Source: Anthracocystis setariae
Taxonomy: Eukaryota; Basidiomycota; Ustilaginomycetes; Ustilaginales; Ustilaginaceae
Length of the DNA: 64,000 nucleotides
Direction of reading: 5' to 3'
NCBI GenBank assembly: GCA_928724745.1
Contig: CAKMXJ010000032.1
Location: 1,302,001-1,366,000 of the forward strand
Within the stretch, counting starts at the first letter, position 1. The number at the start of each line of letters is the position of its first letter. The notes under the pieces were generated by a model. That model searched no databases, had not been told where the DNA came from, and saw only the letters and a program-made list of their open reading frames with translations. The position numbers and the translations under genes were made by a program. This document shows positions 1-64,000 of this stretch, piece by piece.

Positions 1-276
1 GGAGGGCGGCGCGCGGCTTCCCCCTTATAAGGCATCACGCGTGCCACGCGGCGCGCGCCTCCTCCTGGGACGCGTGGGCTGCGCGCAACCTCGACTCGCG
101 ACACCTGGGGTGAGCCCCGGTGTTGAGCGCCACGCGGCGCGCCCCTCTATTCACAGAAACGTCCCGCGCGACGTATTCCTGATGGCCTATGCTGCGCGGC
201 ACGCTCACTCTCCTACACGGCCTTTGGCCAGTGCTCCGGTGGCGCCCTGACTGGGAACATCCGTCCAGCCGTAACA
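1..276 (-). repeat. Partial LTR (3' LTR in element orientation), cut by the window edge
   Basis: Very GC-rich sequence ending GTAACA at 276, directly before a C-run that is a polypurine tract on the minus strand. Its last 51 bases (226-276) are repeated at 2783-2833. In element orientation the LTR would begin TGTTACGG. The rest of the LTR lies outside the window. Confidence 0.6.
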
Positions 277-290
277 TTACCCCCCCGCCT
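277..290 (-). other. Polypurine tract of the relic element
   Basis: TTACCCCCCCGCCT on the plus strand reads as a G-rich purine tract ending GGTAA on the minus strand, immediately next to the LTR edge. The chromovirus at 7412-17100 has the matching arrangement at 8524-8537, which supports reading this as the plus-strand priming site of a related element. Confidence 0.55.
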
Positions 291-554
291 CGGGGTGCGC
301 GCACTCCGGAGCGCGCAGGCCCACCGGCCGTGGTGGGCGAAGAGGGTCCCCAGAATTTTCCATTTGTGGGGCGTGGCGCGGGCGCACGCGTCAATCACCG
401 GGCGCACAACAAAGCGTTGCGCAATGGGACTCAGCCTCATTTGGGATGTTGCGGCTCGCAATGGCTGACTTACGGGGGCCTACATCTCTCCTTCCCTCCA
501 CCATCTGACTACCCCTCGACCCCCACGCCGGGTCATCAAGAAAACAGAACGGCC

Positions 555-2418
555 ATGACCCCCAACAGTAAGTATGGGCACGTTCTGAGGTACGGCGCCG
601 GCGGTAGGGTGTTGACTGACGCGTAACTTTGAATTTCCCGTTCCTGTGCCTGGCTAGCCAACGAGCCCTCGAGCGAGAAGACGCGCGCTGAGGCCGAGGC
701 TGCGTCCACCCTCCGCGCCATCTTGGCCGTGGTCCCCGATCCCCGGGCGGCCAGTAGCACCACTGCCTCGCCCGCGGCGGTAGCCGTGACCGGGCCCCCG
801 CCAACCCCAGCCTCTCCAACCGAAAAGACCGGTGAGTGATCTCTCTCCTTGGTGTGTTGACGCGGCACGCATACTGACTCTGACTTTCCCGGCGGGGTTC
901 CACTGTCTGACAGCACCCGCAACCACGAGCGCTACGGTAATCGAAATCCCTTCTTCGCCGCCGCCCCAGGCCTGCGACGGCGCTCCTTCCCCCGAGGCTC
1001 GCGGGCAGCCTTCCCCTGAGGCTCGCGATCCAGCGCCTTCTCCTACCAACGATCAGGCTGACCAGAGCCAATTCCGTTACCAGGTGTGGGAGGTCCTGCC
1101 GTGGGGCGAGCGGAGCTGTCCCATCGTCGACTCCTTGATGCGCGAGCGCAAGGACCAGCCTATCGGTGATGTCCCCTTTGTCGTACGTCTCATCAAGGCC
1201 GCCCTGGTGCTCAGCGATCCCGACTGTGAGGAGTTCATGGCGCCCTGCTACGCGTGCGAGCACAAGGGTTGCGACGCCGCGGCCTGCCACGTGGATCCCG
1301 ATCGCGGTGCGGTGACGGTTAAGCGCAACGCCGGCGCTAGGATTCCCGACGAGATCGCCCAGGCCTTCGAGGGCATGCCGACACCCTGCAGCGCGTGCGG
1401 CACCAAGCGTAAGTGCGACTGGCGCGGCCGGATCCCGTGGCTGGGGGGTCGACTTGAGGGCCCGTGGTTGATGGAGGCCTACCTCTGGATGCGCGTCCTG
1501 GGCCACCGTCCCAACCCCGCCCTGACCCCGTCGATGGTGCCGGTCGGTGCGCTCCCGCCTTACATGGAGGCCGAGCGCGCCGCTGTTGCACAGCGCTACG
1601 CCCGGCGTCGCTGGCCGCGTGCCAGCCGTCGAACCCGGGATGACAACAGCGACGACAACGAGAGCAGTGAGAGCGATGGTGAGTCTGTGGAGGGGGGGCC
1701 CGAGCCCGCCACCCCCAGTCCCCGCGCTACCCGTACAACCCGAGGCCGTGCTGCCGACCGTCCCCGCCCTTTGGGCTCTCCCAAGGCCCCCCGCCCCCGC
1801 CGCGCTGCTGCGCGTAAGCCGCTCAGCGCCCTTCCGGGGGTGAGCGCTACCGTTCGCGCGGCGCCGCGCAACCGTGACGAAGACGCTGGGGGTTCGTCGT
1901 CCTTGGTGTCCAATCCGCCGGCGCCATCGGCTTTGTACCGGAAACAGGCGGTGCATCTCCAGCGCAGCACGGAGGCTATCGAGCGCGCGCTCGACGACCT
2001 CAAGGTTACGATTCGGCAGTGTGCCGCCGCTGGCCTGCTGGAGGGTATGGACGTGCAGTCGTCCACCATGAAGCGGCACCTGATGATGCTGGAGTCTGCG
2101 CCCGCTGCCCTGCAAACGACGCTGCACGAGCTCGTAGACTACTGGCGGGTGAGCGGTCCCGCGTATCTGGTTGCCTCGGACTCGTCGGACTCGGACAGCG
2201 CGTCCCACATTGCCGCCGCTCGCGAGCGTGTTGGGCGCCTCTTGGACCACGCGCCGCCGGCTGGCGCCCCGCACCCGGCCCCTGGCTCTCCTGTTGCTGT
2301 GGTGCCCGCGCGCCGCGCGTCGCCCTCGTCTCCCTTGGCGGCGGGGGCTCCTCGCACGCCCAAGCGTCCGCGCCGGCAAGCACTCCCTGATGGTGGAGAA
2401 GGCGCGGGCCCGGCCTGA
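555..2418 (+). CDS. Retroelement accessory protein with cysteine cluster, three exons
   Basis: Predicted as join(555..567, 658..831, 914..2418), 563 residues. Exon 1 is 13 bases ending before GTAAGT at 568; intron 1 (90 bp) has GACTGAC near 613 and ends CTAG at 657; intron 2 (82 bp) runs from GTGAGT at 832 to CAG at 913. All three exons join in frame. A cysteine cluster lies at about residues 174-230 (C-x2-C, two further cysteines, then C-x2-C-x5-C). A serine/acidic and basic low-complexity region follows, then a helical, coiled-coil-like stretch near 390-460. It sits just inside the LTR of the surrounding element and opposite to the element's orientation, the same place as the gene at 8671-10300. 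No known family is recognised. A DNA- or RNA-binding regulatory role is inference from the cysteine cluster and basic tracts. The spacing is looser than in the other accessory proteins, so family membership is less certain here. Confidence 0.6.
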
Positions 2419-2782
2419 GTCTCTAGTTGTACCGCGCGCCCCTTGCTCTGTTACTCCAATGTCTGTTGGCCGGCTCCGGTAACCCCGTAGTCGGCCTTGA
2501 AATCCAAAATGTTCCCCGTGTTGTTGTGCTTGTGCCATTGCGTCCGTGTCTGAGGTAAAGTGAGGATTGAGTGTGGCGAGGTCCCGTGAGTGCTGTGGCG
2601 CGCGGGGTTCCGGGACCTCTGGTATGCCGCGCGGTAGTGGGGGGCTGTGTGAGGGCGGCGGGCACGCCGGTAAGGGTGACGAGCGCGCCGTGAGTACGGC
2701 GACGCGAGGCGGGCTGGGAGCTCGTCCTGGGGGGACGCGCGCCAACGCGGGTGGCGGGCGCGCTCTGAGCAGGGCGACGCGA

Positions 2783-2833
2783 GGCCAGTGCTCCGGTGGC
2801 GCCCTGACTGGGAACATCCGTCCAGCCGTAACA
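2783..2833 (-). repeat. 51-bp second copy of the relic LTR edge
   Basis: Direct repeat of 226-276, ending GTAACA and followed by GCGAC. It marks the outer boundary (5' LTR start in element orientation) of the relic. To its left the similarity to the first LTR stops, so only the terminal part of the LTR is shared. Confidence 0.65.
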
Positions 2834-3300
2834 GCGACGAGGATGCGACGATGTCTTCCAAATGGAAGGCGGTGATGCCATCTGCCGATACTACGCCTGG
2901 TCTGGAACGATGTGGAAGTGGCAGCAAGCGAGGATCGAGGCTGGAGTCGTAATGCTGCATTGTATGGCGACGTATGGTGACAAGACGGCTAGAGGTGTTA
3001 TCGACGGTGAAGAGATAAGGTTAGCACTTCATTTCCATGCATGATCGCGACGAGCTAGTACTACCACCACCGCAGATCCAGGCTGTGTCACTCATATCAG
3101 TGTCTTGTCACGGCCGATAGCTCCTTCTCGATCACTCACACGCACGTGAACACGTCATTTTTCAGGGTTTAAAGATTTTTGTTCAACTCGCGCTCGGTTC
3201 CGTCCTCACCACCACCACCACTACCACCACCTGGACGGCCAAAACGTCTTTTTGCACGCCCCGTACCAGAGGTCAGCATTACAGCTCCGACAGCACTACC
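2834..3300. other. Intergenic remnant between two mobile elements
   Basis: No gene is supported. The stretch contains a CCA/CCT-rich microsatellite-like patch (about 3206-3236) and ends with CTACC (3296-3300), the left copy of the target duplication of the copia element. Before that insertion it was continuous with 20932 onward, so it belongs to the distal upstream region of the URC1-like gene. Confidence 0.6.
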
Positions 3301-4098
3301 TGTTGGAACACGGGTTCCATTTGTCGTCTCACACTTGGAGCATTTCACCCTTCGGCAATAAACCCGCCGTCGGGTTTTGTAACACGCATGCGGGTTCGCG
3401 TTTTATTTACCGGATTTGGACAACCACGGAGTATTCACAAAACCAACCGAAACTCACACACGTCCCCAAGACACACGATTCAAGACAGGAGGTCCGAAAC
3501 ATCATCTCAAAACCCGCGGTCGGGGTTTAATATTTCCGGATGCGTCCTCGAATAGAAAGCACGGATCCCCCCTCAATTCGACTAGAAGGAAGACCCCACA
3601 GCAAAAGACTGGTGCCAACGACCAAGTAAAGGGACCACGCTATAGACACCATAACATCCATCAAGAAACGTTCAGTGCGAACACAAGGAAGCATCATCGT
3701 GGACTCAACATGTATATAAACGCCTCTTTGTCACGACTCGTTTAGTGTCTTTGGAATACATCGAATCTTTCCCCCATTTACTCTTACCATACCTTCTCTC
3801 CGACAACTCGTCGAGTAGTCATCAAAGTACTTATAGTATTTATCGTTCAAGCTTCCTACCTCTGCGAAGACGACGTGAGCGTACGAAACCCGACGTGGAT
3901 CTTTGGAATAACAACAAAGATAACGTTCGGATATCCTAAGACTTCCGGGATTCTAACAAACCCGCAGTTTGTCAGAACCCGACGTCGGGATTGATCACCC
4001 GACGCCTACTTCCGTAAGTCGCGCTCAAAAGCCATAATTAACCACTTATTCTTGGCTTTGCCGTAAGGCCGTCATTTCTCATTTGCTACTCTTTCACA
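3301..4098 (+). repeat. 5' LTR of the first copia element
   Basis: 798 bp, TG...CA ends, same sequence as 20129-20926. It contains a TATATAAA box at 3713-3720 and three copies of the palindrome AACCCGACGTCGGGTT or close variants (3361, 3511, 3976). Open frames seen inside it are identical in both LTRs and have no coding features. Confidence 0.95.
3713..3720 (+). promoter_or_regulatory. TATA box of the copia 5' LTR promoter
   Basis: TATATAAA in the middle of the LTR, the expected position for the U3 promoter that drives genomic RNA. The same box is at 20541-20548 in the 3' LTR. The transcription start, and so the U3/R boundary, would lie some 25-35 bases downstream; I cannot fix it from sequence alone. 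Confidence 0.6.
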
Positions 4099-4110
4099 GG
4101 TTATGAGCCC
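4099..4110 (+). other. Primer binding site, half tRNA-iMet type, overlapping the gag-pol start codon
   Basis: GGTTATGAGCCC directly abuts the LTR end. It is complementary to the anticodon-stem region of initiator tRNA-Met (GGGCTCATAACC), the half-tRNA primer known from Drosophila copia and Ty5-type elements. The ATG in the middle (4103-4105) is also the first codon of gag-pol. The second copia element at 59347-59358 has exactly the same 12 bases. Confidence 0.85.
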
Positions 4111-7100
4111 AAAGCCTGCTGGAAACTCGAACGATATATACTTGAATACTCGATCCCGCTCTCGAGTCGATTCGATCACCGGAGAACACGAAAACCCCGA
4201 AAGAAATTTACCGAACCCGACGACGGGTCCCGAATACACCGAAGAAATCATGCAATCCATCGACGGGGTCCCGCATAATTCCCCCGGATTGCCGAAATTG
4301 ACACAGGCACGCGACTATTACCAATGGAAGGACCAATGCATCGACATTCTTATGCAAAAGGGTGCCCGAATCTATGGAATCATTAAGGGGACTCTACCCC
4401 GGCCTGAAGCCTCTGACCCCAAGCACGGAGAATGGATTAACGCCAACTTTACCGCTTGCGGCATGCTACGAAGCAGTCTCTCAAGCGAGATCAAACACAC
4501 TATCGCGGACCTCGAAGACGCGCACACAATCTGGAAAACCCTCGAAGAACGGTTCGCTAAAGCCATGAAATGGCAACTCGAGGAAATGGAGACGGAGCTC
4601 AACAGTCTTAAGCAAGATAGACAAACCATCGACGGATTCGTCAGCCGAATCACCGAACTGTCAGACCAGCTGACCATGGCAGGCATTACAATTAGCTTCA
4701 ACAAGAAGTACAGCGTACTAATGAAGGGTCTCCGCAAGGAATATGATAACATCCGAGCACAAATCGAGGAGACCTACCGAGCACGCCGAGAGACAAGCGA
4801 AATGATCGTCCAAAGGGGCGACAACGAAGTCGAGACCCTGGTTGTCGAGAGTGCCGTCATTAATGAGAAGGTCGAGCTCGACAATATCGTTACCCGCCTG
4901 CGAAGCGAGGAATTGCGCCTTGGTATCAACGTTCAGGGCATGCACCAGCGAACCCGGGTCGGGTCATCGGCATACTATGCCGGACAAGAAAACAAACGGA
5001 AGGGTCAACGAAACCCGAAGCGAAACTCCAAGACGAAGCCGAAAACGCCAATCGAGAAGATCACTTGCTTCAATTGTCAAGAAAAGGGGCACTATGCGAA
5101 CAAATGCCCGAAACCCAAGAACCCGACGTCGGGTTCCCAACCGAACATCAAAACTGGTGAACCCGGGCGCGATAACGTCTACTCCGCCAGTGAGTTCACA
5201 CACCCGCGGTCAACAATGTGGCTAATGGACTCGGGTGCCAGTCGACACATCTGTTGTAACAAGACTCTATTCCGGGATCTCAAACTAGGCGTGTCAATGC
5301 GACCCATCTGGGTAGCAAACGAAGTTCCGGTCAAAATCGAAGGACTCGGCACAGTGGACCTCGAAGTCAACATCGGACGAGGAAAAACGAACAAGATCAC
5401 ACTGTCGAACGTGGCTTACATACCATCCTTCGGCGTCAACCTCCTCTCCACAGGAGTGATGAGGAAGAAGGTAGAAATAGTCACAAACGACCGTGAAACC
5501 ATCGCCCGAACGACAGACGGCAGAATTACATGCAGAGGCGTCCACATTGGACCCCTCACGTATGTCGACCAAGTCGGCACCGACTTTGCAGGAATGGCAG
5601 CCGAACACGAGGCCAACACCACGAACTGGCATAAACGCCTCGGTCACCCTGGTCAAGCACGCTTGGAAGAGATTGCGAAGGTCGTTCCCCAAGTAACTCT
5701 CAATCCACGCACACCCGCGAAGTGCGGGACGTGCCAGATCGGGAAATCGCATAAACAGCCGTTTTCTCGAAACCCGACGTCGGGTTCCACAAAACCCCTG
5801 GAACTTGTACACACCGACGTCGTGGGCCCAATGCCCGACGAAACTCCTCAAGGCCACCGATACGCTGTCACATTCATCGACGACTTCTCAAGATTCACCG
5901 TCGCTTTCCTACTCACAAGGAAGAGTGAGGTGTACGGCCACTTCTTGGAGTACAAAACCTTGATGGAAAAGCAAACCGGCCAGTTAATTAAAAGAGTCAG
6001 GTCGGACAACGGAGGCGAATACACGAGTAAAGAACTTGCAGAGCTACTTCGAGGAAATGGGATCATCCACGAACACACCGCTCCATACACGCCAGAACAG
6101 AACGGGGTTGCAGAACGAATGAATCGCACCCTGTTCGACCTAGCTCGCTGCATGATGATCCAATCATCCTCACCGTATCATATGTGGGGAGACGCTTTCC
6201 TCCACGCGGTCTACCTCAATAACCGATTCCCAACGAAGGGCGCCGGGATGAAGATCCCGATCCAATTGTTGCGTTCCATTACACCTGACTTCTCCCTCGC
6301 TCGAACGTTCGGATGTGCTGCTTGGGCACACGTTCCAGAGGAGAGAAGAGACAAATTGGAGCCCCGCGCGCTGGCATGCGTCTACGTCGGCATCGCTGCA
6401 GGGACGAAGGCCTTCAAGTTATATAACGTGGCCGAAGATCGATATATTACAACGGTCCACGCAACATTCGACGAAGGGACTTTCCCCTTCTCGTATGATA
6501 CCGAAAGTTCGGTGCGGTTTGCAAAACCCGACGTCGGGTTTGCGAACCCGCCCAGAATTAACACAACGACGAAGGAAATCGATATCCCTCCCCAGTCAAA
6601 TCATCAAAACGCCGAACTACAGCAGAACACATCGGAAGACTCAAACAGTTGGCCCTACCTTACTCCAGAGGAAAGGGCGGCAGGAATCCAGACTCCACCT
6701 GGTTCGCCACCAAGTTCACCACGCCTGGACGCGCTCGCAGCCCTCGAAGAAACCGACGGGGTCGAAGACCCGACGTCGGGATTGGACGATTCGGACCCAA
6801 TAGGGCTACTCGATGACGAACCACGAACAATCACCCAGGCTTTCAGAAGACCCGATTGGGAATTGTGGAAACAGGCAGTAAATAGAGAACTTGCGTCGCA
6901 CAAGAACAACAACACCTGGAACCTTGTGACCCCTCCTAAGGACGCAAACGTCATCGGAAGTCGATGGGTCTTCAAGATCAAACGAAAAAGCGATGGAACA
7001 ATTGACAAGTACAAGGCTCGCTTGGTAGCACAAGGATTCGCACAGAAACACGGCATAGACTACGACGAGACCTTCGCACCCGTCGTGAAGCTTGCGACAC

Positions 7101-7411
7101 TCCGTCTGCTCATGATCCTAAGCCTGCAGATTGGATTGACTATCTACCAAATGGATGTCGAAACCGCCTACCTCAATGGCGAAATCGACAAAGATATATA
7201 CATGAGACCGCCACCTCGTGAACCCGACGCAGATCCTCACGCTCCGGGTCTACTTTGCAAGTTAAACAAGTCACTGTACGGTCTCAAACAAGCTGGCCGT
7301 ACTTGGTACCAAAAGGCAGACTCGACTTTGCGGGGAATGGGTTTCAAGCGCAGTAACCACGATTCCGCGCTCTACATCAAAAACCCGACGTCGGGGTCCG
7401 GGACTCACCCG
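4103..7411 (+). pseudogene. Copia gag-pol, 5' part, interrupted by the nested element
   Basis: 1103 codons open from the ATG in the primer site. In order: a UBN2-type Gag; a zinc knuckle CFNCQEKGHYANKC near residue 322; an aspartic protease WLMDSGAS near 373; the integrase zinc region (WHKRLGH, CGTCQIGK) near 509-555; the integrase core with FIDDFSRF, RSDNGGEY and PEQNGVAERMNRT; and the first half of the copia reverse transcriptase (YKARLVAQGF, QMDVETAYLNGEI, LYGLKQA). The frame is broken exactly at 7411 by the chromovirus, and the rest of pol resumes at 17106 in the same codon phase. No stop or frameshift is seen in this part, so the gene was intact when it was hit. Several linkers contain NPTSG or KPDVGF, encoded by the element's palindrome. 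It cannot now give a complete polyprotein. Confidence 0.93.
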
Positions 7412-8523
7412 TGTCAGCGGTCGGGCGCCTGGTGAATAGGCCGATCTTGTTTCGAGAGCGGTGCGGTCCTGTTGGGCTGGGCCGCCGAGTTTGGGTTACG
7501 CGCCTGCGCAACTGGGTAGTACGAGGTGGGTTGCGCAGATACGTCGGCGGTCCGATAACGACGACTGGGCCGCACTCGACTCGACGGCGGTGGAGTGTGG
7601 GCCTCTCAACCGCGTTCGACCTATTACCGACTGACGCTGTTGGCGCTCCGTTCAGCGGCAGCACGGCGTACTCGGTATTACGGTGTGTTAGCTTGGTGTC
7701 CCGCGAGCGCTCTTGACGAGACAGGAAGCTGTTTAGATGATTAGGTGAACACTGGGAGTGATCACCAAGCTGTTACGGCGACGGCTTAGGGCCTGACGTC
7801 CCGATGTCAGCTTGTAGGCAGCGTTTACGCGCTGCGGTGTCGATACCGGTACCGACGAGGTCTAGCTGTTCTCCGACTTGAACGGAGGCACGCGAGGAAG
7901 CTGCAATGCTACTTGTATTGCAACTTACTGAACTAGAAACTGAATGATCGTGAAGACGTCGTTAAGAATAGATACTGAGCTGAAGACTGGTGTTGTAAGA
8001 AGTAGAGTGGATGAGGAGCTCATCCACTTTGAAACAGATGAGGAGACATTAAGTAGGACCGCTCCAAACCCCTATAGCAAGGCCGATCCGGCGCTAGCCT
8101 ATTGTCTAGCTGCACGGCCTGCATGTGTGCTTGTTCTGGCCGTGGTACAGGCGGCTGATCACCTCCAAGCCTCCGAGAGCGCCTGAGATGGTGTCCCCCC
8201 TCTGCTGATCACCTCGAGATGGTGTTGTCGCAATCCGGCGTCTCTGCGATGTCGAACGGCCGCAATCCGACCACTTTGACCAGAAGCGGTTGAAAGAGAC
8301 TCTCTGGGCCGCACTCGCACTGAGAGCGGCTGAAAAGCGTGTTCTCCACCGCTCCACTTATGCCGCCTGGGAGTAACCACACTGCTCAATACGACGCACT
8401 GCCGGCAGCGTACCTCCTCTCCTCCAATGCCAGAGCGGCCGAATTTGACTCTATCAACCGCGCTTGGGCTGACGGCGGCCGTAAAACAAGTTTTCCGCCG
8501 CCTCGGCTTCACCGCCTGTGACA
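7412..8523 (-). repeat. Chromovirus LTR (3' LTR in element orientation)
   Basis: 1112 bp, ends TGTCA and TGACA, paired with 15989-17100. It lies just upstream of the plus-strand accessory gene at 8671, so it could also supply a promoter in that direction. It contains no convincing coding frame: the small open frames present are the same in both LTR copies. Confidence 0.95.
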
Positions 8524-8537
8524 TTACCCCCCTTCCG
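8524..8537 (-). other. Polypurine tract of the chromovirus
   Basis: TTACCCCCCTTCCG on the plus strand is CGGAAGGGGGGTAA on the minus strand, immediately 5' of the 3' LTR in element orientation. This is the usual plus-strand priming site. The relic element at 277-290 has the same TTACCCCCC start. Confidence 0.8.
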
Positions 8538-8670
8538 AGACCCGAGCTCCTGCGAGGCGAAATGAAATGGGCTGCGCATCTTCCAGCCACTGTGAGCTCG
8601 ACGGCAGCTGAGTGATGAGTCTGAAGAACTACCATCAACACTTACAGCCCCCTACCTCGCCATCAGCACC

Positions 8671-10300
8671 ATGGCGCCCAAGAAGAAACCCTCGCCTGCT
8701 CCTGCCATTCCCTCGCGTCGATCGGCTCGGCTCGCCAAAACGCCAGCCGATGCCAATACCCCCTCCGGTTCATCGTCCGGCGCCAGCGACGCCCCGGCAA
8801 CGTCTACCAGTACTGACGCGCTTGCTGTTCTCGTTGTCGCCGCCACCGCTGTTGACGCGCCCGATCCCATGGCTGCTGCTGCCCCTACTGACGCCGTGGC
8901 CGAGACTGCTGCTGCCGCCGCTTCCGACGCCGTGGCCATTACCGCTGTTGTTCCTGCGTCCGACGTCGCGGATGTATCTGCTGTTGCTGCTCCGCCTGGC
9001 GCAGTTGTGGTCCCTACTGGTGGCACTGAGCCAGTCGCCGTGACACCTCCTCAGAGCCGGATTCCATCTGATGGGGTCGGCTCTCTGCTGGTACCGCTGT
9101 TCCTCGGCCCGTCGCGCTCGCCGTCATCAAGAGGTTCGATCTCGCCTCCCCGTTCGCCGGTCTTCGTACGTTCCTCACCGGACCTGTACGCATTTCCCAC
9201 CTCTCCTTCTCGGATTCCGACGTCTCCGGAGAGATTCACGGCCGAGGAGTTGCGTGCGATGACTAGCGCGCAACTCCATGAACACGGGTTGACGCCAGCC
9301 TCGCCCGTGGTTCCCCGCTCGCCTGTCTATGGTGCGGGATTTGACGAGACCGCTGGTCCTGGGCGCAGTGATACGCCTGTGGGATCCTGGGAATCGCCCA
9401 GCCGCCAGTCGCCCGGTCTTGGCCCGTTACTGGGGTCGCCCGGCCGCCGAACGCCTGAGATCGGCCCGCCGCCCATTCGTCGGGCCGAAGACGTGGTACC
9501 GCAACGCACAGGTCCACGCAAGCCTACTTTGGTCGAAATGCTTGAATGGACAGAGCGGTTTACCGCTCCTGCACTGCTTATTGCGATCGTCAACGAGGCC
9601 TGGGACCGCGATTGGCAACTGGACGATGCCGGCAAAGTCTGGTTGCACCGAACCATGGTGCGGCGCTTGACCGAGGGTAGCTCACCATGGCCGAACTACA
9701 GTTGCCAGCACTGTGCCGACTTGGATGTGCCGTAAGTATTGTTCTCGACATAAGTGGTTTGGACAGCACTGACAATTTGCCTTGCCTCTTGTTTATATTA
9801 GATGCTTTCCGGTCACCTATGGCGATCCCACGGGTCCTCGTCCCCGACCCGCAGCCTCGTCATGCTGCCATTGCTTGACGAGCAAGAAGAAGTGTGGCGG
9901 CCGCACGATTTGGCGCGCCACACGTCACGAGTACGTCGGCGATAGCCCGTACACAACGTTGGGAACGCACGAGCGAGCTGTGGTGCGCGCTCACCTGTCG
10001 TACTCTGGTGGTCTTGGTTTGGGTGCGGTGCGTCGTCGCGACCGCCTGGTGGACTGGTACAAGGAGCGATCCTTCCACCTCGACGCTCGCGACGCCTTCT
10101 CAACGGAGGGCACGATCGGGACCCAAGTGCGTGAGACCTTGGCGCGGTACCACCGCGAGAATCGCTCCCTGCTCGGCCAATACCTACCGTGCGAAGTCAT
10201 GGAAGAGGAGCCGAACTTCGAGGGTCTTGGCTGGTTCGTGGAAAGCCGTGGTGACGATGAGGATGAGGTGCGATACCACCGTCCTGAAGTCTTCCGCTAA
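8671..10300 (+). CDS. Chromovirus accessory protein with six-cysteine cluster, antisense to gag-pol, two exons
   Basis: join(8671..9731, 9802..10300), 519 residues. The 70-bp intron runs from GTAAGT at 9732 to TTAG at 9801; splicing restores the frame within the cysteine cluster. The N-terminus is basic (MAPKKKPSP, RRSARLAK) and then alanine/serine/proline-rich to about residue 280. Cysteines at 345, 348, 355, 375, 378 and 385 give C-x2-C-x6-C-x19-C-x2-C-x6-C, identical in spacing to the copia accessory protein at 18702-20048 and close to fungal Zn2Cys6 clusters apart from a longer middle loop. The C-terminal 130 residues are charged and helical with no family I recognise. The gene lies between the 3' LTR and the pol 3' end and converges with pol; only 213 bp separate the two stops. 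A nuclear, nucleic-acid-binding role is inference. Confidence 0.75.
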
Positions 10301-10513
10301 CTGTTGCCTAGCAATTTTAGGTCGTTCCTGTCTATTGGTTGTGCTTGAGAACCTTCTGTATTGGTCGTGATGTTCTTGAACTTGAGAAAAGAGTGTGAAT
10401 GTGTGGCGACGGGTGTCGATGGCGGCTACTAGAATTGGTCACCCACCGCAGTCGCGTCATGGCGGCTGAGTAACCCGCACTGCGCCGCCAAATTATTGAG
10501 CGCGGCTAGGCAG
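10301..10513. other. Convergent 3' region between the accessory gene and chromovirus pol
   Basis: 213 bp separating two convergent stop codons within the chromovirus. It must contain the 3' end of the plus-strand accessory transcript, while the minus-strand genomic RNA runs through it. No gene seen. Confidence 0.5.
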
Positions 10514-13500
10514 CTATTTTGCCTGCCGTCTTTCAGCGCTTCGGAGTCGTCCCCCCCGCTTTTCCTCATACTCCCGAATGAGGTCTGGGCAGGCGAGAAG
10601 CTCCTCATACTCCCAAGACGCTTGCTCCTCCGGGTAGCCTTTCCAGAGTACGTGGTACTGAAGCCTGCCATTGACGGCACGGTGTCCAGTGATAGCCTCG
10701 ACCTCGTACTCGAGGTCTTCGTCGGGCAACGGCGGTACTGCCGCACGCTCTTCCCGTCCAGCTAGTTCGCTGGGTCGCCGCTTTTCAAGCATCGAGACGT
10801 GGAAAACGTCGTGGACACGGAGCGACGTCGGTAACTGGAGGCGGTACGCTCTAATGCCGATACGCTCGACAATGGGGTACGGCCCAGCGAAGCGGGTGTC
10901 GAGCTTGGGACTCGGTCGACGAGTTTTCCAATTGCGTCGATTGACGTAGACGAGCTCACCGACCTTGAACTCGACGTCGAGGCGCTTTTTATTGTACTGT
11001 TCCACCACACGAGTTTGAGCTGATCTAACTTGCTCTTGCAGGTATGCAGTGAGCTCCGCTTCCGAGCGAGCGAACTCAGCTCGTTGCGGGTCGAGCACTC
11101 CAGCACGCTCTGGTACCTCCGGATGCATTTTCGGATTCCACCCGTAGCACGCAAAGAATGGTGAGACGCCGAGACTGCTGTGTACCGCATTGTTGTAGAC
11201 GAACTCGGCATTGGCTAGCAGTGAAGCCCAGTTATCCTGCTCGTAGTTGCAATACATACGAAGGTACTGCTCGACAACTTGATTGACTCGCTCCGTCTGA
11301 CCATCCGTCTGAGGATGGTACGCCGTCGACAACGAGTGCTGAATGGAATGGAACTCAGTGTACCGCTTCCAGACCGCCGAGATAAACTGACGACCGCGGT
11401 CAGAGACGATATGCTCGGGCGTCCCAAACCGGCGGAACACGTGTTGCTGGAGGAGCTCGGCAGTGCGAGCCGATGTGATAGTCTTGACCGTCGGCGTGAG
11501 CACCGCAAGCTTGGTGAGTCGATCGACGACGACAAGAATCGAGTCGTAGCTGTCGGAGAGTGGCAGGCCCTCAATAAAGTCCATGGATACCGACCCCCAT
11601 GGTCTTGAAGGAGTGGCCAACGGCTTGAGCAGACCGTACGGCCGATGACGAGGCGCCTTGTAGCGGGCGCAGACCGGACAGCTCGCTACATAGTCGGCGA
11701 TCCAAGCACGTATTCCCGGCCACCAGTAGTGCCGCTGGGTGAGGGCTAGCGTCGCATCACGACCCGGGTGTCCGGCGGTGATGCCGTCGTGGCACTGTGT
11801 CATCACCATGAAGCGCAGGTGCTCCACCGAGAGTGACTGCTCGCTGACAATCTTGGCCGAGCGTGTGTCACGACGCCCCTGCTTTCCGGCCAGCGTGACC
11901 TTGGGAATGACAAGACGGCCTTCGCGATACCAAAGACCGTCTCTAACTTCGAAGGGCGTGTGCTTGTGGAGCTCTTGGAGCTCCGTGTCGAGCGGTTGGA
12001 AAGTTCGAGCCAGCTCCGGCAGGCCACCCCTCACTATTGCCGCCATGGACGACCGCGGCCGAATAACCTTTGCTAAGCCGCTGTCGGATCCATTTCGGCT
12101 CGGTAACTGATTTTCCAGTAATGCAGTTCCAAAAATGCGGGGGTGGAGGAGCTGCCGTACGTTATGTTCGCGCTCTTTGGCCGACGGCTCCATGTCGCTG
12201 CGTCGTGTCAAGGAGTCGGGCTCGCCAGCCTTGTCTCCTGGTCGGTACTGAACAACGAAATCGAAGTCAGCCAGTAACACGGCCCATCGAGCCTGTCGAC
12301 CACTAATACGACGTTGCACCGTGAAATACTTGAGCGCCTCGTGATCCGAGAGCACGGCGAATTGAGACGGGAGCCCCGCCAGCATATGCCGCCACTGGTG
12401 GAGGCAGGCGACGATGGCGAGGAGCTCTTTGTCGTGAATCTCATAGTTCCTTTCGGCAGACGTCATCTTGCGTGAATAGAAGGCTACGGGATGCCATCTC
12501 TTTTCCGTCTCCTGCTTGAGGACGCCGGCGATGGCAAAGTCGCTGGCGTCGGTCTCGAGGCGGGTTGGCTTGTGATAGTCGTAGTGTCGTAGTACTCCGG
12601 CCGTCGTGAAAGCCTCGATGAGCTTGTGGAAGGCATCAGCCGCCTCCTCCGGCAGCTGGAACTTCTTGAACCGCTCCGTAGGCTTGACGAGCGATGTGAG
12701 AGGCTTCGAGATGCGAGCGAAGTGAGAGATGAACCGGCGATAGAAGTTTGCGAACCCCAAGAAACGCTGGATGTCATGAATCGACTGGGGCAGCGGCCAT
12801 TCCTTGATGGTTCGCACTTTCTCTTGGTCCATCTCGATGCCTCCCGGTGTGATGACGTAGCCCAGAAACTCGACGGTGTCCGTGTGGAAGATGCACTTCA
12901 ACAGCTTGGCGAAGAGCCGATTCACTTTCAGACGCCGCAATACCTCACGGACGTGTTCGACGTGTTCTTCCTCGTTGTTGCTGAAGATGAGGAAATCGTC
13001 GAGATACACGACGACGTAGACGCCGATGATGTCACGGAAGATGCTGTTGACGAGCGACTGGAAGTGCGACGGTGCGTTTGCCAGCCCGAAAGGCATGACC
13101 AGGTACTCATACAGGCCGAGCTGGGTACCAAACGCCGTCTTCCATTCATCACCGTCAGCTATGCGTACCAGGTTGTAAGCCGCCTTGAGATCGAGCTTAC
13201 TGAACACCTTAGCATTCCTCAGTAAGAACAGTTGCTCCTCGATGAGCGGCAGCGGCGCTCGATTCTTGACCGTGATCTCGTTGAGCCCTCGGTAGTCAAC
13301 ACAGAGGCGGAGGCCGCCGTCCTTCTTCGGTACAAACAGCACTGGCGAGCGCGCTGGACTCTTTGACGGCCGAATGAACCCCTTTGCGAGGTTCTCGTCG
13401 AGGTACTTGCGAAGTTCCTCCATCTCCTTAGGCCCCTTGAGATAGAGTGGGCCCTGAGGAGGTTTGGATCCCGGCAGGAGTTCGATGGGTAAGTCAGTGC

Positions 13501-14281
13501 TGGTACGAGGAGGTAACTTGTCGGCCTCGACTTCACTAAATACCGCCTCGAGATCCCGATATTGCTCTGGGATCGACACTGGAGTAAGTGACTCCGGCTC
13601 CACCTCGATCTCAATGCCCTTGTCTTTGCCGGTCGGGACGAAGCCGAAGCTAGGCAGCGATGAGGGTGGAGCATCGATCAGCATAATGCCAATCGGTCCG
13701 TCCTGATAGGACGCTTGGACGAGCTGCTGGAATGAGACGAACTCGTTTCCGTGGACAGTGATAACCGGCTCGTTAGAAGGCACGGCGCGGCTGGTAACAC
13801 TATGTGACGGGCCGAAGTCGTGTTTAACGCGGCCCAATGGATCCCGCTGCGCCGCGGTGAATTCAATTCGGCCCGACGTCCAGTCGATCCTCGGCTGAAG
13901 TGTGCGAAGTTCCTGGTAGCCGATAATGAGATCGAAATCGCTAATGTCCGCGACATAGGCCTGCAACGGCGGTAAGGATTGCTCACCGATGTTGACCGTC
14001 AGCGTTGCATCGTGCGTGATGGATAGGCGATGGCCGCTGACGCCGTGGACCGCGGTGGGGTGGGGAGTGGTCTTGATGTTAATACAATATGTACGGGCGA
14101 AAGCACTTGAGAGAAGGGACAGTGAGGCTCCGGTGTCGGCCAGGATGCGAGCCGGGCACCCGTTGATGGTGCCGGTGACTTCGAGGACCGAGGGAAGAGA
14201 TTTGGTCGAGAAACACAATGCACAGTTACGATATATACAGGGTGATGGCGACGGCGGTTGTAGGGCAAGACAAGCCATCAT
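10514..14281 (-). CDS. pol: Chromovirus Pol polyprotein (protease, reverse transcriptase, RNase H, integrase, chromodomain)
   Basis: 1255 residues, intact. Protease ILADTGAS with the DTG at 49-51; Ty3-type reverse transcriptase with VYLDDFLIFS near residue 425; RNase H starting LETDASDFA; integrase zinc-binding region (GHPGRDAT then CPVCARYK) near 830-870; integrase core with MDFIEGLP, IVSDRGRQF and YHPQTDGQTERVNQ; and a C-terminal chromodomain at about 1191-1244 (YEVEAI, YHVLWKGYP, ASWE, DLIREYE). The chromodomain places it among chromoviruses and would direct integration by binding modified histone tails. Pol is in a different frame from gag. Its ATG (14281-14279) overlaps a TGA of the extended gag frame as ATGA, and an in-frame stop at 14312-14314 lies just upstream, so translation by reinitiation is more likely than frameshifting from far upstream. 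Confidence 0.95.
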   Translation of the reverse strand: MMACLALQPPSPSPCIYRNCALCFSTKSLPSVLEVTGTINGCPARILADTGASLSLLSSAFARTYCINIKTTPHPTAVHGVSGHRLSITHDATLTVNIGEQSLPPLQAYVADISDFDLIIGYQELRTLQPRIDWTSGRIEFTAAQRDPLGRVKHDFGPSHSVTSRAVPSNEPVITVHGNEFVSFQQLVQASYQDGPIGIMLIDAPPSSLPSFGFVPTGKDKGIEIEVEPESLTPVSIPEQYRDLEAVFSEVEADKLPPRTSTDLPIELLPGSKPPQGPLYLKGPKEMEELRKYLDENLAKGFIRPSKSPARSPVLFVPKKDGGLRLCVDYRGLNEITVKNRAPLPLIEEQLFLLRNAKVFSKLDLKAAYNLVRIADGDEWKTAFGTQLGLYEYLVMPFGLANAPSHFQSLVNSIFRDIIGVYVVVYLDDFLIFSNNEEEHVEHVREVLRRLKVNRLFAKLLKCIFHTDTVEFLGYVITPGGIEMDQEKVRTIKEWPLPQSIHDIQRFLGFANFYRRFISHFARISKPLTSLVKPTERFKKFQLPEEAADAFHKLIEAFTTAGVLRHYDYHKPTRLETDASDFAIAGVLKQETEKRWHPVAFYSRKMTSAERNYEIHDKELLAIVACLHQWRHMLAGLPSQFAVLSDHEALKYFTVQRRISGRQARWAVLLADFDFVVQYRPGDKAGEPDSLTRRSDMEPSAKEREHNVRQLLHPRIFGTALLENQLPSRNGSDSGLAKVIRPRSSMAAIVRGGLPELARTFQPLDTELQELHKHTPFEVRDGLWYREGRLVIPKVTLAGKQGRRDTRSAKIVSEQSLSVEHLRFMVMTQCHDGITAGHPGRDATLALTQRHYWWPGIRAWIADYVASCPVCARYKAPRHRPYGLLKPLATPSRPWGSVSMDFIEGLPLSDSYDSILVVVDRLTKLAVLTPTVKTITSARTAELLQQHVFRRFGTPEHIVSDRGRQFISAVWKRYTEFHSIQHSLSTAYHPQTDGQTERVNQVVEQYLRMYCNYEQDNWASLLANAEFVYNNAVHSSLGVSPFFACYGWNPKMHPEVPERAGVLDPQRAEFARSEAELTAYLQEQVRSAQTRVVEQYNKKRLDVEFKVGELVYVNRRNWKTRRPSPKLDTRFAGPYPIVERIGIRAYRLQLPTSLRVHDVFHVSMLEKRRPSELAGREERAAVPPLPDEDLEYEVEAITGHRAVNGRLQYHVLWKGYPEEQASWEYEELLACPDLIREYEEKRGGRLRSAERRQAK

Positions 14282-14436
14282 TCGGTTGTCCCACGCCCAT
14301 TTCCCTCGTCGTCAGGATCACCATCGATTCGGTCGTCGTCGGCAAGAGCTGGAAGATCTTCATAATCAAACGCCTCCTCTTCCTCTTGATCTTCGACGTC
14401 CTCTTGTGCCACGACGTCCTCTTGTGCCACATAGGC
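14281..14436 (-). other. Acidic 52-codon continuation of the gag frame between the gag stop and pol
   Basis: After the gag TGA (14439-14437) the same frame stays open for 52 codons, rich in Glu and Asp (for example EDQEEEEAFDYEDL), and then stops with a TGA that overlaps the pol ATG. It contains an 18-bp tandem duplication (14401-14436) encoding VAQEDV twice. The composition and the precise stop-start overlap suggest it was, or is, the true C-terminus of Gag, reached by readthrough or ended early by a point change to TGA. Confidence 0.55.
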
Positions 14437-15951
14437 TCAAGGTCCCGGCCGTCGTGGCGCTCCGGTGGCCGTCTCACGGGCCGGCTGAGGGCAGTCACGC
14501 ACCCAATGACCCTCTTTACCACATCGCTTGCACGTGGTGGCGCCGAAAGTCGTCGGCGAGCGATCGTATACGACGGGCAGGCGTTGGGCCAGATGGGGCG
14601 GTAACGGCCGAGGCCGCGCTGGGGAAGGGGTAGCTGCAGCCGGTCGTGCCTCCACGGCGGACGGTGCTATGACCCGCCCGGCCGCTTTTGCACTGTCGGC
14701 GGTCGGGGCATGAGCTCTTCCAGCCGCCGAGGGGAAATCGTACCGCAGTGAGTTTGAGGTCGGCTGAGCGAGGCTCGCTGCACCGCCTTGGTACGTCTGT
14801 TGCGCTAAGACCCGGTTGCGATCCAAATCTTCCACCTCGCGGTAGAACTCCCATAACGTCTTCGGCGACGTACGCTCGAATTGACGCTGGAGAGTTGGAG
14901 TCAAACCCCGCCGGAAAAGGTGAAGTTTGAGGTGCTCGTCACTCATGCCAGCTCGCTCCTCGAGGGTCCTGAACGCTTCGACATACTCGCTTGCAGCGCC
15001 TGGCTTGTCGTTCGCGAGGCGCAGAGCATAGAGTTTATTGAAAGCGTCCAGCTTCTCGTCGTGAACTCCGTAGAGTTGCTTGAGCCGGTTGACGAAAAGA
15101 GTCCAGTCGCCGAACAGTGCCCCCGACTGGGATGGGTCGGCGCGTAGCTTCGACCGGTACCAAGTGAGAGCCCGGCCCTTGAGATGCGGTCCCAGGAACT
15201 GGATCCTCTTGCGGCCGTCGGACATCTCTTGATACCGGAACCAGGCCTCGACCTGAATGAGCGACATCTCCAGGTCGTTCTCTTGCCAGTCGGGGAAATC
15301 AAGCTTCGGGTCGCTCTTGTTAGTATTACGCTCGGAGGGTGCTTCCCGTGCCGTCATGGTGGAATGGTCCCAGGCGGGGCGTCGGCCGGTGGAGGTCGAG
15401 TACAAGTCCTCCTGACTGTACTCATCGTTCCAGCGTAGGGCTGACGCCACTGGTCGACGGGCAGGGGTAGAGCTACCCAGCGGAGCAGAGCGCCGAGGGT
15501 CATCATGCATGCTGTATGATCTCTCCTCGTGCGCTTCGAGTCCATGGGCGACGGCGGCGACCTCCGGCTCACCCCCTCGGCGTAGAGCTGGCTTGATCAG
15601 CTCTCTGAGGTCTGCGATCTCGGCCTTGAGCGCGAGGATCTCCTCCTGGTGCGCCGTTAGTGGTCGCGACGAAGCTGGGATAGCTGTGAAAGGCGTGGGC
15701 GACGGCTTGGAGCCGGTCGCCTGGTCCATGAGTGTGTAAAGCTTCTCCTGGAAGCGGAGTCGGTCTTGGCTCTCTTTCAGCATGGCCTCCTGACGACTGG
15801 TTTCGTAAGCCATGCGTTGGGTATGGACCTCCTTCATCTGAAGTCTTATATCCTCAATTAAGCCTTGCAGCAATGGTTCTGGGTTCGCTGCAGGAGGCGA
15901 CGAAGCCCGACTGCGAGGAGTACTTCCTCGCGGCGCGGCTGCGTCGGACAT
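14437..15951 (-). CDS. gag: Chromovirus Gag
   Basis: 504 residues. A charged, coiled-coil-like N-terminal part precedes a retrotransposon gag core around residues 210-330 (PDWQENDLEMSLIQ, WFRYQEM, LKGRALTWYRSKL), then a basic proline-rich tail with one CCHC zinc knuckle, CKRCGKEGHWVRDC, near 480-493. Gag forms the virus-like particle and binds genomic RNA through the knuckle. The ATG is only about 37 bases from the LTR end, so the leader is very short. The frame ends in TGA only 11 residues after the knuckle, and an acidic continuation follows in frame (see 14281-14436). Confidence 0.93.
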   Translation of the reverse strand: MSDAAAPRGSTPRSRASSPPAANPEPLLQGLIEDIRLQMKEVHTQRMAYETSRQEAMLKESQDRLRFQEKLYTLMDQATGSKPSPTPFTAIPASSRPLTAHQEEILALKAEIADLRELIKPALRRGGEPEVAAVAHGLEAHEERSYSMHDDPRRSAPLGSSTPARRPVASALRWNDEYSQEDLYSTSTGRRPAWDHSTMTAREAPSERNTNKSDPKLDFPDWQENDLEMSLIQVEAWFRYQEMSDGRKRIQFLGPHLKGRALTWYRSKLRADPSQSGALFGDWTLFVNRLKQLYGVHDEKLDAFNKLYALRLANDKPGAASEYVEAFRTLEERAGMSDEHLKLHLFRRGLTPTLQRQFERTSPKTLWEFYREVEDLDRNRVLAQQTYQGGAASLAQPTSNSLRYDFPSAAGRAHAPTADSAKAAGRVIAPSAVEARPAAATPSPARPRPLPPHLAQRLPVVYDRSPTTFGATTCKRCGKEGHWVRDCPQPARETATGAPRRPGP

Positions 15952-15968
15952 GTCGAGTACGGGGCGCT

Positions 15969-15988
15969 GCTTGAACGATCCACTCTAA
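15969..15988 (-). other. Candidate primer binding site of the chromovirus
   Basis: The minus-strand sequence next to the 5' LTR reads TTAGAGTGGATCGTTCAAGC. A TGG that could pair with the 3' CCA of a tRNA begins six bases from the LTR edge. I cannot name the tRNA; self-priming, known for some chromoviruses of the Tf1 type, is an alternative. Confidence 0.35.
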
Positions 15989-17100
15989 TGTCAGCGGTCG
16001 GGCGCCTGGTGAATAGGCCGATCTTGTTTCGAGAGCGGTGCGGTCCTGTTGGGCTGGGCCGCCGAGTTTGGGTTACGCGCCTGCGCAACTGGGTAGTACG
16101 AGGTGGGTTGCGCAGATACGTCGGCGGTCCGATAACGACGACTGGGCCGCACTCGACTCGACGGCGGTGGAGTGTGGGCCTCTCAACCGCGTTCGACCTA
16201 TTACCGACTGACGCTGTTGGCGCTCCGTTCAGCGGCAGCACGGCGTACTCGGTATTACGGTGTGTTAGCTTGGTGTCCCGCGAGCGCTCTTGACGAGACA
16301 GGAAGCTGTTTAGATGATTAGGTGAACACTGGGAGTGATCACCAAGCTGTTACGGCGACGGCTTAGGGCCTGACGTCCCGATGTCAGCTTGTAGGCAGCG
16401 TTTACGCGCTGCGGTGTCGATACCGGTACCGACGAGGTCTAGCTGTTCTCCGACTTGAACGGAGGCACGCGAGGAAGCTGCAATGCTACTTGTATTGCAA
16501 CTTACTGAACTAGAAACTGAATGATCGTGAAGACGTCGTTAAGAATAGATACTGAGCTGAAGACTGGTGTTGTAAGAAGTAGAGTGGATGAGGAGCTCAT
16601 CCACTTTGAAACAGATGAGGAGACATTAAGTAGGACCGCTCCAAACCCCTATAGCAAGGCCGATCCGGCGCTAGCCTATTGTCTAGCTGCACGGCCTGCA
16701 TGTGTGCTTGTTCTGGCCGTGGTACAGGCGGCTGATCACCTCCAAGCCTCCGAGAGCGCCTGAGATGGTGTCCCCCCTCTGCTGATCACCTCGAGATGGT
16801 GTTGTCGCGATCCGGCGTCTCTGCGATGTCGAACGGCCGCAATCCGACCACTTTGACCAGAAGCGGTTGAAAGAGACTCTCTGGGCCGCACTCGCACTGA
16901 GAGCGGCTGAAAAGCGTGTTCTCCACCGCTCCACTTATGCCGCCTGGGAGTAACCACACTGCTCAATACGACGCACTGCCGGCAGCGTACCTCCTCTCCT
17001 CCAATGCCAGAGCGGCCGAATTTGACTCTATCAACCGCGCTTGGGCTGACGGCGGCCGTAAAACAAGTTTTCCGCCGCCTCGGCTTCACCGCCTGTGACA
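15989..17100 (-). repeat. Chromovirus LTR (5' LTR in element orientation)
   Basis: 1112 bp, matching 7412-8523 except for one visible substitution at 16809. It contains the promoter for the minus-strand gag-pol RNA. Its right end abuts the ACCCG duplication (17101-17105), after which copia pol resumes. Confidence 0.95.
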
Positions 17101-17105
17101 ACCCG

Positions 17106-18104
17106 CTCGTCCTCACAATCTACGTGGATGACATACTAATCTTCGCCCGCTCTAAACCCCTCGCCGAAAACGTAATGAACGACCTCAGGAAGCACTTCAA
17201 GATGACGGGTGGAGAACAGCTTGACTACATTCTAGGCATTCAAGTGAAACAATCGCCGGACTCCATACACTTGTCCCAAACCAGCTACATCCGACGGCTC
17301 CTTCTGACTTACGGACTCGAATCTGCCAACATCGTACACACTCCGCTCAACCCGAGTGCCAGTCTGGCAGATGGAGACCTCCTCTCGCCGTCCGAACACT
17401 CCAAATACAGGAGCATTGTTGGCCAAATCCTTTACATTGCAACATGTACGAGGCCAGACATCAGCTACGCTGTACAGAGACTCAGCCGCGAACTTGCAAA
17501 CCCGCACTCTAATGCTATGGTTCAGGCTAAACATCTGTTACGTTACCTCAAGGGAACGGAAACCCACGGGCTCGAATATAAACCCGCCGTCGGGTTTCCA
17601 ATTCACGACGTGAATCTTGATTTCGGATTGCTATTTCAGACATTCACCGACGCAGATCACGCGGGGGACACACTAACTTCGAGATCAACGTCGGGAATTG
17701 TCAACACGGTCAATACTATGCCATACAGCTGGATTTCCAAGCTACAGTCCATCATCACGGACTCTACAACATACGCCGAATATGTAGCTATGGCCGAAGC
17801 AGCGAAGGAAATCACATGGTGCCGATGGCTAGTCGAAGAACTCGGCCTGAAAGTCAAGAACCCGACGCAACTTATGGTGGATAACCGCGCAGCCATCGAA
17901 CTTGCCAAGGAACCCAAGTTTCACAACAGGACCAAGCACTTTCGCCTCAAGTATCACATTACCCGATCATACCAAGCAGAGGGATTACTGATTGTGAAGC
18001 CAGTCTCAACAACGAACCAACTAGCTGACATTCTCACAAAAGCATTGGAAAAGAACAAAGTTCAAGTCAATCGCGAGAATCTCCACATACTTCCCACGAA
18101 TTAG
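17106..18104 (+). pseudogene. Copia pol, 3' part (reverse transcriptase C-terminus and RNase H)
   Basis: 332 codons that continue the frame broken at 7411, in the same phase once the ACCCG duplication is discounted. It starts with the reverse transcriptase active site (LTIYVDDILIF), followed by conserved copia blocks (GLESANIVHTPLNP, YRSIVGQILYIATCTRPDI) and RNase H (FTDADHAGD, STTYAEYVAMAEAAKEI, ADILTKAL). No stop or frameshift is seen, so the damage to this gene is the nested insertion alone. An open frame from 17004 runs out of the chromovirus LTR into this segment, giving a chimeric 366-codon frame, which is probably accidental. Confidence 0.93.
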
Positions 18105-18701
18105 GAAAACCCGACGACGGGTTTCTCCTTTCATCGATTAATCATCAAGATCCGCACATGAACACCCACAACCCGACGCGTTTTACCAGAAAACATCGAA
18201 AAATCAAGAAAACAACACGAAAGCTACCCGAACGAGACCAACACAGCGAAATAACAATAAAAGCTCATAAAATAAATGGACCCTGCATGAACGCGCGACC
18301 CGAGATATAGCAACTCTCATTAGACCCCAAAACCCGACGTCGGGATTTCAACTCCGACGCCAAACCTACAAGATCTAGCTCTCGAACTACAAAACCACAA
18401 TAAATCACCACCAACACCGCAAACCACTCATATGTCACATTGCGCAATCACAGCCACCGAGATGAAACGCGGCGCATCCGACAAGACTCTCTATCGGGTC
18501 ATAAAACCCGACGACTGGCCCTCACTACATGCTGCGCCAACTGCGGAACAGAACGAACAAAGCGTTACCATACAAAGGATTGGGATAGAGGCGCGGACCC
18601 AAGAAAGAGTCCTCAGCACGCCCTCTCTCACACTTCCTCCTCACACTTCTTTCACCACCATCACGACCGACGCCAACCACGTCGACATACAACAAGAAGC
18701 A
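18105..18701 (+). other. Copia interval between pol and the accessory gene
   Basis: About 600 bp with no independent gene. It holds two palindrome copies (18108-18123 and 18331-18346) and several AACCCGACG half sites, A/T-rich ATAAAA-like motifs (18254, 18500) and a CT-rich stretch before 18702. The look is that of a promoter plus 5' leader, which suggests the accessory gene may have its own transcript. The frame of the accessory gene is open back to an ATG at 18432. Confidence 0.45.
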
Positions 18702-20048
18702 ATGGGTAAAAGACTTTCCCAAGCTAAGCGAGATGCTCTAGCCAAGGCCACCGAGGCCCGGCGCAAGAAGAGCTCTCACACAGGCGATACCAACAACAGT
18801 GACGCCACAACCGTCGCCAACGTCGACATTAACATGGACGACGTCACCGCCTCTCCCTCCCTTCAAGAAGGTCAAGACGAGGCAATGCAACTCGATAATG
18901 CTCAACCCCCGCCGCCGACTAACCGGGAGTCTCCATCTCCTGACGTCTTGCCCTCTGTCAACGATGACATGGCCATTGACAACACACAAGATAACATTGA
19001 CAACGAACAACCTCCATCATCCCCCACCGTTGCTCAAGACGTGGACCCCCAAGACGCCGACAACGACAGCACCACCGTCAGAAATCAGGACGGTAACGAT
19101 CGACCCTCGCAAACCGCGCCCAGCACCGCCGGCCACTCCCTCCGTCTCCGCAGCAGACCACTCCCTGCGCTGAGACCATCCGTCACAACAATTCGGACCG
19201 ACGACGCGCTGGAAGAAAGGGGCCTCTTCCTTCATTCCGATGATTCCCTCGTCGATGGAGACTACGAAGTAGACCCTAACTTCCACCGTAACGACGACGA
19301 CGAGGACGAGGGACAGAGTCGGCGCACTCGAGGACGCGCTACCACCACCATCTACCCCTCCCGAGCAATCGAGCTTGTGGAATCCACTTCCTCGCCCCCA
19401 CGCCGCCGAACAGTGGGCGCCGCTGCTGCCGCCGTTGCAGCTTCTGAAGCCAACGTCGAGGCCGACGAAGCACAACCCGCCGGCGGAACAGCAGAAAGTC
19501 CGCTCCCCTCTCACCTCGCGTGGTCGGGACCGCTAACACCTGGAGTCCCATCGTCGAAACAGAAGCGTTTCGTTGTTCCAGCCGGAGTAGTGCTGAATTC
19601 ACGTCGGCACTTCACTCCGCTGGACCAAGTACCCCATCCCGACCTCAAGATTGTCGAACCCGGCTGCCAGGAGTGTCGTCTCATCGGAGTGCATTGCTCC
19701 TTTGGCGCCGGGGTTAACCACCAAGGCAAGAAGAGAGACCCCGCCCGCGGGTCTTGTGATCATTGTATGATCATCTCGAAGCCCTGCCGAGGGTTGGGGT
19801 ACGAGGGCAAGAAAACACAAAAGATTGCCCTCGTCGACAGTCTCCGTGGCAAGCTCACTGAAGCCAAGGAGATCTGTATTGACACGCTCGTTGCCTCCCG
19901 AACAGGGAAACCACCTCCGAAGAGGTGGGATCCCTCGTACTTCATCAAGATCCTGGGCCAAATCGAGGAGTTCGTCGATAAACGCGAAGCACCCGGTCCG
20001 CAAAATAGGTACGTCCAAGCGACCAGTTCCAGCACTTCGGGTCCTTAA
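18702..20048 (+). CDS. Copia accessory protein with Zn2Cys6-like cysteine cluster, 3' of pol
   Basis: 448 residues from the ATG at 18702 (context AGCAATGG); an in-frame ATG at 18432 would add 90 residues, but that part looks like an untranslated CT-rich leader. The N-terminus is basic (MGKRLSQAKRDALAKATEAR), followed by a long Asp/Ser/Pro/Gln-rich stretch, and then cysteines at 322, 325, 332, 352, 355 and 362: C-x2-C-x6-C-x19-C-x2-C-x6-C. A short helical C-terminus follows (SYFIKILGQIEEFVDKRE). Intronless and in the same direction as pol, where an envelope gene would sit, but without signal peptide or membrane segment, so it is not an Env. The spacing matches the chromovirus accessory protein exactly. 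Role unknown; binding to the element's CCG/CGG palindromes is a testable guess. It stayed intact although pol is disrupted. Confidence 0.7.
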   Translation: MGKRLSQAKRDALAKATEARRKKSSHTGDTNNSDATTVANVDINMDDVTASPSLQEGQDEAMQLDNAQPPPPTNRESPSPDVLPSVNDDMAIDNTQDNIDNEQPPSSPTVAQDVDPQDADNDSTTVRNQDGNDRPSQTAPSTAGHSLRLRSRPLPALRPSVTTIRTDDALEERGLFLHSDDSLVDGDYEVDPNFHRNDDDEDEGQSRRTRGRATTTIYPSRAIELVESTSSPPRRRTVGAAAAAVAASEANVEADEAQPAGGTAESPLPSHLAWSGPLTPGVPSSKQKRFVVPAGVVLNSRRHFTPLDQVPHPDLKIVEPGCQECRLIGVHCSFGAGVNHQGKKRDPARGSCDHCMIISKPCRGLGYEGKKTQKIALVDSLRGKLTEAKEICIDTLVASRTGKPPPKRWDPSYFIKILGQIEEFVDKREAPGPQNRYVQATSSSTSGP

Positions 20049-20119
20049 GACCCGACGTAAATTTCATCTCATTCCATAGTAATGATCAATGTGTGCGTGA
20101 AGTGTGTGAAGTGCTCAAC

Positions 20120-20128
20120 GAGGGGGAC
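20120..20128 (+). other. Polypurine tract of the first copia element
   Basis: GAGGGGGAC directly before the 3' LTR. The second copia element has GAGGGGGAG at the same place, so the two elements share this priming signal although their LTRs differ. Confidence 0.8.
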
Positions 20129-20926
20129 TGTTGGAACACGGGTTCCATTTGTCGTCTCACACTTGGAGCATTTCACCCTTCGGCAATAAACCCGCCGTCG
20201 GGTTTTGTAACACGCATGCGGGTTCGCGTTTTATTTACCGGATTTGGACAACCACGGAGTATTCACAAAACCAACCGAAACTCACACACGTCCCCAAGAC
20301 ACACGATTCAAGACAGGAGGTCCGAAACATCATCTCAAAACCCGCGGTCGGGGTTTAATATTTCCGGATGCGTCCTCGAATAGAAAGCACGGATCCCCCC
20401 TCAATTCGACTAGAAGGAAGACCCCACAGCAAAAGACTGGTGCCAACGACCAAGTAAAGGGACCACGCTATAGACACCATAACATCCATCAAGAAACGTT
20501 CAGTGCGAACACAAGGAAGCATCATCGTGGACTCAACATGTATATAAACGCCTCTTTGTCACGACTCGTTTAGTGTCTTTGGAATACATCGAATCTTTCC
20601 CCCATTTACTCTTACCATACCTTCTCTCCGACAACTCGTCGAGTAGTCATCAAAGTACTTATAGTATTTATCGTTCAAGCTTCCTACCTCTGCGAAGACG
20701 ACGTGAGCGTACGAAACCCGACGTGGATCTTTGGAATAACAACAAAGATAACGTTCGGATATCCTAAGACTTCCGGGATTCTAACAAACCCGCAGTTTGT
20801 CAGAACCCGACGTCGGGATTGATCACCCGACGCCTACTTCCGTAAGTCGCGCTCAAAAGCCATAATTAACCACTTATTCTTGGCTTTGCCGTAAGGCCGT
20901 CATTTCTCATTTGCTACTCTTTCACA
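20129..20926 (+). repeat. 3' LTR of the first copia element
   Basis: 798 bp, no difference seen from 3301-4098, followed by the CTACC duplication. Its TATA box at 20541-20548 points toward the URC1-like gene 0.5 kb downstream, so it could influence that gene's transcription. Confidence 0.95.
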
Positions 20927-21467
20927 CTACCACCACCACCACCAGCACAGCGCCAAAACCTCTCTATTGTCACCTCAGGCACCCGCGCCCTGCATCGGTG
21001 TGTTCCGATAAAACAAATGCAGTGAAAGCAAACACATCACGACTGCGCACGGTTCTCACGCTGCTATTGTACCGGTACATTCAGCTGGTTACCTGCCCTT
21101 GCCCATGCAAATGCACCGCTGACACTTTGTCGTTGTTGTTCCTTGAACCCTTGACATGAATCAACTCAGCAGACTGTGCGCTCCGTTAGTAGGCTCGATT
21201 GGTCTCTTTGCCTAGCAATGGTGAATGAAACGTGTGCGTCCCATGACCCGACCATCCGCATCGCTACCCATACCCCTACTTAAGCGTGCTCCCCTCCTTG
21301 TTGTGATTTCTGCCTCCCATCGTTCTTCATTGTTACTTTCCCTCTTACTCTTCAGCTTCTTGGGGTTGCGTTTGCAAGGACAGTCTCACCGAGAAACCTG
21401 CAAACGATCGCTACCATCAACTTGCGTACTCGGCCTCAACACAGCCGGTCAGTGCTGAGAAGCAAGC
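20927..21467. other. Upstream region of the URC1-like gene
   Basis: Starts with the CTACC duplication and a CCA-repeat patch continuous with 2834-3300 before insertion. No gene is supported. It is the probable promoter and leader of the gene at 21468, with a CT-rich, leader-like stretch from about 21290. The recent LTR insertion lies about 540 bp upstream of the start codon. Confidence 0.5.
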
Positions 21468-23147
21468 ATGACTTCATCTACGGATCAAATCCTTTCCCGC
21501 ATTCTTGACGAGCTCACCGAGCTCAAAGTCAAGAACTCGCATCTCGAGGCCAAGGTAGATGCTCTCCAGCAATCAGCGACACTGCCTTCGCCATCTTCGC
21601 AAGTGCGTCGTCAAAGCTCATCAGGATTTACTGCGTTGGGAGCTCACAGCTTCTCTCCGTCCCAGCCAGCCGAATTCGCTTTCGGCACATCACCTCCGCC
21701 GCAGCCGCTTGGACCTCCCGCCCATCCTCTCGGAGGTCTCCCGCAAACCAACGGACCCAGCCCGGCAGAGACTCCGGAACTAGGTTCCAAGAGGCTTCCG
21801 ATCAATGGCAGCGCATCGCCCTCGCTACCAGCATCGACCAGCTCTACAGCGGGCTACTATTCGTCCAGAGTCATCTTGACCACTTACCCTGGACAGGTCG
21901 GGATCAAGCCTTTGCCGCTCAACTGGGCTGCCCAGGACCCAAGGCAGCGAGGCCCCGTCGTGGCGAGCCGTCATCCCAACTCGATTCGGGTCCGCAACGC
22001 CATTGGTGCCTATGGAGGCAGCTACTCCGTGTACCGTTCGCTGGCCATTGCCATGGGCCAGCTCAACCCGAACCACAGGCCAGACTACACGAACACCGAG
22101 CCTCCCTTCGATATTCCTCCCAACCCGTCTTGGTTCGACCCTTCAAAGATTGTGGCCATGGATCCATGGGGGCACCTCGCGCCCCAAATGTACAAGGCGG
22201 AGTTTGACGGAGGAGTCGACATCCGACCCACTGCCTCGCTCACAAAGGCCCATATCAAGATGCCTGAGCTCGACAAGGCACAAGAGGCAGGGGTCTTCCC
22301 CATTGATGGTAAAATCGTCCAAAAGAGCATCCGTTTGCCCGGTGTTCCCGAGGACGTGGATCCTGGATGCGAGGTCAGCGTCAGCAAAGCTGCTGTCGAT
22401 CCGGTCTGGTACCTTCCTGGCGTCGCCGAGCGCCTCGGTGTCACCGAAGGAGCACTGAGGCGAGCTATCTTTGAAGACACCGGAGGATCGTACCCCGAAC
22501 TGCTGACTCGTCACGATCTCAAGGTGTTCCTCCCTCCGATCTCTGGACTCACCGTCTACATCTTTGGCCGACCTGAAGACCTTCGCGATCCGTCCAAGGA
22601 AGTGACTGTGCGTATCCACGATGAATGCAACGGTTCCGACGTCTTTGGATCCGACATTTGCACTTGCCGTCCTTACCTGCTGTTTGGCATTGAAGAATGC
22701 ATCAAGACAGCTCAACGCGGAGGTGCTGGTGCCGTGATCTACTTCCGCAAAGAAGGTCGCGCTCTCGGTGAAGTGACAAAGTACCTCGTCTACAACGCCC
22801 GTAAGCGCGGCACTGATTCAGCGTCCAACTACTTTAAGCGCACCGAAAACATCGCCGGAGTCAAAGATATGCGCTTCCAAGCGCTCATGCCCGATGTTCT
22901 CCACTGGTTAGGAGCAACCAACATCACCAATTGGATCTCGATGAGTAACATGAAGCACGATGCAGCCGTCAATAGCGGTATCAAGATCAAGAATAGGTAC
23001 GAATTGCCAGAGGAGCTCATCCCCGCCGATTCAAGGGTCGAGATCGATGCAAAGATCCAGGCCGGTTACTTCAGTAACACAAAGCACTTGACGGAGGAGG
23101 ACTTGAAGCATACCGTCGGAAGGGCTTGGGAAGATCTCGATCACTGA
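21468..23147 (+). CDS. URC1: GTP cyclohydrolase II family protein, URC1-like (uracil catabolism)
   Basis: 559 residues. An N-terminal coiled-coil-like and low-complexity region (about 1-130) precedes the long N-terminal domain typical of the fungal URC1 branch and then the GTP cyclohydrolase II core. The zinc-binding cysteines are seen as C387, C398 and C400 in DECNGSDVFGSDICTC, and the arginine/acid-rich active-site part as YFRKEGRALGEVTKY. Classical GTP cyclohydrolase II (RIB1) opens GTP for riboflavin synthesis; the longer URC1 branch, known from Lachancea kluyveri, acts in the URC pathway that uses uracil as nitrogen source. The length and the CTC-RPYL variant fit URC1 better than RIB1. 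No other URC gene is beside it. Convergent with the gene at 23420. Confidence 0.8.
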   Translation: MTSSTDQILSRILDELTELKVKNSHLEAKVDALQQSATLPSPSSQVRRQSSSGFTALGAHSFSPSQPAEFAFGTSPPPQPLGPPAHPLGGLPQTNGPSPAETPELGSKRLPINGSASPSLPASTSSTAGYYSSRVILTTYPGQVGIKPLPLNWAAQDPRQRGPVVASRHPNSIRVRNAIGAYGGSYSVYRSLAIAMGQLNPNHRPDYTNTEPPFDIPPNPSWFDPSKIVAMDPWGHLAPQMYKAEFDGGVDIRPTASLTKAHIKMPELDKAQEAGVFPIDGKIVQKSIRLPGVPEDVDPGCEVSVSKAAVDPVWYLPGVAERLGVTEGALRRAIFEDTGGSYPELLTRHDLKVFLPPISGLTVYIFGRPEDLRDPSKEVTVRIHDECNGSDVFGSDICTCRPYLLFGIEECIKTAQRGGAGAVIYFRKEGRALGEVTKYLVYNARKRGTDSASNYFKRTENIAGVKDMRFQALMPDVLHWLGATNITNWISMSNMKHDAAVNSGIKIKNRYELPEELIPADSRVEIDAKIQAGYFSNTKHLTEEDLKHTVGRAWEDLDH

Positions 23148-23419
23148 CAACTTAGGGGGACACAAAGCTTTTCAGTTTGTACCGATTCAGATTTCGCAAT
23201 CTCATCGCTTAGCGCTAAGCTGGCACGAGTGGATTTGTGTGAATTGCAAGGTGTGCGTGGATGGATTAGCCGAATCGCAGAGAGTAAAGCGAGAGAAACA
23301 GGGTGATGCTGACTATGAGTTGTACAAATACATTGGATGATTCAAAGAACGCACGAAGTCAGAAGGCGGGACTAGAAGTAAGGGGTCCCGAAATCCACTG
23401 CCCAGCAGTTTTCGGCACT

Positions 23420-26311
23420 TTACGTGAACAATTTGCCGGTGGTCTTCTTCAAACCTCTGACCTTTCTGGAGATTTCGCTCTTTTGGAAAGGGCTCAATTT
23501 GCTATCTTCGGTAGCCTCTTGCTCGAGCGATTTGAGGATCTCCTTCAACGCCTCTGCATCCGCTTCTCGTGTGGCCGAGCGGACCTGCATTTGGGTTTGG
23601 TGACGAACGATCTGAGACGGAGTCGAGCCAAAAAAGGCGGAGAGCTTCGAGATCGACTTATCGCGCGAGTCCAGTCTGTTCTGGTGCAACGCAGATGGAT
23701 ACGATTCTTCGCTCGAGTTCGTCTCATCCCCCGAATCCGACAAGTCGAGGAAAGCAGCGCTGTGCTGAGGCATAGACCCCACAGACGCAGACATGGTGTT
23801 ACTTCTCGCAAGTTCCGTCCAATCCGTGTTCCTCGTACCATTGAAGGGAGAAGTGCGCGGCCGCACCGACGCTCGAGTCGGTCGAGCGGCTTGATTTCGA
23901 TCGGAATTCAAGATTGACGCAAGCTCTCCAAGACGTTGCCAATCGTTTTGCAGAAGGTATTCGTACGATTCGATCGAGCTTCGGTAGGCAGAGAACGACT
24001 CTGTAGCTGATGGTCGAGCTGAGACTGATCGGCGGGCGAGTGTGACAGCGGGTCGGCTGTCACGCAGGGCAGCACGTGGCGAAGCCGAGTCGGACTCCTC
24101 ATCCGAACTGTCAATGGACATGAACGACTGAAGATTGGACCCGATTGAACTTTCATGGGAAATCGATCCATGATCAATGGAAGAAGCCGCGATCCGAGTG
24201 CTGCCGTACTCATGGCTCATGCAGGATACCCTCGATGCAACAGACGCACCAGTGCTGCGGATCACAGCGCTTTTGCGCTGGGATGAGTTGGTGTGAATAA
24301 GTTCGGCGGGTACCGCCTCTCCTAGCCAACGAGACATCTTGGCTACGCGACGACGACGTTCATCTCTGGCAGCTGCGAGCTTGCGGCTCTCGGAAATAGC
24401 GAGGGCGGCGTCGATGTGCGAACGTTCGAGTGATTGTGTCGCGTGGTCCAAATGCGAGCGTTCGAAAGAGGGAATGAGACTGTCCTGCGGCAAAGTGGGA
24501 GAAGCACCTTCATCAAGCGCAGCCGCAGAGAATGCGGCGAGCTGTGCCACTTTCGGGGTAGGTTCGTAAAACTCCTCCAGCCCAGAGAGAAGGAATGGGC
24601 GGCTAGGAGGGCTGATCTCCTCCTTCGCATCCGACTCTTCGCTATATTCAAGCAGATTTTCGCCACTTGTTTTGCTCAGAGCGCTTACACCGTGAGGATG
24701 AGGCAAACCAAGAATGGCAGCTGCTTTGCGATTGAGACCGGCTGGCGCCGGAACGGTAGGCAAATTCAGGTCGGAGGAAGCGCGCTCGAGGCCTTTTCTT
24801 CCGTGGCTTCGAGTCTGCAGCAGCTTGCGTGGAAATGTTCGTGCTTTGCTACTCGTCATGAAGGCGTCGCCAAATGACATGCTCTGGTGACGCGACAGCC
24901 TGCGCCGTACGTCAGCGCTGGCAGCCAGAGACTGCGAGTGCGGAGAGATGCTGGATGCAGCGTTGACAGGATTGTTGGCAAAGAGCATCTCCTCACCGAG
25001 CATGTGAGTGAGTTTCTTGGTGCGACGCACTTGTGCACGTCTTTCCTCGGCGGTGAGTTGGTTGCTTGTCTGAGGACGAGCCAGAGTGTTCGAGAGATGA
25101 CGAAAGTGGCGCAGATCGGACCCTGTCGGAATGCTTCCGGAAGAAACAGGTCGCTGAAGACGTCCACGGAGGTAGCCAGCGTTGGCGGCAGAGTTGAAGA
25201 GAAGCGGGCTCATTCCGCTCTCAAGGCTGTTCTGATAGCTAAGGAAACTTCCCTCCGAAGTTGAAGACAGGATTGAGGCGGTATACGGGGGCTGGAGCTG
25301 CGTTTCAGCGGGGAGGTGGCCATGAGACGAAGTAGTGGATGCTCGATTTTTGATTCGGAGGAAGCTGTCGTACTCGAGTTTGGCATTCGAGCTGGGTGGC
25401 CTACCCTTATCGCGTACTGAGGAAGCCGAAGGAACGCTACTTAACGTTGCAGTTGCACCCCATCGATGATCAGCGTCAGGCTTTGGCAGGGCAGTGGGAA
25501 CGACAGACGAAGTTCTGCGCAGAGACGTATCCCTCGGGGGGATGCTTACGGACTGATGGAAGATGTGGGTTGCAGGGTCAAACTTATCCTCAAGCACCAG
25601 GTAGCTCTGCTGAGGAGTCATACCTGGACGATAATTCGCCCAAGCCTGTTCAGCCTCCTGCTTGAGCTGTGAATGACGAGCATCTTCAGCTGGAGAAGTA
25701 AGTTTGGATTGGGGCGAAGAAGATGCTAAGACGGGATCGCGTGGTGCAGCGCCATCAGACGGACCATTGACGGACTCGGAATCAGAGCCTTCATCTGCAA
25801 TGCTAAGCGACTCTTCTTTCCAATCTACCAGGCCGAGGCCGCTGGAGTCGATTTCAGAGTGACCGAGGTCACCTTGCCAAAGCCCTAGGCTCGCCCGGTC
25901 ACCGTCGACTCGGTCGGCAAGCTGATGGGGCCGAGGCTTGAGTACAAGGTCGAAATCGGGAGGCAGTGAAGAATTGAGTTGATTCGGACTGCTGGATTTC
26001 GAAGTGGCGGTACTGGAGTTGGAAGGGTCCGAATAGTGGGCACAGTCGAAACGCGAGGCGGGTCGAGAGCGAAGGTTGCGTTGACTCTTGACCCTTCTGA
26101 AGTCGCCTGGCTGAAGGATTTTGCGATCGTTGAGAGTGCCACTGGCATGAGATGAGGACGAGGCCTCGGCCTCTGCAAAGCCGAAGGATGAAATGGTATG
26201 ATCGCGACTGCCGAAGCTCACACTAGGAGTAGGGCAGCTGACCAGCGGCATGGTGAGAGGTATGCTGCGTTGGCGATTGATTTCGGACAAGGTTGAGGCG
26301 ATGATGTCCAT
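23420..26311 (-). CDS. Serine-rich hypothetical protein with a thrice-repeated K-L-x3-F/L-G motif
   Basis: 963 residues from the ATG at 26311; the frame is open further upstream but has no earlier ATG. The protein is rich in Ser, Arg and acidic residues and looks largely disordered. Three similar basic-hydrophobic motifs recur at roughly even spacing: KKLTHMLGEEM near residue 430, AKMSRWLGEAVPAELI near 660, and SKLSAFFGSTPSQIV near 890. The C-terminus is a short basic/acidic helix (LEQEATEDSKLSPFQKSEIS). I do not recognise a domain family. The motif resembles short conserved K-L-x2-F-F-G segments seen in fungal signalling proteins, but this is from memory and weak. Convergent with the URC1-like gene, 272 bp apart. 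No function is assigned. Confidence 0.8.
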   Translation of the reverse strand: MDIIASTLSEINRQRSIPLTMPLVSCPTPSVSFGSRDHTISSFGFAEAEASSSSHASGTLNDRKILQPGDFRRVKSQRNLRSRPASRFDCAHYSDPSNSSTATSKSSSPNQLNSSLPPDFDLVLKPRPHQLADRVDGDRASLGLWQGDLGHSEIDSSGLGLVDWKEESLSIADEGSDSESVNGPSDGAAPRDPVLASSSPQSKLTSPAEDARHSQLKQEAEQAWANYRPGMTPQQSYLVLEDKFDPATHIFHQSVSIPPRDTSLRRTSSVVPTALPKPDADHRWGATATLSSVPSASSVRDKGRPPSSNAKLEYDSFLRIKNRASTTSSHGHLPAETQLQPPYTASILSSTSEGSFLSYQNSLESGMSPLLFNSAANAGYLRGRLQRPVSSGSIPTGSDLRHFRHLSNTLARPQTSNQLTAEERRAQVRRTKKLTHMLGEEMLFANNPVNAASSISPHSQSLAASADVRRRLSRHQSMSFGDAFMTSSKARTFPRKLLQTRSHGRKGLERASSDLNLPTVPAPAGLNRKAAAILGLPHPHGVSALSKTSGENLLEYSEESDAKEEISPPSRPFLLSGLEEFYEPTPKVAQLAAFSAAALDEGASPTLPQDSLIPSFERSHLDHATQSLERSHIDAALAISESRKLAAARDERRRRVAKMSRWLGEAVPAELIHTNSSQRKSAVIRSTGASVASRVSCMSHEYGSTRIAASSIDHGSISHESSIGSNLQSFMSIDSSDEESDSASPRAALRDSRPAVTLARRSVSARPSATESFSAYRSSIESYEYLLQNDWQRLGELASILNSDRNQAARPTRASVRPRTSPFNGTRNTDWTELARSNTMSASVGSMPQHSAAFLDLSDSGDETNSSEESYPSALHQNRLDSRDKSISKLSAFFGSTPSQIVRHQTQMQVRSATREADAEALKEILKSLEQEATEDSKLSPFQKSEISRKVRGLKKTTGKLFT

Positions 26312-28531
26312 AGGTTGATAGGCATCAATGGCTGGAGATTGTGCGATGGTGAAGATCTGCTTGGAGTGGGATTGTCTGGCGAGCGAGGATGTGGCTGGAA
26401 GGGAGTTGAGGTTGCGAATCGAGATGATAATATGTGATCTCGGGTGCTGCGAGAGATCGTCTTCGGCTGTAGCTGTCACCCACAAGCGAGATGTGTGTTG
26501 GCGCCAGGGGCGCAAGACCTTTGGACGGCGGACTGCAGGAAGGATGGCCTGTCGAATGCACGTCGATCGAGCCGACAAGGCTCTGGCGTGAAGAACAGTG
26601 AGACACTCAGCTGCTGCAGTTGTGGGAACGAGCAGCGCCTGGATTGGACGCTCAGAGATGAAGGATCAAGTGGGAGGCAGTGCACCATAGATGCCAGTCG
26701 GAGGGGTGACAGGGGGAGGGGGGAGGGGGGAGGGGGGAAGCAAGCAGGACGGAACCGATTTCACGGCTCAAGATCGAAACGAGTAAGCTGCCAGCCGCAT
26801 CCCTTCTTTGAACCCTTGCGTTACCCTGGCACACCTCGACTCTAACTCGACCACCGGAGAAATAGCAGAAACAGAAGAGTGGGGCGGGGGATTGAGTGTA
26901 GCGAGGTGCACCGGTTTCGGGAAAGGAGGGTCAGTACACAGATCAAGTGAATCGTTGTGGACTTGATGACGGGGTGCGAAATCCAAGAATTCAGTGCTGT
27001 ACTGTACCCGTGTAGCGTCTTGTCTTTTTTTTTGATTCATTTATTTTCGTACATGTTTATCCTTTTATTTGTCGGGTGGTCCGCACCATTATTTGTCTGA
27101 AGTTTAGCGGACTGTGCAGTACTTGTGCAGTTTCAAAAGCAACTTCATCGGGGCTTTCCGACGCTGCACGAGAAACACACATACACGTACATACATGATG
27201 GCTCAGTGACACAGCATGCTAGCTTATCGCCGCTTTTCATACCGTAGCATCTTCAGGCTTAGGTCAGTGGTCGGTATTACATTACAACGTGACGTTCTGA
27301 ATGAGAAAGTTTACCCATGACGGCCCCCTTGCAAATGCCGCGATCTGCCACTACTATAGTTTCACGAATGGCGATCGAGCCCCAACTTGGAAGCCGTTTC
27401 CACATTGAGGCAGGACCGAGCTTAATTGTGCCAGAAGGTGCATGCTCGAGACAAAAAAATAAGGCTAGCGGCATCGGTTCGCTCGAGGTGGGTTAACCAA
27501 CACAAAGTCCGACAAGAGGCATGATCAGATCAGTGACAGCACCCTGTTTTCAGTGACAGCGACCCTGTTTCCTCCTCACCTCGCGCTCCATGCGACCATC
27601 GAGCAGGTGGGATGTTGCGCCCTTTTTTCAGGCTAATTTGGCGACGTGCGACGACCTTCTGCAAGGCATTGATAGAGTCGCGAACAAGCGCTACATGTTG
27701 CAATGTCGTAGACCTCGTCAACGAGGCTGGCATTCGCTTATCTATCCATGTGACGTGCGTTACTGTCTCATGTCAGGAGGCGAAGGAAAATCTCTGCCGT
27801 TAAACTGTCTCGCTTAAGCGAACCGGAACACTTTCCGCGTTCTGTGTTTGCACATTCATTGCTCGCCTTCACCAAGAAATTCGATCGACGAGCAGTAGGT
27901 GCAGACCCTTCTCAGGCTGTCAGCCTTGGAGTTCCGCACATTGCATGCGCACATGCAACTTCAGTCCAGCATAAGCATTACGTACGAAATAGATCTGGGG
28001 GAGGCAGTCAACGGAGCGAGGCAAGAGTGCTGACTGAAAGGTGTAGAAACCCCTGTCGACTCCTCGCAGCAGTCAATTCGAAAAAGCGGCGGTGTCAACA
28101 AGATTTCCGGAATGTTGTTTTACGTATAAGGTGGAAAATCAATCATATAACTTGGTACCTGAATAGCTGGCTGAAGGGCTCGAATTCAGTCTAGCAATCA
28201 TCTACAATACCGTCGTTCTGAGCGATAGACAAATGCTCTGTCCACTTGACCTTTTCCTAGATTACATGTGCCTACTAGCAAGATGCAGTGCTTTGAGGCA
28301 GATGCTTGACTGGTGGTCACAAACGAAGAGCCAAGCCTGGCATTGGGTGTGGCTCACAACTCCGGTTTCCGCAACCCGCATTCCGCGACTACTTTCTTTT
28401 TTTAGGTTTGACAGCTCCACATTCACTTCCTTACTCTCATCCTTCCCCTTGCGACACTAGCTTCTGTCCATCTCGTTCGCCACTACGCACACACCATCAG
28501 CGCCGATACAGTGGGTCTTCTACAAGTCGTC
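26312..28531. other. Large intergenic region without a supported gene
   Basis: About 2.2 kb between two divergent genes. It contains a G-run cluster (26711-26739), a short TGTAC repeat (near 26996), a poly-T tract (27025) and otherwise unremarkable sequence. Small open frames here overlap on both strands and show no coding features. The last 150 bp carry the CT-rich leader of THG1. A non-coding RNA cannot be ruled out. Confidence 0.5.
26711..26739 (+). other. G-quadruplex-forming motif
   Basis: Four runs of five or six G separated by single A bases. This is a textbook quadruplex pattern with one-base loops. It lies about 400 bp upstream of the serine-rich protein's start, on its template strand. 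Whether it folds or matters in the cell is unknown. Confidence 0.6.
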
Positions 28532-29581
28532 ATGGCGGGAACCAAATTCGCCTATGTCCGGAACTTTGAGCTTCCGGACTCCGTCATCCCCTCCGTCTAC
28601 CTCGTGGTTCGCATTGACGGGAAAGGATTCCACAAATTCTCGGCCGCTCACTCCTTCGCCAAGCCCAACGATCCCGTCGCACTCGAACTCATGAATGCCT
28701 CTGCTCGCCATGTCATGCAATCACTCAAAGGCCAAATCGCTCTTGCATTCGGAGAGAGCGATGAATACTCGTTCCTCCTCCGCAAGTCCACCACGCTCTA
28801 CTCGCGGCGCAACTCGAAAATCACCACCCACATTGTCTCCCTCTTCACTTCTGCATATGTCTGGCTTTGGCCCACCTACTTTACCGATATACCGCTCAAA
28901 GCACCACCCAGCTTCGATGGGAGGATGGTTGTCTACCCGAATCAACAGATTGTCCGAGATTACTTCAGTTGGAGACAGGCGGATACGCATATCAATAACT
29001 TGTACAACACGGTGTTCTGGGCATTGGTGCTGAAAGGTGGTAGAAGCGAGGTGGAAGCGACAAAGGAGCTCGAAGGGTCAGTGGCAGCTGATAAGCACGA
29101 GATCCTACATTCACAATTTGGCATCAACTATGATCAGTTGGAACCGATGTTCAGGAAAGGCACCACGTTGGTTTGGGCGTCAGATCCATCTGCAGAAAGC
29201 AGCACGTCTACCTCTGCAGTATCCCCAGCAGGGGAGAAGGATGATGACGAAGAACAAGGGCACGAGCAAGCGGAAGCTCCATTGCTGTCAAATCCTAAGG
29301 ACGAGAAGCTTCGGCTCAAGATGGAACGCAAGAACACAGCCAAGGAATCAAAGAAGCAAGCAAAGAAGGATAAAAAGGCCAAGTTGACATCGCTGAGAAC
29401 GCTGCATTGCGACATCATTCGCGATGAGTTCTGGAGCCCAGCGCCGGAATTCACACGTCCGCCAGCAAGTGCTACCGCAAAAAAGCTGGATCATCCGACA
29501 GATATGAGATTAGCGCAACCCTGGAACAACCCAGAACGATTCAACGGCGCAGGATTGGGAGTTTCCGTGTTCATTGACTAA
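28532..29581 (+). CDS. THG1: tRNA-His guanylyltransferase
   Basis: 349 residues from the ATG at 28532. Thg1 adds the essential 5' guanosine (G-1) to tRNA-His by 3'-5' polymerisation after ATP activation; the histidyl-tRNA synthetase needs that base. The catalytic metal-binding residues fall in RIDGKGFHKF (D29) and GESDEYSF (D77), the same positions as in the characterised eukaryotic enzymes; conserved YPNQQIVRDYFSWRQAD and HINNLYNT segments follow. It is longer than the yeast enzyme because of a Glu- and Lys-rich insertion around residues 220-285, which looks disordered. The preceding in-frame GTG region is probably leader. Convergent with the oxidoreductase at 29685 (about 100 bp apart). Confidence 0.95.
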   Translation: MAGTKFAYVRNFELPDSVIPSVYLVVRIDGKGFHKFSAAHSFAKPNDPVALELMNASARHVMQSLKGQIALAFGESDEYSFLLRKSTTLYSRRNSKITTHIVSLFTSAYVWLWPTYFTDIPLKAPPSFDGRMVVYPNQQIVRDYFSWRQADTHINNLYNTVFWALVLKGGRSEVEATKELEGSVAADKHEILHSQFGINYDQLEPMFRKGTTLVWASDPSAESSTSTSAVSPAGEKDDDEEQGHEQAEAPLLSNPKDEKLRLKMERKNTAKESKKQAKKDKKAKLTSLRTLHCDIIRDEFWSPAPEFTRPPASATAKKLDHPTDMRLAQPWNNPERFNGAGLGVSVFID

Positions 29582-29684
29582 TTTCGCTTTGCAAGAGCAC
29601 GATCCCATTCGCATACAAGGTGACTGGCTGAGTGTCTGATATTGTGTAAAAAACATGGAGGCGGTAAGACGATACCGCTGACGG

Positions 29685-31505
29685 CTACCACTCGAAAGCC
29701 TCGGAATGCAAATAAACCTCTTCGACCTTGCTCGCCTTGCCCAACACATGCGTCCATTGCAGCGTGGCCACCGTATTGACCGTCTCGCTCAACATGCTCG
29801 CTGGTCCGCACACGGAAACCCCCACGGTGTTGTTTTTGCCGCCTTGAGAGTCGACGAAACTCGTCACGATGTCTTGAATACTGGCGCGTTCGGGATGAAC
29901 ATTGACGCCTGGCACAGCCTTTTCGCTACCCAACCTCTCTACGCAAGCCTCCTTGCAGTAAACATCCAAAGTGGCGTCTATCCCCAGTGCCCTCAAATGA
30001 TCTATCAATGGGACCAGGGTGGTCTCGAAAGCCTCGTAGATCTTGAAGCTCTGCACTGCCCAATGAACAGCCATCCTGTTGGTAGCCGAATTACCCTTTC
30101 TCGTAGCCAAGCACAGGCTCATCAGCGAGGGAAGGACCGACGTGATCCCTGCTCCGCCTGCGATCATCACCACCGCACTGTAAGATTGCGGGTGAAAAGG
30201 CGAGCCATACGGACCATCCAGACCCACCTTCATTTGCGTCGAGACCTTGCCCTTGACGCTCGGCTCGCGCACAAGTTGGTCCCAAAGAGTGCGTGTGAGT
30301 CCATCGCGCGCTTTGATGTAGAAGACCAGACGGGATTCGGCGGAGTGGTCGAGCGAAGAGAGATTCGAGACGGTGAATGGATGGGTCTGGTAGGGTGTCG
30401 ACGCGTTCAACCCAGGGAAGCGGAGGAAAAAGTGCTGTCCCGCCACCCAGCTTACGGGTGCGACCACTTCCAACTTGATGAGTCTCTCGTCCTCATCCAC
30501 TACGGAAGCGACGCCGGTAATGCCGCCGAACTTGCTGATGCGCAACGAATTGGCAAACTTGAAAAGCAGGTGGAAACCCCAAACCCCAACGCTGGGCCAG
30601 AGCCAAGACCAGGACGTGAGCAAATCTCTTGTGTGCATAAAGTAGAACACAAGGAAGAGGATGATGGTAACCACATGCTGAAAGACGAAGAATTCGTACG
30701 ACATCCTTCGGAAGTAACCAAAGCTGCTAACGACTAGCCAGAAGAATACGACGACAGCTGCAGTTCCCGTCCACCATACCGGATCCCACCAGAACCAGGC
30801 GTTAAGATTCGCCCAGCCTCCATCGTGGACGGGCTGGTAGAGGAAGGGGATTGCGTGGACCAGGGCGAAGAAGAGTATGATGCGTGCAGTCCACTGATGG
30901 TAAAATTGCAGTTTCTCGTGGGATATTGAGGTGAGCATGGTGAGCGGATTGAACTTGAGCGCGAAGCAGAAGAGCCACGGGAAAAAGGCGTTGGCGATCA
31001 TGCCTGCGCGAACTCCCAGTGGAGTAGATCCCCAGACGGCGGCTGGACGATAGTAGGGCTTGATGACGAAACACCAGGTAGTGAAGCCGAGAAAGGGGAG
31101 GGTAACAAACAGGATGTTTCCCAGCGAGGGGAAGCGGTCGGCGGAGGTGAGCTCGGAGAGGACCGTTTTTCGACAAAAGATGCGTTTTGGACGGTAATAA
31201 CCAATGCCCCGACCTACTGCTACCAGTATGCGATATCCTGGGATGGAGACGAGAGCCACTCGCATACGAGTGCTGGAGGAATGGCGAATTCGGGAGACAA
31301 GAGAGCGAAGGATGACCAACGCAAGAAGAGAGAGAAGGACCCAGGTAGTGATGCGCGAGTACTTGGCCATTTCGTAGTAGCTATCTTTGCCTGCCATTGC
31401 AGCTTCCTTGACGGCAGACGGGGGTCGACACTCGGGCCCAACCATGCCCGGTTGCCAAACGCATCCCGGCTTTTCTCGGTGTCTCTTTTCGAGCATGTAA
31501 TTCAT
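29685..31505 (-). CDS. Ferric reductase-type transmembrane oxidoreductase (FRE/NOX superfamily)
   Basis: 606 residues. Several hydrophobic segments between about residues 50 and 310 form the ferric-reductase transmembrane domain; paired histidines in YHQWTARIILFFALVHAIP and in FVFQHVV plus FYFMHTRD are the expected ligands of two b-type hemes. The C-terminal half has an FAD-binding HPFTVSN motif and an NADPH-binding region (MIAGGAGITS, then CGPASM near the end). Such enzymes move electrons from NADPH via FAD and heme across a membrane to Fe(III) or Cu(II). There is no oxidase or permease partner next to it. Start choice is uncertain: ATGs at 31505, 31496 and 31397 are all in frame, all before the first membrane segment. 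Superoxide-producing NOX is less likely by overall pattern. Confidence 0.88.
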   Translation of the reverse strand: MNYMLEKRHREKPGCVWQPGMVGPECRPPSAVKEAAMAGKDSYYEMAKYSRITTWVLLSLLALVILRSLVSRIRHSSSTRMRVALVSIPGYRILVAVGRGIGYYRPKRIFCRKTVLSELTSADRFPSLGNILFVTLPFLGFTTWCFVIKPYYRPAAVWGSTPLGVRAGMIANAFFPWLFCFALKFNPLTMLTSISHEKLQFYHQWTARIILFFALVHAIPFLYQPVHDGGWANLNAWFWWDPVWWTGTAAVVVFFWLVVSSFGYFRRMSYEFFVFQHVVTIILFLVFYFMHTRDLLTSWSWLWPSVGVWGFHLLFKFANSLRISKFGGITGVASVVDEDERLIKLEVVAPVSWVAGQHFFLRFPGLNASTPYQTHPFTVSNLSSLDHSAESRLVFYIKARDGLTRTLWDQLVREPSVKGKVSTQMKVGLDGPYGSPFHPQSYSAVVMIAGGAGITSVLPSLMSLCLATRKGNSATNRMAVHWAVQSFKIYEAFETTLVPLIDHLRALGIDATLDVYCKEACVERLGSEKAVPGVNVHPERASIQDIVTSFVDSQGGKNNTVGVSVCGPASMLSETVNTVATLQWTHVLGKASKVEEVYLHSEAFEW

Positions 31506-32834
31506 CTCTTGATGATGCTTGCCTCGGAGATTCAGATCATGCTCGATGGGCTGAAAGGTGGAGAAGGTAGGAGTTCAAGATGTGGTAGACGGTCGGATGA
31601 GTACCGTATATAGATCGGACCAGCCGGAGAGGACGTCGGCGAAAGATAGGATCGGACCCTTTCCGTTTGTGGTAACGCAACTCTAACGCAAGAGCAAGTT
31701 TGCAAAGGAGCGTCCAGACTGACCCGTACTAGCACTCAGCTCGGGGCAACGGCAATGTGATGGCTCCGTGCCATCAACCAAGGAGCACGAATTGAGAAAC
31801 AGATTGGAAGGGATCAATGTCCACGTTGTCGCCTCGTATAGGCCCCAGCAACGGTGGGTGGAACCAAAAGGCTCCGAAGATTGTGGGGACTCAAACAAGA
31901 AGAAGTCGGAAATTCGCCGAGCTAGGATGATCTGGTCTCTTGGCATTTTGTGCCAAGCCGACATAAACGAATCTTGCATCAGTTGAGTATCCGAGGAGAC
32001 ACGGAAAGCGTCAGCGCCCCTTCGGACCTTTCTTTCTACCAAAGATGTCTCTTCTCATCGGCAGATACGATCGTGTGCGATTCAGATCGGAGATGTCGAG
32101 AATGTTGTTCCTTCATCCTTTCTACGCCGTCGTCCCATTCAGAAGCACGAGTTATGCTTGCGAGTCCACCATGCAACAGGTCGAGGAACCATTTGGATCT
32201 GAAGCTGGACCTGGTGACCACAGCCGCCGTGTCACAGTGTTCCTGAAGGGTTCCACACCACGTGTTCAGAGTTAATGTTTGAGTGGTAAATCAGGAACTC
32301 TGTTGATGATGAAAGCACGGATGAAACATGGCTAAACCATCAGGCGGCTACATTGGTACTGTATGGTCGAACGCAATACTTGATCATCGCTCGCTCCCAT
32401 GCACCGTCATCTTGTTCTGAACTGTCTCCGACGAAATGCCACCAGGGTTCCACAGCAAGGAATCTTGTGCGAACGAGGCGTTACAAACATCGCGGTGAAT
32501 ACGTCAAGATGATCATGAATGCACCAGTGTAGGTGCGACCACAGACTCCTCAGTCGCTCGTATTAATAATCAAGCAGCGAATTTATAGCCGGTGCGTAGC
32601 TGCGAGTGCTTAACGACCGCCGAGGAGAATTTGGTTAACGGTCTTGCGAGAGTGACCCGCCGTAAAGGCCGGACTTGCGCGCTCGGACCACACGCCTCCG
32701 ATTCTTCTCACCTCGCACAGAGCCGATTCCTGCGTACATCTTCCTTCTGCTCCCATTGTTGTCTTCTTTCCTCACCGTCATTACAAGGTAGAACATTCTG
32801 GCTGTTGACCTCATCGGCCGCGACGCAACTTATC
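31506..32834. other. Intergenic region between divergent genes
   Basis: About 1.3 kb, with no gene supported. Small open frames are short and overlap on both strands. It presumably contains the promoters of the oxidoreductase (left) and the acetyltransferase (right); the last ~150 bp are CT-rich leader-like sequence. Confidence 0.5.
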
Positions 32835-33611
32835 ATGTCGGACTCAGCAAACGAGCCCAACCCTACTTTGCAGGGCAAGTATGTACTTCGAGTCCTCCGA
32901 CGGTCCGAAATGCCGCAAGCAGCGCGGATCGAGGACGCTGCGTTCAACGACCCCAACAATACCACCGAAGACGAAGTAAGCACCATCGTTGCTTCCGAAG
33001 TAAATCCTTCCCACGGTAGGGTGCTCACGCCTGAGGAGAAGCTGGATCAGCGAATTCAAGAGGCGTACGACCTGTACGACAAAGGGATCTACACCTATCT
33101 CGGCGCCTTCCTCCTCCCATCGGATGCCAAAGATGCCGACACGATCTCGTCAGACGAGGACAACACCAAAGACTCATCCGATCTGCCGCAAGGCACCATC
33201 CTTGCCGGAGCTGCAACTTGGCAGAAAATCACCTCATCAACCGCACCCGAGGCCGAGGAGAAGATCAAGAAAGCAGAGAAAGAACCCACCTTCAAGAATC
33301 GATTCTTTGCCCAAATGTGGAAGACCAGAGAGGAAACCATGAAAGGAAAAGAATACTGGTTCCTGAAATTGCTCGTCATCGATCCCAACCACCAGCGCAA
33401 GGGACTGGGAACCAAAATGGTCAGATGGGGAGTCGACCAGGCTACCAAGGCAGGCCAAGATGCGTGGCTCGAATCGTCTCCCATGGGAAAAGGTGCCTAT
33501 CTCAAGGCAGGTTTCAGAGTGATGGGCATGGACAGGTTGAACGAAGCAAGAGCGAAAAAGGGGTATGTTGAATGGCCCTACATGATCCACGAACACGTTT
33601 CTTCCTCATAG
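32835..33611 (+). CDS. GNAT-family N-acetyltransferase
   Basis: 258 residues from the ATG at 32835; the upstream in-frame extension lacks an ATG and reads like a leader. The GNAT fold is indicated by an N-terminal VLRRSEMPQAARIEDAAF segment, the core strand WFLKLLVIDP, and the acetyl-CoA pyrophosphate-binding loop QRKGLGTKM near residue 185, followed by LESSPMGKGAYLKAGF typical of fungal small-molecule acetyltransferases. An acidic/Lys-rich insertion (about 95-145) interrupts the domain. The substrate cannot be told from sequence. Probably cytosolic: no targeting signal is seen. Convergent with the complex I subunit gene, 123 bp apart. Confidence 0.85.
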   Translation: MSDSANEPNPTLQGKYVLRVLRRSEMPQAARIEDAAFNDPNNTTEDEVSTIVASEVNPSHGRVLTPEEKLDQRIQEAYDLYDKGIYTYLGAFLLPSDAKDADTISSDEDNTKDSSDLPQGTILAGAATWQKITSSTAPEAEEKIKKAEKEPTFKNRFFAQMWKTREETMKGKEYWFLKLLVIDPNHQRKGLGTKMVRWGVDQATKAGQDAWLESSPMGKGAYLKAGFRVMGMDRLNEARAKKGYVEWPYMIHEHVSSS

Positions 33612-33734
33612 AGTCGCACGCAGACCTTCATCATACAGTCACATCATTTACTGCAGAATGGAATGTAAATTGCTCGCAACGGGACCGAGCAAATGTATGC
33701 AAGTCGTTGATATATCTTTTACCACAATCAAGGC

Positions 33735-34901
33735 CTAGTCGAGGACGTGGTACTTCTCCTTCTTCAAGCGAACACCGCCAGTCTCGTGGAGCTGTTCGAA
33801 CCTTGTCTGTGGACGGTATCGCCTCAGGTATGGTGCTGCGGTCTCTTCGAGCGTGTCTGGCGTCATAGCAAGGTCGGCCCAGCTCTTGGTACCTGGCGCA
33901 TCCGGCTTGTCATCGATGTACCTCCTGACCACCTCGTCTGGCGAGATCATTGGCCACCATGCCAAATCAGCAATCCTAGCTGACAGCTTGAAGGCCCACT
34001 TGGGTGTGTTCAATCCGGGTTTGGCCAACGAAGTGAAAGTCATCGACTGGACCAGCTGAAGGAGCTCCGCGAACGTGTACTCCTTGGGTCCAGCAAGCGA
34101 GAAGGTGGCACCCATCGAGGTGACGTCGGCCTCGAGCATCTTTTCAAGCGCCTGGGCAACATCGAGCGAGTGAACGGGTCGCATCTTGGTCTGGCCGTGG
34201 TTGACCCTCCATGCGTAAGGGTAGACAGCCATCTGGTTGAGGAATCGGTCTTCGTGACCCCACATGGTACCCGGACGAACGATCGTAGCACCCTCGAAAG
34301 CACGCTGAACAGCTGCCTCACCCTCCGCCTTGGAACGCAGGAAGGCAGATGGGGAATCGGCATCGGCGTTGAGATGGGAGACGTGGATGAACCTGCCCAC
34401 ACCGGCAGCCTCGGCGATCTGAGCAATTCGCTGGGCACCAGTCACATGAACATCGTTGAAGGTGAAGTTCTTGGTCTCGTAGTGTCGTCCGGTTAGGTTG
34501 TAAACGACATCCGAGTGACGAACGCATTCCTCGATCTGTTCATCGTGGCGAAGGTCCCACTCCATAGGCACAATCTGTCCGAGATCACCCATCACTTTGA
34601 GATGGCGCTTTTCGTCCTCATCACGGTAAGGAACGATAACCTGCGATCCCTTCTGTGCAAGTCGGTTGACAACGTAGCGGCCGAGGAAGCCAGTGCAACC
34701 AAAGACGGTAACAACGTGGCCCGAAACCGAAGAACGTCCTCCGCCAAAAGGACCAGACTTAATGATAGGCTTGCCTGTCTTTCTGTTGATGGTAAGGTCG
34801 TGAAGGTTACGGGCCTGAACAACCTGAGCTCCACGAAGAAGCGAAGATCGAGCTTCCGATCGAAGCACCGAAGCGGCGCTGGTTCCTACAAGGTGGACCA
34901 T
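33735..34901 (-). CDS. Mitochondrial complex I 39-40 kDa subunit (NDUFA9/NUO-40 type)
   Basis: 388 residues from the ATG at 34901. The first ~35 residues are rich in Arg, Ser and Ala (SEARSSLLRGAQ) and look like a mitochondrial presequence. An atypical short-chain dehydrogenase fold follows, with the nucleotide-binding loop VTVFGCTGFLGRYV at residues 64-77, then YNLTGRHYETKNF, the signature segment HVSHLNADADSPSAFLRSKAEGE, and VRPGTMWGHEDRFLN. In fungi this accessory subunit of NADH:ubiquinone oxidoreductase binds NADPH and stabilises the enzyme. Its presence shows that the organism has a proton-pumping complex I, unlike Saccharomyces. The length matches the family. Confidence 0.95.
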   Translation of the reverse strand: MVHLVGTSAASVLRSEARSSLLRGAQVVQARNLHDLTINRKTGKPIIKSGPFGGGRSSVSGHVVTVFGCTGFLGRYVVNRLAQKGSQVIVPYRDEDEKRHLKVMGDLGQIVPMEWDLRHDEQIEECVRHSDVVYNLTGRHYETKNFTFNDVHVTGAQRIAQIAEAAGVGRFIHVSHLNADADSPSAFLRSKAEGEAAVQRAFEGATIVRPGTMWGHEDRFLNQMAVYPYAWRVNHGQTKMRPVHSLDVAQALEKMLEADVTSMGATFSLAGPKEYTFAELLQLVQSMTFTSLAKPGLNTPKWAFKLSARIADLAWWPMISPDEVVRRYIDDKPDAPGTKSWADLAMTPDTLEETAAPYLRRYRPQTRFEQLHETGGVRLKKEKYHVLD

Positions 34902-35393
34902 TTTATCAGTTGCTCCACCGGTCGTGTGCAGAAAAGCAGAAAAGAAGTAGGAGTGGAAGGGAGCGATGGAGTAGTCGCAAGGCGAGACAGGAAGTGATGA
35001 TGCAGCCAAACGTGGAGTGATGATCAATCACGCTTTCATCGCTGGATAAGGGCGCGACCATTGAATAGCGACCAGCGACCAGCGACCAACGACTAGCCAT
35101 AATCCACAAAATAGTGAGGGATTTCTCACATTATTTCCGATTCGAGATTTAGACGGCCTGAGCCTCCGACTGTTACTGCGATCACAACGCACTGCTGCTG
35201 CCGCACTCTGAAATTCAAGTCCAAGTCCTTCTAGGATTTAGACACGTGACAAAATGGTCTTTTCCGTGCGATAGGTATGGATTCGCAGCAATAATGTCAG
35301 ACCGGCTTAATATGTCTAAGTGCATTCGATAATTGTACCAGTATAGGGAGACCGACTGGATCTGATGAGCAGCTCTCTCTGACCTGGATAACT
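34902..35393. other. Intergenic region
   Basis: About 490 bp between two minus-strand genes; no gene seen. It contains a short imperfect GCGACCA-type tandem repeat near 35055-35090 and A/T-rich sequence near the downstream gene's stop. It presumably contains the promoter of the complex I subunit gene. Confidence 0.5.
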
Positions 35394-36707
35394 CTACGTA
35401 TCAACAAGAGACCACATAAACATGCACGCTACCGAGCGGTACGGCGACCACTTCTGAGCAAGAGCCTTCATCTCGTCAGGCGTCAAATATTGACCACCCT
35501 TGACCTTGTTACCGTTGGCTCTTGACTGGAGCACTTGCCGGCAGAGCCCGTGCTCTTTCGTGATCAGATGGTCCAGCGACTCGACCGTCCCAAAAGCGGG
35601 CTCGGTTTTCGGCACAATCTCTGTTTGCACCAGCATGGGTACTTGATCTCCGCTTTCCTCTGTAGGCTCTATCTCTACCTTCGCTTTGCGCTGGGAAGTT
35701 TCTACGGGCTTCTTCTGTTCTCCTTTCTCCTCCTCCTCCTCTTCTTCCTCACCGGGCTTTCGCTTCTTGATACTGATCTTGGGCCCATGCGAGTCACTCA
35801 GGAAGAAGTTGAGCATACCCTTCTGAACTCCAAGATCTGCACAAGGCAGAATGTCGGGTTTCCGCGCTGCAAACATCAGGATCATTTCGCTTGTCCACCT
35901 CCCAACGCCTTTCACTTTGCTAAGTTCGGCGATGCATGCCTCTTCATCTTCCAGCGCCAGAATTTGCCGAGTGTCTAGCCGACCGTCTACAAACCGTGCC
36001 GCGAGATCCTTGACATACTTGATCTTGGCAAACGATAAACCAGCTGCCCTCAGATCAGCATCTGATGTCCGCAGAACCATCAACGGAGTCGGAAAAGGCC
36101 AGTGCTCGCGAGGGAATCCGATGAAGTCTGGCTTTTCCGGCATCGTGTCGCGAAAGAACAAACGGCAAAACTTGTACAGGACAGACCTTGCGGCTAGCCA
36201 CGAGATCTGCTGTCCGAGGATGGACGTGGTGACGGTCTTGAAGAGGTTCAAATCCTTGTCGCTGGAGGAAGCATCCAACGCCTCCTCATAGCATCGCACG
36301 GGCACTTTCTTGAAAAGGCGCTCGAAGCGCTTGTCCACGGAGCACAGATGCACTTTTGCATGTTCAAGGTCGAACGGTAGTGCAGGGAAGGGGACAGTCG
36401 TGCGTGTCGAGCAATCCTCTTCGCATGCATCGTCGGGGATAACGAAGGGTTCTTCAGGTGCCTTCGGTTTGGCCGACTTGGGTGTCCCCAATCTTGCTGT
36501 GGTCGACGGAAGGTTATCGTCCGCCTTGGACCGCTTTCGAGGACTTGGAACTGCTTTCAAAGCGGCGAGCTCGCTGTCGGTAGCCGAGCGTTTCAGCTGT
36601 TGCGTCGTCTGAGTGGGGCGTGTGGCAATGGACGGTTTTGTGGAGGGCCGGAAAGACGCCGTGAGAGCTTTGGCGGGTGTCGCCGAGCGTGATCGTGTTA
36701 ACACCAT
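35394..36707 (-). CDS. MAG1: DNA-3-methyladenine glycosylase, HhH-GPD type (MAG1/AlkA)
   Basis: 437 residues from the ATG at 36707, the first ATG in this frame. A basic, disordered N-terminal ~100 residues (MVLTRSRSATPAK, PSPRKRSK) may hold a nuclear signal. The HhH-GPD glycosylase domain follows: FKTVTTSILGQQIS near residue 156, the helix-hairpin-helix KVKGVGRWTSEM at 264-275, and the catalytic aspartate D291 in LPCADLGVQKG. The enzyme removes alkylated purines and so starts base excision repair. A Lys/Glu-rich insertion (about 310-370) splits the C-terminal part from its last conserved block (WSPYRSVACMFMW). It is longer than the yeast protein because of the tail and the insertion. Divergent from eIF3e. 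Confidence 0.93.
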   Translation of the reverse strand: MVLTRSRSATPAKALTASFRPSTKPSIATRPTQTTQQLKRSATDSELAALKAVPSPRKRSKADDNLPSTTARLGTPKSAKPKAPEEPFVIPDDACEEDCSTRTTVPFPALPFDLEHAKVHLCSVDKRFERLFKKVPVRCYEEALDASSSDKDLNLFKTVTTSILGQQISWLAARSVLYKFCRLFFRDTMPEKPDFIGFPREHWPFPTPLMVLRTSDADLRAAGLSFAKIKYVKDLAARFVDGRLDTRQILALEDEEACIAELSKVKGVGRWTSEMILMFAARKPDILPCADLGVQKGMLNFFLSDSHGPKISIKKRKPGEEEEEEEEKGEQKKPVETSQRKAKVEIEPTEESGDQVPMLVQTEIVPKTEPAFGTVESLDHLITKEHGLCRQVLQSRANGNKVKGGQYLTPDEMKALAQKWSPYRSVACMFMWSLVDT

Positions 36708-37691
36708 GCTCGCGTACCTGTATGGCCTCGATCGAATGAAATCTAGAATGGATGCCGTGAATCTGGATGGTGGACTGGAAGCAATCGCTGGAACATCCGT
36801 CGTATCATTGCCTGGGCGACTTGAGGCATCAGGAGCAAAAGGGGATAGTGCGGGGTGCGGCACTTTAGATTGCCGCTGATGAACGAAAGGCAAGATGCAG
36901 GGTCTGTGGCGCGAAACTGAGCTTTTTCATAGTCAGTTTAACGGCCGAGTTTGAGCTGATTCGGCATGCAGTAGACTTACCGTAGATGGCCCTGCTGCGG
37001 TCACTCAATTTTCCAAACCATTCAGAGATGTAGGCATGTACATCATTGATCAGGAAGATCAGAAGCCAGACTGTAGCGAAGAGTCATTCAGCAAGTGCTT
37101 CCCTTGAGCTCAAAGGGAAGAGCTTCTGGTCGCATTCAAAGAGGAACAAGGCAGCTTGGCAAAATCCCCCGATGATCGGGGCTCAACCGACTGATTTGAG
37201 GTGTCCTAGGTACAGAAAAGATTTCGAAGAGGGCGCGATACAAATTTTAGAAAGGTAGCAGGCTTCTGAATACAAATCCCACTCTCTTCTCGCAAGAAAA
37301 AATTGAAATGGGACCAATTACAGCTGGAAGAGTGAGTTTCACCACTCTTGAGAGGCCTTTCGCGAAGAAAGGGAAGGCGAAGAAGATTGAAAATCTTGAA
37401 AGAGAGCGCGCTGAAGCTTTTGCAGAACACGCAAAGAGGCACACCAGCTGCTGCCGCTGATGCTGCCGCGCGTGTGAACTGTTCAACCTTCTTCGACAAG
37501 CCAAGTCCAGTGACAACAATTTGCCAACGACATCGACAGCCGTTTCACCACCATCTCGACCATTCTTGGTGTCCTCAGCAACCCTTCCTAGTTGCTTGCA
37601 AAGGACTCGATCACCTTACCACCCCTCAACCGCTGTCCAGGATCGGATCGAGTGGATTTCACGCTCGACCACTGCGCAACACTTCTTCATC
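36708..37691. other. Divergent promoter region between the glycosylase and eIF3e genes
   Basis: About 980 bp. No separate gene is supported. Open frames continue into it from both genes without ATG codons. The right part (37440-37690) is a CT- and CA-rich leader for eIF3e. Confidence 0.5.
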
Positions 37692-39305
37692 ATGTCCGAA
37701 AAGTACGACTTGACCCAGACCCTCCTGCCATATCTTGACAGGCATTTGGGTCTTCCTCTTCTCTCGCACCTTGTAGGAACCAGTATCTTTTCGGAAACCG
37801 ACATCGCCAAGGCACAATATGAGCTTGCCAAGAACACGTCCATGGTCGACTATGCTCTTCAGCTTTACGAGCAAGCTTACCCCAACCAGCCCGCCCCCGC
37901 TGAGATCGAGAAGCAGCGCGAGACTGCCATCGCCCTCAACGAAAAGCTCGGTGCTGAGGTCGACCACGTGCTCAATGTCATCCAGGACCCCAGTGTTGCC
38001 TCTGCCCTGAAGCAGGACAAGGCCCAGAACTTGCAGTGGCTCGAGGAGAAGTACAACCTTACCAGCGAACAAATCAATGCCCTTTACCGATATGGATACT
38101 TTCAGTTCAACTGCGGTAACTACGGTGATGCCTCTTCGTACCTATACCACTTCCGCGTTCTTTCGACCGACCCCGTCCTCACCATGAGCTCGCACTGGGG
38201 TAAGCTCGCCAGCGACATTCTTGTTGGAGAATGGGAGCAGGCTCTCAGCGAACTCAAGCTTCTCCGCGAGCAGATTGATGGATCCGCTGCTCACGCGACC
38301 GCCTCGTACACCCAGCCCTCCACCTCCAACGGCACCGCACAGACCGACGACTTGACTCAAGAAGGCCTCTTGAAAAAGCGTGCATGGTTGCTGCACTGGG
38401 CTCTCTTCATCTTCTTCAACCACCCTTCCGGCCGCGAGCAGCTCGTTGAGATGTTCCTCTCGCCCGTCTACCTCAACACTGTACAGACGACTTGCTGGTG
38501 GTTGCTCCGATATGTGGTTGCTGCGCTCCTTCTCTCGCGACGAACGACGCGCGTCTACATGGTTCAGCAGCCTGCTCCCGCTACGCTGATGACTTCCGCA
38601 TCGGCCGCCAACGTCAGCAAGCTCAGCCCGCAACAGGCCATCAAGGACATTGTTAACATCATCGACTCCGAGTCTTACCGTCTTGCTGGCACCGACCCTA
38701 TCGTCGACTTCCTTTCCAAGCTCTTCGTCGACTTTGACTTTGAGGCAGCACAAGAACAACTCACTCTCGCCGAGCAGGTGGCATCCAAGGACTTTTTCCT
38801 TGCCGACTTCAAGGACGAGCTGGTCGAGGCCTGCCGTGTGGTCATCTCGGAAGCCTACTGCCGCATCCACTCCAAGGTGGACATTGCTGACCTTGTCAAG
38901 CGTCTCAACCTTTCCAAGGAGGACGGCGAGAAGTGGATCGTCAACCTTGTGCGCGACACTCGTGCCGATGCCAAGATCGACTTCAAGGAGGGTATGGTGT
39001 TCATGAACCCCACTCATCCTCCTGTCTACCAGACCATCATTGAAAAGACGCGTGGATTCACATTCCGAACTTCGGCGATGGGCACAGCTATCGACCGCAA
39101 GGCACACCCGCCGTCTCTCAACAACACTCACAACCTAAACGGCAACGACAAGCGTGGTGGTGGCGGCGGTCGCGGCGGCCGTGGTGGTCAGCGCAACCGA
39201 GGCGACCGATCCAACGCTCACAACAAGGATGGCGAATCGAAGCGTGAGGCTGAAGCATCCGCTGCAGATGCATCGCAACCAGCACAGCCTATCGCTGCCA
39301 ACTGA
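37692..39305 (+). CDS. Eukaryotic translation initiation factor 3 subunit E (INT6)
   Basis: 537 residues from the ATG at 37692; the upstream open extension lacks an ATG. The N-terminal eIF3e domain is clear (YDLTQTLLPYLDRHLGLPLL, then VDYALQLYEQAYP). A helical middle and a PCI domain at about 300-430 follow, ending IHSKVDIADLVKRLNLS and the winged-helix part KWIVNLVRDTRADAKIDF. eIF3e is a core PCI subunit of eIF3, which loads mRNA on the 40S ribosome. The C-terminus carries a Gly/Arg-rich tail (KRGGGGGRGGRGGQRNRG, about 488-505) not typical of animal INT6, which may add RNA binding. No intron is seen. Saccharomyces lacks this subunit, so its presence fits a basidiomycete. Confidence 0.95.
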   Translation: MSEKYDLTQTLLPYLDRHLGLPLLSHLVGTSIFSETDIAKAQYELAKNTSMVDYALQLYEQAYPNQPAPAEIEKQRETAIALNEKLGAEVDHVLNVIQDPSVASALKQDKAQNLQWLEEKYNLTSEQINALYRYGYFQFNCGNYGDASSYLYHFRVLSTDPVLTMSSHWGKLASDILVGEWEQALSELKLLREQIDGSAAHATASYTQPSTSNGTAQTDDLTQEGLLKKRAWLLHWALFIFFNHPSGREQLVEMFLSPVYLNTVQTTCWWLLRYVVAALLLSRRTTRVYMVQQPAPATLMTSASAANVSKLSPQQAIKDIVNIIDSESYRLAGTDPIVDFLSKLFVDFDFEAAQEQLTLAEQVASKDFFLADFKDELVEACRVVISEAYCRIHSKVDIADLVKRLNLSKEDGEKWIVNLVRDTRADAKIDFKEGMVFMNPTHPPVYQTIIEKTRGFTFRTSAMGTAIDRKAHPPSLNNTHNLNGNDKRGGGGGRGGRGGQRNRGDRSNAHNKDGESKREAEASAADASQPAQPIAAN

Positions 39306-40209
39306 GCCAGCTGTTTGCAGCAAGTTTGACCAAAAAAAGCAAGGCGATCGTAGTTACAAGAGAGCTCAGCATAGGTTTGAGGTCTCTCCTGTAGCTTTGG
39401 CATTGGCGGTTGACTAAATGCCCGTCGTTTTCTTATTCCTCGTTTCTGATCACCACGACCTTTTTGTAGAATATGCAGTGCATCATTGACGACTTTCCCA
39501 CTTGTGCATATCAATTCCTTGCGATGGGCGGACAGCGTGCTTTAGCTCAACCACCAACCACGAGATTTAGAACGGAACGTTGTGCGATATTCCGAAATTT
39601 GGTCTGCTGAGTGAAGCAGGTGAAGCAGATCCGCTACCAGGAGACTATCAAACCGGAACAACGCAATGGCCCTGATTTCAGTTGAATTTGTTAGACCTTG
39701 TAGTTACCCGACCACGCTTGACAGCCCTATTCTGCACAAGACACTTCACCGAGCGCACTGTGATTTTGGCGGAGACCACCGTTTGAGGTGAGGATCATAG
39801 AAGAACGGAGGCGGCTCTTCCGAGAAAAGCATGATTTGCATTTGCTGCCGTTGACGAGACTTTCGCTTGTTAGCCGATGTGACCACGGCGACGAGCTGGG
39901 CTATCGCTCTTACGAATGCAGGGTCCACCAGCCAGCCAGCCAGCCAGCTAGCCACTGTGCTGTCCCGTACTGCATCGTACTGTATCGCACTGCAGAGGCA
40001 ACAACCGTGATACTGCACGAAATAGGGCAGCTATAACAAGCCATGCCTATCCTGATCCTCATCCATCCTCCTTCACGGGCGACCGCCTTCCACTTGAATC
40101 TTGCCTATCGCCCAACGTGCCCCACAAGACGAGCTAGGTGTCAGTGACGGCTTTGATTCTCTTCACCTTGGCACCTGCTCCTCCTAGAGAACCTCGAATC
40201 GACGCCGAA
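39306..40209. other. Intergenic region between eIF3e and the MFS gene
   Basis: About 900 bp, no gene supported. Contains CAGC tetranucleotide repeats (near 39933-39955) and a degenerate CGTACTG repeat (39966-39992). The last 150 bp look like the leader of the MFS gene. Confidence 0.5.
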
Positions 40210-42159
40210 ATGTCTCGCCGCTCAGCTTCCCCACTGGATGAGGCCACGCCTCTGTTGTCTCATCAAGCCGTTGGCGATGGTGAAGGAAGGTGGTCATTGG
40301 CACGTCGCCGATCGTCTGCCTTCCTCTCTTTCCTGTCCGAACCCGAAGACAAGGATGGGGAAGAGTTTCAGCGCTACCATCGCATGCGTCTCGTCTATCT
40401 AATTGTCGGCATCAGCATCGTCTACAACATCGGCATCGGCACTTTTAATGCCTACATCATCGAGTTCATCCAGACTTTGGCATGCGCCGAATACTACCAC
40501 CCTTCAAACTCGACAAACTCGCCCATCCCAACCCTGCCATCCGCAAGTGATCCACAAGACCTCTGCTCTGTGTCATGGGTGGACAAGCGGACGAGCCAAT
40601 TGACAACTTATACAGACGTCACGTCAGGCATATCTAGCTGTATAGTTTCACTGATCCTTGCAAAGGGCATCCTTCCACGTTTCGGCCGCAGGTTCTTGTC
40701 GATCGTTTCCGTCGTCATCACGATCACCTTTGCTGTGCTCATGGCTCTCATTCCAACTCATTACTCGTTCGACCCTGCCGTCCCCTCCGCCTCGACTATG
40801 CATCCGAGCACCGCGTCCACCTTCTTCCTTGTTCTGTATACTGGTGCAAATCTGCTTGGATCACCACAGACAACAATGATCCTACTCACCCAAATCATGG
40901 TTCTCGACGTGGTCCGGGAGGATGAAAAAGCCGCGGGTCTATCGCGCACGTTCGCCACTACGACGCTCGGCATGGCTATCAGCTCATTCTTGATCCGAGT
41001 TGTATACCCATCCTTTGGTCTACGATTCAGCTTCCTCCGGCACGACGGTCCCTTTTCGCCCTTCCTGCTCGTTGCTGCCAACATGATGGTTACCCTCATC
41101 CTCGTCGTTCTATTCTTACCCGAGACCAGGACCATCGCTGAAGCCAATGCGATGCCGCACAGAACTTCAATCTCGAGCTACGACAGTCACAATGGCTCTC
41201 GCACACATCCGGCCCAGCCATCCTTGGATTCGCATAAATCGTCTCTTTCGATCGCCTGGCAAGGTCTCAAGAACACGCTTGCCATGTTCGGCTACTTTTT
41301 GCCGTATCAGCCTGCTCCGGGAGCCAAGAGGGACTACAAACTCCCGCTCATCCTGGGTGCGGTCGTCTTTTCCGACACAATTAGCACCACCTGGACCAAC
41401 CTTGCAATCTTCTGCGCCACCCATCTACATTTCGGCCCTGAACAAATGTCAACGCTTCTTGGACTGCTCGGCTTAACCAAGGGTCTCTATGCTCTCTTTG
41501 CTCTCCCATGGATTGCTAGCATCGTTCACCGTTTTGTCAAGAACAGAATGCGCCAAGAACTGGTCTTGGCGGCTCCAGAAGAACTCACCTCCGAGGATCG
41601 CGTTGCCAAGCGTGAGGAATCGATCATCTACACAGACAGGCTCGTTGCCATGGGTTCGCTTGTCGTCGACGGCTGTGGCTTTGTCTGCATGGGCCTTGCA
41701 GCCGCTCATCTCTCTGCTACAGGTATCTACGGAAGTGAGTAGACTCTCGCATCATCAATTCAAGCTGTCCTACGTGTGTGCTAGGCCCATGATCAACATT
41801 TACTGACCCATGCGTTTCGCCTCAATTGTCGGGCATCGTCTTGATCTTTCTTGGGTATGGCAGGTATAATGATTCTGATGTTCGCAACCGGAGCTCTTCC
41901 CTCGATCCAGGCATTGAGTGTCGATCTGTTTCTGGCACAAGACCGTCCCACGGACGACCCTGTCGCCGCTCGTGACGCGTTCATGGGTTTCCTCAACCTG
42001 CTTCAGACTGTCCTGCTTTCATTCGGACCCGTGCTTAACAACGCGATCTACCAATGGTCGATTGACCACGCGATACCCGCCACCATCTTTTACTGGACCT
42101 CGATTCAGTCGCTGCTCTCGCTCTCGTTCGTAGCGGCTATCGGCATGTTCGCAAAATAA
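40210..42159 (+). CDS. Major facilitator superfamily transporter, two exons
   Basis: join(40210..41734, 41864..42159), 606 residues. The 129-bp intron begins GTGAGT at 41735, has TACTGAC near 41801 and ends CAG at 41863; it joins the frames cleanly inside a late membrane segment. The N-terminal cytosolic part has a DEATPLL dileucine-type motif, which in fungi often directs proteins to the vacuole. About 12 hydrophobic segments follow, from LVYLIVGISIVYNIGIG on, with a short Ser/His-rich loop in the middle (near 325-365) between the two six-helix halves. The LPRFGRRF loop resembles the MFS signature. Substrate unknown; the pattern is nearest to the proton-coupled solute/folate-type transporters common in fungi. 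Start chosen at the first ATG. Convergent with the LtrA-family gene. Confidence 0.85.
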
Positions 42160-42330
42160 GCAGCTTCAGCAAACTGCGCCATCCTTTCTCCACGGGCCGG
42201 ATTGCGTCGAAGATGAAGCCGACAAGCAGAAAAAACCATATCGCTAGACTGATACACAGCCATTTTTGCTCGCAACTGTATTATACACGGATAATTTGAG
42301 AGTGTTTGGGATAGGGAGTGGTCGGAGGCG

Positions 42331-44076
42331 TTAAAGATCTGACACTTTCGAATCGTGTCTGGGCGAGTCTCGGTGCGCATCGACTGCTGGTTCTGTAGTG
42401 GGTGTGGGTTGAGTGTCGTGGTGGACAAAGGTGGCTGTACGTCCTCTTTGATGAGTTGAATCGAGCACCCAAGCGCCGGGCTCGACGATTGTTGGGAAAC
42501 CTTTCCATCGTCGTGTACCCTCGACTTGCTCTGCACGATTTTGCTGGTACCAAGGAGCGTTGGGGCCGTCGAGAGCCCCGAATTCCTGCCAGAGCCATGC
42601 TGCTCCTCCCGATGCTGCTGCGATGCCGAGCAGTGCGGTCGAGTTGACGCGTTCCTGGTTGGTCAGAGGGAGGAGTAGGACTACAATCGCAGCGATGAAT
42701 CGCGGGGCGATCCTTACGGGTTTACTAAAGAACAGCTCGCCGGGGTCGTCATGTTCCTTTTCCATCATGACTAGCAGTGCGGTGGAGGTGAGTGCGATCG
42801 CGTAGGTGGCGGAGAAGATCCATCGGATTCCCTGGGCCACTTGGTTTTCCCTGACCAGTTCGGCTGTGGCGTCCCCGCAAAGGGTTACCGCACTGACCAA
42901 GGGTAGGTGCAGTACGAACCAAAGCAGTGCATGCCGCATATCCCGTCGAATCGGATGGGTGATTCTCTTGCTTCCCGCTCCGCAACAGTAGATGCCATGG
43001 AGTACGAATGCAACGATGGTCGTGAGGATCACCCTCGCTACGCCCGAATGCATCCCATGCCCCGCTGGATGACCCGAGATCACACTGTACAGGAACTCGC
43101 CATGGACCAGCGTGACAAAGTCGGTAAACCGGTCGATCTCGTGCTCGATCGCCACCGCGGACGAATATCGCAATTTCGCCAGACGCTTGAACAACGGCGA
43201 GTAGAAAAACGACCAAGACGAGTACTCGATCACGATGGCGATGGTCACCATGGCAATGCACGCTCGTACGCTAACAAAGATGCTCCCAATCCAAAGACCT
43301 AGCACCAGCACCCACAGGGCGGCTTGAGCTCGGATCTGGATCCGATACTGACACACATAGAACGAATAAAAGACGCTCGTGCCGAAGATCATAGCACCTG
43401 CCAACAGGTACGAGCCTATCGCGGTGGCTCTTGCTCCCGACTCGTCGTGGCTTTCCTCGGCACTAGGGGCATTGTTGCCGTAGACGACTAAGCACGCCAT
43501 GACTCCCAAGACGAGAGCGCGTTGAGGAAGATCATCGACGAAAAATGCATTGAAGATCTCTCGCATGTAGTTCCAGATCATCCAAGCCGCGGTATACGTC
43601 AAGATGTATCGTACGATCGCATCTCCGTTATGCTCGTGAATCGCCTCTTCGGCCAACGCTGCGATCAAGCCGACGAAAACCAAATCGAAAAACAGCTCTA
43701 GACGATGCGAAGACCTCTCCTCTTCGGATCTGACCAGTACATTTCCGCGAAAGTACTGCAAGGCACGAGGACGACGGAACAAGTACCGTCGTTGCTGGTG
43801 CATAGCGCGGTCGCGGGCATCCTGACGTTCCAAGCGTCTAAATCTCTTCGCTTTGGCATCATTGTTCCGCGAGGACGAGGAGGCAGAGGTCGTCGAAGGT
43901 GACAGGCTGTTTGTATCGGCTGTAGAGGAGCCATCTGGCTGCGGGGGGTTATCCTCGTCGTCCGATTCCTCGGGTGCATATCCGGTGGCGTGGACTTGAC
44001 CGTATTTCAAATGGTGCGGTTGATGCGCATGTGTTGAGCCTACAGAGGCTACGGAGCCTCGATGCTCTTCCGACAT
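42331..44076 (-). CDS. LtrA-family (low temperature requirement A) membrane protein
   Basis: 581 residues from the ATG at 44076; the longer open frame upstream lacks an ATG. After a His/Ser-rich cytosolic N-terminus (about 130 residues) comes the family signature SSHRLELFFDLVFVGLI, followed by eight or more membrane segments (for example ALVLGVMACLVVYG and GSYLLAGAMIFGTSVFYSFY). The family is widespread in bacteria and fungi. It was named after a Listeria gene needed at low temperature, but its molecular activity is not known. A Gly/Ala-rich membrane segment near the C-terminus is followed by a soluble tail. Convergent with the MFS gene, about 170 bp apart. Confidence 0.85.
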   Translation of the reverse strand: MSEEHRGSVASVGSTHAHQPHHLKYGQVHATGYAPEESDDEDNPPQPDGSSTADTNSLSPSTTSASSSSRNNDAKAKRFRRLERQDARDRAMHQQRRYLFRRPRALQYFRGNVLVRSEEERSSHRLELFFDLVFVGLIAALAEEAIHEHNGDAIVRYILTYTAAWMIWNYMREIFNAFFVDDLPQRALVLGVMACLVVYGNNAPSAEESHDESGARATAIGSYLLAGAMIFGTSVFYSFYVCQYRIQIRAQAALWVLVLGLWIGSIFVSVRACIAMVTIAIVIEYSSWSFFYSPLFKRLAKLRYSSAVAIEHEIDRFTDFVTLVHGEFLYSVISGHPAGHGMHSGVARVILTTIVAFVLHGIYCCGAGSKRITHPIRRDMRHALLWFVLHLPLVSAVTLCGDATAELVRENQVAQGIRWIFSATYAIALTSTALLVMMEKEHDDPGELFFSKPVRIAPRFIAAIVVLLLPLTNQERVNSTALLGIAAASGGAAWLWQEFGALDGPNAPWYQQNRAEQVEGTRRWKGFPTIVEPGAWVLDSTHQRGRTATFVHHDTQPTPTTEPAVDAHRDSPRHDSKVSDL

Positions 44077-44649
44077 CTTCCCCGTGATGGTGGTCGTGAG
44101 AACGAGAGGATGAGACTCAGCTACGCATTCAAAGTAACCCCAGAAACGGCTGGGCCGTCTAAAACCTAACCATGCACCTTGCCTGCATGCTTGAGCTTGG
44201 CAGTCTAAAGTACACTCTCCGATGGCACCTGTCAGAAATCCCGCCCGACGGTTCTCCGCAACCCTTGTTTTCACAAATAAATTAAAAAATGTAAGGAAAA
44301 AAAAAAAAAGAAAAGAAAAAAAAAAAAAAGGGGGGCTTTAATTCATCTCAATTTCGCCTCACCTCGGCTACTCGCTACTCTCATAACTCCGCAGTGGCTT
44401 CGTACTTGGCATGCTTCCTGCTACCCAGTCCAGAAGGTGCCAGCTTAGCACATGCGAGCACACAACGCAGAAAGCTTGAGCAAGAGCAGCACAGATGCCA
44501 GAGTACCTTGCAGGCAGACCCAAAAAGGACGCACCACGTTCATTGCCTTCCAGCCACCACAGCCAGATGTTCGGGTATAAGAAGTTGCACGGCGAGAGTT
44601 GCTTACATTGCTTGTTTTTCTGCGATAAAGGGCTGTGGATGCATTGAGC
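44077..44649. other. Intergenic region with long A-tracts
   Basis: About 570 bp between two minus-strand genes. It contains interrupted poly-A tracts of 13-15 bases followed by GGGGGG (about 44298-44336), which lie upstream of the LtrA-family gene and read as poly-T on its coding strand. No gene seen. Confidence 0.5.
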
Positions 44650-47600
44650 CTAACGCCCAACCTCAGAAACGGGCACTCCAACTCCACCCCCTCCTCCAAT
44701 ACTATTGACCATGTTGTTGTTCGTCACATGGTCAAAGTCGTTGAAAATCGGCAGGATACTCTGCATGTATTGATCCAAAAGGTCATCTGTACCCAACCAA
44801 GTGCTGGTTAAGGGGTCCAAATTTGAGGTTGCGGATGAGCCCATGGTGCCCTGCATGGAGGACAGCGGAGAAGGAGCGCCGATGGCATCGTTGATCGGCC
44901 CCGCGATATTGCCTGCGCTGTTCGGGAAGGGTCGGGAGTACCCGGCAACACCAGAAACTGAAGGCGACACAGCAGTCGACTGAGCTCCGAACAGAGGAGG
45001 TCTGCTCGCAGCGCCAGGGGTTTGCAACCCATTCGTCGCAGCGGTCTCGAACGCGAGGGCCATATCGCTCATTGCTGCCGCTGATGCGGACTGGCCAGGC
45101 GCAGCCGGACCGGCAGCCCTCGTCAGGTCGTGACCAGGTGCAGTCCCATCTCCCGCTGGAATGCTTCGCCTCATCTCTGCCGAATCGCCGGCAGCACGGG
45201 GACTAGGACCACTCGAACTCGCCGACATCTGAGAAGTTCCTCTCAATCTCTGACGCTTTCTCCTCGACTTTTCCGCTCTGTCCCTCTCCACAAGTTCTGC
45301 ACTGAGCGAAAGAATGAATCTTCCGTAGAAGCGCGCAAACGACCTCGTGTGAGCCGTATCGGCAGGATCGCCGGCAAGCATCAACCCCAGCTTTACCACC
45401 AATCCTCGGGTTTCAATGGGGCCATTCTTGAGAAGATGCACACCTGACCAACCCAACATGGCGGCTACGATTCGGCTGATCGTGTGAGCCTGTCCTTGGA
45501 GGTTATCGAGCGCCAGCTGGCAAGCTTTGGTCAAGAGCATGACACAGTTTTCGCGAGCCGCCTTGACCGATGAACCACAGATACGTAGGATGCGCATGTT
45601 GGATGCTTCGCATATCGCTTTTCTTCGGTCAGATTCGCGGATGGCGTGGGTGTTGATAAGCACTTGGATGTGCAATCCGATGATCCGCATAATGGTCGAA
45701 GTGATCGGATGTTTGTCGAGCGCGGGATGCTCGCACCAAGCTTCCAGCCAGGCTTCCAACAACACGTTGGCTGACACACGAATGCTCTCGATCGAACCGA
45801 CCTCGTAATAGCTCTGGCTAAATATGCGTGTGCGCATGATCTCCTCGATCCGACGCAGATGAAGGAAGGCGACAATCTGAATGTCATTGTCGAGCGAGAT
45901 GGGGGATTTCGTCCAATCGTTGAGCGTACCCCAATCAACGTCCAGTGTAGTGTTGGGACGCTGACCTGAGAAAGAACTGAAACTCCTCTCCATGATGGCT
46001 GCCAGCGCCCAGGTTCGAGATCGGTCTCTTGCATGGCGGCGCGCAATCTCATCTTCCTGGGGTGTATCATCGCGCATCGCGAGATCGAGCTCCTTGGCCA
46101 TGCGCGCGGCGGTTCCGATGAGCAACCAAGCACGGTCCTCTGCCATGAGTGGAGTGAGGTGTGCCCACATTGGCCAAACAATCAGACCTTTGACGACCTC
46201 GATGCTCTTGACGTTGCGACTGAGCACTTCGACGACAAGCGAGTCGACAAGCGCACGAAGCTGCTGGAACTGCTGGATGGCACGTCGAGTGCGATCGATC
46301 GAAGTGGCGATGGCGAGGATGACAGAGAAAAGGAAGTTGGAAGATTCTTTCACAGTGATGACATTGTGAATGACTGGATCGAGGATGCAGAAATGCTCGT
46401 GGATAGTGTCCATGAAGAGCTTGAAGAGGCGAGGCACTTCTTCCATGGTGACGATGCCCTGGTCCAAGGGGTCACACCGCCGAGTGTCCCATCTTGCTGA
46501 AGCAGATGCGCCAGAAAAGTAGGAGGCGCGTTCGCAAGCGGCATGACCAAGGCAGGATCGAGTCCATCCACTGGTTTCCAACATAGCACTGATGTCGCGC
46601 GATGATCGGGCGAGGGCTTCGTCCTCTTCGTTGAAGGGCTCGTCAGCAAGGATGTGAGACAAGCTTCGTTTCTTCCCATCGAGGAAAGCTGCTGGGCTTC
46701 GAGCGTCTTCATGTGCGTTATCAGCTTCTGGGGTGAGTTCGTCTTCCTCGCTATCGGATTCGGTACATCGCTTCCCCAGGGCAGCTTCCGAGAGACACAG
46801 CAGCGGATTGGTCGACGACGGAGGCATCATGGATTCACGGATCAGAAGACCATCGTGATATTTGGAGGTGCGTCTACCGCTGCCGCTACTTGCGATGCTG
46901 GCGTGACTGCTGTGGTGTGTGTTTGAAGAGACAGTGGCTAGTTTTGTCGATGATTGATTCGAGCCGGAGGAGGAAGATGCTGTGGCACTGGAAGGTGATT
47001 GATGGTTGCTGACATCAGACGAGAACGAGATGCGACTGTCGGTAGGTTCGGGCTGGGGATATGTGGAGCGGCCGGCACCGGTATCTTGCCATGTCATACG
47101 AGATCGGTAAGAGGCAGAGGCTTGTCCGTGATCAGGGCGCGAAGGGGAGCTGCGATCCTGCTTGACATCGCAAGTACGAGAGCTGGGTAGAGGTTCATTT
47201 TGACGTTGCATGGCTTCGGACTGTTCTCTTGCACGTGTCGCTAAGCTGTGCGCGCAAAGTAGTACGGAAAACGAGAGCAGGAATACGGGTCAGTCTGAGA
47301 GCTTTGGAGATGGATGTTGGTGGCGACCAAATGGACGAGTTCCGTGCAACAGAATCAGAACGGAACATGGATCGTTACGAACTCACTTCTTGGTGCCGGG
47401 CTTTTTGCCACGACGAGATGCTGTCCATGAGCAGTCGAGCCCTTTCGCCTCGCAGCGTGAGCAATTCTGAGCATCCTTGCGTTTGCCGTTGCACTTGATC
47501 TTGGCTTTTCGGCACCTGTTCAATGAGGAGAAGAAGGATACGATGGGAGCGTGAAGCGAACAAAAATGAATGTAAAGGGAACAAAGAATGGTCAGCGAAC

Positions 47601-47798
47601 CAAGTTGAAGGGATGGGATGGTGGCGGAAAAATATTGAGATGGCGTATGCATTGCCGCAGATTTGGATGGAATCGGCATCGGTCGGACAGCAACGATTGG
47701 TATAGGTGTTGGTGGACTGATACTTACTCAAGACAAGCTTGGGAGTTGCGCATCCTAGGTCGCTCGCCTACGAGATCTTCCTCCATAGTTGTGTCCAT
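44650..47798 (-). CDS. Zn2Cys6 fungal transcription factor, three exons
   Basis: complement(join(44650..47245, 47387..47515, 47728..47798)), 931 residues. Exon 1 (71 bp) ends within the zinc cluster; intron 1 is 212 bp (GTAAGT...CAG), intron 2 is 141 bp (GTGAGT...CACAG), and both joins keep the frame. The binuclear zinc cluster is C22, C25, C32, C42, C45 and C52 (ACLECRKAKIKC then NCSRCEAKGLDC), followed by a basic linker RRGKKPGTK. A Ser-rich region precedes a fungal-specific transcription factor domain at about 330-640 (EEVPRLFKLFMDTIHEHF, WPMWAHLTPLMAEDRAWLLIG), and the C-terminus is Gly/Ser/Ala-rich. Such proteins bind CGG triplets and regulate metabolic or stress genes; the targets here are unknown. 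Divergent from the deubiquitinase gene. Confidence 0.92.
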
Positions 47799-49715
47799 GG
47801 TGGATTGTGCCAGGAGGTGATGTTGGTGGTTGACAGGGTGAAGGAATGGCAGAGTGTAGAAACAGGCGCGCCGTTTTGGAGTGAGCGGCTACGCTGCTGT
47901 AGACAGGAATTTAAAATTTGCTTTTGTGTGTGGGTTTGCTGGTTCATTCTACTTTTTGCGACAATCTGCTATCACTCAGCCTCTCGGCAGAGAATTGAAC
48001 AGTATGCCGGCTAAGTACTGCAGACCGAGGGAAAAAAAAAAGAAAAAAAAGGGAAGCTTGTTGCGGCGCATGCGTGGAAGCAAGCTGTCATTTCTCGGTG
48101 GCTCGAATCTCCTGGTTCAACGGCAATTTTGCAACTAGCGCGCCGGGCCACAGCCCGCAGAGAGCAGATTCTCAGTTTTAAACATTCAAAGTTGCCGGTC
48201 GCTTTGGAAACTTGCTTTGCCGAGTCGTGCGGAACACACCTGGCCGCACAGCTTTAGATTGTGAGCGTTGCAGATTCAACATTTTTACCACAAGGGCAAC
48301 CGTCCCTCGGACTGCCCTACCCGAGCTTTCGATTCTCACCAAGCTCCTATCACTCTGTGACTGCCTTGCAGCAGCTCAACGATATTGCTGCAAAGATGAG
48401 CAGAGACACACTTCATCGCTGTGTATGCTTCACACATCATTTACGTCGCTGCAGAGGCTCGATCGGTGTGCTGAAGCGATTGGCTGAAGTTGCACCACTG
48501 CCGGCTACCACTATTGTTGAGGTTGCTGTCTTACTCCTGTCTCATTGTGTTGATCGTGGGGGAGGGGATAAGATTCGCGAAGGGCAGACATGGAAATCCA
48601 AAACACTACTCTACTACTCTAAGAGTCGTGTGTGATCCGAAAAGGGCTTCTTTGGCGAATCCGAAGTCCGAAGGGAAAGAGAGAGAATGGGGCAGGCCAA
48701 CAGAATTGGCTTGCCAAGGCAGTAATCTCCTTTTCTGAATTGTTTCGAGACTAGATTTGGCCGACCTCTAGACGGTTTGGACGATTGAGTCCAGTACTGT
48801 GTCATTTCGCAATGCAGTACAGCAGTACTGTACTGTACTGTACTGTACGGCTGCGGCTGCAAACAAAAACCTGCCGCACGGAGCTCGAAAAGTCCTTCAG
48901 CTTGATCCAGATTCTTCATTGCACTGCCCGCAAGCATCAACGTATACAGTACAGTACACTACAGTACTGTTGTGAGCTGCGGTCGTGCTTTTGTGTGGGA
49001 TTTCTGCCGAAAAGGTGATGTGGTGTCAGCACATCTCGGCCCCCCAATCCCACGCGGCTTGCAGCCTGCGTTCACACTCTGTAACTACTGTTGCATCTTA
49101 TTCTTTGGGCCGTGCCCTCTCCTCGCTCCGTGTCCACTATTCCGTTCATGTCCCTCACGCTGCGTCGCTCTGCGATCAGAATCCACTCCACATCCCTTTC
49201 GAATCTTGCCATTGCTACATCCATCGCGCATCCACCACATCGCTGCATTCGTCCTTGTTTGCTTGGATTCTCCATACCCTCCGCCTGACTTCGTCATCTT
49301 CAACAGAATCTGCAGCACTTTCGGTCGGCAAACTCCGAGCCTAGTCGCTGCACCGGTTCCTCGTCTGCAACGGTGCCATTACCACTTTTGAGAATCGGGG
49401 CTTTCGCGACTCGTCCGAAGTGGCTTTCGACTAGATCTCGACGACATCATTTCGGCCCTTCCGCAACTGTTCCAACAGGCTTCTCGGAGGCACTCCGTCT
49501 CGACAAAGCTCTTATCGTCCCAACTCGCTCTCCACGGATCAGCTCGCTGCCAGACAGAATGCGTCGGTGATCTGCTACGAATCCTTTTCCCACGAGGTCT
49601 ACTACTTCTACATACACAGCCATTGGTCGTGACGTGGCTCAAGCTCAGTGCTGACTGCCGCCATTCAGAGACGTCTACCAATCCACATTGCCTCTAGCTT
49701 AGTTTCTTTGGCTAA
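47799..49715. other. Large intergenic region with TGTAC repeats
   Basis: About 1.9 kb between divergent genes. It has A-tracts (48030-48052), a (TACTG)n/(TGTAC)n run at about 48815-48848 and a second one at 48947-48971. The right part (about 49100-49715) is CT-rich and probably the leader of the deubiquitinase gene, possibly with an unseen 5' intron. Small open frames overlap on both strands and none is convincing. Confidence 0.5.
48815..48971. repeat. TACTG/TGTAC pentamer repeats
   Basis: Tandem TACTG units (48821-48848) and a second cluster of CAGTA units (48947-48971), together partly self-complementary. Similar pentamers recur near 26996, 39966, and on both sides of the Tc1 element (60177-60198 and 61537-61549). 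Confidence 0.7.
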
Positions 49716-52700
49716 ATGTCGTTCAGTTGGAAAGGCCTTTTGGGCGTCGACAAGTCGTCTGCTTCTCCCAGCCCTTCGACAGGTGCTTCAGCAGGCTCTC
49801 AGAGCACACCGACCTCCTCGAATCCAAGTGCGGCTGCTCACGCCAATCCGAACTCGACCGGTGCCAACAGTGCGGTCTCACCCGCTTCCACAGCCTCAAC
49901 TTCAATGAGTCCCTCTGTGATGCGCTCTCCACTCAACACCAATCCGTTTTCTGTCACCCAATCACCACCCGCAACTGTGCCCGTCTTTGGAGGCATGATT
50001 CCATCTTCCAACTCCTACCATAGCACAAGCTTCATTCCATCATCTGCATCCACAAACCAGTCCGCCGTCATCACTCGCAAGCCATCCGAGATCCCCGTCA
50101 ATGCCGTCGAAGGCGGCGGCTACCTTCTCGGCATGGAGAACTTCGGCAACACATGTTACGTCAACTCGGTGCTCCAATCGCTCTACTTTTGCCGACCTTT
50201 CCGTGATTCGGTGCTCAGCTACAAGGTCGAGAACCGTCAGCGCTCCGAGTCTGATCCCGTCCATCCAAATGCGATGCCCAATATGCTTGAACTGGCTTCC
50301 CGCTCTCCACCAGATACAGCAGTTGAGTCGACCGAAGGCGTTCCACCATCAGACACGCTCTTTGCCGCCCTTCGAGACCTCTTCGAAGCCATACAGCAGT
50401 CTGGTAACCAAAAGGCACTGTCGTCGCCAACGCGTCTCACTTCTCCGAGCTCCTTGCCTAGTCCCAGCCCCATTTCACCTTCGGCTCCTGCTTTGCCTTC
50501 CACAGAGCAGTTAGGCATGGCAAGGAAGACGTCCATCTTGGCTCGTCCCTCCACCGCAGGCGGCATGGCTGGCAGAGGAGGCGCCGGCAACCACATCGGC
50601 GCCAACACTGGTAATGGTGCTGTCGCTGCAGCTGCGCAGGCTCAGGCTATTCCCATAATACAGAATTCGGTCAACGGCTCTGGACCTCCCAACCTTTCCA
50701 TCTCCACCAGCTCAACAGGCACACTTGCCTCTGGCTTCCCTTCTGTCGATTCCAGTGCAGTCAAGGCGTTCCTGGGAACATTGAAGCGAGAGAATGTGCT
50801 TTTCGATAGCAACATGCACCAGGATGCCCACGAGATGCTCAACTTCGTTCTCAACAAGGTCGGAGAGGATCTCATCGACGCCCATCGAGCTAAAACACAC
50901 GTCAAACTGAAGAGTCGCAATCCTTACCTTAACACACGCACAGAGTCAGATAGGACTATCGACGCGCAGCGAAAGCACAACGTCATGGAGGTCGGGCCCA
51001 ACGGCAAGACCTGTGTACATCGCCTCTTCGAGGGCACCTTGACCAACGAGACTCGCTGCCTTACTTGCGAAACTGTAACCTCTAGAGACGAATGCTTCTT
51101 GGATCTTTCGATCGATATCGAAAAGAACTCGTCCGTTACGTCCTGCCTGCGACAATTCTCTGCATCCGAAATGTTGCGCTCCAGGAACAAGTTCTTCTGC
51201 GACTCGTGCTCGGGTTTGCAAGAGGCCGAGAAGCGCATGAAGGTCAAGAAGCTACCCAACGTGCTCGCTTTGCATCTGAAACGATTCAAGTACGAGGAAA
51301 CCGTGCAGCGCTATGTCAAGCTTTCCTATCGAGTCGTCTTTCCGCAGGAGCTCAGGCTCTTCAATACCTCGGACGACGCGGAAGATCCAGATCGCCTTTA
51401 CGAGCTCTGCGGGATCGTGGTTCACATCGGCACAGGTCCTCACCACGGTCACTATATTGCCGTAGTCAAGGTCGGCGACCGTTGGGTGCAGTTTGACGAT
51501 GATGTTGTCACGTACATTGACGAGGCCGAAATCGCAAAATACTACGGCGACCGACCTGGTCTGGGCAGTGCCTATGTTCTGTTCTACCAGGCAGTCGACC
51601 TCGACTTTGAAGGGCTTGGCCTCGAAGACCCTGCTGTTCAGGCCGCAGTCCAGCAAAGAATCGCTGCCAGTGCTGCAGTTGCAGAGGCCAGAGGCAGAGC
51701 CGGCCTAATGGCGCCTGAGCTCGCCAATTCGCGCAACATCGCGCCTTCTCCAGACAGATCGGGAATCGCGGCCACAGCCAATCGCTCTCGACTCGACTCG
51801 GTCACCGAAGGCAGTGTCTCTGCAAGTGCGAGTCAAACCGAGTCTGGCCAAGGCGGAAATGGCTGGTTTGGGTCTTTCCGCCATCGTGAGAAACGAGCCG
51901 GGAGTCAGTCGAGACGGCGTCCCAAGACTGCAACCTCCCTGGATCCCGTCATTGCGGGAACGTTGGGTATGCCAACCTCGCCGACAATCGGTGAGATGCC
52001 GAGGTTGGGGGTTGCAGAGACGGACGGAACAACACCCGACAACGCCTCCGTGTCGACTCATTCTACCAGTGCCAACGATGCTGCCTCTCGTAACACTCCT
52101 GCTATGGCACCTTCGATCACTCCATCAACCGACTACGCATCTGCACCCCACACGGCGGGATCTGGACCGTCTGTCCGTGACGGCACACCGACGATGGATT
52201 CTATCCCTCAAGCTGGGGGTGATGTGAGGCGCTTCACAAGCGAATCACCGAGCGAGTCTCAGTACAGTCGCGTGATGGCAAACCAGGCAAGTGCCGCAGC
52301 AGATCGTGAAGCGAGGGAGAACAACTTGATGCGTGGTGTCTTGAATCGACGAAATCGTGCAGCGTCCGAGGGCTTCCCGTCGTCGACCGTACTGTCAGAA
52401 GCACCGTGGACCGCATCATGGCCACAAGGCGTACTCACTGCCGAGCCAGGAGAAGTGCACGAGACGACCAATACGTCCGCTGCTGTCGGCGCAAATGCCG
52501 CCGGAATTGCTACATCCTCCACAACTCAGCGAGAAGCTTCTTCGGGCAGTTCATTCGCACCCCTGGAGCGCCTGTTGTCGAAAAAGGACGCCAAATCTCA
52601 AGCCAAAAATGCACGACGAGCCTCTTCAAGTTACTCACCTATGTCGCCTGGAATGGAGAAAGGAGAGAAGAAGGAAGGCATGCTCTCGAACCTCTTTTCC

Positions 52701-52874
52701 TCGAATTCCAACTCGACGGCCCAGTCCAATCGCAATTCGATGCAGCACCTGCAGAACGGCCCATATCCCGGCAGTGCGGGTACTTCAGGAGACAGTGAAC
52801 AGCCAACACGTAAGCCGAGCCTGTCGACAAGGACGCTCAGCAAGACGTTTGGATTTGGTCGCAAGCAAACGTGA
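49716..52874 (+). CDS. Ubiquitin-specific protease, UBP9/UBP13/CreB (USP12/46) type
   Basis: 1052 residues. A Ser/Thr/Pro-rich N-terminus (1-130) leads into the USP catalytic domain: Cys box GMENFGNTCYVNSVLQSLYF with nucleophile C147, a long low-complexity insertion (about 200-335), a zinc-finger pair CLTCETV and CDSCSGL, and the His box GPHHGHYIAVV with H579 plus WVQFDDDVV. The C-terminal ~400 residues are Ser/Ala-rich and disordered. The domain order matches yeast Ubp9/Ubp13, Aspergillus CreB and animal USP12/46. These work with WD40 cofactors; CreB takes part in carbon catabolite control. Intronless. The second copia element lies 343 bp downstream of its stop codon. Confidence 0.93.
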   Translation: MSFSWKGLLGVDKSSASPSPSTGASAGSQSTPTSSNPSAAAHANPNSTGANSAVSPASTASTSMSPSVMRSPLNTNPFSVTQSPPATVPVFGGMIPSSNSYHSTSFIPSSASTNQSAVITRKPSEIPVNAVEGGGYLLGMENFGNTCYVNSVLQSLYFCRPFRDSVLSYKVENRQRSESDPVHPNAMPNMLELASRSPPDTAVESTEGVPPSDTLFAALRDLFEAIQQSGNQKALSSPTRLTSPSSLPSPSPISPSAPALPSTEQLGMARKTSILARPSTAGGMAGRGGAGNHIGANTGNGAVAAAAQAQAIPIIQNSVNGSGPPNLSISTSSTGTLASGFPSVDSSAVKAFLGTLKRENVLFDSNMHQDAHEMLNFVLNKVGEDLIDAHRAKTHVKLKSRNPYLNTRTESDRTIDAQRKHNVMEVGPNGKTCVHRLFEGTLTNETRCLTCETVTSRDECFLDLSIDIEKNSSVTSCLRQFSASEMLRSRNKFFCDSCSGLQEAEKRMKVKKLPNVLALHLKRFKYEETVQRYVKLSYRVVFPQELRLFNTSDDAEDPDRLYELCGIVVHIGTGPHHGHYIAVVKVGDRWVQFDDDVVTYIDEAEIAKYYGDRPGLGSAYVLFYQAVDLDFEGLGLEDPAVQAAVQQRIAASAAVAEARGRAGLMAPELANSRNIAPSPDRSGIAATANRSRLDSVTEGSVSASASQTESGQGGNGWFGSFRHREKRAGSQSRRRPKTATSLDPVIAGTLGMPTSPTIGEMPRLGVAETDGTTPDNASVSTHSTSANDAASRNTPAMAPSITPSTDYASAPHTAGSGPSVRDGTPTMDSIPQAGGDVRRFTSESPSESQYSRVMANQASAAADREARENNLMRGVLNRRNRAASEGFPSSTVLSEAPWTASWPQGVLTAEPGEVHETTNTSAAVGANAAGIATSSTTQREASSGSSFAPLERLLSKKDAKSQAKNARRASSSYSPMSPGMEKGEKKEGMLSNLFSSNSNSTAQSNRNSMQHLQNGPYPGSAGTSGDSEQPTRKPSLSTRTLSKTFGFGRKQT

Positions 52875-53217
52875 TATACAGGAGAGTGACAAGCGATGAA
52901 TGGGCAGAGCGAGCGAGCCGTTGGACAGCAAGCGTTCGTTGAAGATGGCGAGCTTCAGTGATCCTGTTGGGCACGCATTCATCAGGAACACCGGAACGAT
53001 TAGAATTTGACTCAAATTTTTTTGACGTGGTCTGTGTTGCCAGCCAAGTCCGATTCGTGAGCGCTGTTGCCTCATGCAGAACGATTCCTCCATTTGTGCC
53101 TAGCGAGCCCGGGGATGGCAGAGAAGGGAGAACAAAGAACAGGGCAGAGATGCAGGGGGGACGGTTGGCATGAATCAGCGGTATTTCGATTTGGAGCCCC
53201 GCCTCGGTCGGTGTAAA
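52875..53217. other. 3' flank of the deubiquitinase gene
   Basis: 343 bp with no gene. It should hold the deubiquitinase transcript end. It finishes with GTAAA (53213-53217), the left target duplication of the second copia element. Confidence 0.55.
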
Positions 53218-53543
53218 TAAAAGAATTAATTATCCTTTTTATTCGGTGCAGTAGTCGAGTCGAAGTACTCGCACAATTGTCAAAAAGATGTGGCGACCTC
53301 GACGCAGTCTTGAGTATATTCGTGGATGAGGAGACTATTCTACAAGACATGAAGACCTGGGTGGTCATTTATACTGTCGAGGCTACGCTATAGGGATACT
53401 TTTGGGAGTGAAAAACTAGAATGAAAAACTTTCTCATGTGACGCAACCCAGAAACTGGAATTGCTTCACATGACGCGATTGAAAGTCCGGCCGACGCTAT
53501 TGTCGACCGAGAAAGAAAAGTCGGCGTATTGATATTTCTAACA
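53218..53543 (-). repeat. 3' LTR of the second copia element
   Basis: 326 bp, identical by eye to 59359-59684. Read on the minus strand it starts TGTTAG and ends TTTTA; the exact end is fixed by the GTAAA target duplication, so the non-canonical TG...TA ends appear real. Confidence 0.95.
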
Positions 53544-53552
53544 CTCCCCCTC
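53544..53552 (-). other. Polypurine tract of the second copia element
   Basis: CTCCCCCTC on the plus strand is GAGGGGGAG on the minus strand, directly 5' of the 3' LTR in element orientation. It is nearly the same as the tract of the first copia element. Confidence 0.8.
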
Positions 53553-53615
53553 GACTTGAAGTCTCGGGGGCAGAACTTTCGATGAAGTGGAAGGAAAGAT
53601 GATGGAATGAACTAG

Positions 53616-54902
53616 CTACCTACGAGATCGTCTGCGGGAAGGTCCGGGCCTGTACTCATCCTCGTCGTCATCGTCGTCGGAAAACAACTCGTCCTCCTCA
53701 GAACTTGCCTCGCTATCGAAGACGGGCTGGAGGGCGCTTGTGCTCCCCCTGCGAGATCGGTTCCCTTCGTCCGACTCTTCGACCCGTTCTGTGGCGACTG
53801 TGTTTCCGAATCCAGGGTCCGTGGCCGTGTTGGAAGAAGCTCGGACCAGGTTTTCGAGGTGATTGAGTGCATTTTGTAGGGCCCTTCGTTCCCTGTTCGA
53901 AGTAGGAGTAATGCCTTGAAGGAGGTCGATGACAGTCCTAGACTCGGCTGAGGCGACATTGCGGATCTCGGAGAGTTGCTGAATCTTGATGTTCTTCGTC
54001 TTCGTGATCACGTTGATATCGCGCTGCATTTCGGCCTTGGCTTTGTTGACCTCCCTAGCGATCTTCCTTTTCAGTTGATCCTTGGCATACGCTTTCGAAT
54101 TCTTGGAGTGATCGTTGGAGCAGCTACGTGAGGTGACTTGGCAGTTATCGCATTTCTCGCTACCGGCCTTGCGCGATGGGATGCACAGTACGACGTGGCC
54201 CTTGTTGTTGAGACGCTTGCACCGAGTGCAAGCCTTCCAAGATCTGGGCGGCCTCGTGTAGTGCTCGGCAGGGCGGCGGCCAATGGATCTCGTGTACGTT
54301 CCGTCTTCGTTTAGGATACGGCCCGATTGCCATTGTTGCCGGCCAGGGCTCGATTGCGTCTGTGAATAGAAGCCGGAAGGGGGAGGGGTTCTCAGTCTAC
54401 GCTCGGGGGAAGGATTGGTCTCACCTCTGCTTCGCCGGGCAGCCCTATCTGCTTGCCTCCGCTCAGCTCTAGCAAGTGTTGCGCTGAGTTCTTCTAGTTC
54501 GCGAGATATAGCAGTTTCGTGAGCAGTGATCCTTTCCATTTCCCTCGCCGTTTCCTGCGCATTATCGCGGGGCCTTCTTGGTGCAACTTCCGTGGTTACA
54601 CGAGTCGTTCCTACGACCTGCACCTCTTCGTCCTCTCCCTCCGCGTCCTGATCATTGAGCACCACTTCCAAAACCTGATCTCCTCCTTCGATTAACTCGT
54701 GTGCGAGAGGTAGACCTGGTCCGGTCCCGATATCGTCTTGAGCAGGAGCAGGTTCGTTCCCGACTTCGCCGTGCGGACTGGGTTGACTGGCATAAGGGGG
54801 AGGAGGGGTCATGGTTTCGTTAGTCTGGCTCGTGGGCAGTGTCATGATTGACGTTGTTCGTCTTGATCTATTCCTAGTCGTTCTTCTCTTTGTTCTCGCC
54901 AT
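53616..54902 (-). CDS. Copia accessory protein with six-cysteine cluster, 3' of gag-pol
   Basis: 428 residues, intronless, same strand as gag-pol and between it and the 3' LTR. Very basic N-terminus (MARTKRRTTRNRSRRTT), a Pro/Glu/Asp-rich part, then a coiled-coil-like helix (about 115-160: REMERITAHETAISRELEEL). Cysteines at 225, 228, 240, 251, 254 and 261 give C-x2-C-x11-C-x10-C-x2-C-x6-C, with Arg and Lys between them (ACTRCKR). A second long helix (about 270-350) and an acidic then Arg/Ser tail (EEDELFSDDDDDEDEY, SRRRSRR) follow. No signal peptide or membrane segment, so not an Env. It shares position, basic start, cysteine cluster and C-terminal helices with the gene at 18702. A TATAAA box 62 bp upstream suggests separate transcription. 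A nuclear nucleic-acid-binding function is inference. Confidence 0.75.
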   Translation of the reverse strand: MARTKRRTTRNRSRRTTSIMTLPTSQTNETMTPPPPYASQPSPHGEVGNEPAPAQDDIGTGPGLPLAHELIEGGDQVLEVVLNDQDAEGEDEEVQVVGTTRVTTEVAPRRPRDNAQETAREMERITAHETAISRELEELSATLARAERRQADRAARRSRGETNPSPERRLRTPPPSGFYSQTQSSPGRQQWQSGRILNEDGTYTRSIGRRPAEHYTRPPRSWKACTRCKRLNNKGHVVLCIPSRKAGSEKCDNCQVTSRSCSNDHSKNSKAYAKDQLKRKIAREVNKAKAEMQRDINVITKTKNIKIQQLSEIRNVASAESRTVIDLLQGITPTSNRERRALQNALNHLENLVRASSNTATDPGFGNTVATERVEESDEGNRSRRGSTSALQPVFDSEASSEEDELFSDDDDDEDEYRPGPSRRRSRR

Positions 54903-55274
54903 TTGAAATGGGGCTTTACTGGAACTTGAAGGGGGGAAATTCTTGTCGTCCTCGAGAGGGGACTTTATATCTACAGTGTCGCTGTTGAAGACACTTCTGG
55001 TTCCGTCGACCTTGCCAGCAAAAAGTTAAAAAGATGTGGCGAGGTCGATCGTTATTTTGGGCAGTTTCTCAGTCACTGCGCAATCTTTGTTGAGGGAAAG
55101 TGTTGTTTTGTCGTTGGCTGGATGCCAAGATTACTGTGACACTCTTCAACTGCTGTTCGGGGACCTTCGGGCGAACTCGCCAGCGCCGTTATCAAAAGGG
55201 TGGGTTCCTTTTGATATGGTGTTTTCTTTTCGTATTTAGTCGTCTTTCGGCCCCCGTTCGGTGCGGACGTGTGA
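54903..55274 (-). other. Copia interval between gag-pol and the accessory gene
   Basis: 372 bp with no open gene, containing the internal TATA box. It separates the gag-pol stop from the accessory ATG and so excludes a simple readthrough fusion. It is the natural place for an internal promoter or a splice acceptor. Confidence 0.55.
54964..54969 (-). promoter_or_regulatory. Internal TATA box upstream of the accessory gene
   Basis: The minus strand reads GATATAAAGTCC; the TATAAA ends 62 bases before the accessory ATG at 54902. The spacing would give a transcription start near 54935 and a leader of about 30 bases. This suggests the accessory gene is expressed from its own promoter rather than from the full-length RNA. 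Confidence 0.5.
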
Positions 55275-58200
55275 CTACTCGGCGCCCGGGGGCGCGAGTA
55301 GGTTTGTCCCTTTTTCTCGTATTTCCTTTTTCACGAAATTGTCCTTCCCTTTTTCTTCGGAGGGGTCAACTAGGTTAAGCAATTTCATTGCAGAACTTTG
55401 TTTGACGGCGCAGAAACTCTTCGTGAGGACGTCTGCTGGCTGGTCCTTCGTGTTGATGTACTTCACTTCTATTGCGCCAAGTGACTGTTGTTCGCGCACG
55501 AAATGGTAACTGATGTCCCAGTGTTTTGTGCGAGATGCGTCCTTCGGATTTTCGACTATGCTTTTGGCGGCCTGGCTGTCCGTGAATAGCGGGGTGGGGA
55601 CATCATGCTTGTAACCCATGTCTGACAAGAGCTGTCGTGCCCAACTAATTTCCCTCGCAATGGAATGCATTGCCATGTACTCAGCATATGCTGTTGAGTC
55701 TGCCACACGCGTCTGTTTCTTAGATTTCCAAGCTACCGGTGTATTGAATGCCATTAGGATGATGCCTGAGACGGAGCGTCTGTCCAAGATGTCTGTGGCC
55801 CAATCGGCGTCAGAAAATGCTTGAATCATGCTCCCCCTCATTTGGTGGCGCCGAAAGGTCAAGCAATAGTTTTCCGTGGTGGCAAGGTATCGGATGGTGC
55901 GCTCGGCATTCTTTAAGTTTCCAATGGTGGGTTTGTGTAGGGTTCGACTGAGATATTGCACTGCGAAGGTGATGTCCGGGCGCGTTCCTTGGCTGGCATA
56001 TTGGAGTGATCCGACGATGGACCGATACCGCACATGTTCGGGTGGGCTGAGTGCCGTCTCGAGATGGGTGAGCTTCTCTGATCCGATGACTAGAGGAGTT
56101 TTCTCACGCTTCCATTCCGCTGGCAGGAACTGATGCACTAAGTTTCGAATGTAGTGCCGTTGACTAAGGGACAGTATACCGTCACAACGTTTGACTTCAA
56201 TGCCAAGGATGTGTTTGACGGGACCTGAGTCTGTCATCTTGTACTTCTTGGATAGAATTTGCTTTGCTCCGTCTATGAGTGTCTGTGACTTTGAGCAGAT
56301 GATCACGTCATCGACGTAGATTCCAATGAAGATTCGCTTGCTTTCATCCGCGGCGTTCTGGATGTACAGGCTGCTGTCCGTGTGGGTGCGACAATATCCG
56401 CTGTTGCGAAGTGTTTGGTCGATATGCTCGAACCAGGTGCGGCTTGCTTGTTTGAGTCCGTAGAGTGACTTCCTGAGTCGGCACACTTTCCCTTCGACAG
56501 GGACGGGACTTTCCATGTACACTTCCTCCTGTAATTCACCATTGAGGAACGCGGTGACAACGTCCATTTGGTGTACTAGGAGATTGAATTGATTTGCCAG
56601 GGCGAGGATGATACGCAAGGTCTGAAATTTCATGACGGGGGCAAAAGTTTCCTCGTAGTCAATTCCTTCCTGTTGTGTGAAGCCTCGTGCGACAAGTCGC
56701 GCCTTGTATTTGTCAATGCTGCCGTCGGGATTCTTCTTGAGCTTGAATACCCATTTGCAGCTGACGATGTTCTTGTTATGCGGAATGGGAACGAGCTCCC
56801 ATGTCTTGTTTTCTTCGTGTGAGGCCAGTTCCTTGTTTACTGCCTCTTCCCATTTGGGCCAGTCGCTCCTGCGACGCGCTTGAGCTAGGGTTTTTGGTTC
56901 GATGTCTTCTATAGGACCTTGAGTGTGGTAGATGGGATAGTTCTCATAGGGAGTATTCGATTCATCGTCATCTGAGGGTCCGTCGTCCTCGTCGTTGACG
57001 AGATATTCGATGTTGAGTCGGTCGACCTCGACAGTAAAATTTTCACTTTTGTAGGGGAAGTCGTGTTCGTGAAATTTGACTTGTTTGGATGCTTGGTACA
57101 CCATGTCGTCCAAGGTGACAATCCGGTATGCCTTTGTTCCCGGGGAAACACCCAAATAGATCGCCTTACGGCTTCGAGGTCCAAACTTGCGAGTTAGATG
57201 ACTTGGAATTCTCACATACCCGAGGCACCCGAATGGCTTTAGGAGCGCAGTTGTGGGCACTTGGTTCAGGAAAAGTTCAATTGGTGTGTGGGAGGCTCCC
57301 ATCCGAACTGGTATTCGGTTCTTGATGTAGGAGGCATGGAGGATAGCATCCCCCCAGTACACGTAAGGCAATCCAGAGTTAATGAGCATGCACCTTACTA
57401 TGGTAGCAAGCGATCTATTCATCCTCTCGGCAACACCATTCTGTTCGGGCTCGTATGGAGCCGTTCTTTCATGGATAATGCCAGATGATTTCAAGTACTC
57501 TTGGAATGTTCTTCCCGTGTATTCCCCTCCGTTGTCAGATCGAAAACGTTTGATCTTCTTTCCTGTTTGATTTTCGTAATATTCCTTGAAGACTATGAGG
57601 CAACGTAGCACCTCTGACTTCTTTGCCATCAGGTATACACCCACAAAACGGCTGTAATCGTCGATGAACGTGACAACGAATTTATCTCCACTGAAAGACG
57701 CGTGAGGCATTTTGCCCATAACGTCAGAGTGAATTAATTCGAGTGGCTCGGTGGTGGTATTCCATCCTTGCTTGTCACTTTCGTGTTGGGCCTTTCCAAA
57801 ACTACAAGCCTCACAATGAACTCTCTCCTTGTCTTCAGTGAATTCCATGCCTTGCGTGAGCTTAGCTGTTTCCTTCACTGCTTGATAGCTGATGTGACCG
57901 AGGCGGGAATGCCAATCGTGTAGGCTCCCTTTTACTGTCTCCGTGAAGTATGTTTCTTCCGTGACTTCACATTCAGCATCAAGGAAAGACAGGTTTCGTT
58001 CCTTGTAGAAACGGCAAATGACTGCACCATCGTCAGTGCGGATATCACCACCATCTCTATTGAAAGTGACTGTGCTTTGGTCCCTTATGATTCCGACGCC
58101 AATTAGGTTGACGTTGTAGTCAGGGATATAGTGCACTTTCGTGAGCTTGAATTCCTTGTAAGTGTCCTTGCCGCGGGGGTAGAGGATCACTTCGCCCATT

Positions 58201-59354
58201 CCCTTGATGTCGGCGGTCTCTCCTGAGCCGCTGCGTACCTTTCCGTAGCTCCCGTATTTGAGGTTCTTGAATAATTTATTGTCATTACAAACGTGAATTG
58301 AAGAACCTGAATCGAGGATCCAGGAGGGCTTGGCTCCATTCTCGTTGTAGTAGACCTCGTGTTCGACTTGGTCCGCGACGTCGTCGTCCACATTCAAGTA
58401 ATAAGTGACCTTTTTTGATTCCTTGTCATCCTTTTTGGTCTCATCGGATTCCTTCTGAGTCTCTCCTGATTGAGGAGGGAAACGTCTGGGTCCGGATTTC
58501 CCTTTGCTTCTGCAAACTCTGGCAACATGGCCGTGTTTGCCGCAGTTGTAGCATTGAGGTCCCTTTCCTCGTGCAGTTTTCTTTGTCCCATCTTCAGTGA
58601 AGTATGAGACTCCATTCGACTTGTTCCTCTGCGTGTTGTGGCCTTTGATGGCCTTTTCTTGTCGAATTTGCTCTTCCCTGGATCTCAGTTCATCCAGGGT
58701 TCTATCATATTTCGCTTTGAAAGATTCTTTGGGAATCTTGACGTCTATTTCCTTCTCAACCCCATCGATATTGATGGTGATTGTCTGTGTTACTTCAGTC
58801 TCGAGACCGTTTATGTCATGCTGAAGCAATGCTTTCCAGTGGTTGAACTTAGAGTGCAACGACTTTGCTAAGATTCGGAGCCTTTTATTGAAGCTGACTT
58901 CGCGCCCGGCCTTCTCAAGTTGAGTCGACAGAGTGAGGATTTTGGTTGCAATCCTATCAATGGGATCGTCGTCCCCTTGACGCAGATTGTTGAGCTCGTC
59001 CTCAATACGCTCTACTCTGTCGGCCAAGTTCTTTTCGAAGGCCTTCTCGACGTCATCCCAAATTTGTTTGGCTTCGGTCTTGTCCTTGTAGAGATATGAG
59101 AAATCTTCCCCGATGCTAAGACGGAGGGTTCCTAGGGCCAGTCCGTTGGCCTCGATATATTTCTCGGTATCTTTCTTGAGGTCCCCTGTGAGATCTCCAG
59201 TGATGACATCCCATGATCGCTTGCCGCGGATCATGAGAAGACTGGCCATGTCTTCCCTCCACTGGGGGTAGTCATCGAATTTGTTAAGTCGAGGGTTGTC
59301 ATTGCGTGACATTGTATGAGTATCGTTCGACATGGCGCCAAAGTTTGGGCTCAT
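55275..59354 (-). CDS. Copia Gag-Pol polyprotein, intact
   Basis: 1359 residues in a single frame. In order: a UBN2-type Gag (FDDYPQWREDMASLL near the start), a zinc knuckle CYNCGKHGHVARVC near residue 268, an aspartic protease WILDSGSS near 345, the integrase zinc region (WHSRLGH, CEACSFGK) near 485-530, the integrase core (FIDDYSRFVG, FRSDNGGEYTG, PEQNGVAERMNRS), copia reverse transcriptase with IYVDDVIICS near 1010, and RNase H (FSDADWATD, STAYAEYMAMHSIAREI, DVLTKSF). The first ATG (59354) lies inside the primer binding site, as in the other copia element, but ATGs at codons 8 and 15 are possible starts and precede the conserved Gag region. No internal stop; all catalytic motifs are present. 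Confidence 0.96.
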   Translation of the reverse strand: MSPNFGAMSNDTHTMSRNDNPRLNKFDDYPQWREDMASLLMIRGKRSWDVITGDLTGDLKKDTEKYIEANGLALGTLRLSIGEDFSYLYKDKTEAKQIWDDVEKAFEKNLADRVERIEDELNNLRQGDDDPIDRIATKILTLSTQLEKAGREVSFNKRLRILAKSLHSKFNHWKALLQHDINGLETEVTQTITINIDGVEKEIDVKIPKESFKAKYDRTLDELRSREEQIRQEKAIKGHNTQRNKSNGVSYFTEDGTKKTARGKGPQCYNCGKHGHVARVCRSKGKSGPRRFPPQSGETQKESDETKKDDKESKKVTYYLNVDDDVADQVEHEVYYNENGAKPSWILDSGSSIHVCNDNKLFKNLKYGSYGKVRSGSGETADIKGMGEVILYPRGKDTYKEFKLTKVHYIPDYNVNLIGVGIIRDQSTVTFNRDGGDIRTDDGAVICRFYKERNLSFLDAECEVTEETYFTETVKGSLHDWHSRLGHISYQAVKETAKLTQGMEFTEDKERVHCEACSFGKAQHESDKQGWNTTTEPLELIHSDVMGKMPHASFSGDKFVVTFIDDYSRFVGVYLMAKKSEVLRCLIVFKEYYENQTGKKIKRFRSDNGGEYTGRTFQEYLKSSGIIHERTAPYEPEQNGVAERMNRSLATIVRCMLINSGLPYVYWGDAILHASYIKNRIPVRMGASHTPIELFLNQVPTTALLKPFGCLGYVRIPSHLTRKFGPRSRKAIYLGVSPGTKAYRIVTLDDMVYQASKQVKFHEHDFPYKSENFTVEVDRLNIEYLVNDEDDGPSDDDESNTPYENYPIYHTQGPIEDIEPKTLAQARRRSDWPKWEEAVNKELASHEENKTWELVPIPHNKNIVSCKWVFKLKKNPDGSIDKYKARLVARGFTQQEGIDYEETFAPVMKFQTLRIILALANQFNLLVHQMDVVTAFLNGELQEEVYMESPVPVEGKVCRLRKSLYGLKQASRTWFEHIDQTLRNSGYCRTHTDSSLYIQNAADESKRIFIGIYVDDVIICSKSQTLIDGAKQILSKKYKMTDSGPVKHILGIEVKRCDGILSLSQRHYIRNLVHQFLPAEWKREKTPLVIGSEKLTHLETALSPPEHVRYRSIVGSLQYASQGTRPDITFAVQYLSRTLHKPTIGNLKNAERTIRYLATTENYCLTFRRHQMRGSMIQAFSDADWATDILDRRSVSGIILMAFNTPVAWKSKKQTRVADSTAYAEYMAMHSIAREISWARQLLSDMGYKHDVPTPLFTDSQAAKSIVENPKDASRTKHWDISYHFVREQQSLGAIEVKYINTKDQPADVLTKSFCAVKQSSAMKLLNLVDPSEEKGKDNFVKKEIREKGTNLLAPPGAE

Positions 59355-59358
59355 AACC
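59347..59358 (-). other. Primer binding site, half tRNA-iMet type, containing the gag-pol ATG
   Basis: GGTTATGAGCCC on the minus strand, immediately adjacent to the 5' LTR, identical to the site at 4099-4110. The ATG inside it is in frame with gag-pol. Confidence 0.85.
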
Positions 59359-59684
59359 TAAAAGAATTAATTATCCTTTTTATTCGGTGCAGTAGTCGAG
59401 TCGAAGTACTCGCACAATTGTCAAAAAGATGTGGCGACCTCGACGCAGTCTTGAGTATATTCGTGGATGAGGAGACTATTCTACAAGACATGAAGACCTG
59501 GGTGGTCATTTATACTGTCGAGGCTACGCTATAGGGATACTTTTGGGAGTGAAAAACTAGAATGAAAAACTTTCTCATGTGACGCAACCCAGAAACTGGA
59601 ATTGCTTCACATGACGCGATTGAAAGTCCGGCCGACGCTATTGTCGACCGAGAAAGAAAAGTCGGCGTATTGATATTTCTAACA
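59359..59684 (-). repeat. 5' LTR of the second copia element
   Basis: 326 bp, no difference seen from 53218-53543. A TATAAATG box on the minus strand at 59514-59507 is the likely promoter for the genomic RNA. Confidence 0.95.
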
Positions 59685-59689
59685 GTAAA

Positions 59690-60198
59690 CAGATGATGCA
59701 GAGGTATTAGACCGGAGTCGGGGGGAAGGGAGATACATGAGAGCGCACTAGCAGCTGGAAACTTCGAGATGCTGGGTTTGCATTGTGGTAATTGTCTTGG
59801 AGATGGCCATCGATAGGGACGCGTTTCCAAGATCAACACTCACTCTTCCTATCTGAGACATCCACTCGCAGAGGTTGCCCCACACTTTTTGGATGATGTT
59901 GACTGTGTTAATGGGAATTCTGACTGTTGATCTGTGGCAGACGCTTTTACTGGATGGCCCAGGAATGTTACTAGAGAGCGCTGGGAGGGCGAAGTGAACT
60001 GCATGAAAAGGTGCATCTTGCAAGGAGGTTTGGGTCCAGCAGAACCAGACGCGAAGAGGAAGAACCACAGCACCATCGCTTGGCGCGTAGATTTTTGGTG
60101 GCCGCGACGCAGATCTGTTTTTGCCAACGCGTCGGTGATGGAGTTGTGCAGGCGAGTTACGCTCCGGAGAGGCAGGTACAGTACAGTACTGTACAGTA
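59690..60198. other. Interval between the copia and Tc1 elements
   Basis: About 500 bp without a gene. It ends in GTACAGTACAG-type repeats (60177-60198) into which the Tc1 element inserted. Confidence 0.5.
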
Positions 60199-61536
60199 CG
60201 TGTCCAAAAGTTTCCGCACGATTTTTTTTAATTACATAACACACGTACGGTAACATGTTCTTGTGATCGTGTATAACTTGGCAATGGTATGAACATGCTG
60301 CATAGAACTTGGATTGATATGATGTCAGTGTTGCTGCTAAGTACATCTGATCGTGAGAAGAAGCTTGACTACTAGTACTTGAGAGGTCCTCCGTTCTTGC
60401 GCAAGATCATCCTGACCCGTTCCGGCATTGAGGAGATAACAGCGTTGACGTGATCCATGGTGACATCCTCGTTCCAAACCTCTTGAGCGGCGATTGCAAG
60501 CTGTTGTCGGGTCCGTGGCATCGGTCTCCGCTTACTGAGCTTATTCTTGAGGATAAACCAGATGTTCTCGATAGGATTAAGGTCTGGTGACATGCTGGGA
60601 TGGTGTTGTGTTACAATGTGATGACGACGGCGGCTGTTCTTCGCGATCCTGGATTTGTGTACTGGAGCGCCATCTTCAACAACTGACATGTCTTTTCCTG
60701 CAACAGCATCCTTGAGCGGTCCGTCAACGATGAGCTCAGCATACTTCTTTCCAGTTAAAGTTTCTGCTTTTGTCCATTCTCCATTGATATGGTGTCTCGG
60801 CTCCAGCGGGATGACGACAAGCGGTGTTTTATAGTTACGGGCAATGCCTGCCCAAACCATGATCGATTGCCGGCCACTGTGGAACGTCGGGACCAAATGC
60901 CGTAGCTCAGTTCGTTCGCCGAGCCGCCGGGATACCCAAGATCGGCCTGGTCTCTCTCCAAGCTCGATGTTACTCTCGTCCGTAAACAACACCTTCCTCC
61001 AGTTCGTATGACGGTTTGCTCTCGCCCATAGCACACGTTCACGCATGTGCTTACTTGACAACCATGGTTTTTTTAAGGCAATACGACGGTTGATTCCATG
61101 CTTGTATGCTATTCTGCGAAGCTGTGTTACAGATACACCTCCAATCGCCGAGGATAGCTGCTTCCAGGACGAGAACGGTGTTCTGAGCACCTCACGAATA
61201 ACAGTCCGCTCGTCGCGATCATTGTACTTCAGAGGCCGGCCTGACCTCATAGCAGTGTTGAGGTTTCCCCGTGCATGGTATTTCCGGACGGTGTCAGAGA
61301 CTGTGCTCTTTGGAATGCTTAAACTCTCACTGATTTTCCCAAGCGAATACCCCTCATTATGGAGTACTACCACCTGGGATCTCTCAGTGATCGATAGTTC
61401 CTTGCTGCGGACCATGCTTGTTATGCTGTTCATTGTAATGTCATTACCATATCAGGCTAGACGCTATCATACATGACGACGAGGAGGAGCGAAAATTTAA
61501 TTAAATTATTGAACCGTGCGGAAACTTTTGGACAGG
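60199..61536 (-). mobile_element. Tc1-type DNA transposon with intact transposase
   Basis: 1338 bp bounded by 22-bp terminal inverted repeats (60199-60220 and 61515-61536; 21 of 22 bases match, core GTCCAAAAGTTTCCGCACG) and TA duplications (60197-60198 and 61537-61538), the standard Tc1/mariner target. It encodes one transposase on the minus strand. The repeats are short and there is no other gene. Intact ends plus an open transposase suggest a recent copy. Confidence 0.92.
60372..61433 (-). CDS. Tc1/mariner transposase, DD34E
   Basis: 353 residues. An N-terminal paired-type helix-turn-helix (about 12-52: ITERSQVVVLHNEGYSLGKI) is followed by a GRPL motif at 65-68 and a second helix-turn-helix, which together bind the inverted repeats. 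The catalytic triad is D152 (LFTDESN), D254 (VVEDGAP) and E289 (DLNPIEN), with 34 residues between the second D and E, typical of the Tc1 branch. It catalyses cut-and-paste transposition into TA dinucleotides. Length is normal for the family and no break is seen. A second ATG at codon 7 is an alternative start. Confidence 0.95.
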   Translation of the reverse strand: MNSITSMVRSKELSITERSQVVVLHNEGYSLGKISESLSIPKSTVSDTVRKYHARGNLNTAMRSGRPLKYNDRDERTVIREVLRTPFSSWKQLSSAIGGVSVTQLRRIAYKHGINRRIALKKPWLSSKHMRERVLWARANRHTNWRKVLFTDESNIELGERPGRSWVSRRLGERTELRHLVPTFHSGRQSIMVWAGIARNYKTPLVVIPLEPRHHINGEWTKAETLTGKKYAELIVDGPLKDAVAGKDMSVVEDGAPVHKSRIAKNSRRRHHIVTQHHPSMSPDLNPIENIWFILKNKLSKRRPMPRTRQQLAIAAQEVWNEDVTMDHVNAVISSMPERVRMILRKNGGPLKY

Positions 61537-61538
61537 TA

Positions 61539-62362
61539 CTGTACTGTACCGAACAACCAATATGTTGATGCCGAGCCTTCGATCCCTGCTGTGCCACTTG
61601 CAGCTGCACACCACGGCAACAACAGCTGCAAACCGCCACGTGCTTCGAATCGATGACTGCAGCCAGCACCAACACCTGATGTTCGCTCCGGTCTCTCTCC
61701 CATCGTGCATCCTTCGCTGAGCGGATCTTGCATCTGTTATTCACCGGCATCTGGAGTGCCAGCATGGTGTGTTTCATCGTGGCTTGAAGCCAACGCCGAG
61801 TGAACGCGACAAGATCGTTGAGCCATTGCTCAGTGGTAGCGCGCCTTGGCAATCGACTTGTGTGAGTGAGTGTCTCACATGGTGTTGTGCCTCAGCGGGC
61901 GCGCCTTAGGTTTCGCATGCATCTTGCACCTGTCAAGCACGCAGCACTATTGCTGGCTCCGAGTGATTGTTTGGGTTCGACTCCTTCGCTGTCGAAATCC
62001 TGTGCTTTGGACGGTGTGCTGGTCAATAGCTCAAGATCGATTGATGGACTTGCATACAATTCGGCGCGCTTGTCAGCATCGCTACTGCATGTGACTTTAC
62101 CGTGTAGCACTCTACTGTACCTTGTCTGACCTTCCTTGCGTCTTGAAAACTTATCACCTCGGCGAACAGCGCTGACAATGTGCCAAGGACAACAGGCAGC
62201 GGTCCGTACCTTGCTTCGTCCATGCCCGGTCCACTCAGATTCCACATCCGATTCATCAATATATAGATCGTTGGGCTCGTTCATGACCAAATCTGTCCGC
62301 CTTCGTCCCCTCCTTCAGTGAACGTCGCCCTTTTCCTGCCAACGACACTTGGCCTCGCCACG
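61539..62362. other. Upstream region of the GH36-type gene
   Basis: About 820 bp between Tc1 and the next gene, no gene supported. It begins with TACTGTACTGTACC repeats that match the other side of Tc1. The plus strand has a TATATAGAT stretch near 62260 that could be the TATA region of the downstream gene, about 100 bp before its ATG. Confidence 0.45.
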
Positions 62363-64000
62363 ATGCGTCTGGCACCCACCTTTCAGCCGGCGCTTGGCTC
62401 GTCTGGTACAGTCGATCAGGCACAAGCCAATGAAATCGGCCTCACCTTTGCAGCTCATTATCCAGCCGACGACTACGCCGCTTCCTTGGCCAGTGGCGAC
62501 GCACGGCTCGAACTGTGGACCAATCTGCCCATCTCAGAATCGCACGCTGCCTCAACTTCCCGAGCAAGCTCTTGGAACGCCATCACCTTGCATACCTTGA
62601 AAGCTGGCCTAGATCGAAACAATGGCTACTCGTTCGTTGCCAAGGTCAGATGCTCTAGTGAAGCGAAGGCAGGCATGTTTGGCTTCACCTACCGTATCGT
62701 TCATACAGACGGTCAGATCGACTGGCTCGGCTCGCCAAGCAATGACGGTCACATCTACTTGGCTTCACAAGACGGTCCGAATTTCACAATTCAACAGCTG
62801 GTGTGTCCTCAAAATGGCACCAGCCTTCAGACCCCGTATCGACATGATTCTATCCAAGAGAGTACCTCTACCATCAAAGTAGCGACCTTGATTGGTCCTC
62901 GTGCCGAAACTCAAGGCCGTCTTTCATTCAGTATCAAGGCTAACAGCGTCGAGTCCGGCATCGTCGTAGAAAGAACCAAGTCCACCTGGTGCACTTCTAG
63001 AAGCTTTCAATCCCTTGCTGACGTGTCACAAAGCTTTGCAGCAAGTCTCATCATTCTTCAACTCGCTCGATCTGCGCGCAAAGAGGTGCTTTTGCTTCTT
63101 CCTTTCTACGACGAACACGAAACTGCTCCTCGACTTGTACGTGGCTCTTGCAGTAATGGGTCAGTACACTTCGAGATCGCTGATTCTCGGCATTCACAGT
63201 CCAAGATCTCAATGGCGCTCGGCACCGCGGACGAACTGGAACAGACTATTGCGGCATGCCGCTCTCACGCAGCAAGAACCCTTCGGGCGCCCATTCATGA
63301 ACCGCTAGGAATCGGCTGGTCAGCTAGCAAGACCTTCGACTTGGATGCGAATGAATCTGACGCCGGCACAGATGCGATCTTGGAATCACACCCCTACCAT
63401 TATCCAGAGATCGATGGCATTGACATCTCATTCTCTTCGGACTCCACCGCCGTCGAAAGTTCTACTCCCTTCCCCAGCACCGAAAGCTCCATGTCGATTC
63501 CACTGGAAGACCTCACCAGCGAGACCGACTATGAGGACGATGCTCAAATGAGTGATGGAGACCAAACAGTTCAAGCTAGTACCTCATTCGGTTCGACGCA
63601 GCTTCAAGCAGGCCTCGGCTTCTGTACCTGGGAAGCTATGCAGAATGAACAACGCCGGCCATACTTGTCCGAAGTTGTTGCTGCGCTCGAGGCCGCCGAG
63701 ATGCGTCTAGGAAGAGGGGCTATCACCGCCCTTCTGATCGACGACGGCTGGCAAGACATCGTGCGTTCTCCAGACCATCGCGGTCGGCTGAACAGCTTTA
63801 ACATGGATCGTGAGATCCTCGACCTGGATGAAGCGAGGAGACAGTATCAGAACGAGCCTGTCCTGGCAAGCTATATCTCCTTTATTCGAGAGAAATTCCC
63901 TTCGATCCAATCCGTCGGCTGCTGGATGACATTGGCTGGATATTGGGACGGCATTCATCCTGAAGGTCCCATCGCTGCTGACCTGAGTGCACCTCTTCGC
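62363..64000 (+). CDS. Glycoside hydrolase family 36 / raffinose synthase (Sip1)-like protein, cut by the window end
   Basis: The frame is open for 546 codons from the ATG at 62363 to the last base, with no stop, so the C-terminus is missing. The N-terminal part is beta-rich and low in recognisable motifs. From about residue 415 the start of the catalytic barrel is clear: GLGFCTWEAM, then ITALLIDDGWQD, a pattern of raffinose synthase and alkaline alpha-galactosidase proteins of GH36, and SVGCWMTLAGYWDGIHPEG. Such enzymes act on alpha-galactosides; fungal members are little studied. The general acid and the rest of the barrel would lie beyond the window. An acidic/Ser-rich insertion (about 345-410) precedes the barrel. 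No signal peptide is seen, so it is probably cytosolic. Confidence 0.85.
   Translation, partial: MRLAPTFQPALGSSGTVDQAQANEIGLTFAAHYPADDYAASLASGDARLELWTNLPISESHAASTSRASSWNAITLHTLKAGLDRNNGYSFVAKVRCSSEAKAGMFGFTYRIVHTDGQIDWLGSPSNDGHIYLASQDGPNFTIQQLVCPQNGTSLQTPYRHDSIQESTSTIKVATLIGPRAETQGRLSFSIKANSVESGIVVERTKSTWCTSRSFQSLADVSQSFAASLIILQLARSARKEVLLLLPFYDEHETAPRLVRGSCSNGSVHFEIADSRHSQSKISMALGTADELEQTIAACRSHAARTLRAPIHEPLGIGWSASKTFDLDANESDAGTDAILESHPYHYPEIDGIDISFSSDSTAVESSTPFPSTESSMSIPLEDLTSETDYEDDAQMSDGDQTVQASTSFGSTQLQAGLGFCTWEAMQNEQRRPYLSEVVAALEAAEMRLGRGAITALLIDDGWQDIVRSPDHRGRLNSFNMDREILDLDEARRQYQNEPVLASYISFIREKFPSIQSVGCWMTLAGYWDGIHPEGPIAADLSAPLR

Follow-up and report, generated by a model that had tools for sequence, protein, structure and literature searches.

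A copia element (family I) in the window, by which we mean the whole 64,000-nucleotide stretch analysed, carries an accessory gene with a six-cysteine cluster together with an array of dispersed palindromes in its LTRs, spacer and gag-pol. Two related copia families (II and III) carry palindromes unlike those of family I, and six sites occupy equivalent positions in the pol genes of the three families. On balance, we think that the accessory protein, as a zinc-cluster dimer, binds the array of its own family and keeps the element expressed, in a manner like that of the Arabidopsis VANC proteins.

Nested elements and their accessory genes

A chromovirus on the minus strand was found nested within the copia element, splitting the copia gag-pol, and its accessory gene runs antisense to its own gag-pol. 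Neither arrangement was recorded in the first-pass annotation of this DNA. The features are as follows.

3300..4098, + strand: copia element (family I) 5' LTR, 799 nt, 100% identical to 20128-20926
4103..7411, + strand: copia gag-pol, part 1 (zinc knuckle, integrase, RVT_2), interrupted by the chromovirus insertion
7412..8523, - strand: chromovirus 3' LTR, 1112 nt, 99.9% identical to 15989-17100
8671..9731, + strand: exon 1 of the chromovirus accessory gene (antisense relative to gag-pol)
9703..9895, + strand: six-cysteine cluster of the chromovirus protein, spanning the intron
9732..9801, + strand: chromovirus accessory gene, putative 70-nt GT-AG intron (from sequence)
9802..10300, + strand: chromovirus accessory gene, exon 2
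10514..14281, - strand: chromovirus pol and chromodomain (RVT_1, rve, Chromo)
14437..15951, - strand: chromovirus gag (Ty3_capsid, Retrotrans_gag, zinc knuckle)
15989..17100, - strand: chromovirus 5' LTR, pair of 7412-8523
17101..18104, + strand: rest of copia pol, beyond the nested insertion
18702..20048, + strand: sense-oriented accessory gene of the copia element (448 aa), after pol and before the 3' LTR
19665..19787, + strand: six-cysteine cluster of the copia accessory protein, C-x2-C-x6-C-x19-C-x2-C-x6-C
20128..20926, + strand: copia element (family I) 3' LTR, pair of 3300-4098
53616..54902, - strand: accessory ORF of a second copia element, cluster C-x2-C-x11-C-x10-C-x2-C-x6-C

The first-pass annotation had reported an identical C-x2-C-x6-C-x19-C-x2-C-x6-C spacing in the chromovirus and copia proteins, and both translations bear this out: the spliced chromovirus gene encodes CQHCADLDVPC-19-CCHCLTSKKKC and the copia ORF CQECRLIGVHC-19-CDHCMIISKPC. 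When all six frames were searched with the pattern C..C, 5-7, C, 4-40, C..C, 5-8, C, the copia cluster was the sole contiguous match in the window. The spliced frame was open in all 12 chromovirus accessory copies fetched among the 27 matches listed (the window copy included), with an intron of 68-73 nt and unchanged cysteine spacing. The loop had 19 residues in 22 of 26 copia-type ORFs, 16 in two, 15 in one and 10 in one, in a census based on patterns allowing 14-22 residues, which longer or shorter loops would escape, plus the 53616-54902 form.

Both accessory genes are multi-copy and under purifying selection. The copia gene had 59 matches in the genome; for 52 of 81 RVT_2 matches, the same strand carries a match of P0001 or P0002 type 0.4-2.1 kb downstream, and 52 of 65 accessory matches lie 0.4-2.1 kb behind a copia reverse transcriptase (RT) match. 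The C-terminal domain of the copia protein gave a median dN of 0.095 and dS of 1.16 (21 pairs from 7 copies), and the C-terminal 230 aa of the chromovirus protein gave a dN of 0.032 and dS of 0.70 (66 pairs). The ratios were well below 1 in both genes, and the value near 1 that had been proposed as a sign of non-conserved frames was not seen. The copia selection set held 13 copies, with pol compared in 8 of the 13 and L038 left out; near-identical pairs (L034/L036/L037; W/L046) had unstable ratios of 0.06 to 1.67 and were given no weight. In the chromovirus set, the 11 of 66 pol pairs involving L017, whose pol tail was wrongly delimited, are disregarded; this does not touch the accessory medians. 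As the annotation had held, two retrotransposon superfamilies carry a non-structural gene of the same kind; it is conserved as protein. Accessory type was only weakly coupled to LTR type, the LTR, pol and accessory distances being weakly correlated (0.08-0.46).

The identical spacing may reflect convergence on a common zinc-cluster geometry and not descent or exchange, a reading to which we give slightly less than an even chance. Copia families I-IV pooled scored 42.7 against the chromovirus profile (best of 200 cysteine-fixed shuffles, 33.2) and family I alone scored 39.4 (best of 200, 37.7), and the alignment runs without gaps through the 19-residue loop, all of which argues against convergence. 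On the other hand, the likeness spans just 46 columns around the cluster, gene orientation and intron differ between the two elements, and the diversity of the chromovirus profile is low (Neff 1.0). On their own, families II and IV barely matched (match probability 1.0% and 2.4%), and the score of family III was equalled by 1 of 200 shuffles. The related cluster claimed for two further proteins was not convincing in shuffle tests: the score of the 53616-54902 protein was matched by 7 of 200 cysteine-fixed shuffles, and that of a supposed relic (555-2418), a member of a high-copy family with 68 matches in the genome, by 160 of 200 when compared with copia and 46 of 200 with the chromovirus.

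The resemblance to the fungal Zn2Cys6 cluster held in part. The two C-x2-C-x6-C halves are present and 10 of 12 copia domains gave weak PF00172 matches (best E 0.016; the P0001 domain, 13.5 bits, E 0.082), but none exceeded the gathering cut-off of 21 bits, and the chromovirus domain had no PF00172 match. In the canonical Zn2Cys6 order, a basic half comes first and a glycine half second, with a short loop. In one alignment, the first half of P0001 fell on PF00172 positions 18-31, where the canonical domain has its second half, and none of five second-half pieces matched Zn_clus on its own. The cluster may be a permuted Zn2Cys6 domain as judged by its first half, but not by its second. A single-sequence AlphaFold model of the copia domain had a pLDDT of 39, and two comparisons with solved structures, one of them of a host Zn2Cys6 domain, gave chance-level matches only. 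Homologues elsewhere were found neither in protein collections, which may include few fungal proteins, nor in a scan of viral contigs. Neither chromovirus exon matched a family at E <= 1, PF04195 (TRP28 of Retand) included.

Palindrome arrays and family-specific words

The family I array, which was also absent from the first-pass annotation, consists of 18 matches to AAACCCGACGTCGGGTTT at <=5 mismatches in the copia LTRs, spacer and gag-pol, with none in the accessory gene. At this threshold, 18 of the 20 matches to the 18-mer in the window fall in the copia element. All 13 exact window matches to CCCGNCGNCGGG lie within it, and none in the nested 9.7-kb chromovirus. The sites are given without strand, with mismatches to AAACCCGACGTCGGGTTT in brackets.

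3360..3377: palindrome site, 5' LTR (1)
3510..3527: palindrome site, 5' LTR (3)
3886..3903: half-site, 5' LTR (4)
3975..3992: palindrome site, 5' LTR (2)
4213..4230: palindrome site a, gag-pol (4), column from copy L028
5119..5136: palindrome site b, gag-pol (2)
5770..5787: palindrome site c, pol (1), alignment column shared by families I, II and III
6524..6541: palindrome site d, pol (0)
6766..6783: palindrome site e, pol (2), same column in the three families
7381..7398: palindrome site f, pol (2), same column in the three families
17580..17597: palindrome site g, pol (1)
18107..18124: palindrome site, pol-accessory spacer (1)
18330..18347: palindrome site, pol-accessory spacer (1)
18504..18521: degenerate site, pol-accessory spacer (5)
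20188..20205: palindrome site, 3' LTR (1)
20338..20355: palindrome site, 3' LTR (3)
20714..20731: half-site, 3' LTR (4)
20803..20820: palindrome site, 3' LTR (2)

An exact 12-bp palindrome occurs five times in pol of each of four family I copies, compared with 0.06-0.14 times (maximum 1-2) in synonymous-codon shuffles. At <=5 mismatches, the excess in family I pol was weak (7 sites, with about 4 and at most 7 after synonymous shuffling), as the word is already encoded in the peptide. Translation of the palindrome runs in different frames (NPTSGS or KPDVGF), indicating that the DNA and not the peptide is what is kept. Site density was 3.3-5.9 per kb in LTR and spacer and 1.4-2.0 per kb in pol, where the sites are dispersed. 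Columns of LTR sites were better kept on average (0.94 versus 0.80), but the four LTR sites ranked only from the 56th to the 89th percentile for conservation among LTR 18-mers. The possibility that the palindromes are recombination hotspots was rejected, as 22 breakpoint intervals in pol were no nearer to sites than to randomly chosen positions (192 versus 255 nt, p 0.25).

Each family had its own word. Own-family sites numbered 14-20 per locus in family I (4 copies), 9-12 in family II (4 copies), and 12 and 18 in family III; in mononucleotide shuffles (5 per locus) their mean was 0.2-0.6 for family I and 0 for families II and III. Words of the other families occurred 0-4 times per locus. Genome counts against a reversed-pattern control were 252 versus 16 (I), 84 versus 0 (II) and 41 versus 2 (III). 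Matches lay within 6 kb of a same-family gene in 27 of the first 50 for family I, 25 of the first 50 for family II and 11 of 41 for family III. Of the remaining 23 family I matches among the first 50, 16 are close to P0003-like genes; solo LTRs may account for others.

The positions of the sites corresponded between families. With the 6-mismatch sites (two per family) left out, 7 of 8 family III sites and 5 of 6 family II sites lay <=12 alignment columns from a family I site (p <= 0.00005 and p 0.00015, respectively, against random columns); the family II b-site is 15 columns away from that of family I. The 16-bp cores were 0.82 alike within a family, a value inflated by picking sites for likeness to a consensus typed by eye, and 0.46 alike between families at corresponding sites, compared with 0.30 and 0.45 for the flanks. 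Cores alike within and unlike between families at corresponding sites indicate concerted change of the array. At 6 mismatches, the family I word is as frequent in family III pol (6-7 matches) as the family III word. Identity to family I was 39% in the accessory domain for both II and III, and pol identity between families was 66-72%.

Among the elements examined, arrays were confined to the copia families with the wider domain in common (clear in I-III, looser in IV). The chromovirus had neither a palindrome array nor palindrome enrichment, and its word excess was marginal (LTR word CTGGGCCGC three times, p 0.02). The second copia element, with the 53616-54902 ORF, likewise had no palindrome array or enrichment, its word excess being absent or marginal. 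No palindrome array was found in the 2.5 kb read of family V, in which CGAAGTC occurred 8 times (shuffle maximum 6). In the P0003-type element L050, CGCGCGC-like words were in excess (22, against a maximum of 13).

Candidate readers of the arrays

From its sequence, the copia accessory protein (18702-20048) probably folds as a zinc cluster and would bind the AAACCCGACGTCGGGTTT palindrome as a homodimer. By coating the copies of its own family only, it could keep host silencing off or activate transcription, a mode of action like that of VANC proteins; as protein specificity drifted, the array in each lineage would follow. What ties protein to site is their co-occurrence and co-divergence only, and the families differ in pol as well. 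The chromovirus protein is probably a nucleic-acid-binding regulator too, made from a presumed antisense spliced transcript. The genome holds possible silencing parts, with one Piwi match and four DNA_methylase stretches. The regulatory or anti-silencing role suggested at first pass is indirectly supported, the family-specific palindrome arrays being new evidence. More tentatively, and at less than even confidence, a retrotransposon may here tell self from non-self: a permuted zinc-cluster factor would read an operator array in its own gag-pol and, as the factor changed, the dozen or so operators of each lineage would be rewritten together at unchanged positions, so that every copia family in the one genome would have a private address.

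The palindromes could instead act in genomic RNA, in packaging, dimerisation or export (compare Rev with its response element), with Gag or the accessory protein as the reader. We regard this as unlikely, although the gag-pol, spacer and LTR sites lie mostly within the genomic RNA, and hairpins could form from the 6-8 bp arms around a variable centre. The lone half-sites of family I were sense-biased (4-8 forward and 1 reverse, 6 copies), a bias that an RNA signal explains as easily. Compensated changes exceeded expectation at position 5 of family II (11 versus 8.2) and at the central pair of family III (7 versus 3.1), as raw counts. Among 54 unique family I sites, however, the arms varied independently, with 7 compensated changes at the outer positions (6.7 expected) and 0 double changes at core positions 4-7 (about 1.1 expected). 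The hairpin reading was rejected on this low covariation between arms; moreover, a few sites, not eighteen, would seem enough for packaging.

It is also improbable that another factor, such as a host transcription factor or integrase, reads the arrays while the accessory protein does something unrelated. Contact between accessory protein and array is itself a conjecture, pol diverges between families as well (66-72% identity), and the words of families II and III (ACACTCA and ACACGCA) are unlike classic Zn2Cys6 sites, CCG/CGG triplets occurring in the family I word only. In each of three families, nevertheless, a distinct word goes with a distinct accessory protein (domain 39%, pol 66%), the arrays accompany the wider domain among the elements examined, and a host factor would not be expected to vary by element family. 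That the accessory gene was captured from the host and is merely a functionless passenger is very improbable despite the many Zn2Cys6 genes in the genome (78 PF00172 matches), given purifying selection at dS near 1 and a fixed position behind 52 of 81 copia RT matches; host capture, raised at first pass, found no support, as 52 of 65 accessory matches follow copia RT.

Related systems and implications

Many Zn2Cys6 factor sites are CCG/CGG inverted repeats, as in the family I word. Fungal Zn2Cys6 (PF00172) factors likewise have six cysteines in two C-x2-C-x6-C halves; unlike them, the copia domain is below the Pfam cut-off and has a loop of 19, and the family II and III words lack the triplets.

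VANDALs are DNA transposons. As described in two reports, the VANC proteins that they encode in Arabidopsis bind short family-specific motifs that are dense in their own family and rare elsewhere; proteins and motifs diverge together, and local recognition spares the host (PMC5735166, PMC10398659). The copia words are similarly enriched in elements of their own family, with the matches away from same-family genes as exceptions, and are known from the motif side only. VANC motifs are about nine bases long, have one orientation and lie mainly in non-coding tandem repeats, according to the same reports (PMC5735166, PMC10398659), whereas the copia words are dispersed 18-20-bp palindromes at fixed places inside gag-pol.

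The copia gene, an extra ORF between pol and the 3' LTR with many copies and coding constraint, also resembles the aORFs of plant LTR retrotransposons, including antisense aORF-3R (Grande, RIRE2, Retand), and Boty of Botrytis. These likewise lie between pol and the 3' LTR, in sense or antisense, are conserved in most copies and are suspected of a nuclear or regulatory role; the accessible parts of the papers describe no zinc cluster and no cognate site array, although Retand has family-specific tandem repeats and its proteins carry TRP28 (PF04195), unmatched here (PMC7264820, PMC11963269). The ORF3 modules of bdelloid rotifers show the same accessory ORF type across retroelement classes with modular exchange, but the shared ORFs encode enzymes (GDSL esterase, DEDDy exonuclease) (PMC5408684). 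No published case of a comparable system was found in the literature covered, which lay mostly outside subscription journals.

In the sources consulted, sequence-specific self-recognition by a transposon is described for the VANDAL transposons of Arabidopsis. A fungal LTR retrotransposon lineage appears to follow the same logic, with recognition words inside protein-coding sequence. If this is true, DNA words shape an enzyme, and differences in the word would be the cause of differences between families in short pol stretches. With corresponding sites in at least three families, there is a comparative system for a DNA-binding protein and dozens of sites changing together, and a concrete candidate for studies of silencing and anti-silencing in fungi. 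A protein that likely binds the word of its family would let each copia family recognise its own copies.

Nested elements and their accessory genes

The window (C28:1302001-1366000) lies in a genome of 21.47 Mb in 36 contigs. In the window, the chromovirus was inserted within the family I copia element, splitting it in two, and the two elements were laid out as follows.

Features of the nested elements
3300-4098 and 20128-20926: copia element LTRs, identical to each other
7412-8523 and 15989-17100: chromovirus LTRs, 99.9% identical
15951-14437, minus strand: chromovirus gag
14281-10514, minus strand: chromovirus pol with chromodomain
8671-10300, plus strand: chromovirus accessory gene, opposite in direction to gag-pol and lying between its pol and 3' LTR
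18702-20048, sense: copia accessory gene, downstream of pol

As inferred from sequence, the chromovirus accessory gene has a single 70-nt intron; its spliced frame was open, with identical cysteine spacing, in all 12 copies fetched. The copia accessory protein (P0001) had 59 genome matches, and the sampled loci grouped as families I (the window element), II (L039-L043), III (L044 and L045) and IV (L047 and L048), with a loop between the two cluster halves of 19 residues in families I-III and 16 in family IV. In 52 of the 81 cases, an RVT_2 match was followed on its own strand, at a distance of 0.4-2.1 kb, by a P0001- or P0002-type match (P0002 being the accessory protein of the second copia element, 53616-54902), and 13 of 65 accessory matches lacked an RT match in front. 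A fifth copia lineage (family V; L053, reverse complement 1380-2297; also L033:4457-4777) was among the 29 RT matches that no P0001/P0002-type gene followed, yet it had its own cluster gene, encoding a 306-aa protein with a loop of 15. The second cluster half of this protein was lysine-rich (CFWCYKKKRPC). The copia accessory gene is a new case of the kind of aORF, placed between pol and the 3' LTR, that PMC7264820 and PMC11963269 treat. A Tc1/mariner-type transposase (60372-61433; DDE_3, HTH_SB, Tc3 HTH) adjoined the second copia element.

The protein P0003 (832-2418; also L050, L051 and L054), first regarded as a relic, belonged to a high-copy family: it matched the genome 68 times, with identities of ≥70% for about 29 matches and 32-58% for the others. 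At loci L050 and L051 its gene lay antisense behind an integrase with chromodomain (rve, SH3_Tf2-1, Chromo), indicating that antisense accessory genes are found in a second chromovirus lineage too, there with a cysteine cluster of looser spacing.

Extent of the shared cysteine cluster

The first-pass annotation had described identical cysteine spacing in the chromovirus and first copia proteins and related but looser clusters in the other two. The identical spacing (C-x2-C-x6-C-x19-C-x2-C-x6-C) proved real in the chromovirus and copia genes, but no convincing relation was seen for the second copia element, family V or P0003. Profile comparison of copia families I-IV with the chromovirus gave 46 gapless columns at 35% identity and a score of 42.7, whereas 200 shuffles with the cysteines fixed reached at most 33.2. 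Family I alone narrowly exceeded its shuffles (39.4 versus 37.7), family III alone was equalled by 1 of 200, and families II and IV taken singly hardly matched the chromovirus profile. The clusters of the second copia element, family V and P0003 were equalled by 7, 57, and 160 (against copia) and 46 (against the chromovirus) of 200 such shuffles, respectively. Common descent or exchange thus appears likely for the chromovirus and copia I-IV. The available text of PMC5408684 provides a bdelloid precedent, an accessory ORF common to unrelated retroelements, and the chromovirus and copia elements here likewise have the same kind of accessory ORF.

Whole-protein Pfam scans gave no match at E ≤ 1 for P0001, P0003 or either chromovirus exon, and four weak unrelated matches, all below cut-off, for P0002. 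The genome held 78 matches to Zn_clus (PF00172), the Zn2Cys6 domain, which is indicative of a fungus; the accessory cluster fell below the Pfam cut-off for this domain and was not assigned to it. In a single alignment, the first half of the accessory cluster was paired with what is the second half in the canonical domain, so that the halves of this putative zinc cluster are possibly in swapped order. A PF00172 match on the minus strand (47413-47517) adjoined a gene, also on the minus strand, that likely encodes a host transcription factor (44650-47211, with a weak match to Fungal_trans).

Palindrome arrays in copia elements

When words were counted in the copia LTR, AAACCCG/CCCGACG proved to be over-represented. 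CCCGACG was present in the spacer and LTR of 14 copies and in pol of all 13 loci reaching pol, and was absent from the accessory gene of all 14; among these genes a looser palindrome pattern occurred once, in L027. All 13 window matches to the family I palindrome CCCGNCGNCGGG were inside the copia element (3363 to 20806), and the chromovirus that interrupts this element had none. Of the 20 18-mer matches with ≤5 mismatches, 18 were also in the element; the other two were at 2481 and 56715. Families II and III had their own words, AACACTCAGTACTGAGTGTT and AACACGCAACGTTGCGTGTT, which were alike in plan to that of family I, with CCG/CGG triplets in the first only. Own-family sites numbered 9-20 per locus in families I-III versus near zero in shuffled sequence.

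Sites per kb for families I, II and III (6, 4 and 2 copies, respectively)
pol: 1.60, 1.35, 1.97
Spacer: 4.91, 3.94, 5.88
3' flank with LTR: 4.63, 3.33, 5.00
Accessory gene: 0.12, 0, 0

In family IV there may be a looser word built around TACCGACGTCGGTA, for which 13 and 12 sites were counted at ≤3 mismatches versus 0.3 and 0.2 shuffled; this family showed no general palindrome excess, and one word match fell within the accessory gene. No palindrome array was found in the chromovirus, the second copia element or the 2.5 kb examined of family V. At L028:3518-3543, a second overlapping palindrome (CGGGTTCGCGAACCCG) directly followed the counterpart of the window's pol site at 6524-6541, forming a double site; the window copy differed there by one base. 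Copies of CCCGNCGNCGGG also occurred a few times near P0003-like genes (C1:489069, C2:193550, C3:918527, C8:457057 and others), which may reflect chance in GC-rich DNA or a common reader. In L050, CGCGCGC-like words numbered 22 against a shuffle maximum of 13; these may be GC-rich coding repeats or another array.

The palindromes in pol are, on comparison with shuffles that held protein and codon usage fixed, no coding accident, because they exceeded these shuffles and were read in several frames (NPTSGS at some sites, KPDVGF or KPAVGF at others). In four family I copies, pol contained 5 exact 12-bp palindromes per copy versus 0.06-0.14 in shuffles, and with ≤6 mismatches family II had 6 sites versus 0.6-0.8 and family III 6-7 versus 1.4-2.1, although at this threshold family III pol yielded similar numbers of matches to its own word and to that of family I. 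A looser family I count (7 versus about 4, maximum 7) was weak because the encoded peptide itself carries the word. Across 13 aligned LTRs, identity to the window copy was 0.94 in site columns and 0.80 elsewhere, and individual LTR sites ranked only at the 56th to 89th percentile of conservation.

Families I, II and III were 66-72% identical in pol and shared sites at alignment columns 612, 976 and 1187, with the others within 5-15 columns; 7 of 8 sites in family III and 5 of 6 in family II lay ≤12 columns from a family I site. Likeness of the 16-bp cores was 0.82 within families (I 0.93, II 0.75, III 0.77), a figure inflated, unlike the positions, by collecting sites on likeness to consensus; for matching sites of different families it was 0.46. 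Flanks showed the reverse pattern (0.30 and 0.45, respectively). Family-specific cores at the same places are the outcome predicted if selection favours a single trans-acting reader in each family. The palindromes might instead act in RNA, for which a sense-strand bias of lone family I half-sites is the main argument, but the two arms of the family I palindrome change independently of each other, as half-sites contacted by a dimer on DNA would. At family II position 5 and the family III central pair, paired changes were somewhat in excess.

Constraint on the accessory genes and their possible role

In family I, 13 copies were compared for the accessory gene and eight for pol, with four near-identical pairs left out of the ranges. 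Accessory frames were open in 12 of 13 copies (L033 has one stop), with dS 0.52-1.67 and dN/dS 0.14-0.29; pol dS was 0.04-0.28. In a subset of seven copies, median dN and dS were 0.095 and 1.16 for the C-terminal domain and 0.41 and 1.12 for the N-terminal part. The C-terminal 230 residues of the chromovirus protein gave dN 0.032 and dS 0.70, a constraint similar to that of pol (about 0.036 and 0.63, medians that include mis-extracted L017 pairs, which leave the accessory medians unaffected). Family I gag-pol (4103-7411; copies L028-L046) was mosaic: between pol windows, the synonymous divergence of a pair could drop from roughly 0.2 to roughly 0.01, while the accessory genes remained deeply divergent. 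The divergence of L029 from L046 was 0.043 for pol and 0.963 for the accessory gene, and that of the window copy from L046 was 0.199 and 0.015. These patterns indicate that the copia elements recombine and that functional old accessory lineages persist on homogenised gag-pol.

Gene, cluster, constraint, array and co-divergence were all observed, and the likely reading is that the element-coded protein would bind the array. The two are tied by co-occurrence and co-divergence, and two observations weigh against self-recognition: the chromovirus has the cluster without an array, and 23 of the first 50 family I matches listed lay outside family I neighbourhoods (16 of the 23 near P0003-like genes). 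Accessory protein and array may work like the VANC/VANDAL system described in PMC5735166 and PMC10398659; the copia motifs differ in being neither tandem nor confined to non-coding DNA, and the elements were therefore not classed with that system. Candidate silencing parts comprised a single match to the Piwi domain together with DNA_methylase stretches, four in number (C11:421877-422797; C19:538724-540152; C22:426197; C11:576894), and RNA silencing and cytosine methylation may thus operate in this genome. The accessory protein would enter the nucleus via its basic N-terminus, fold its zinc cluster, dimerise and bind the palindromes of its own family, and the bound protein would keep element chromatin open. 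Such anti-silencing is favoured over simple promoter activation because the sites span the whole element body rather than the promoter alone.
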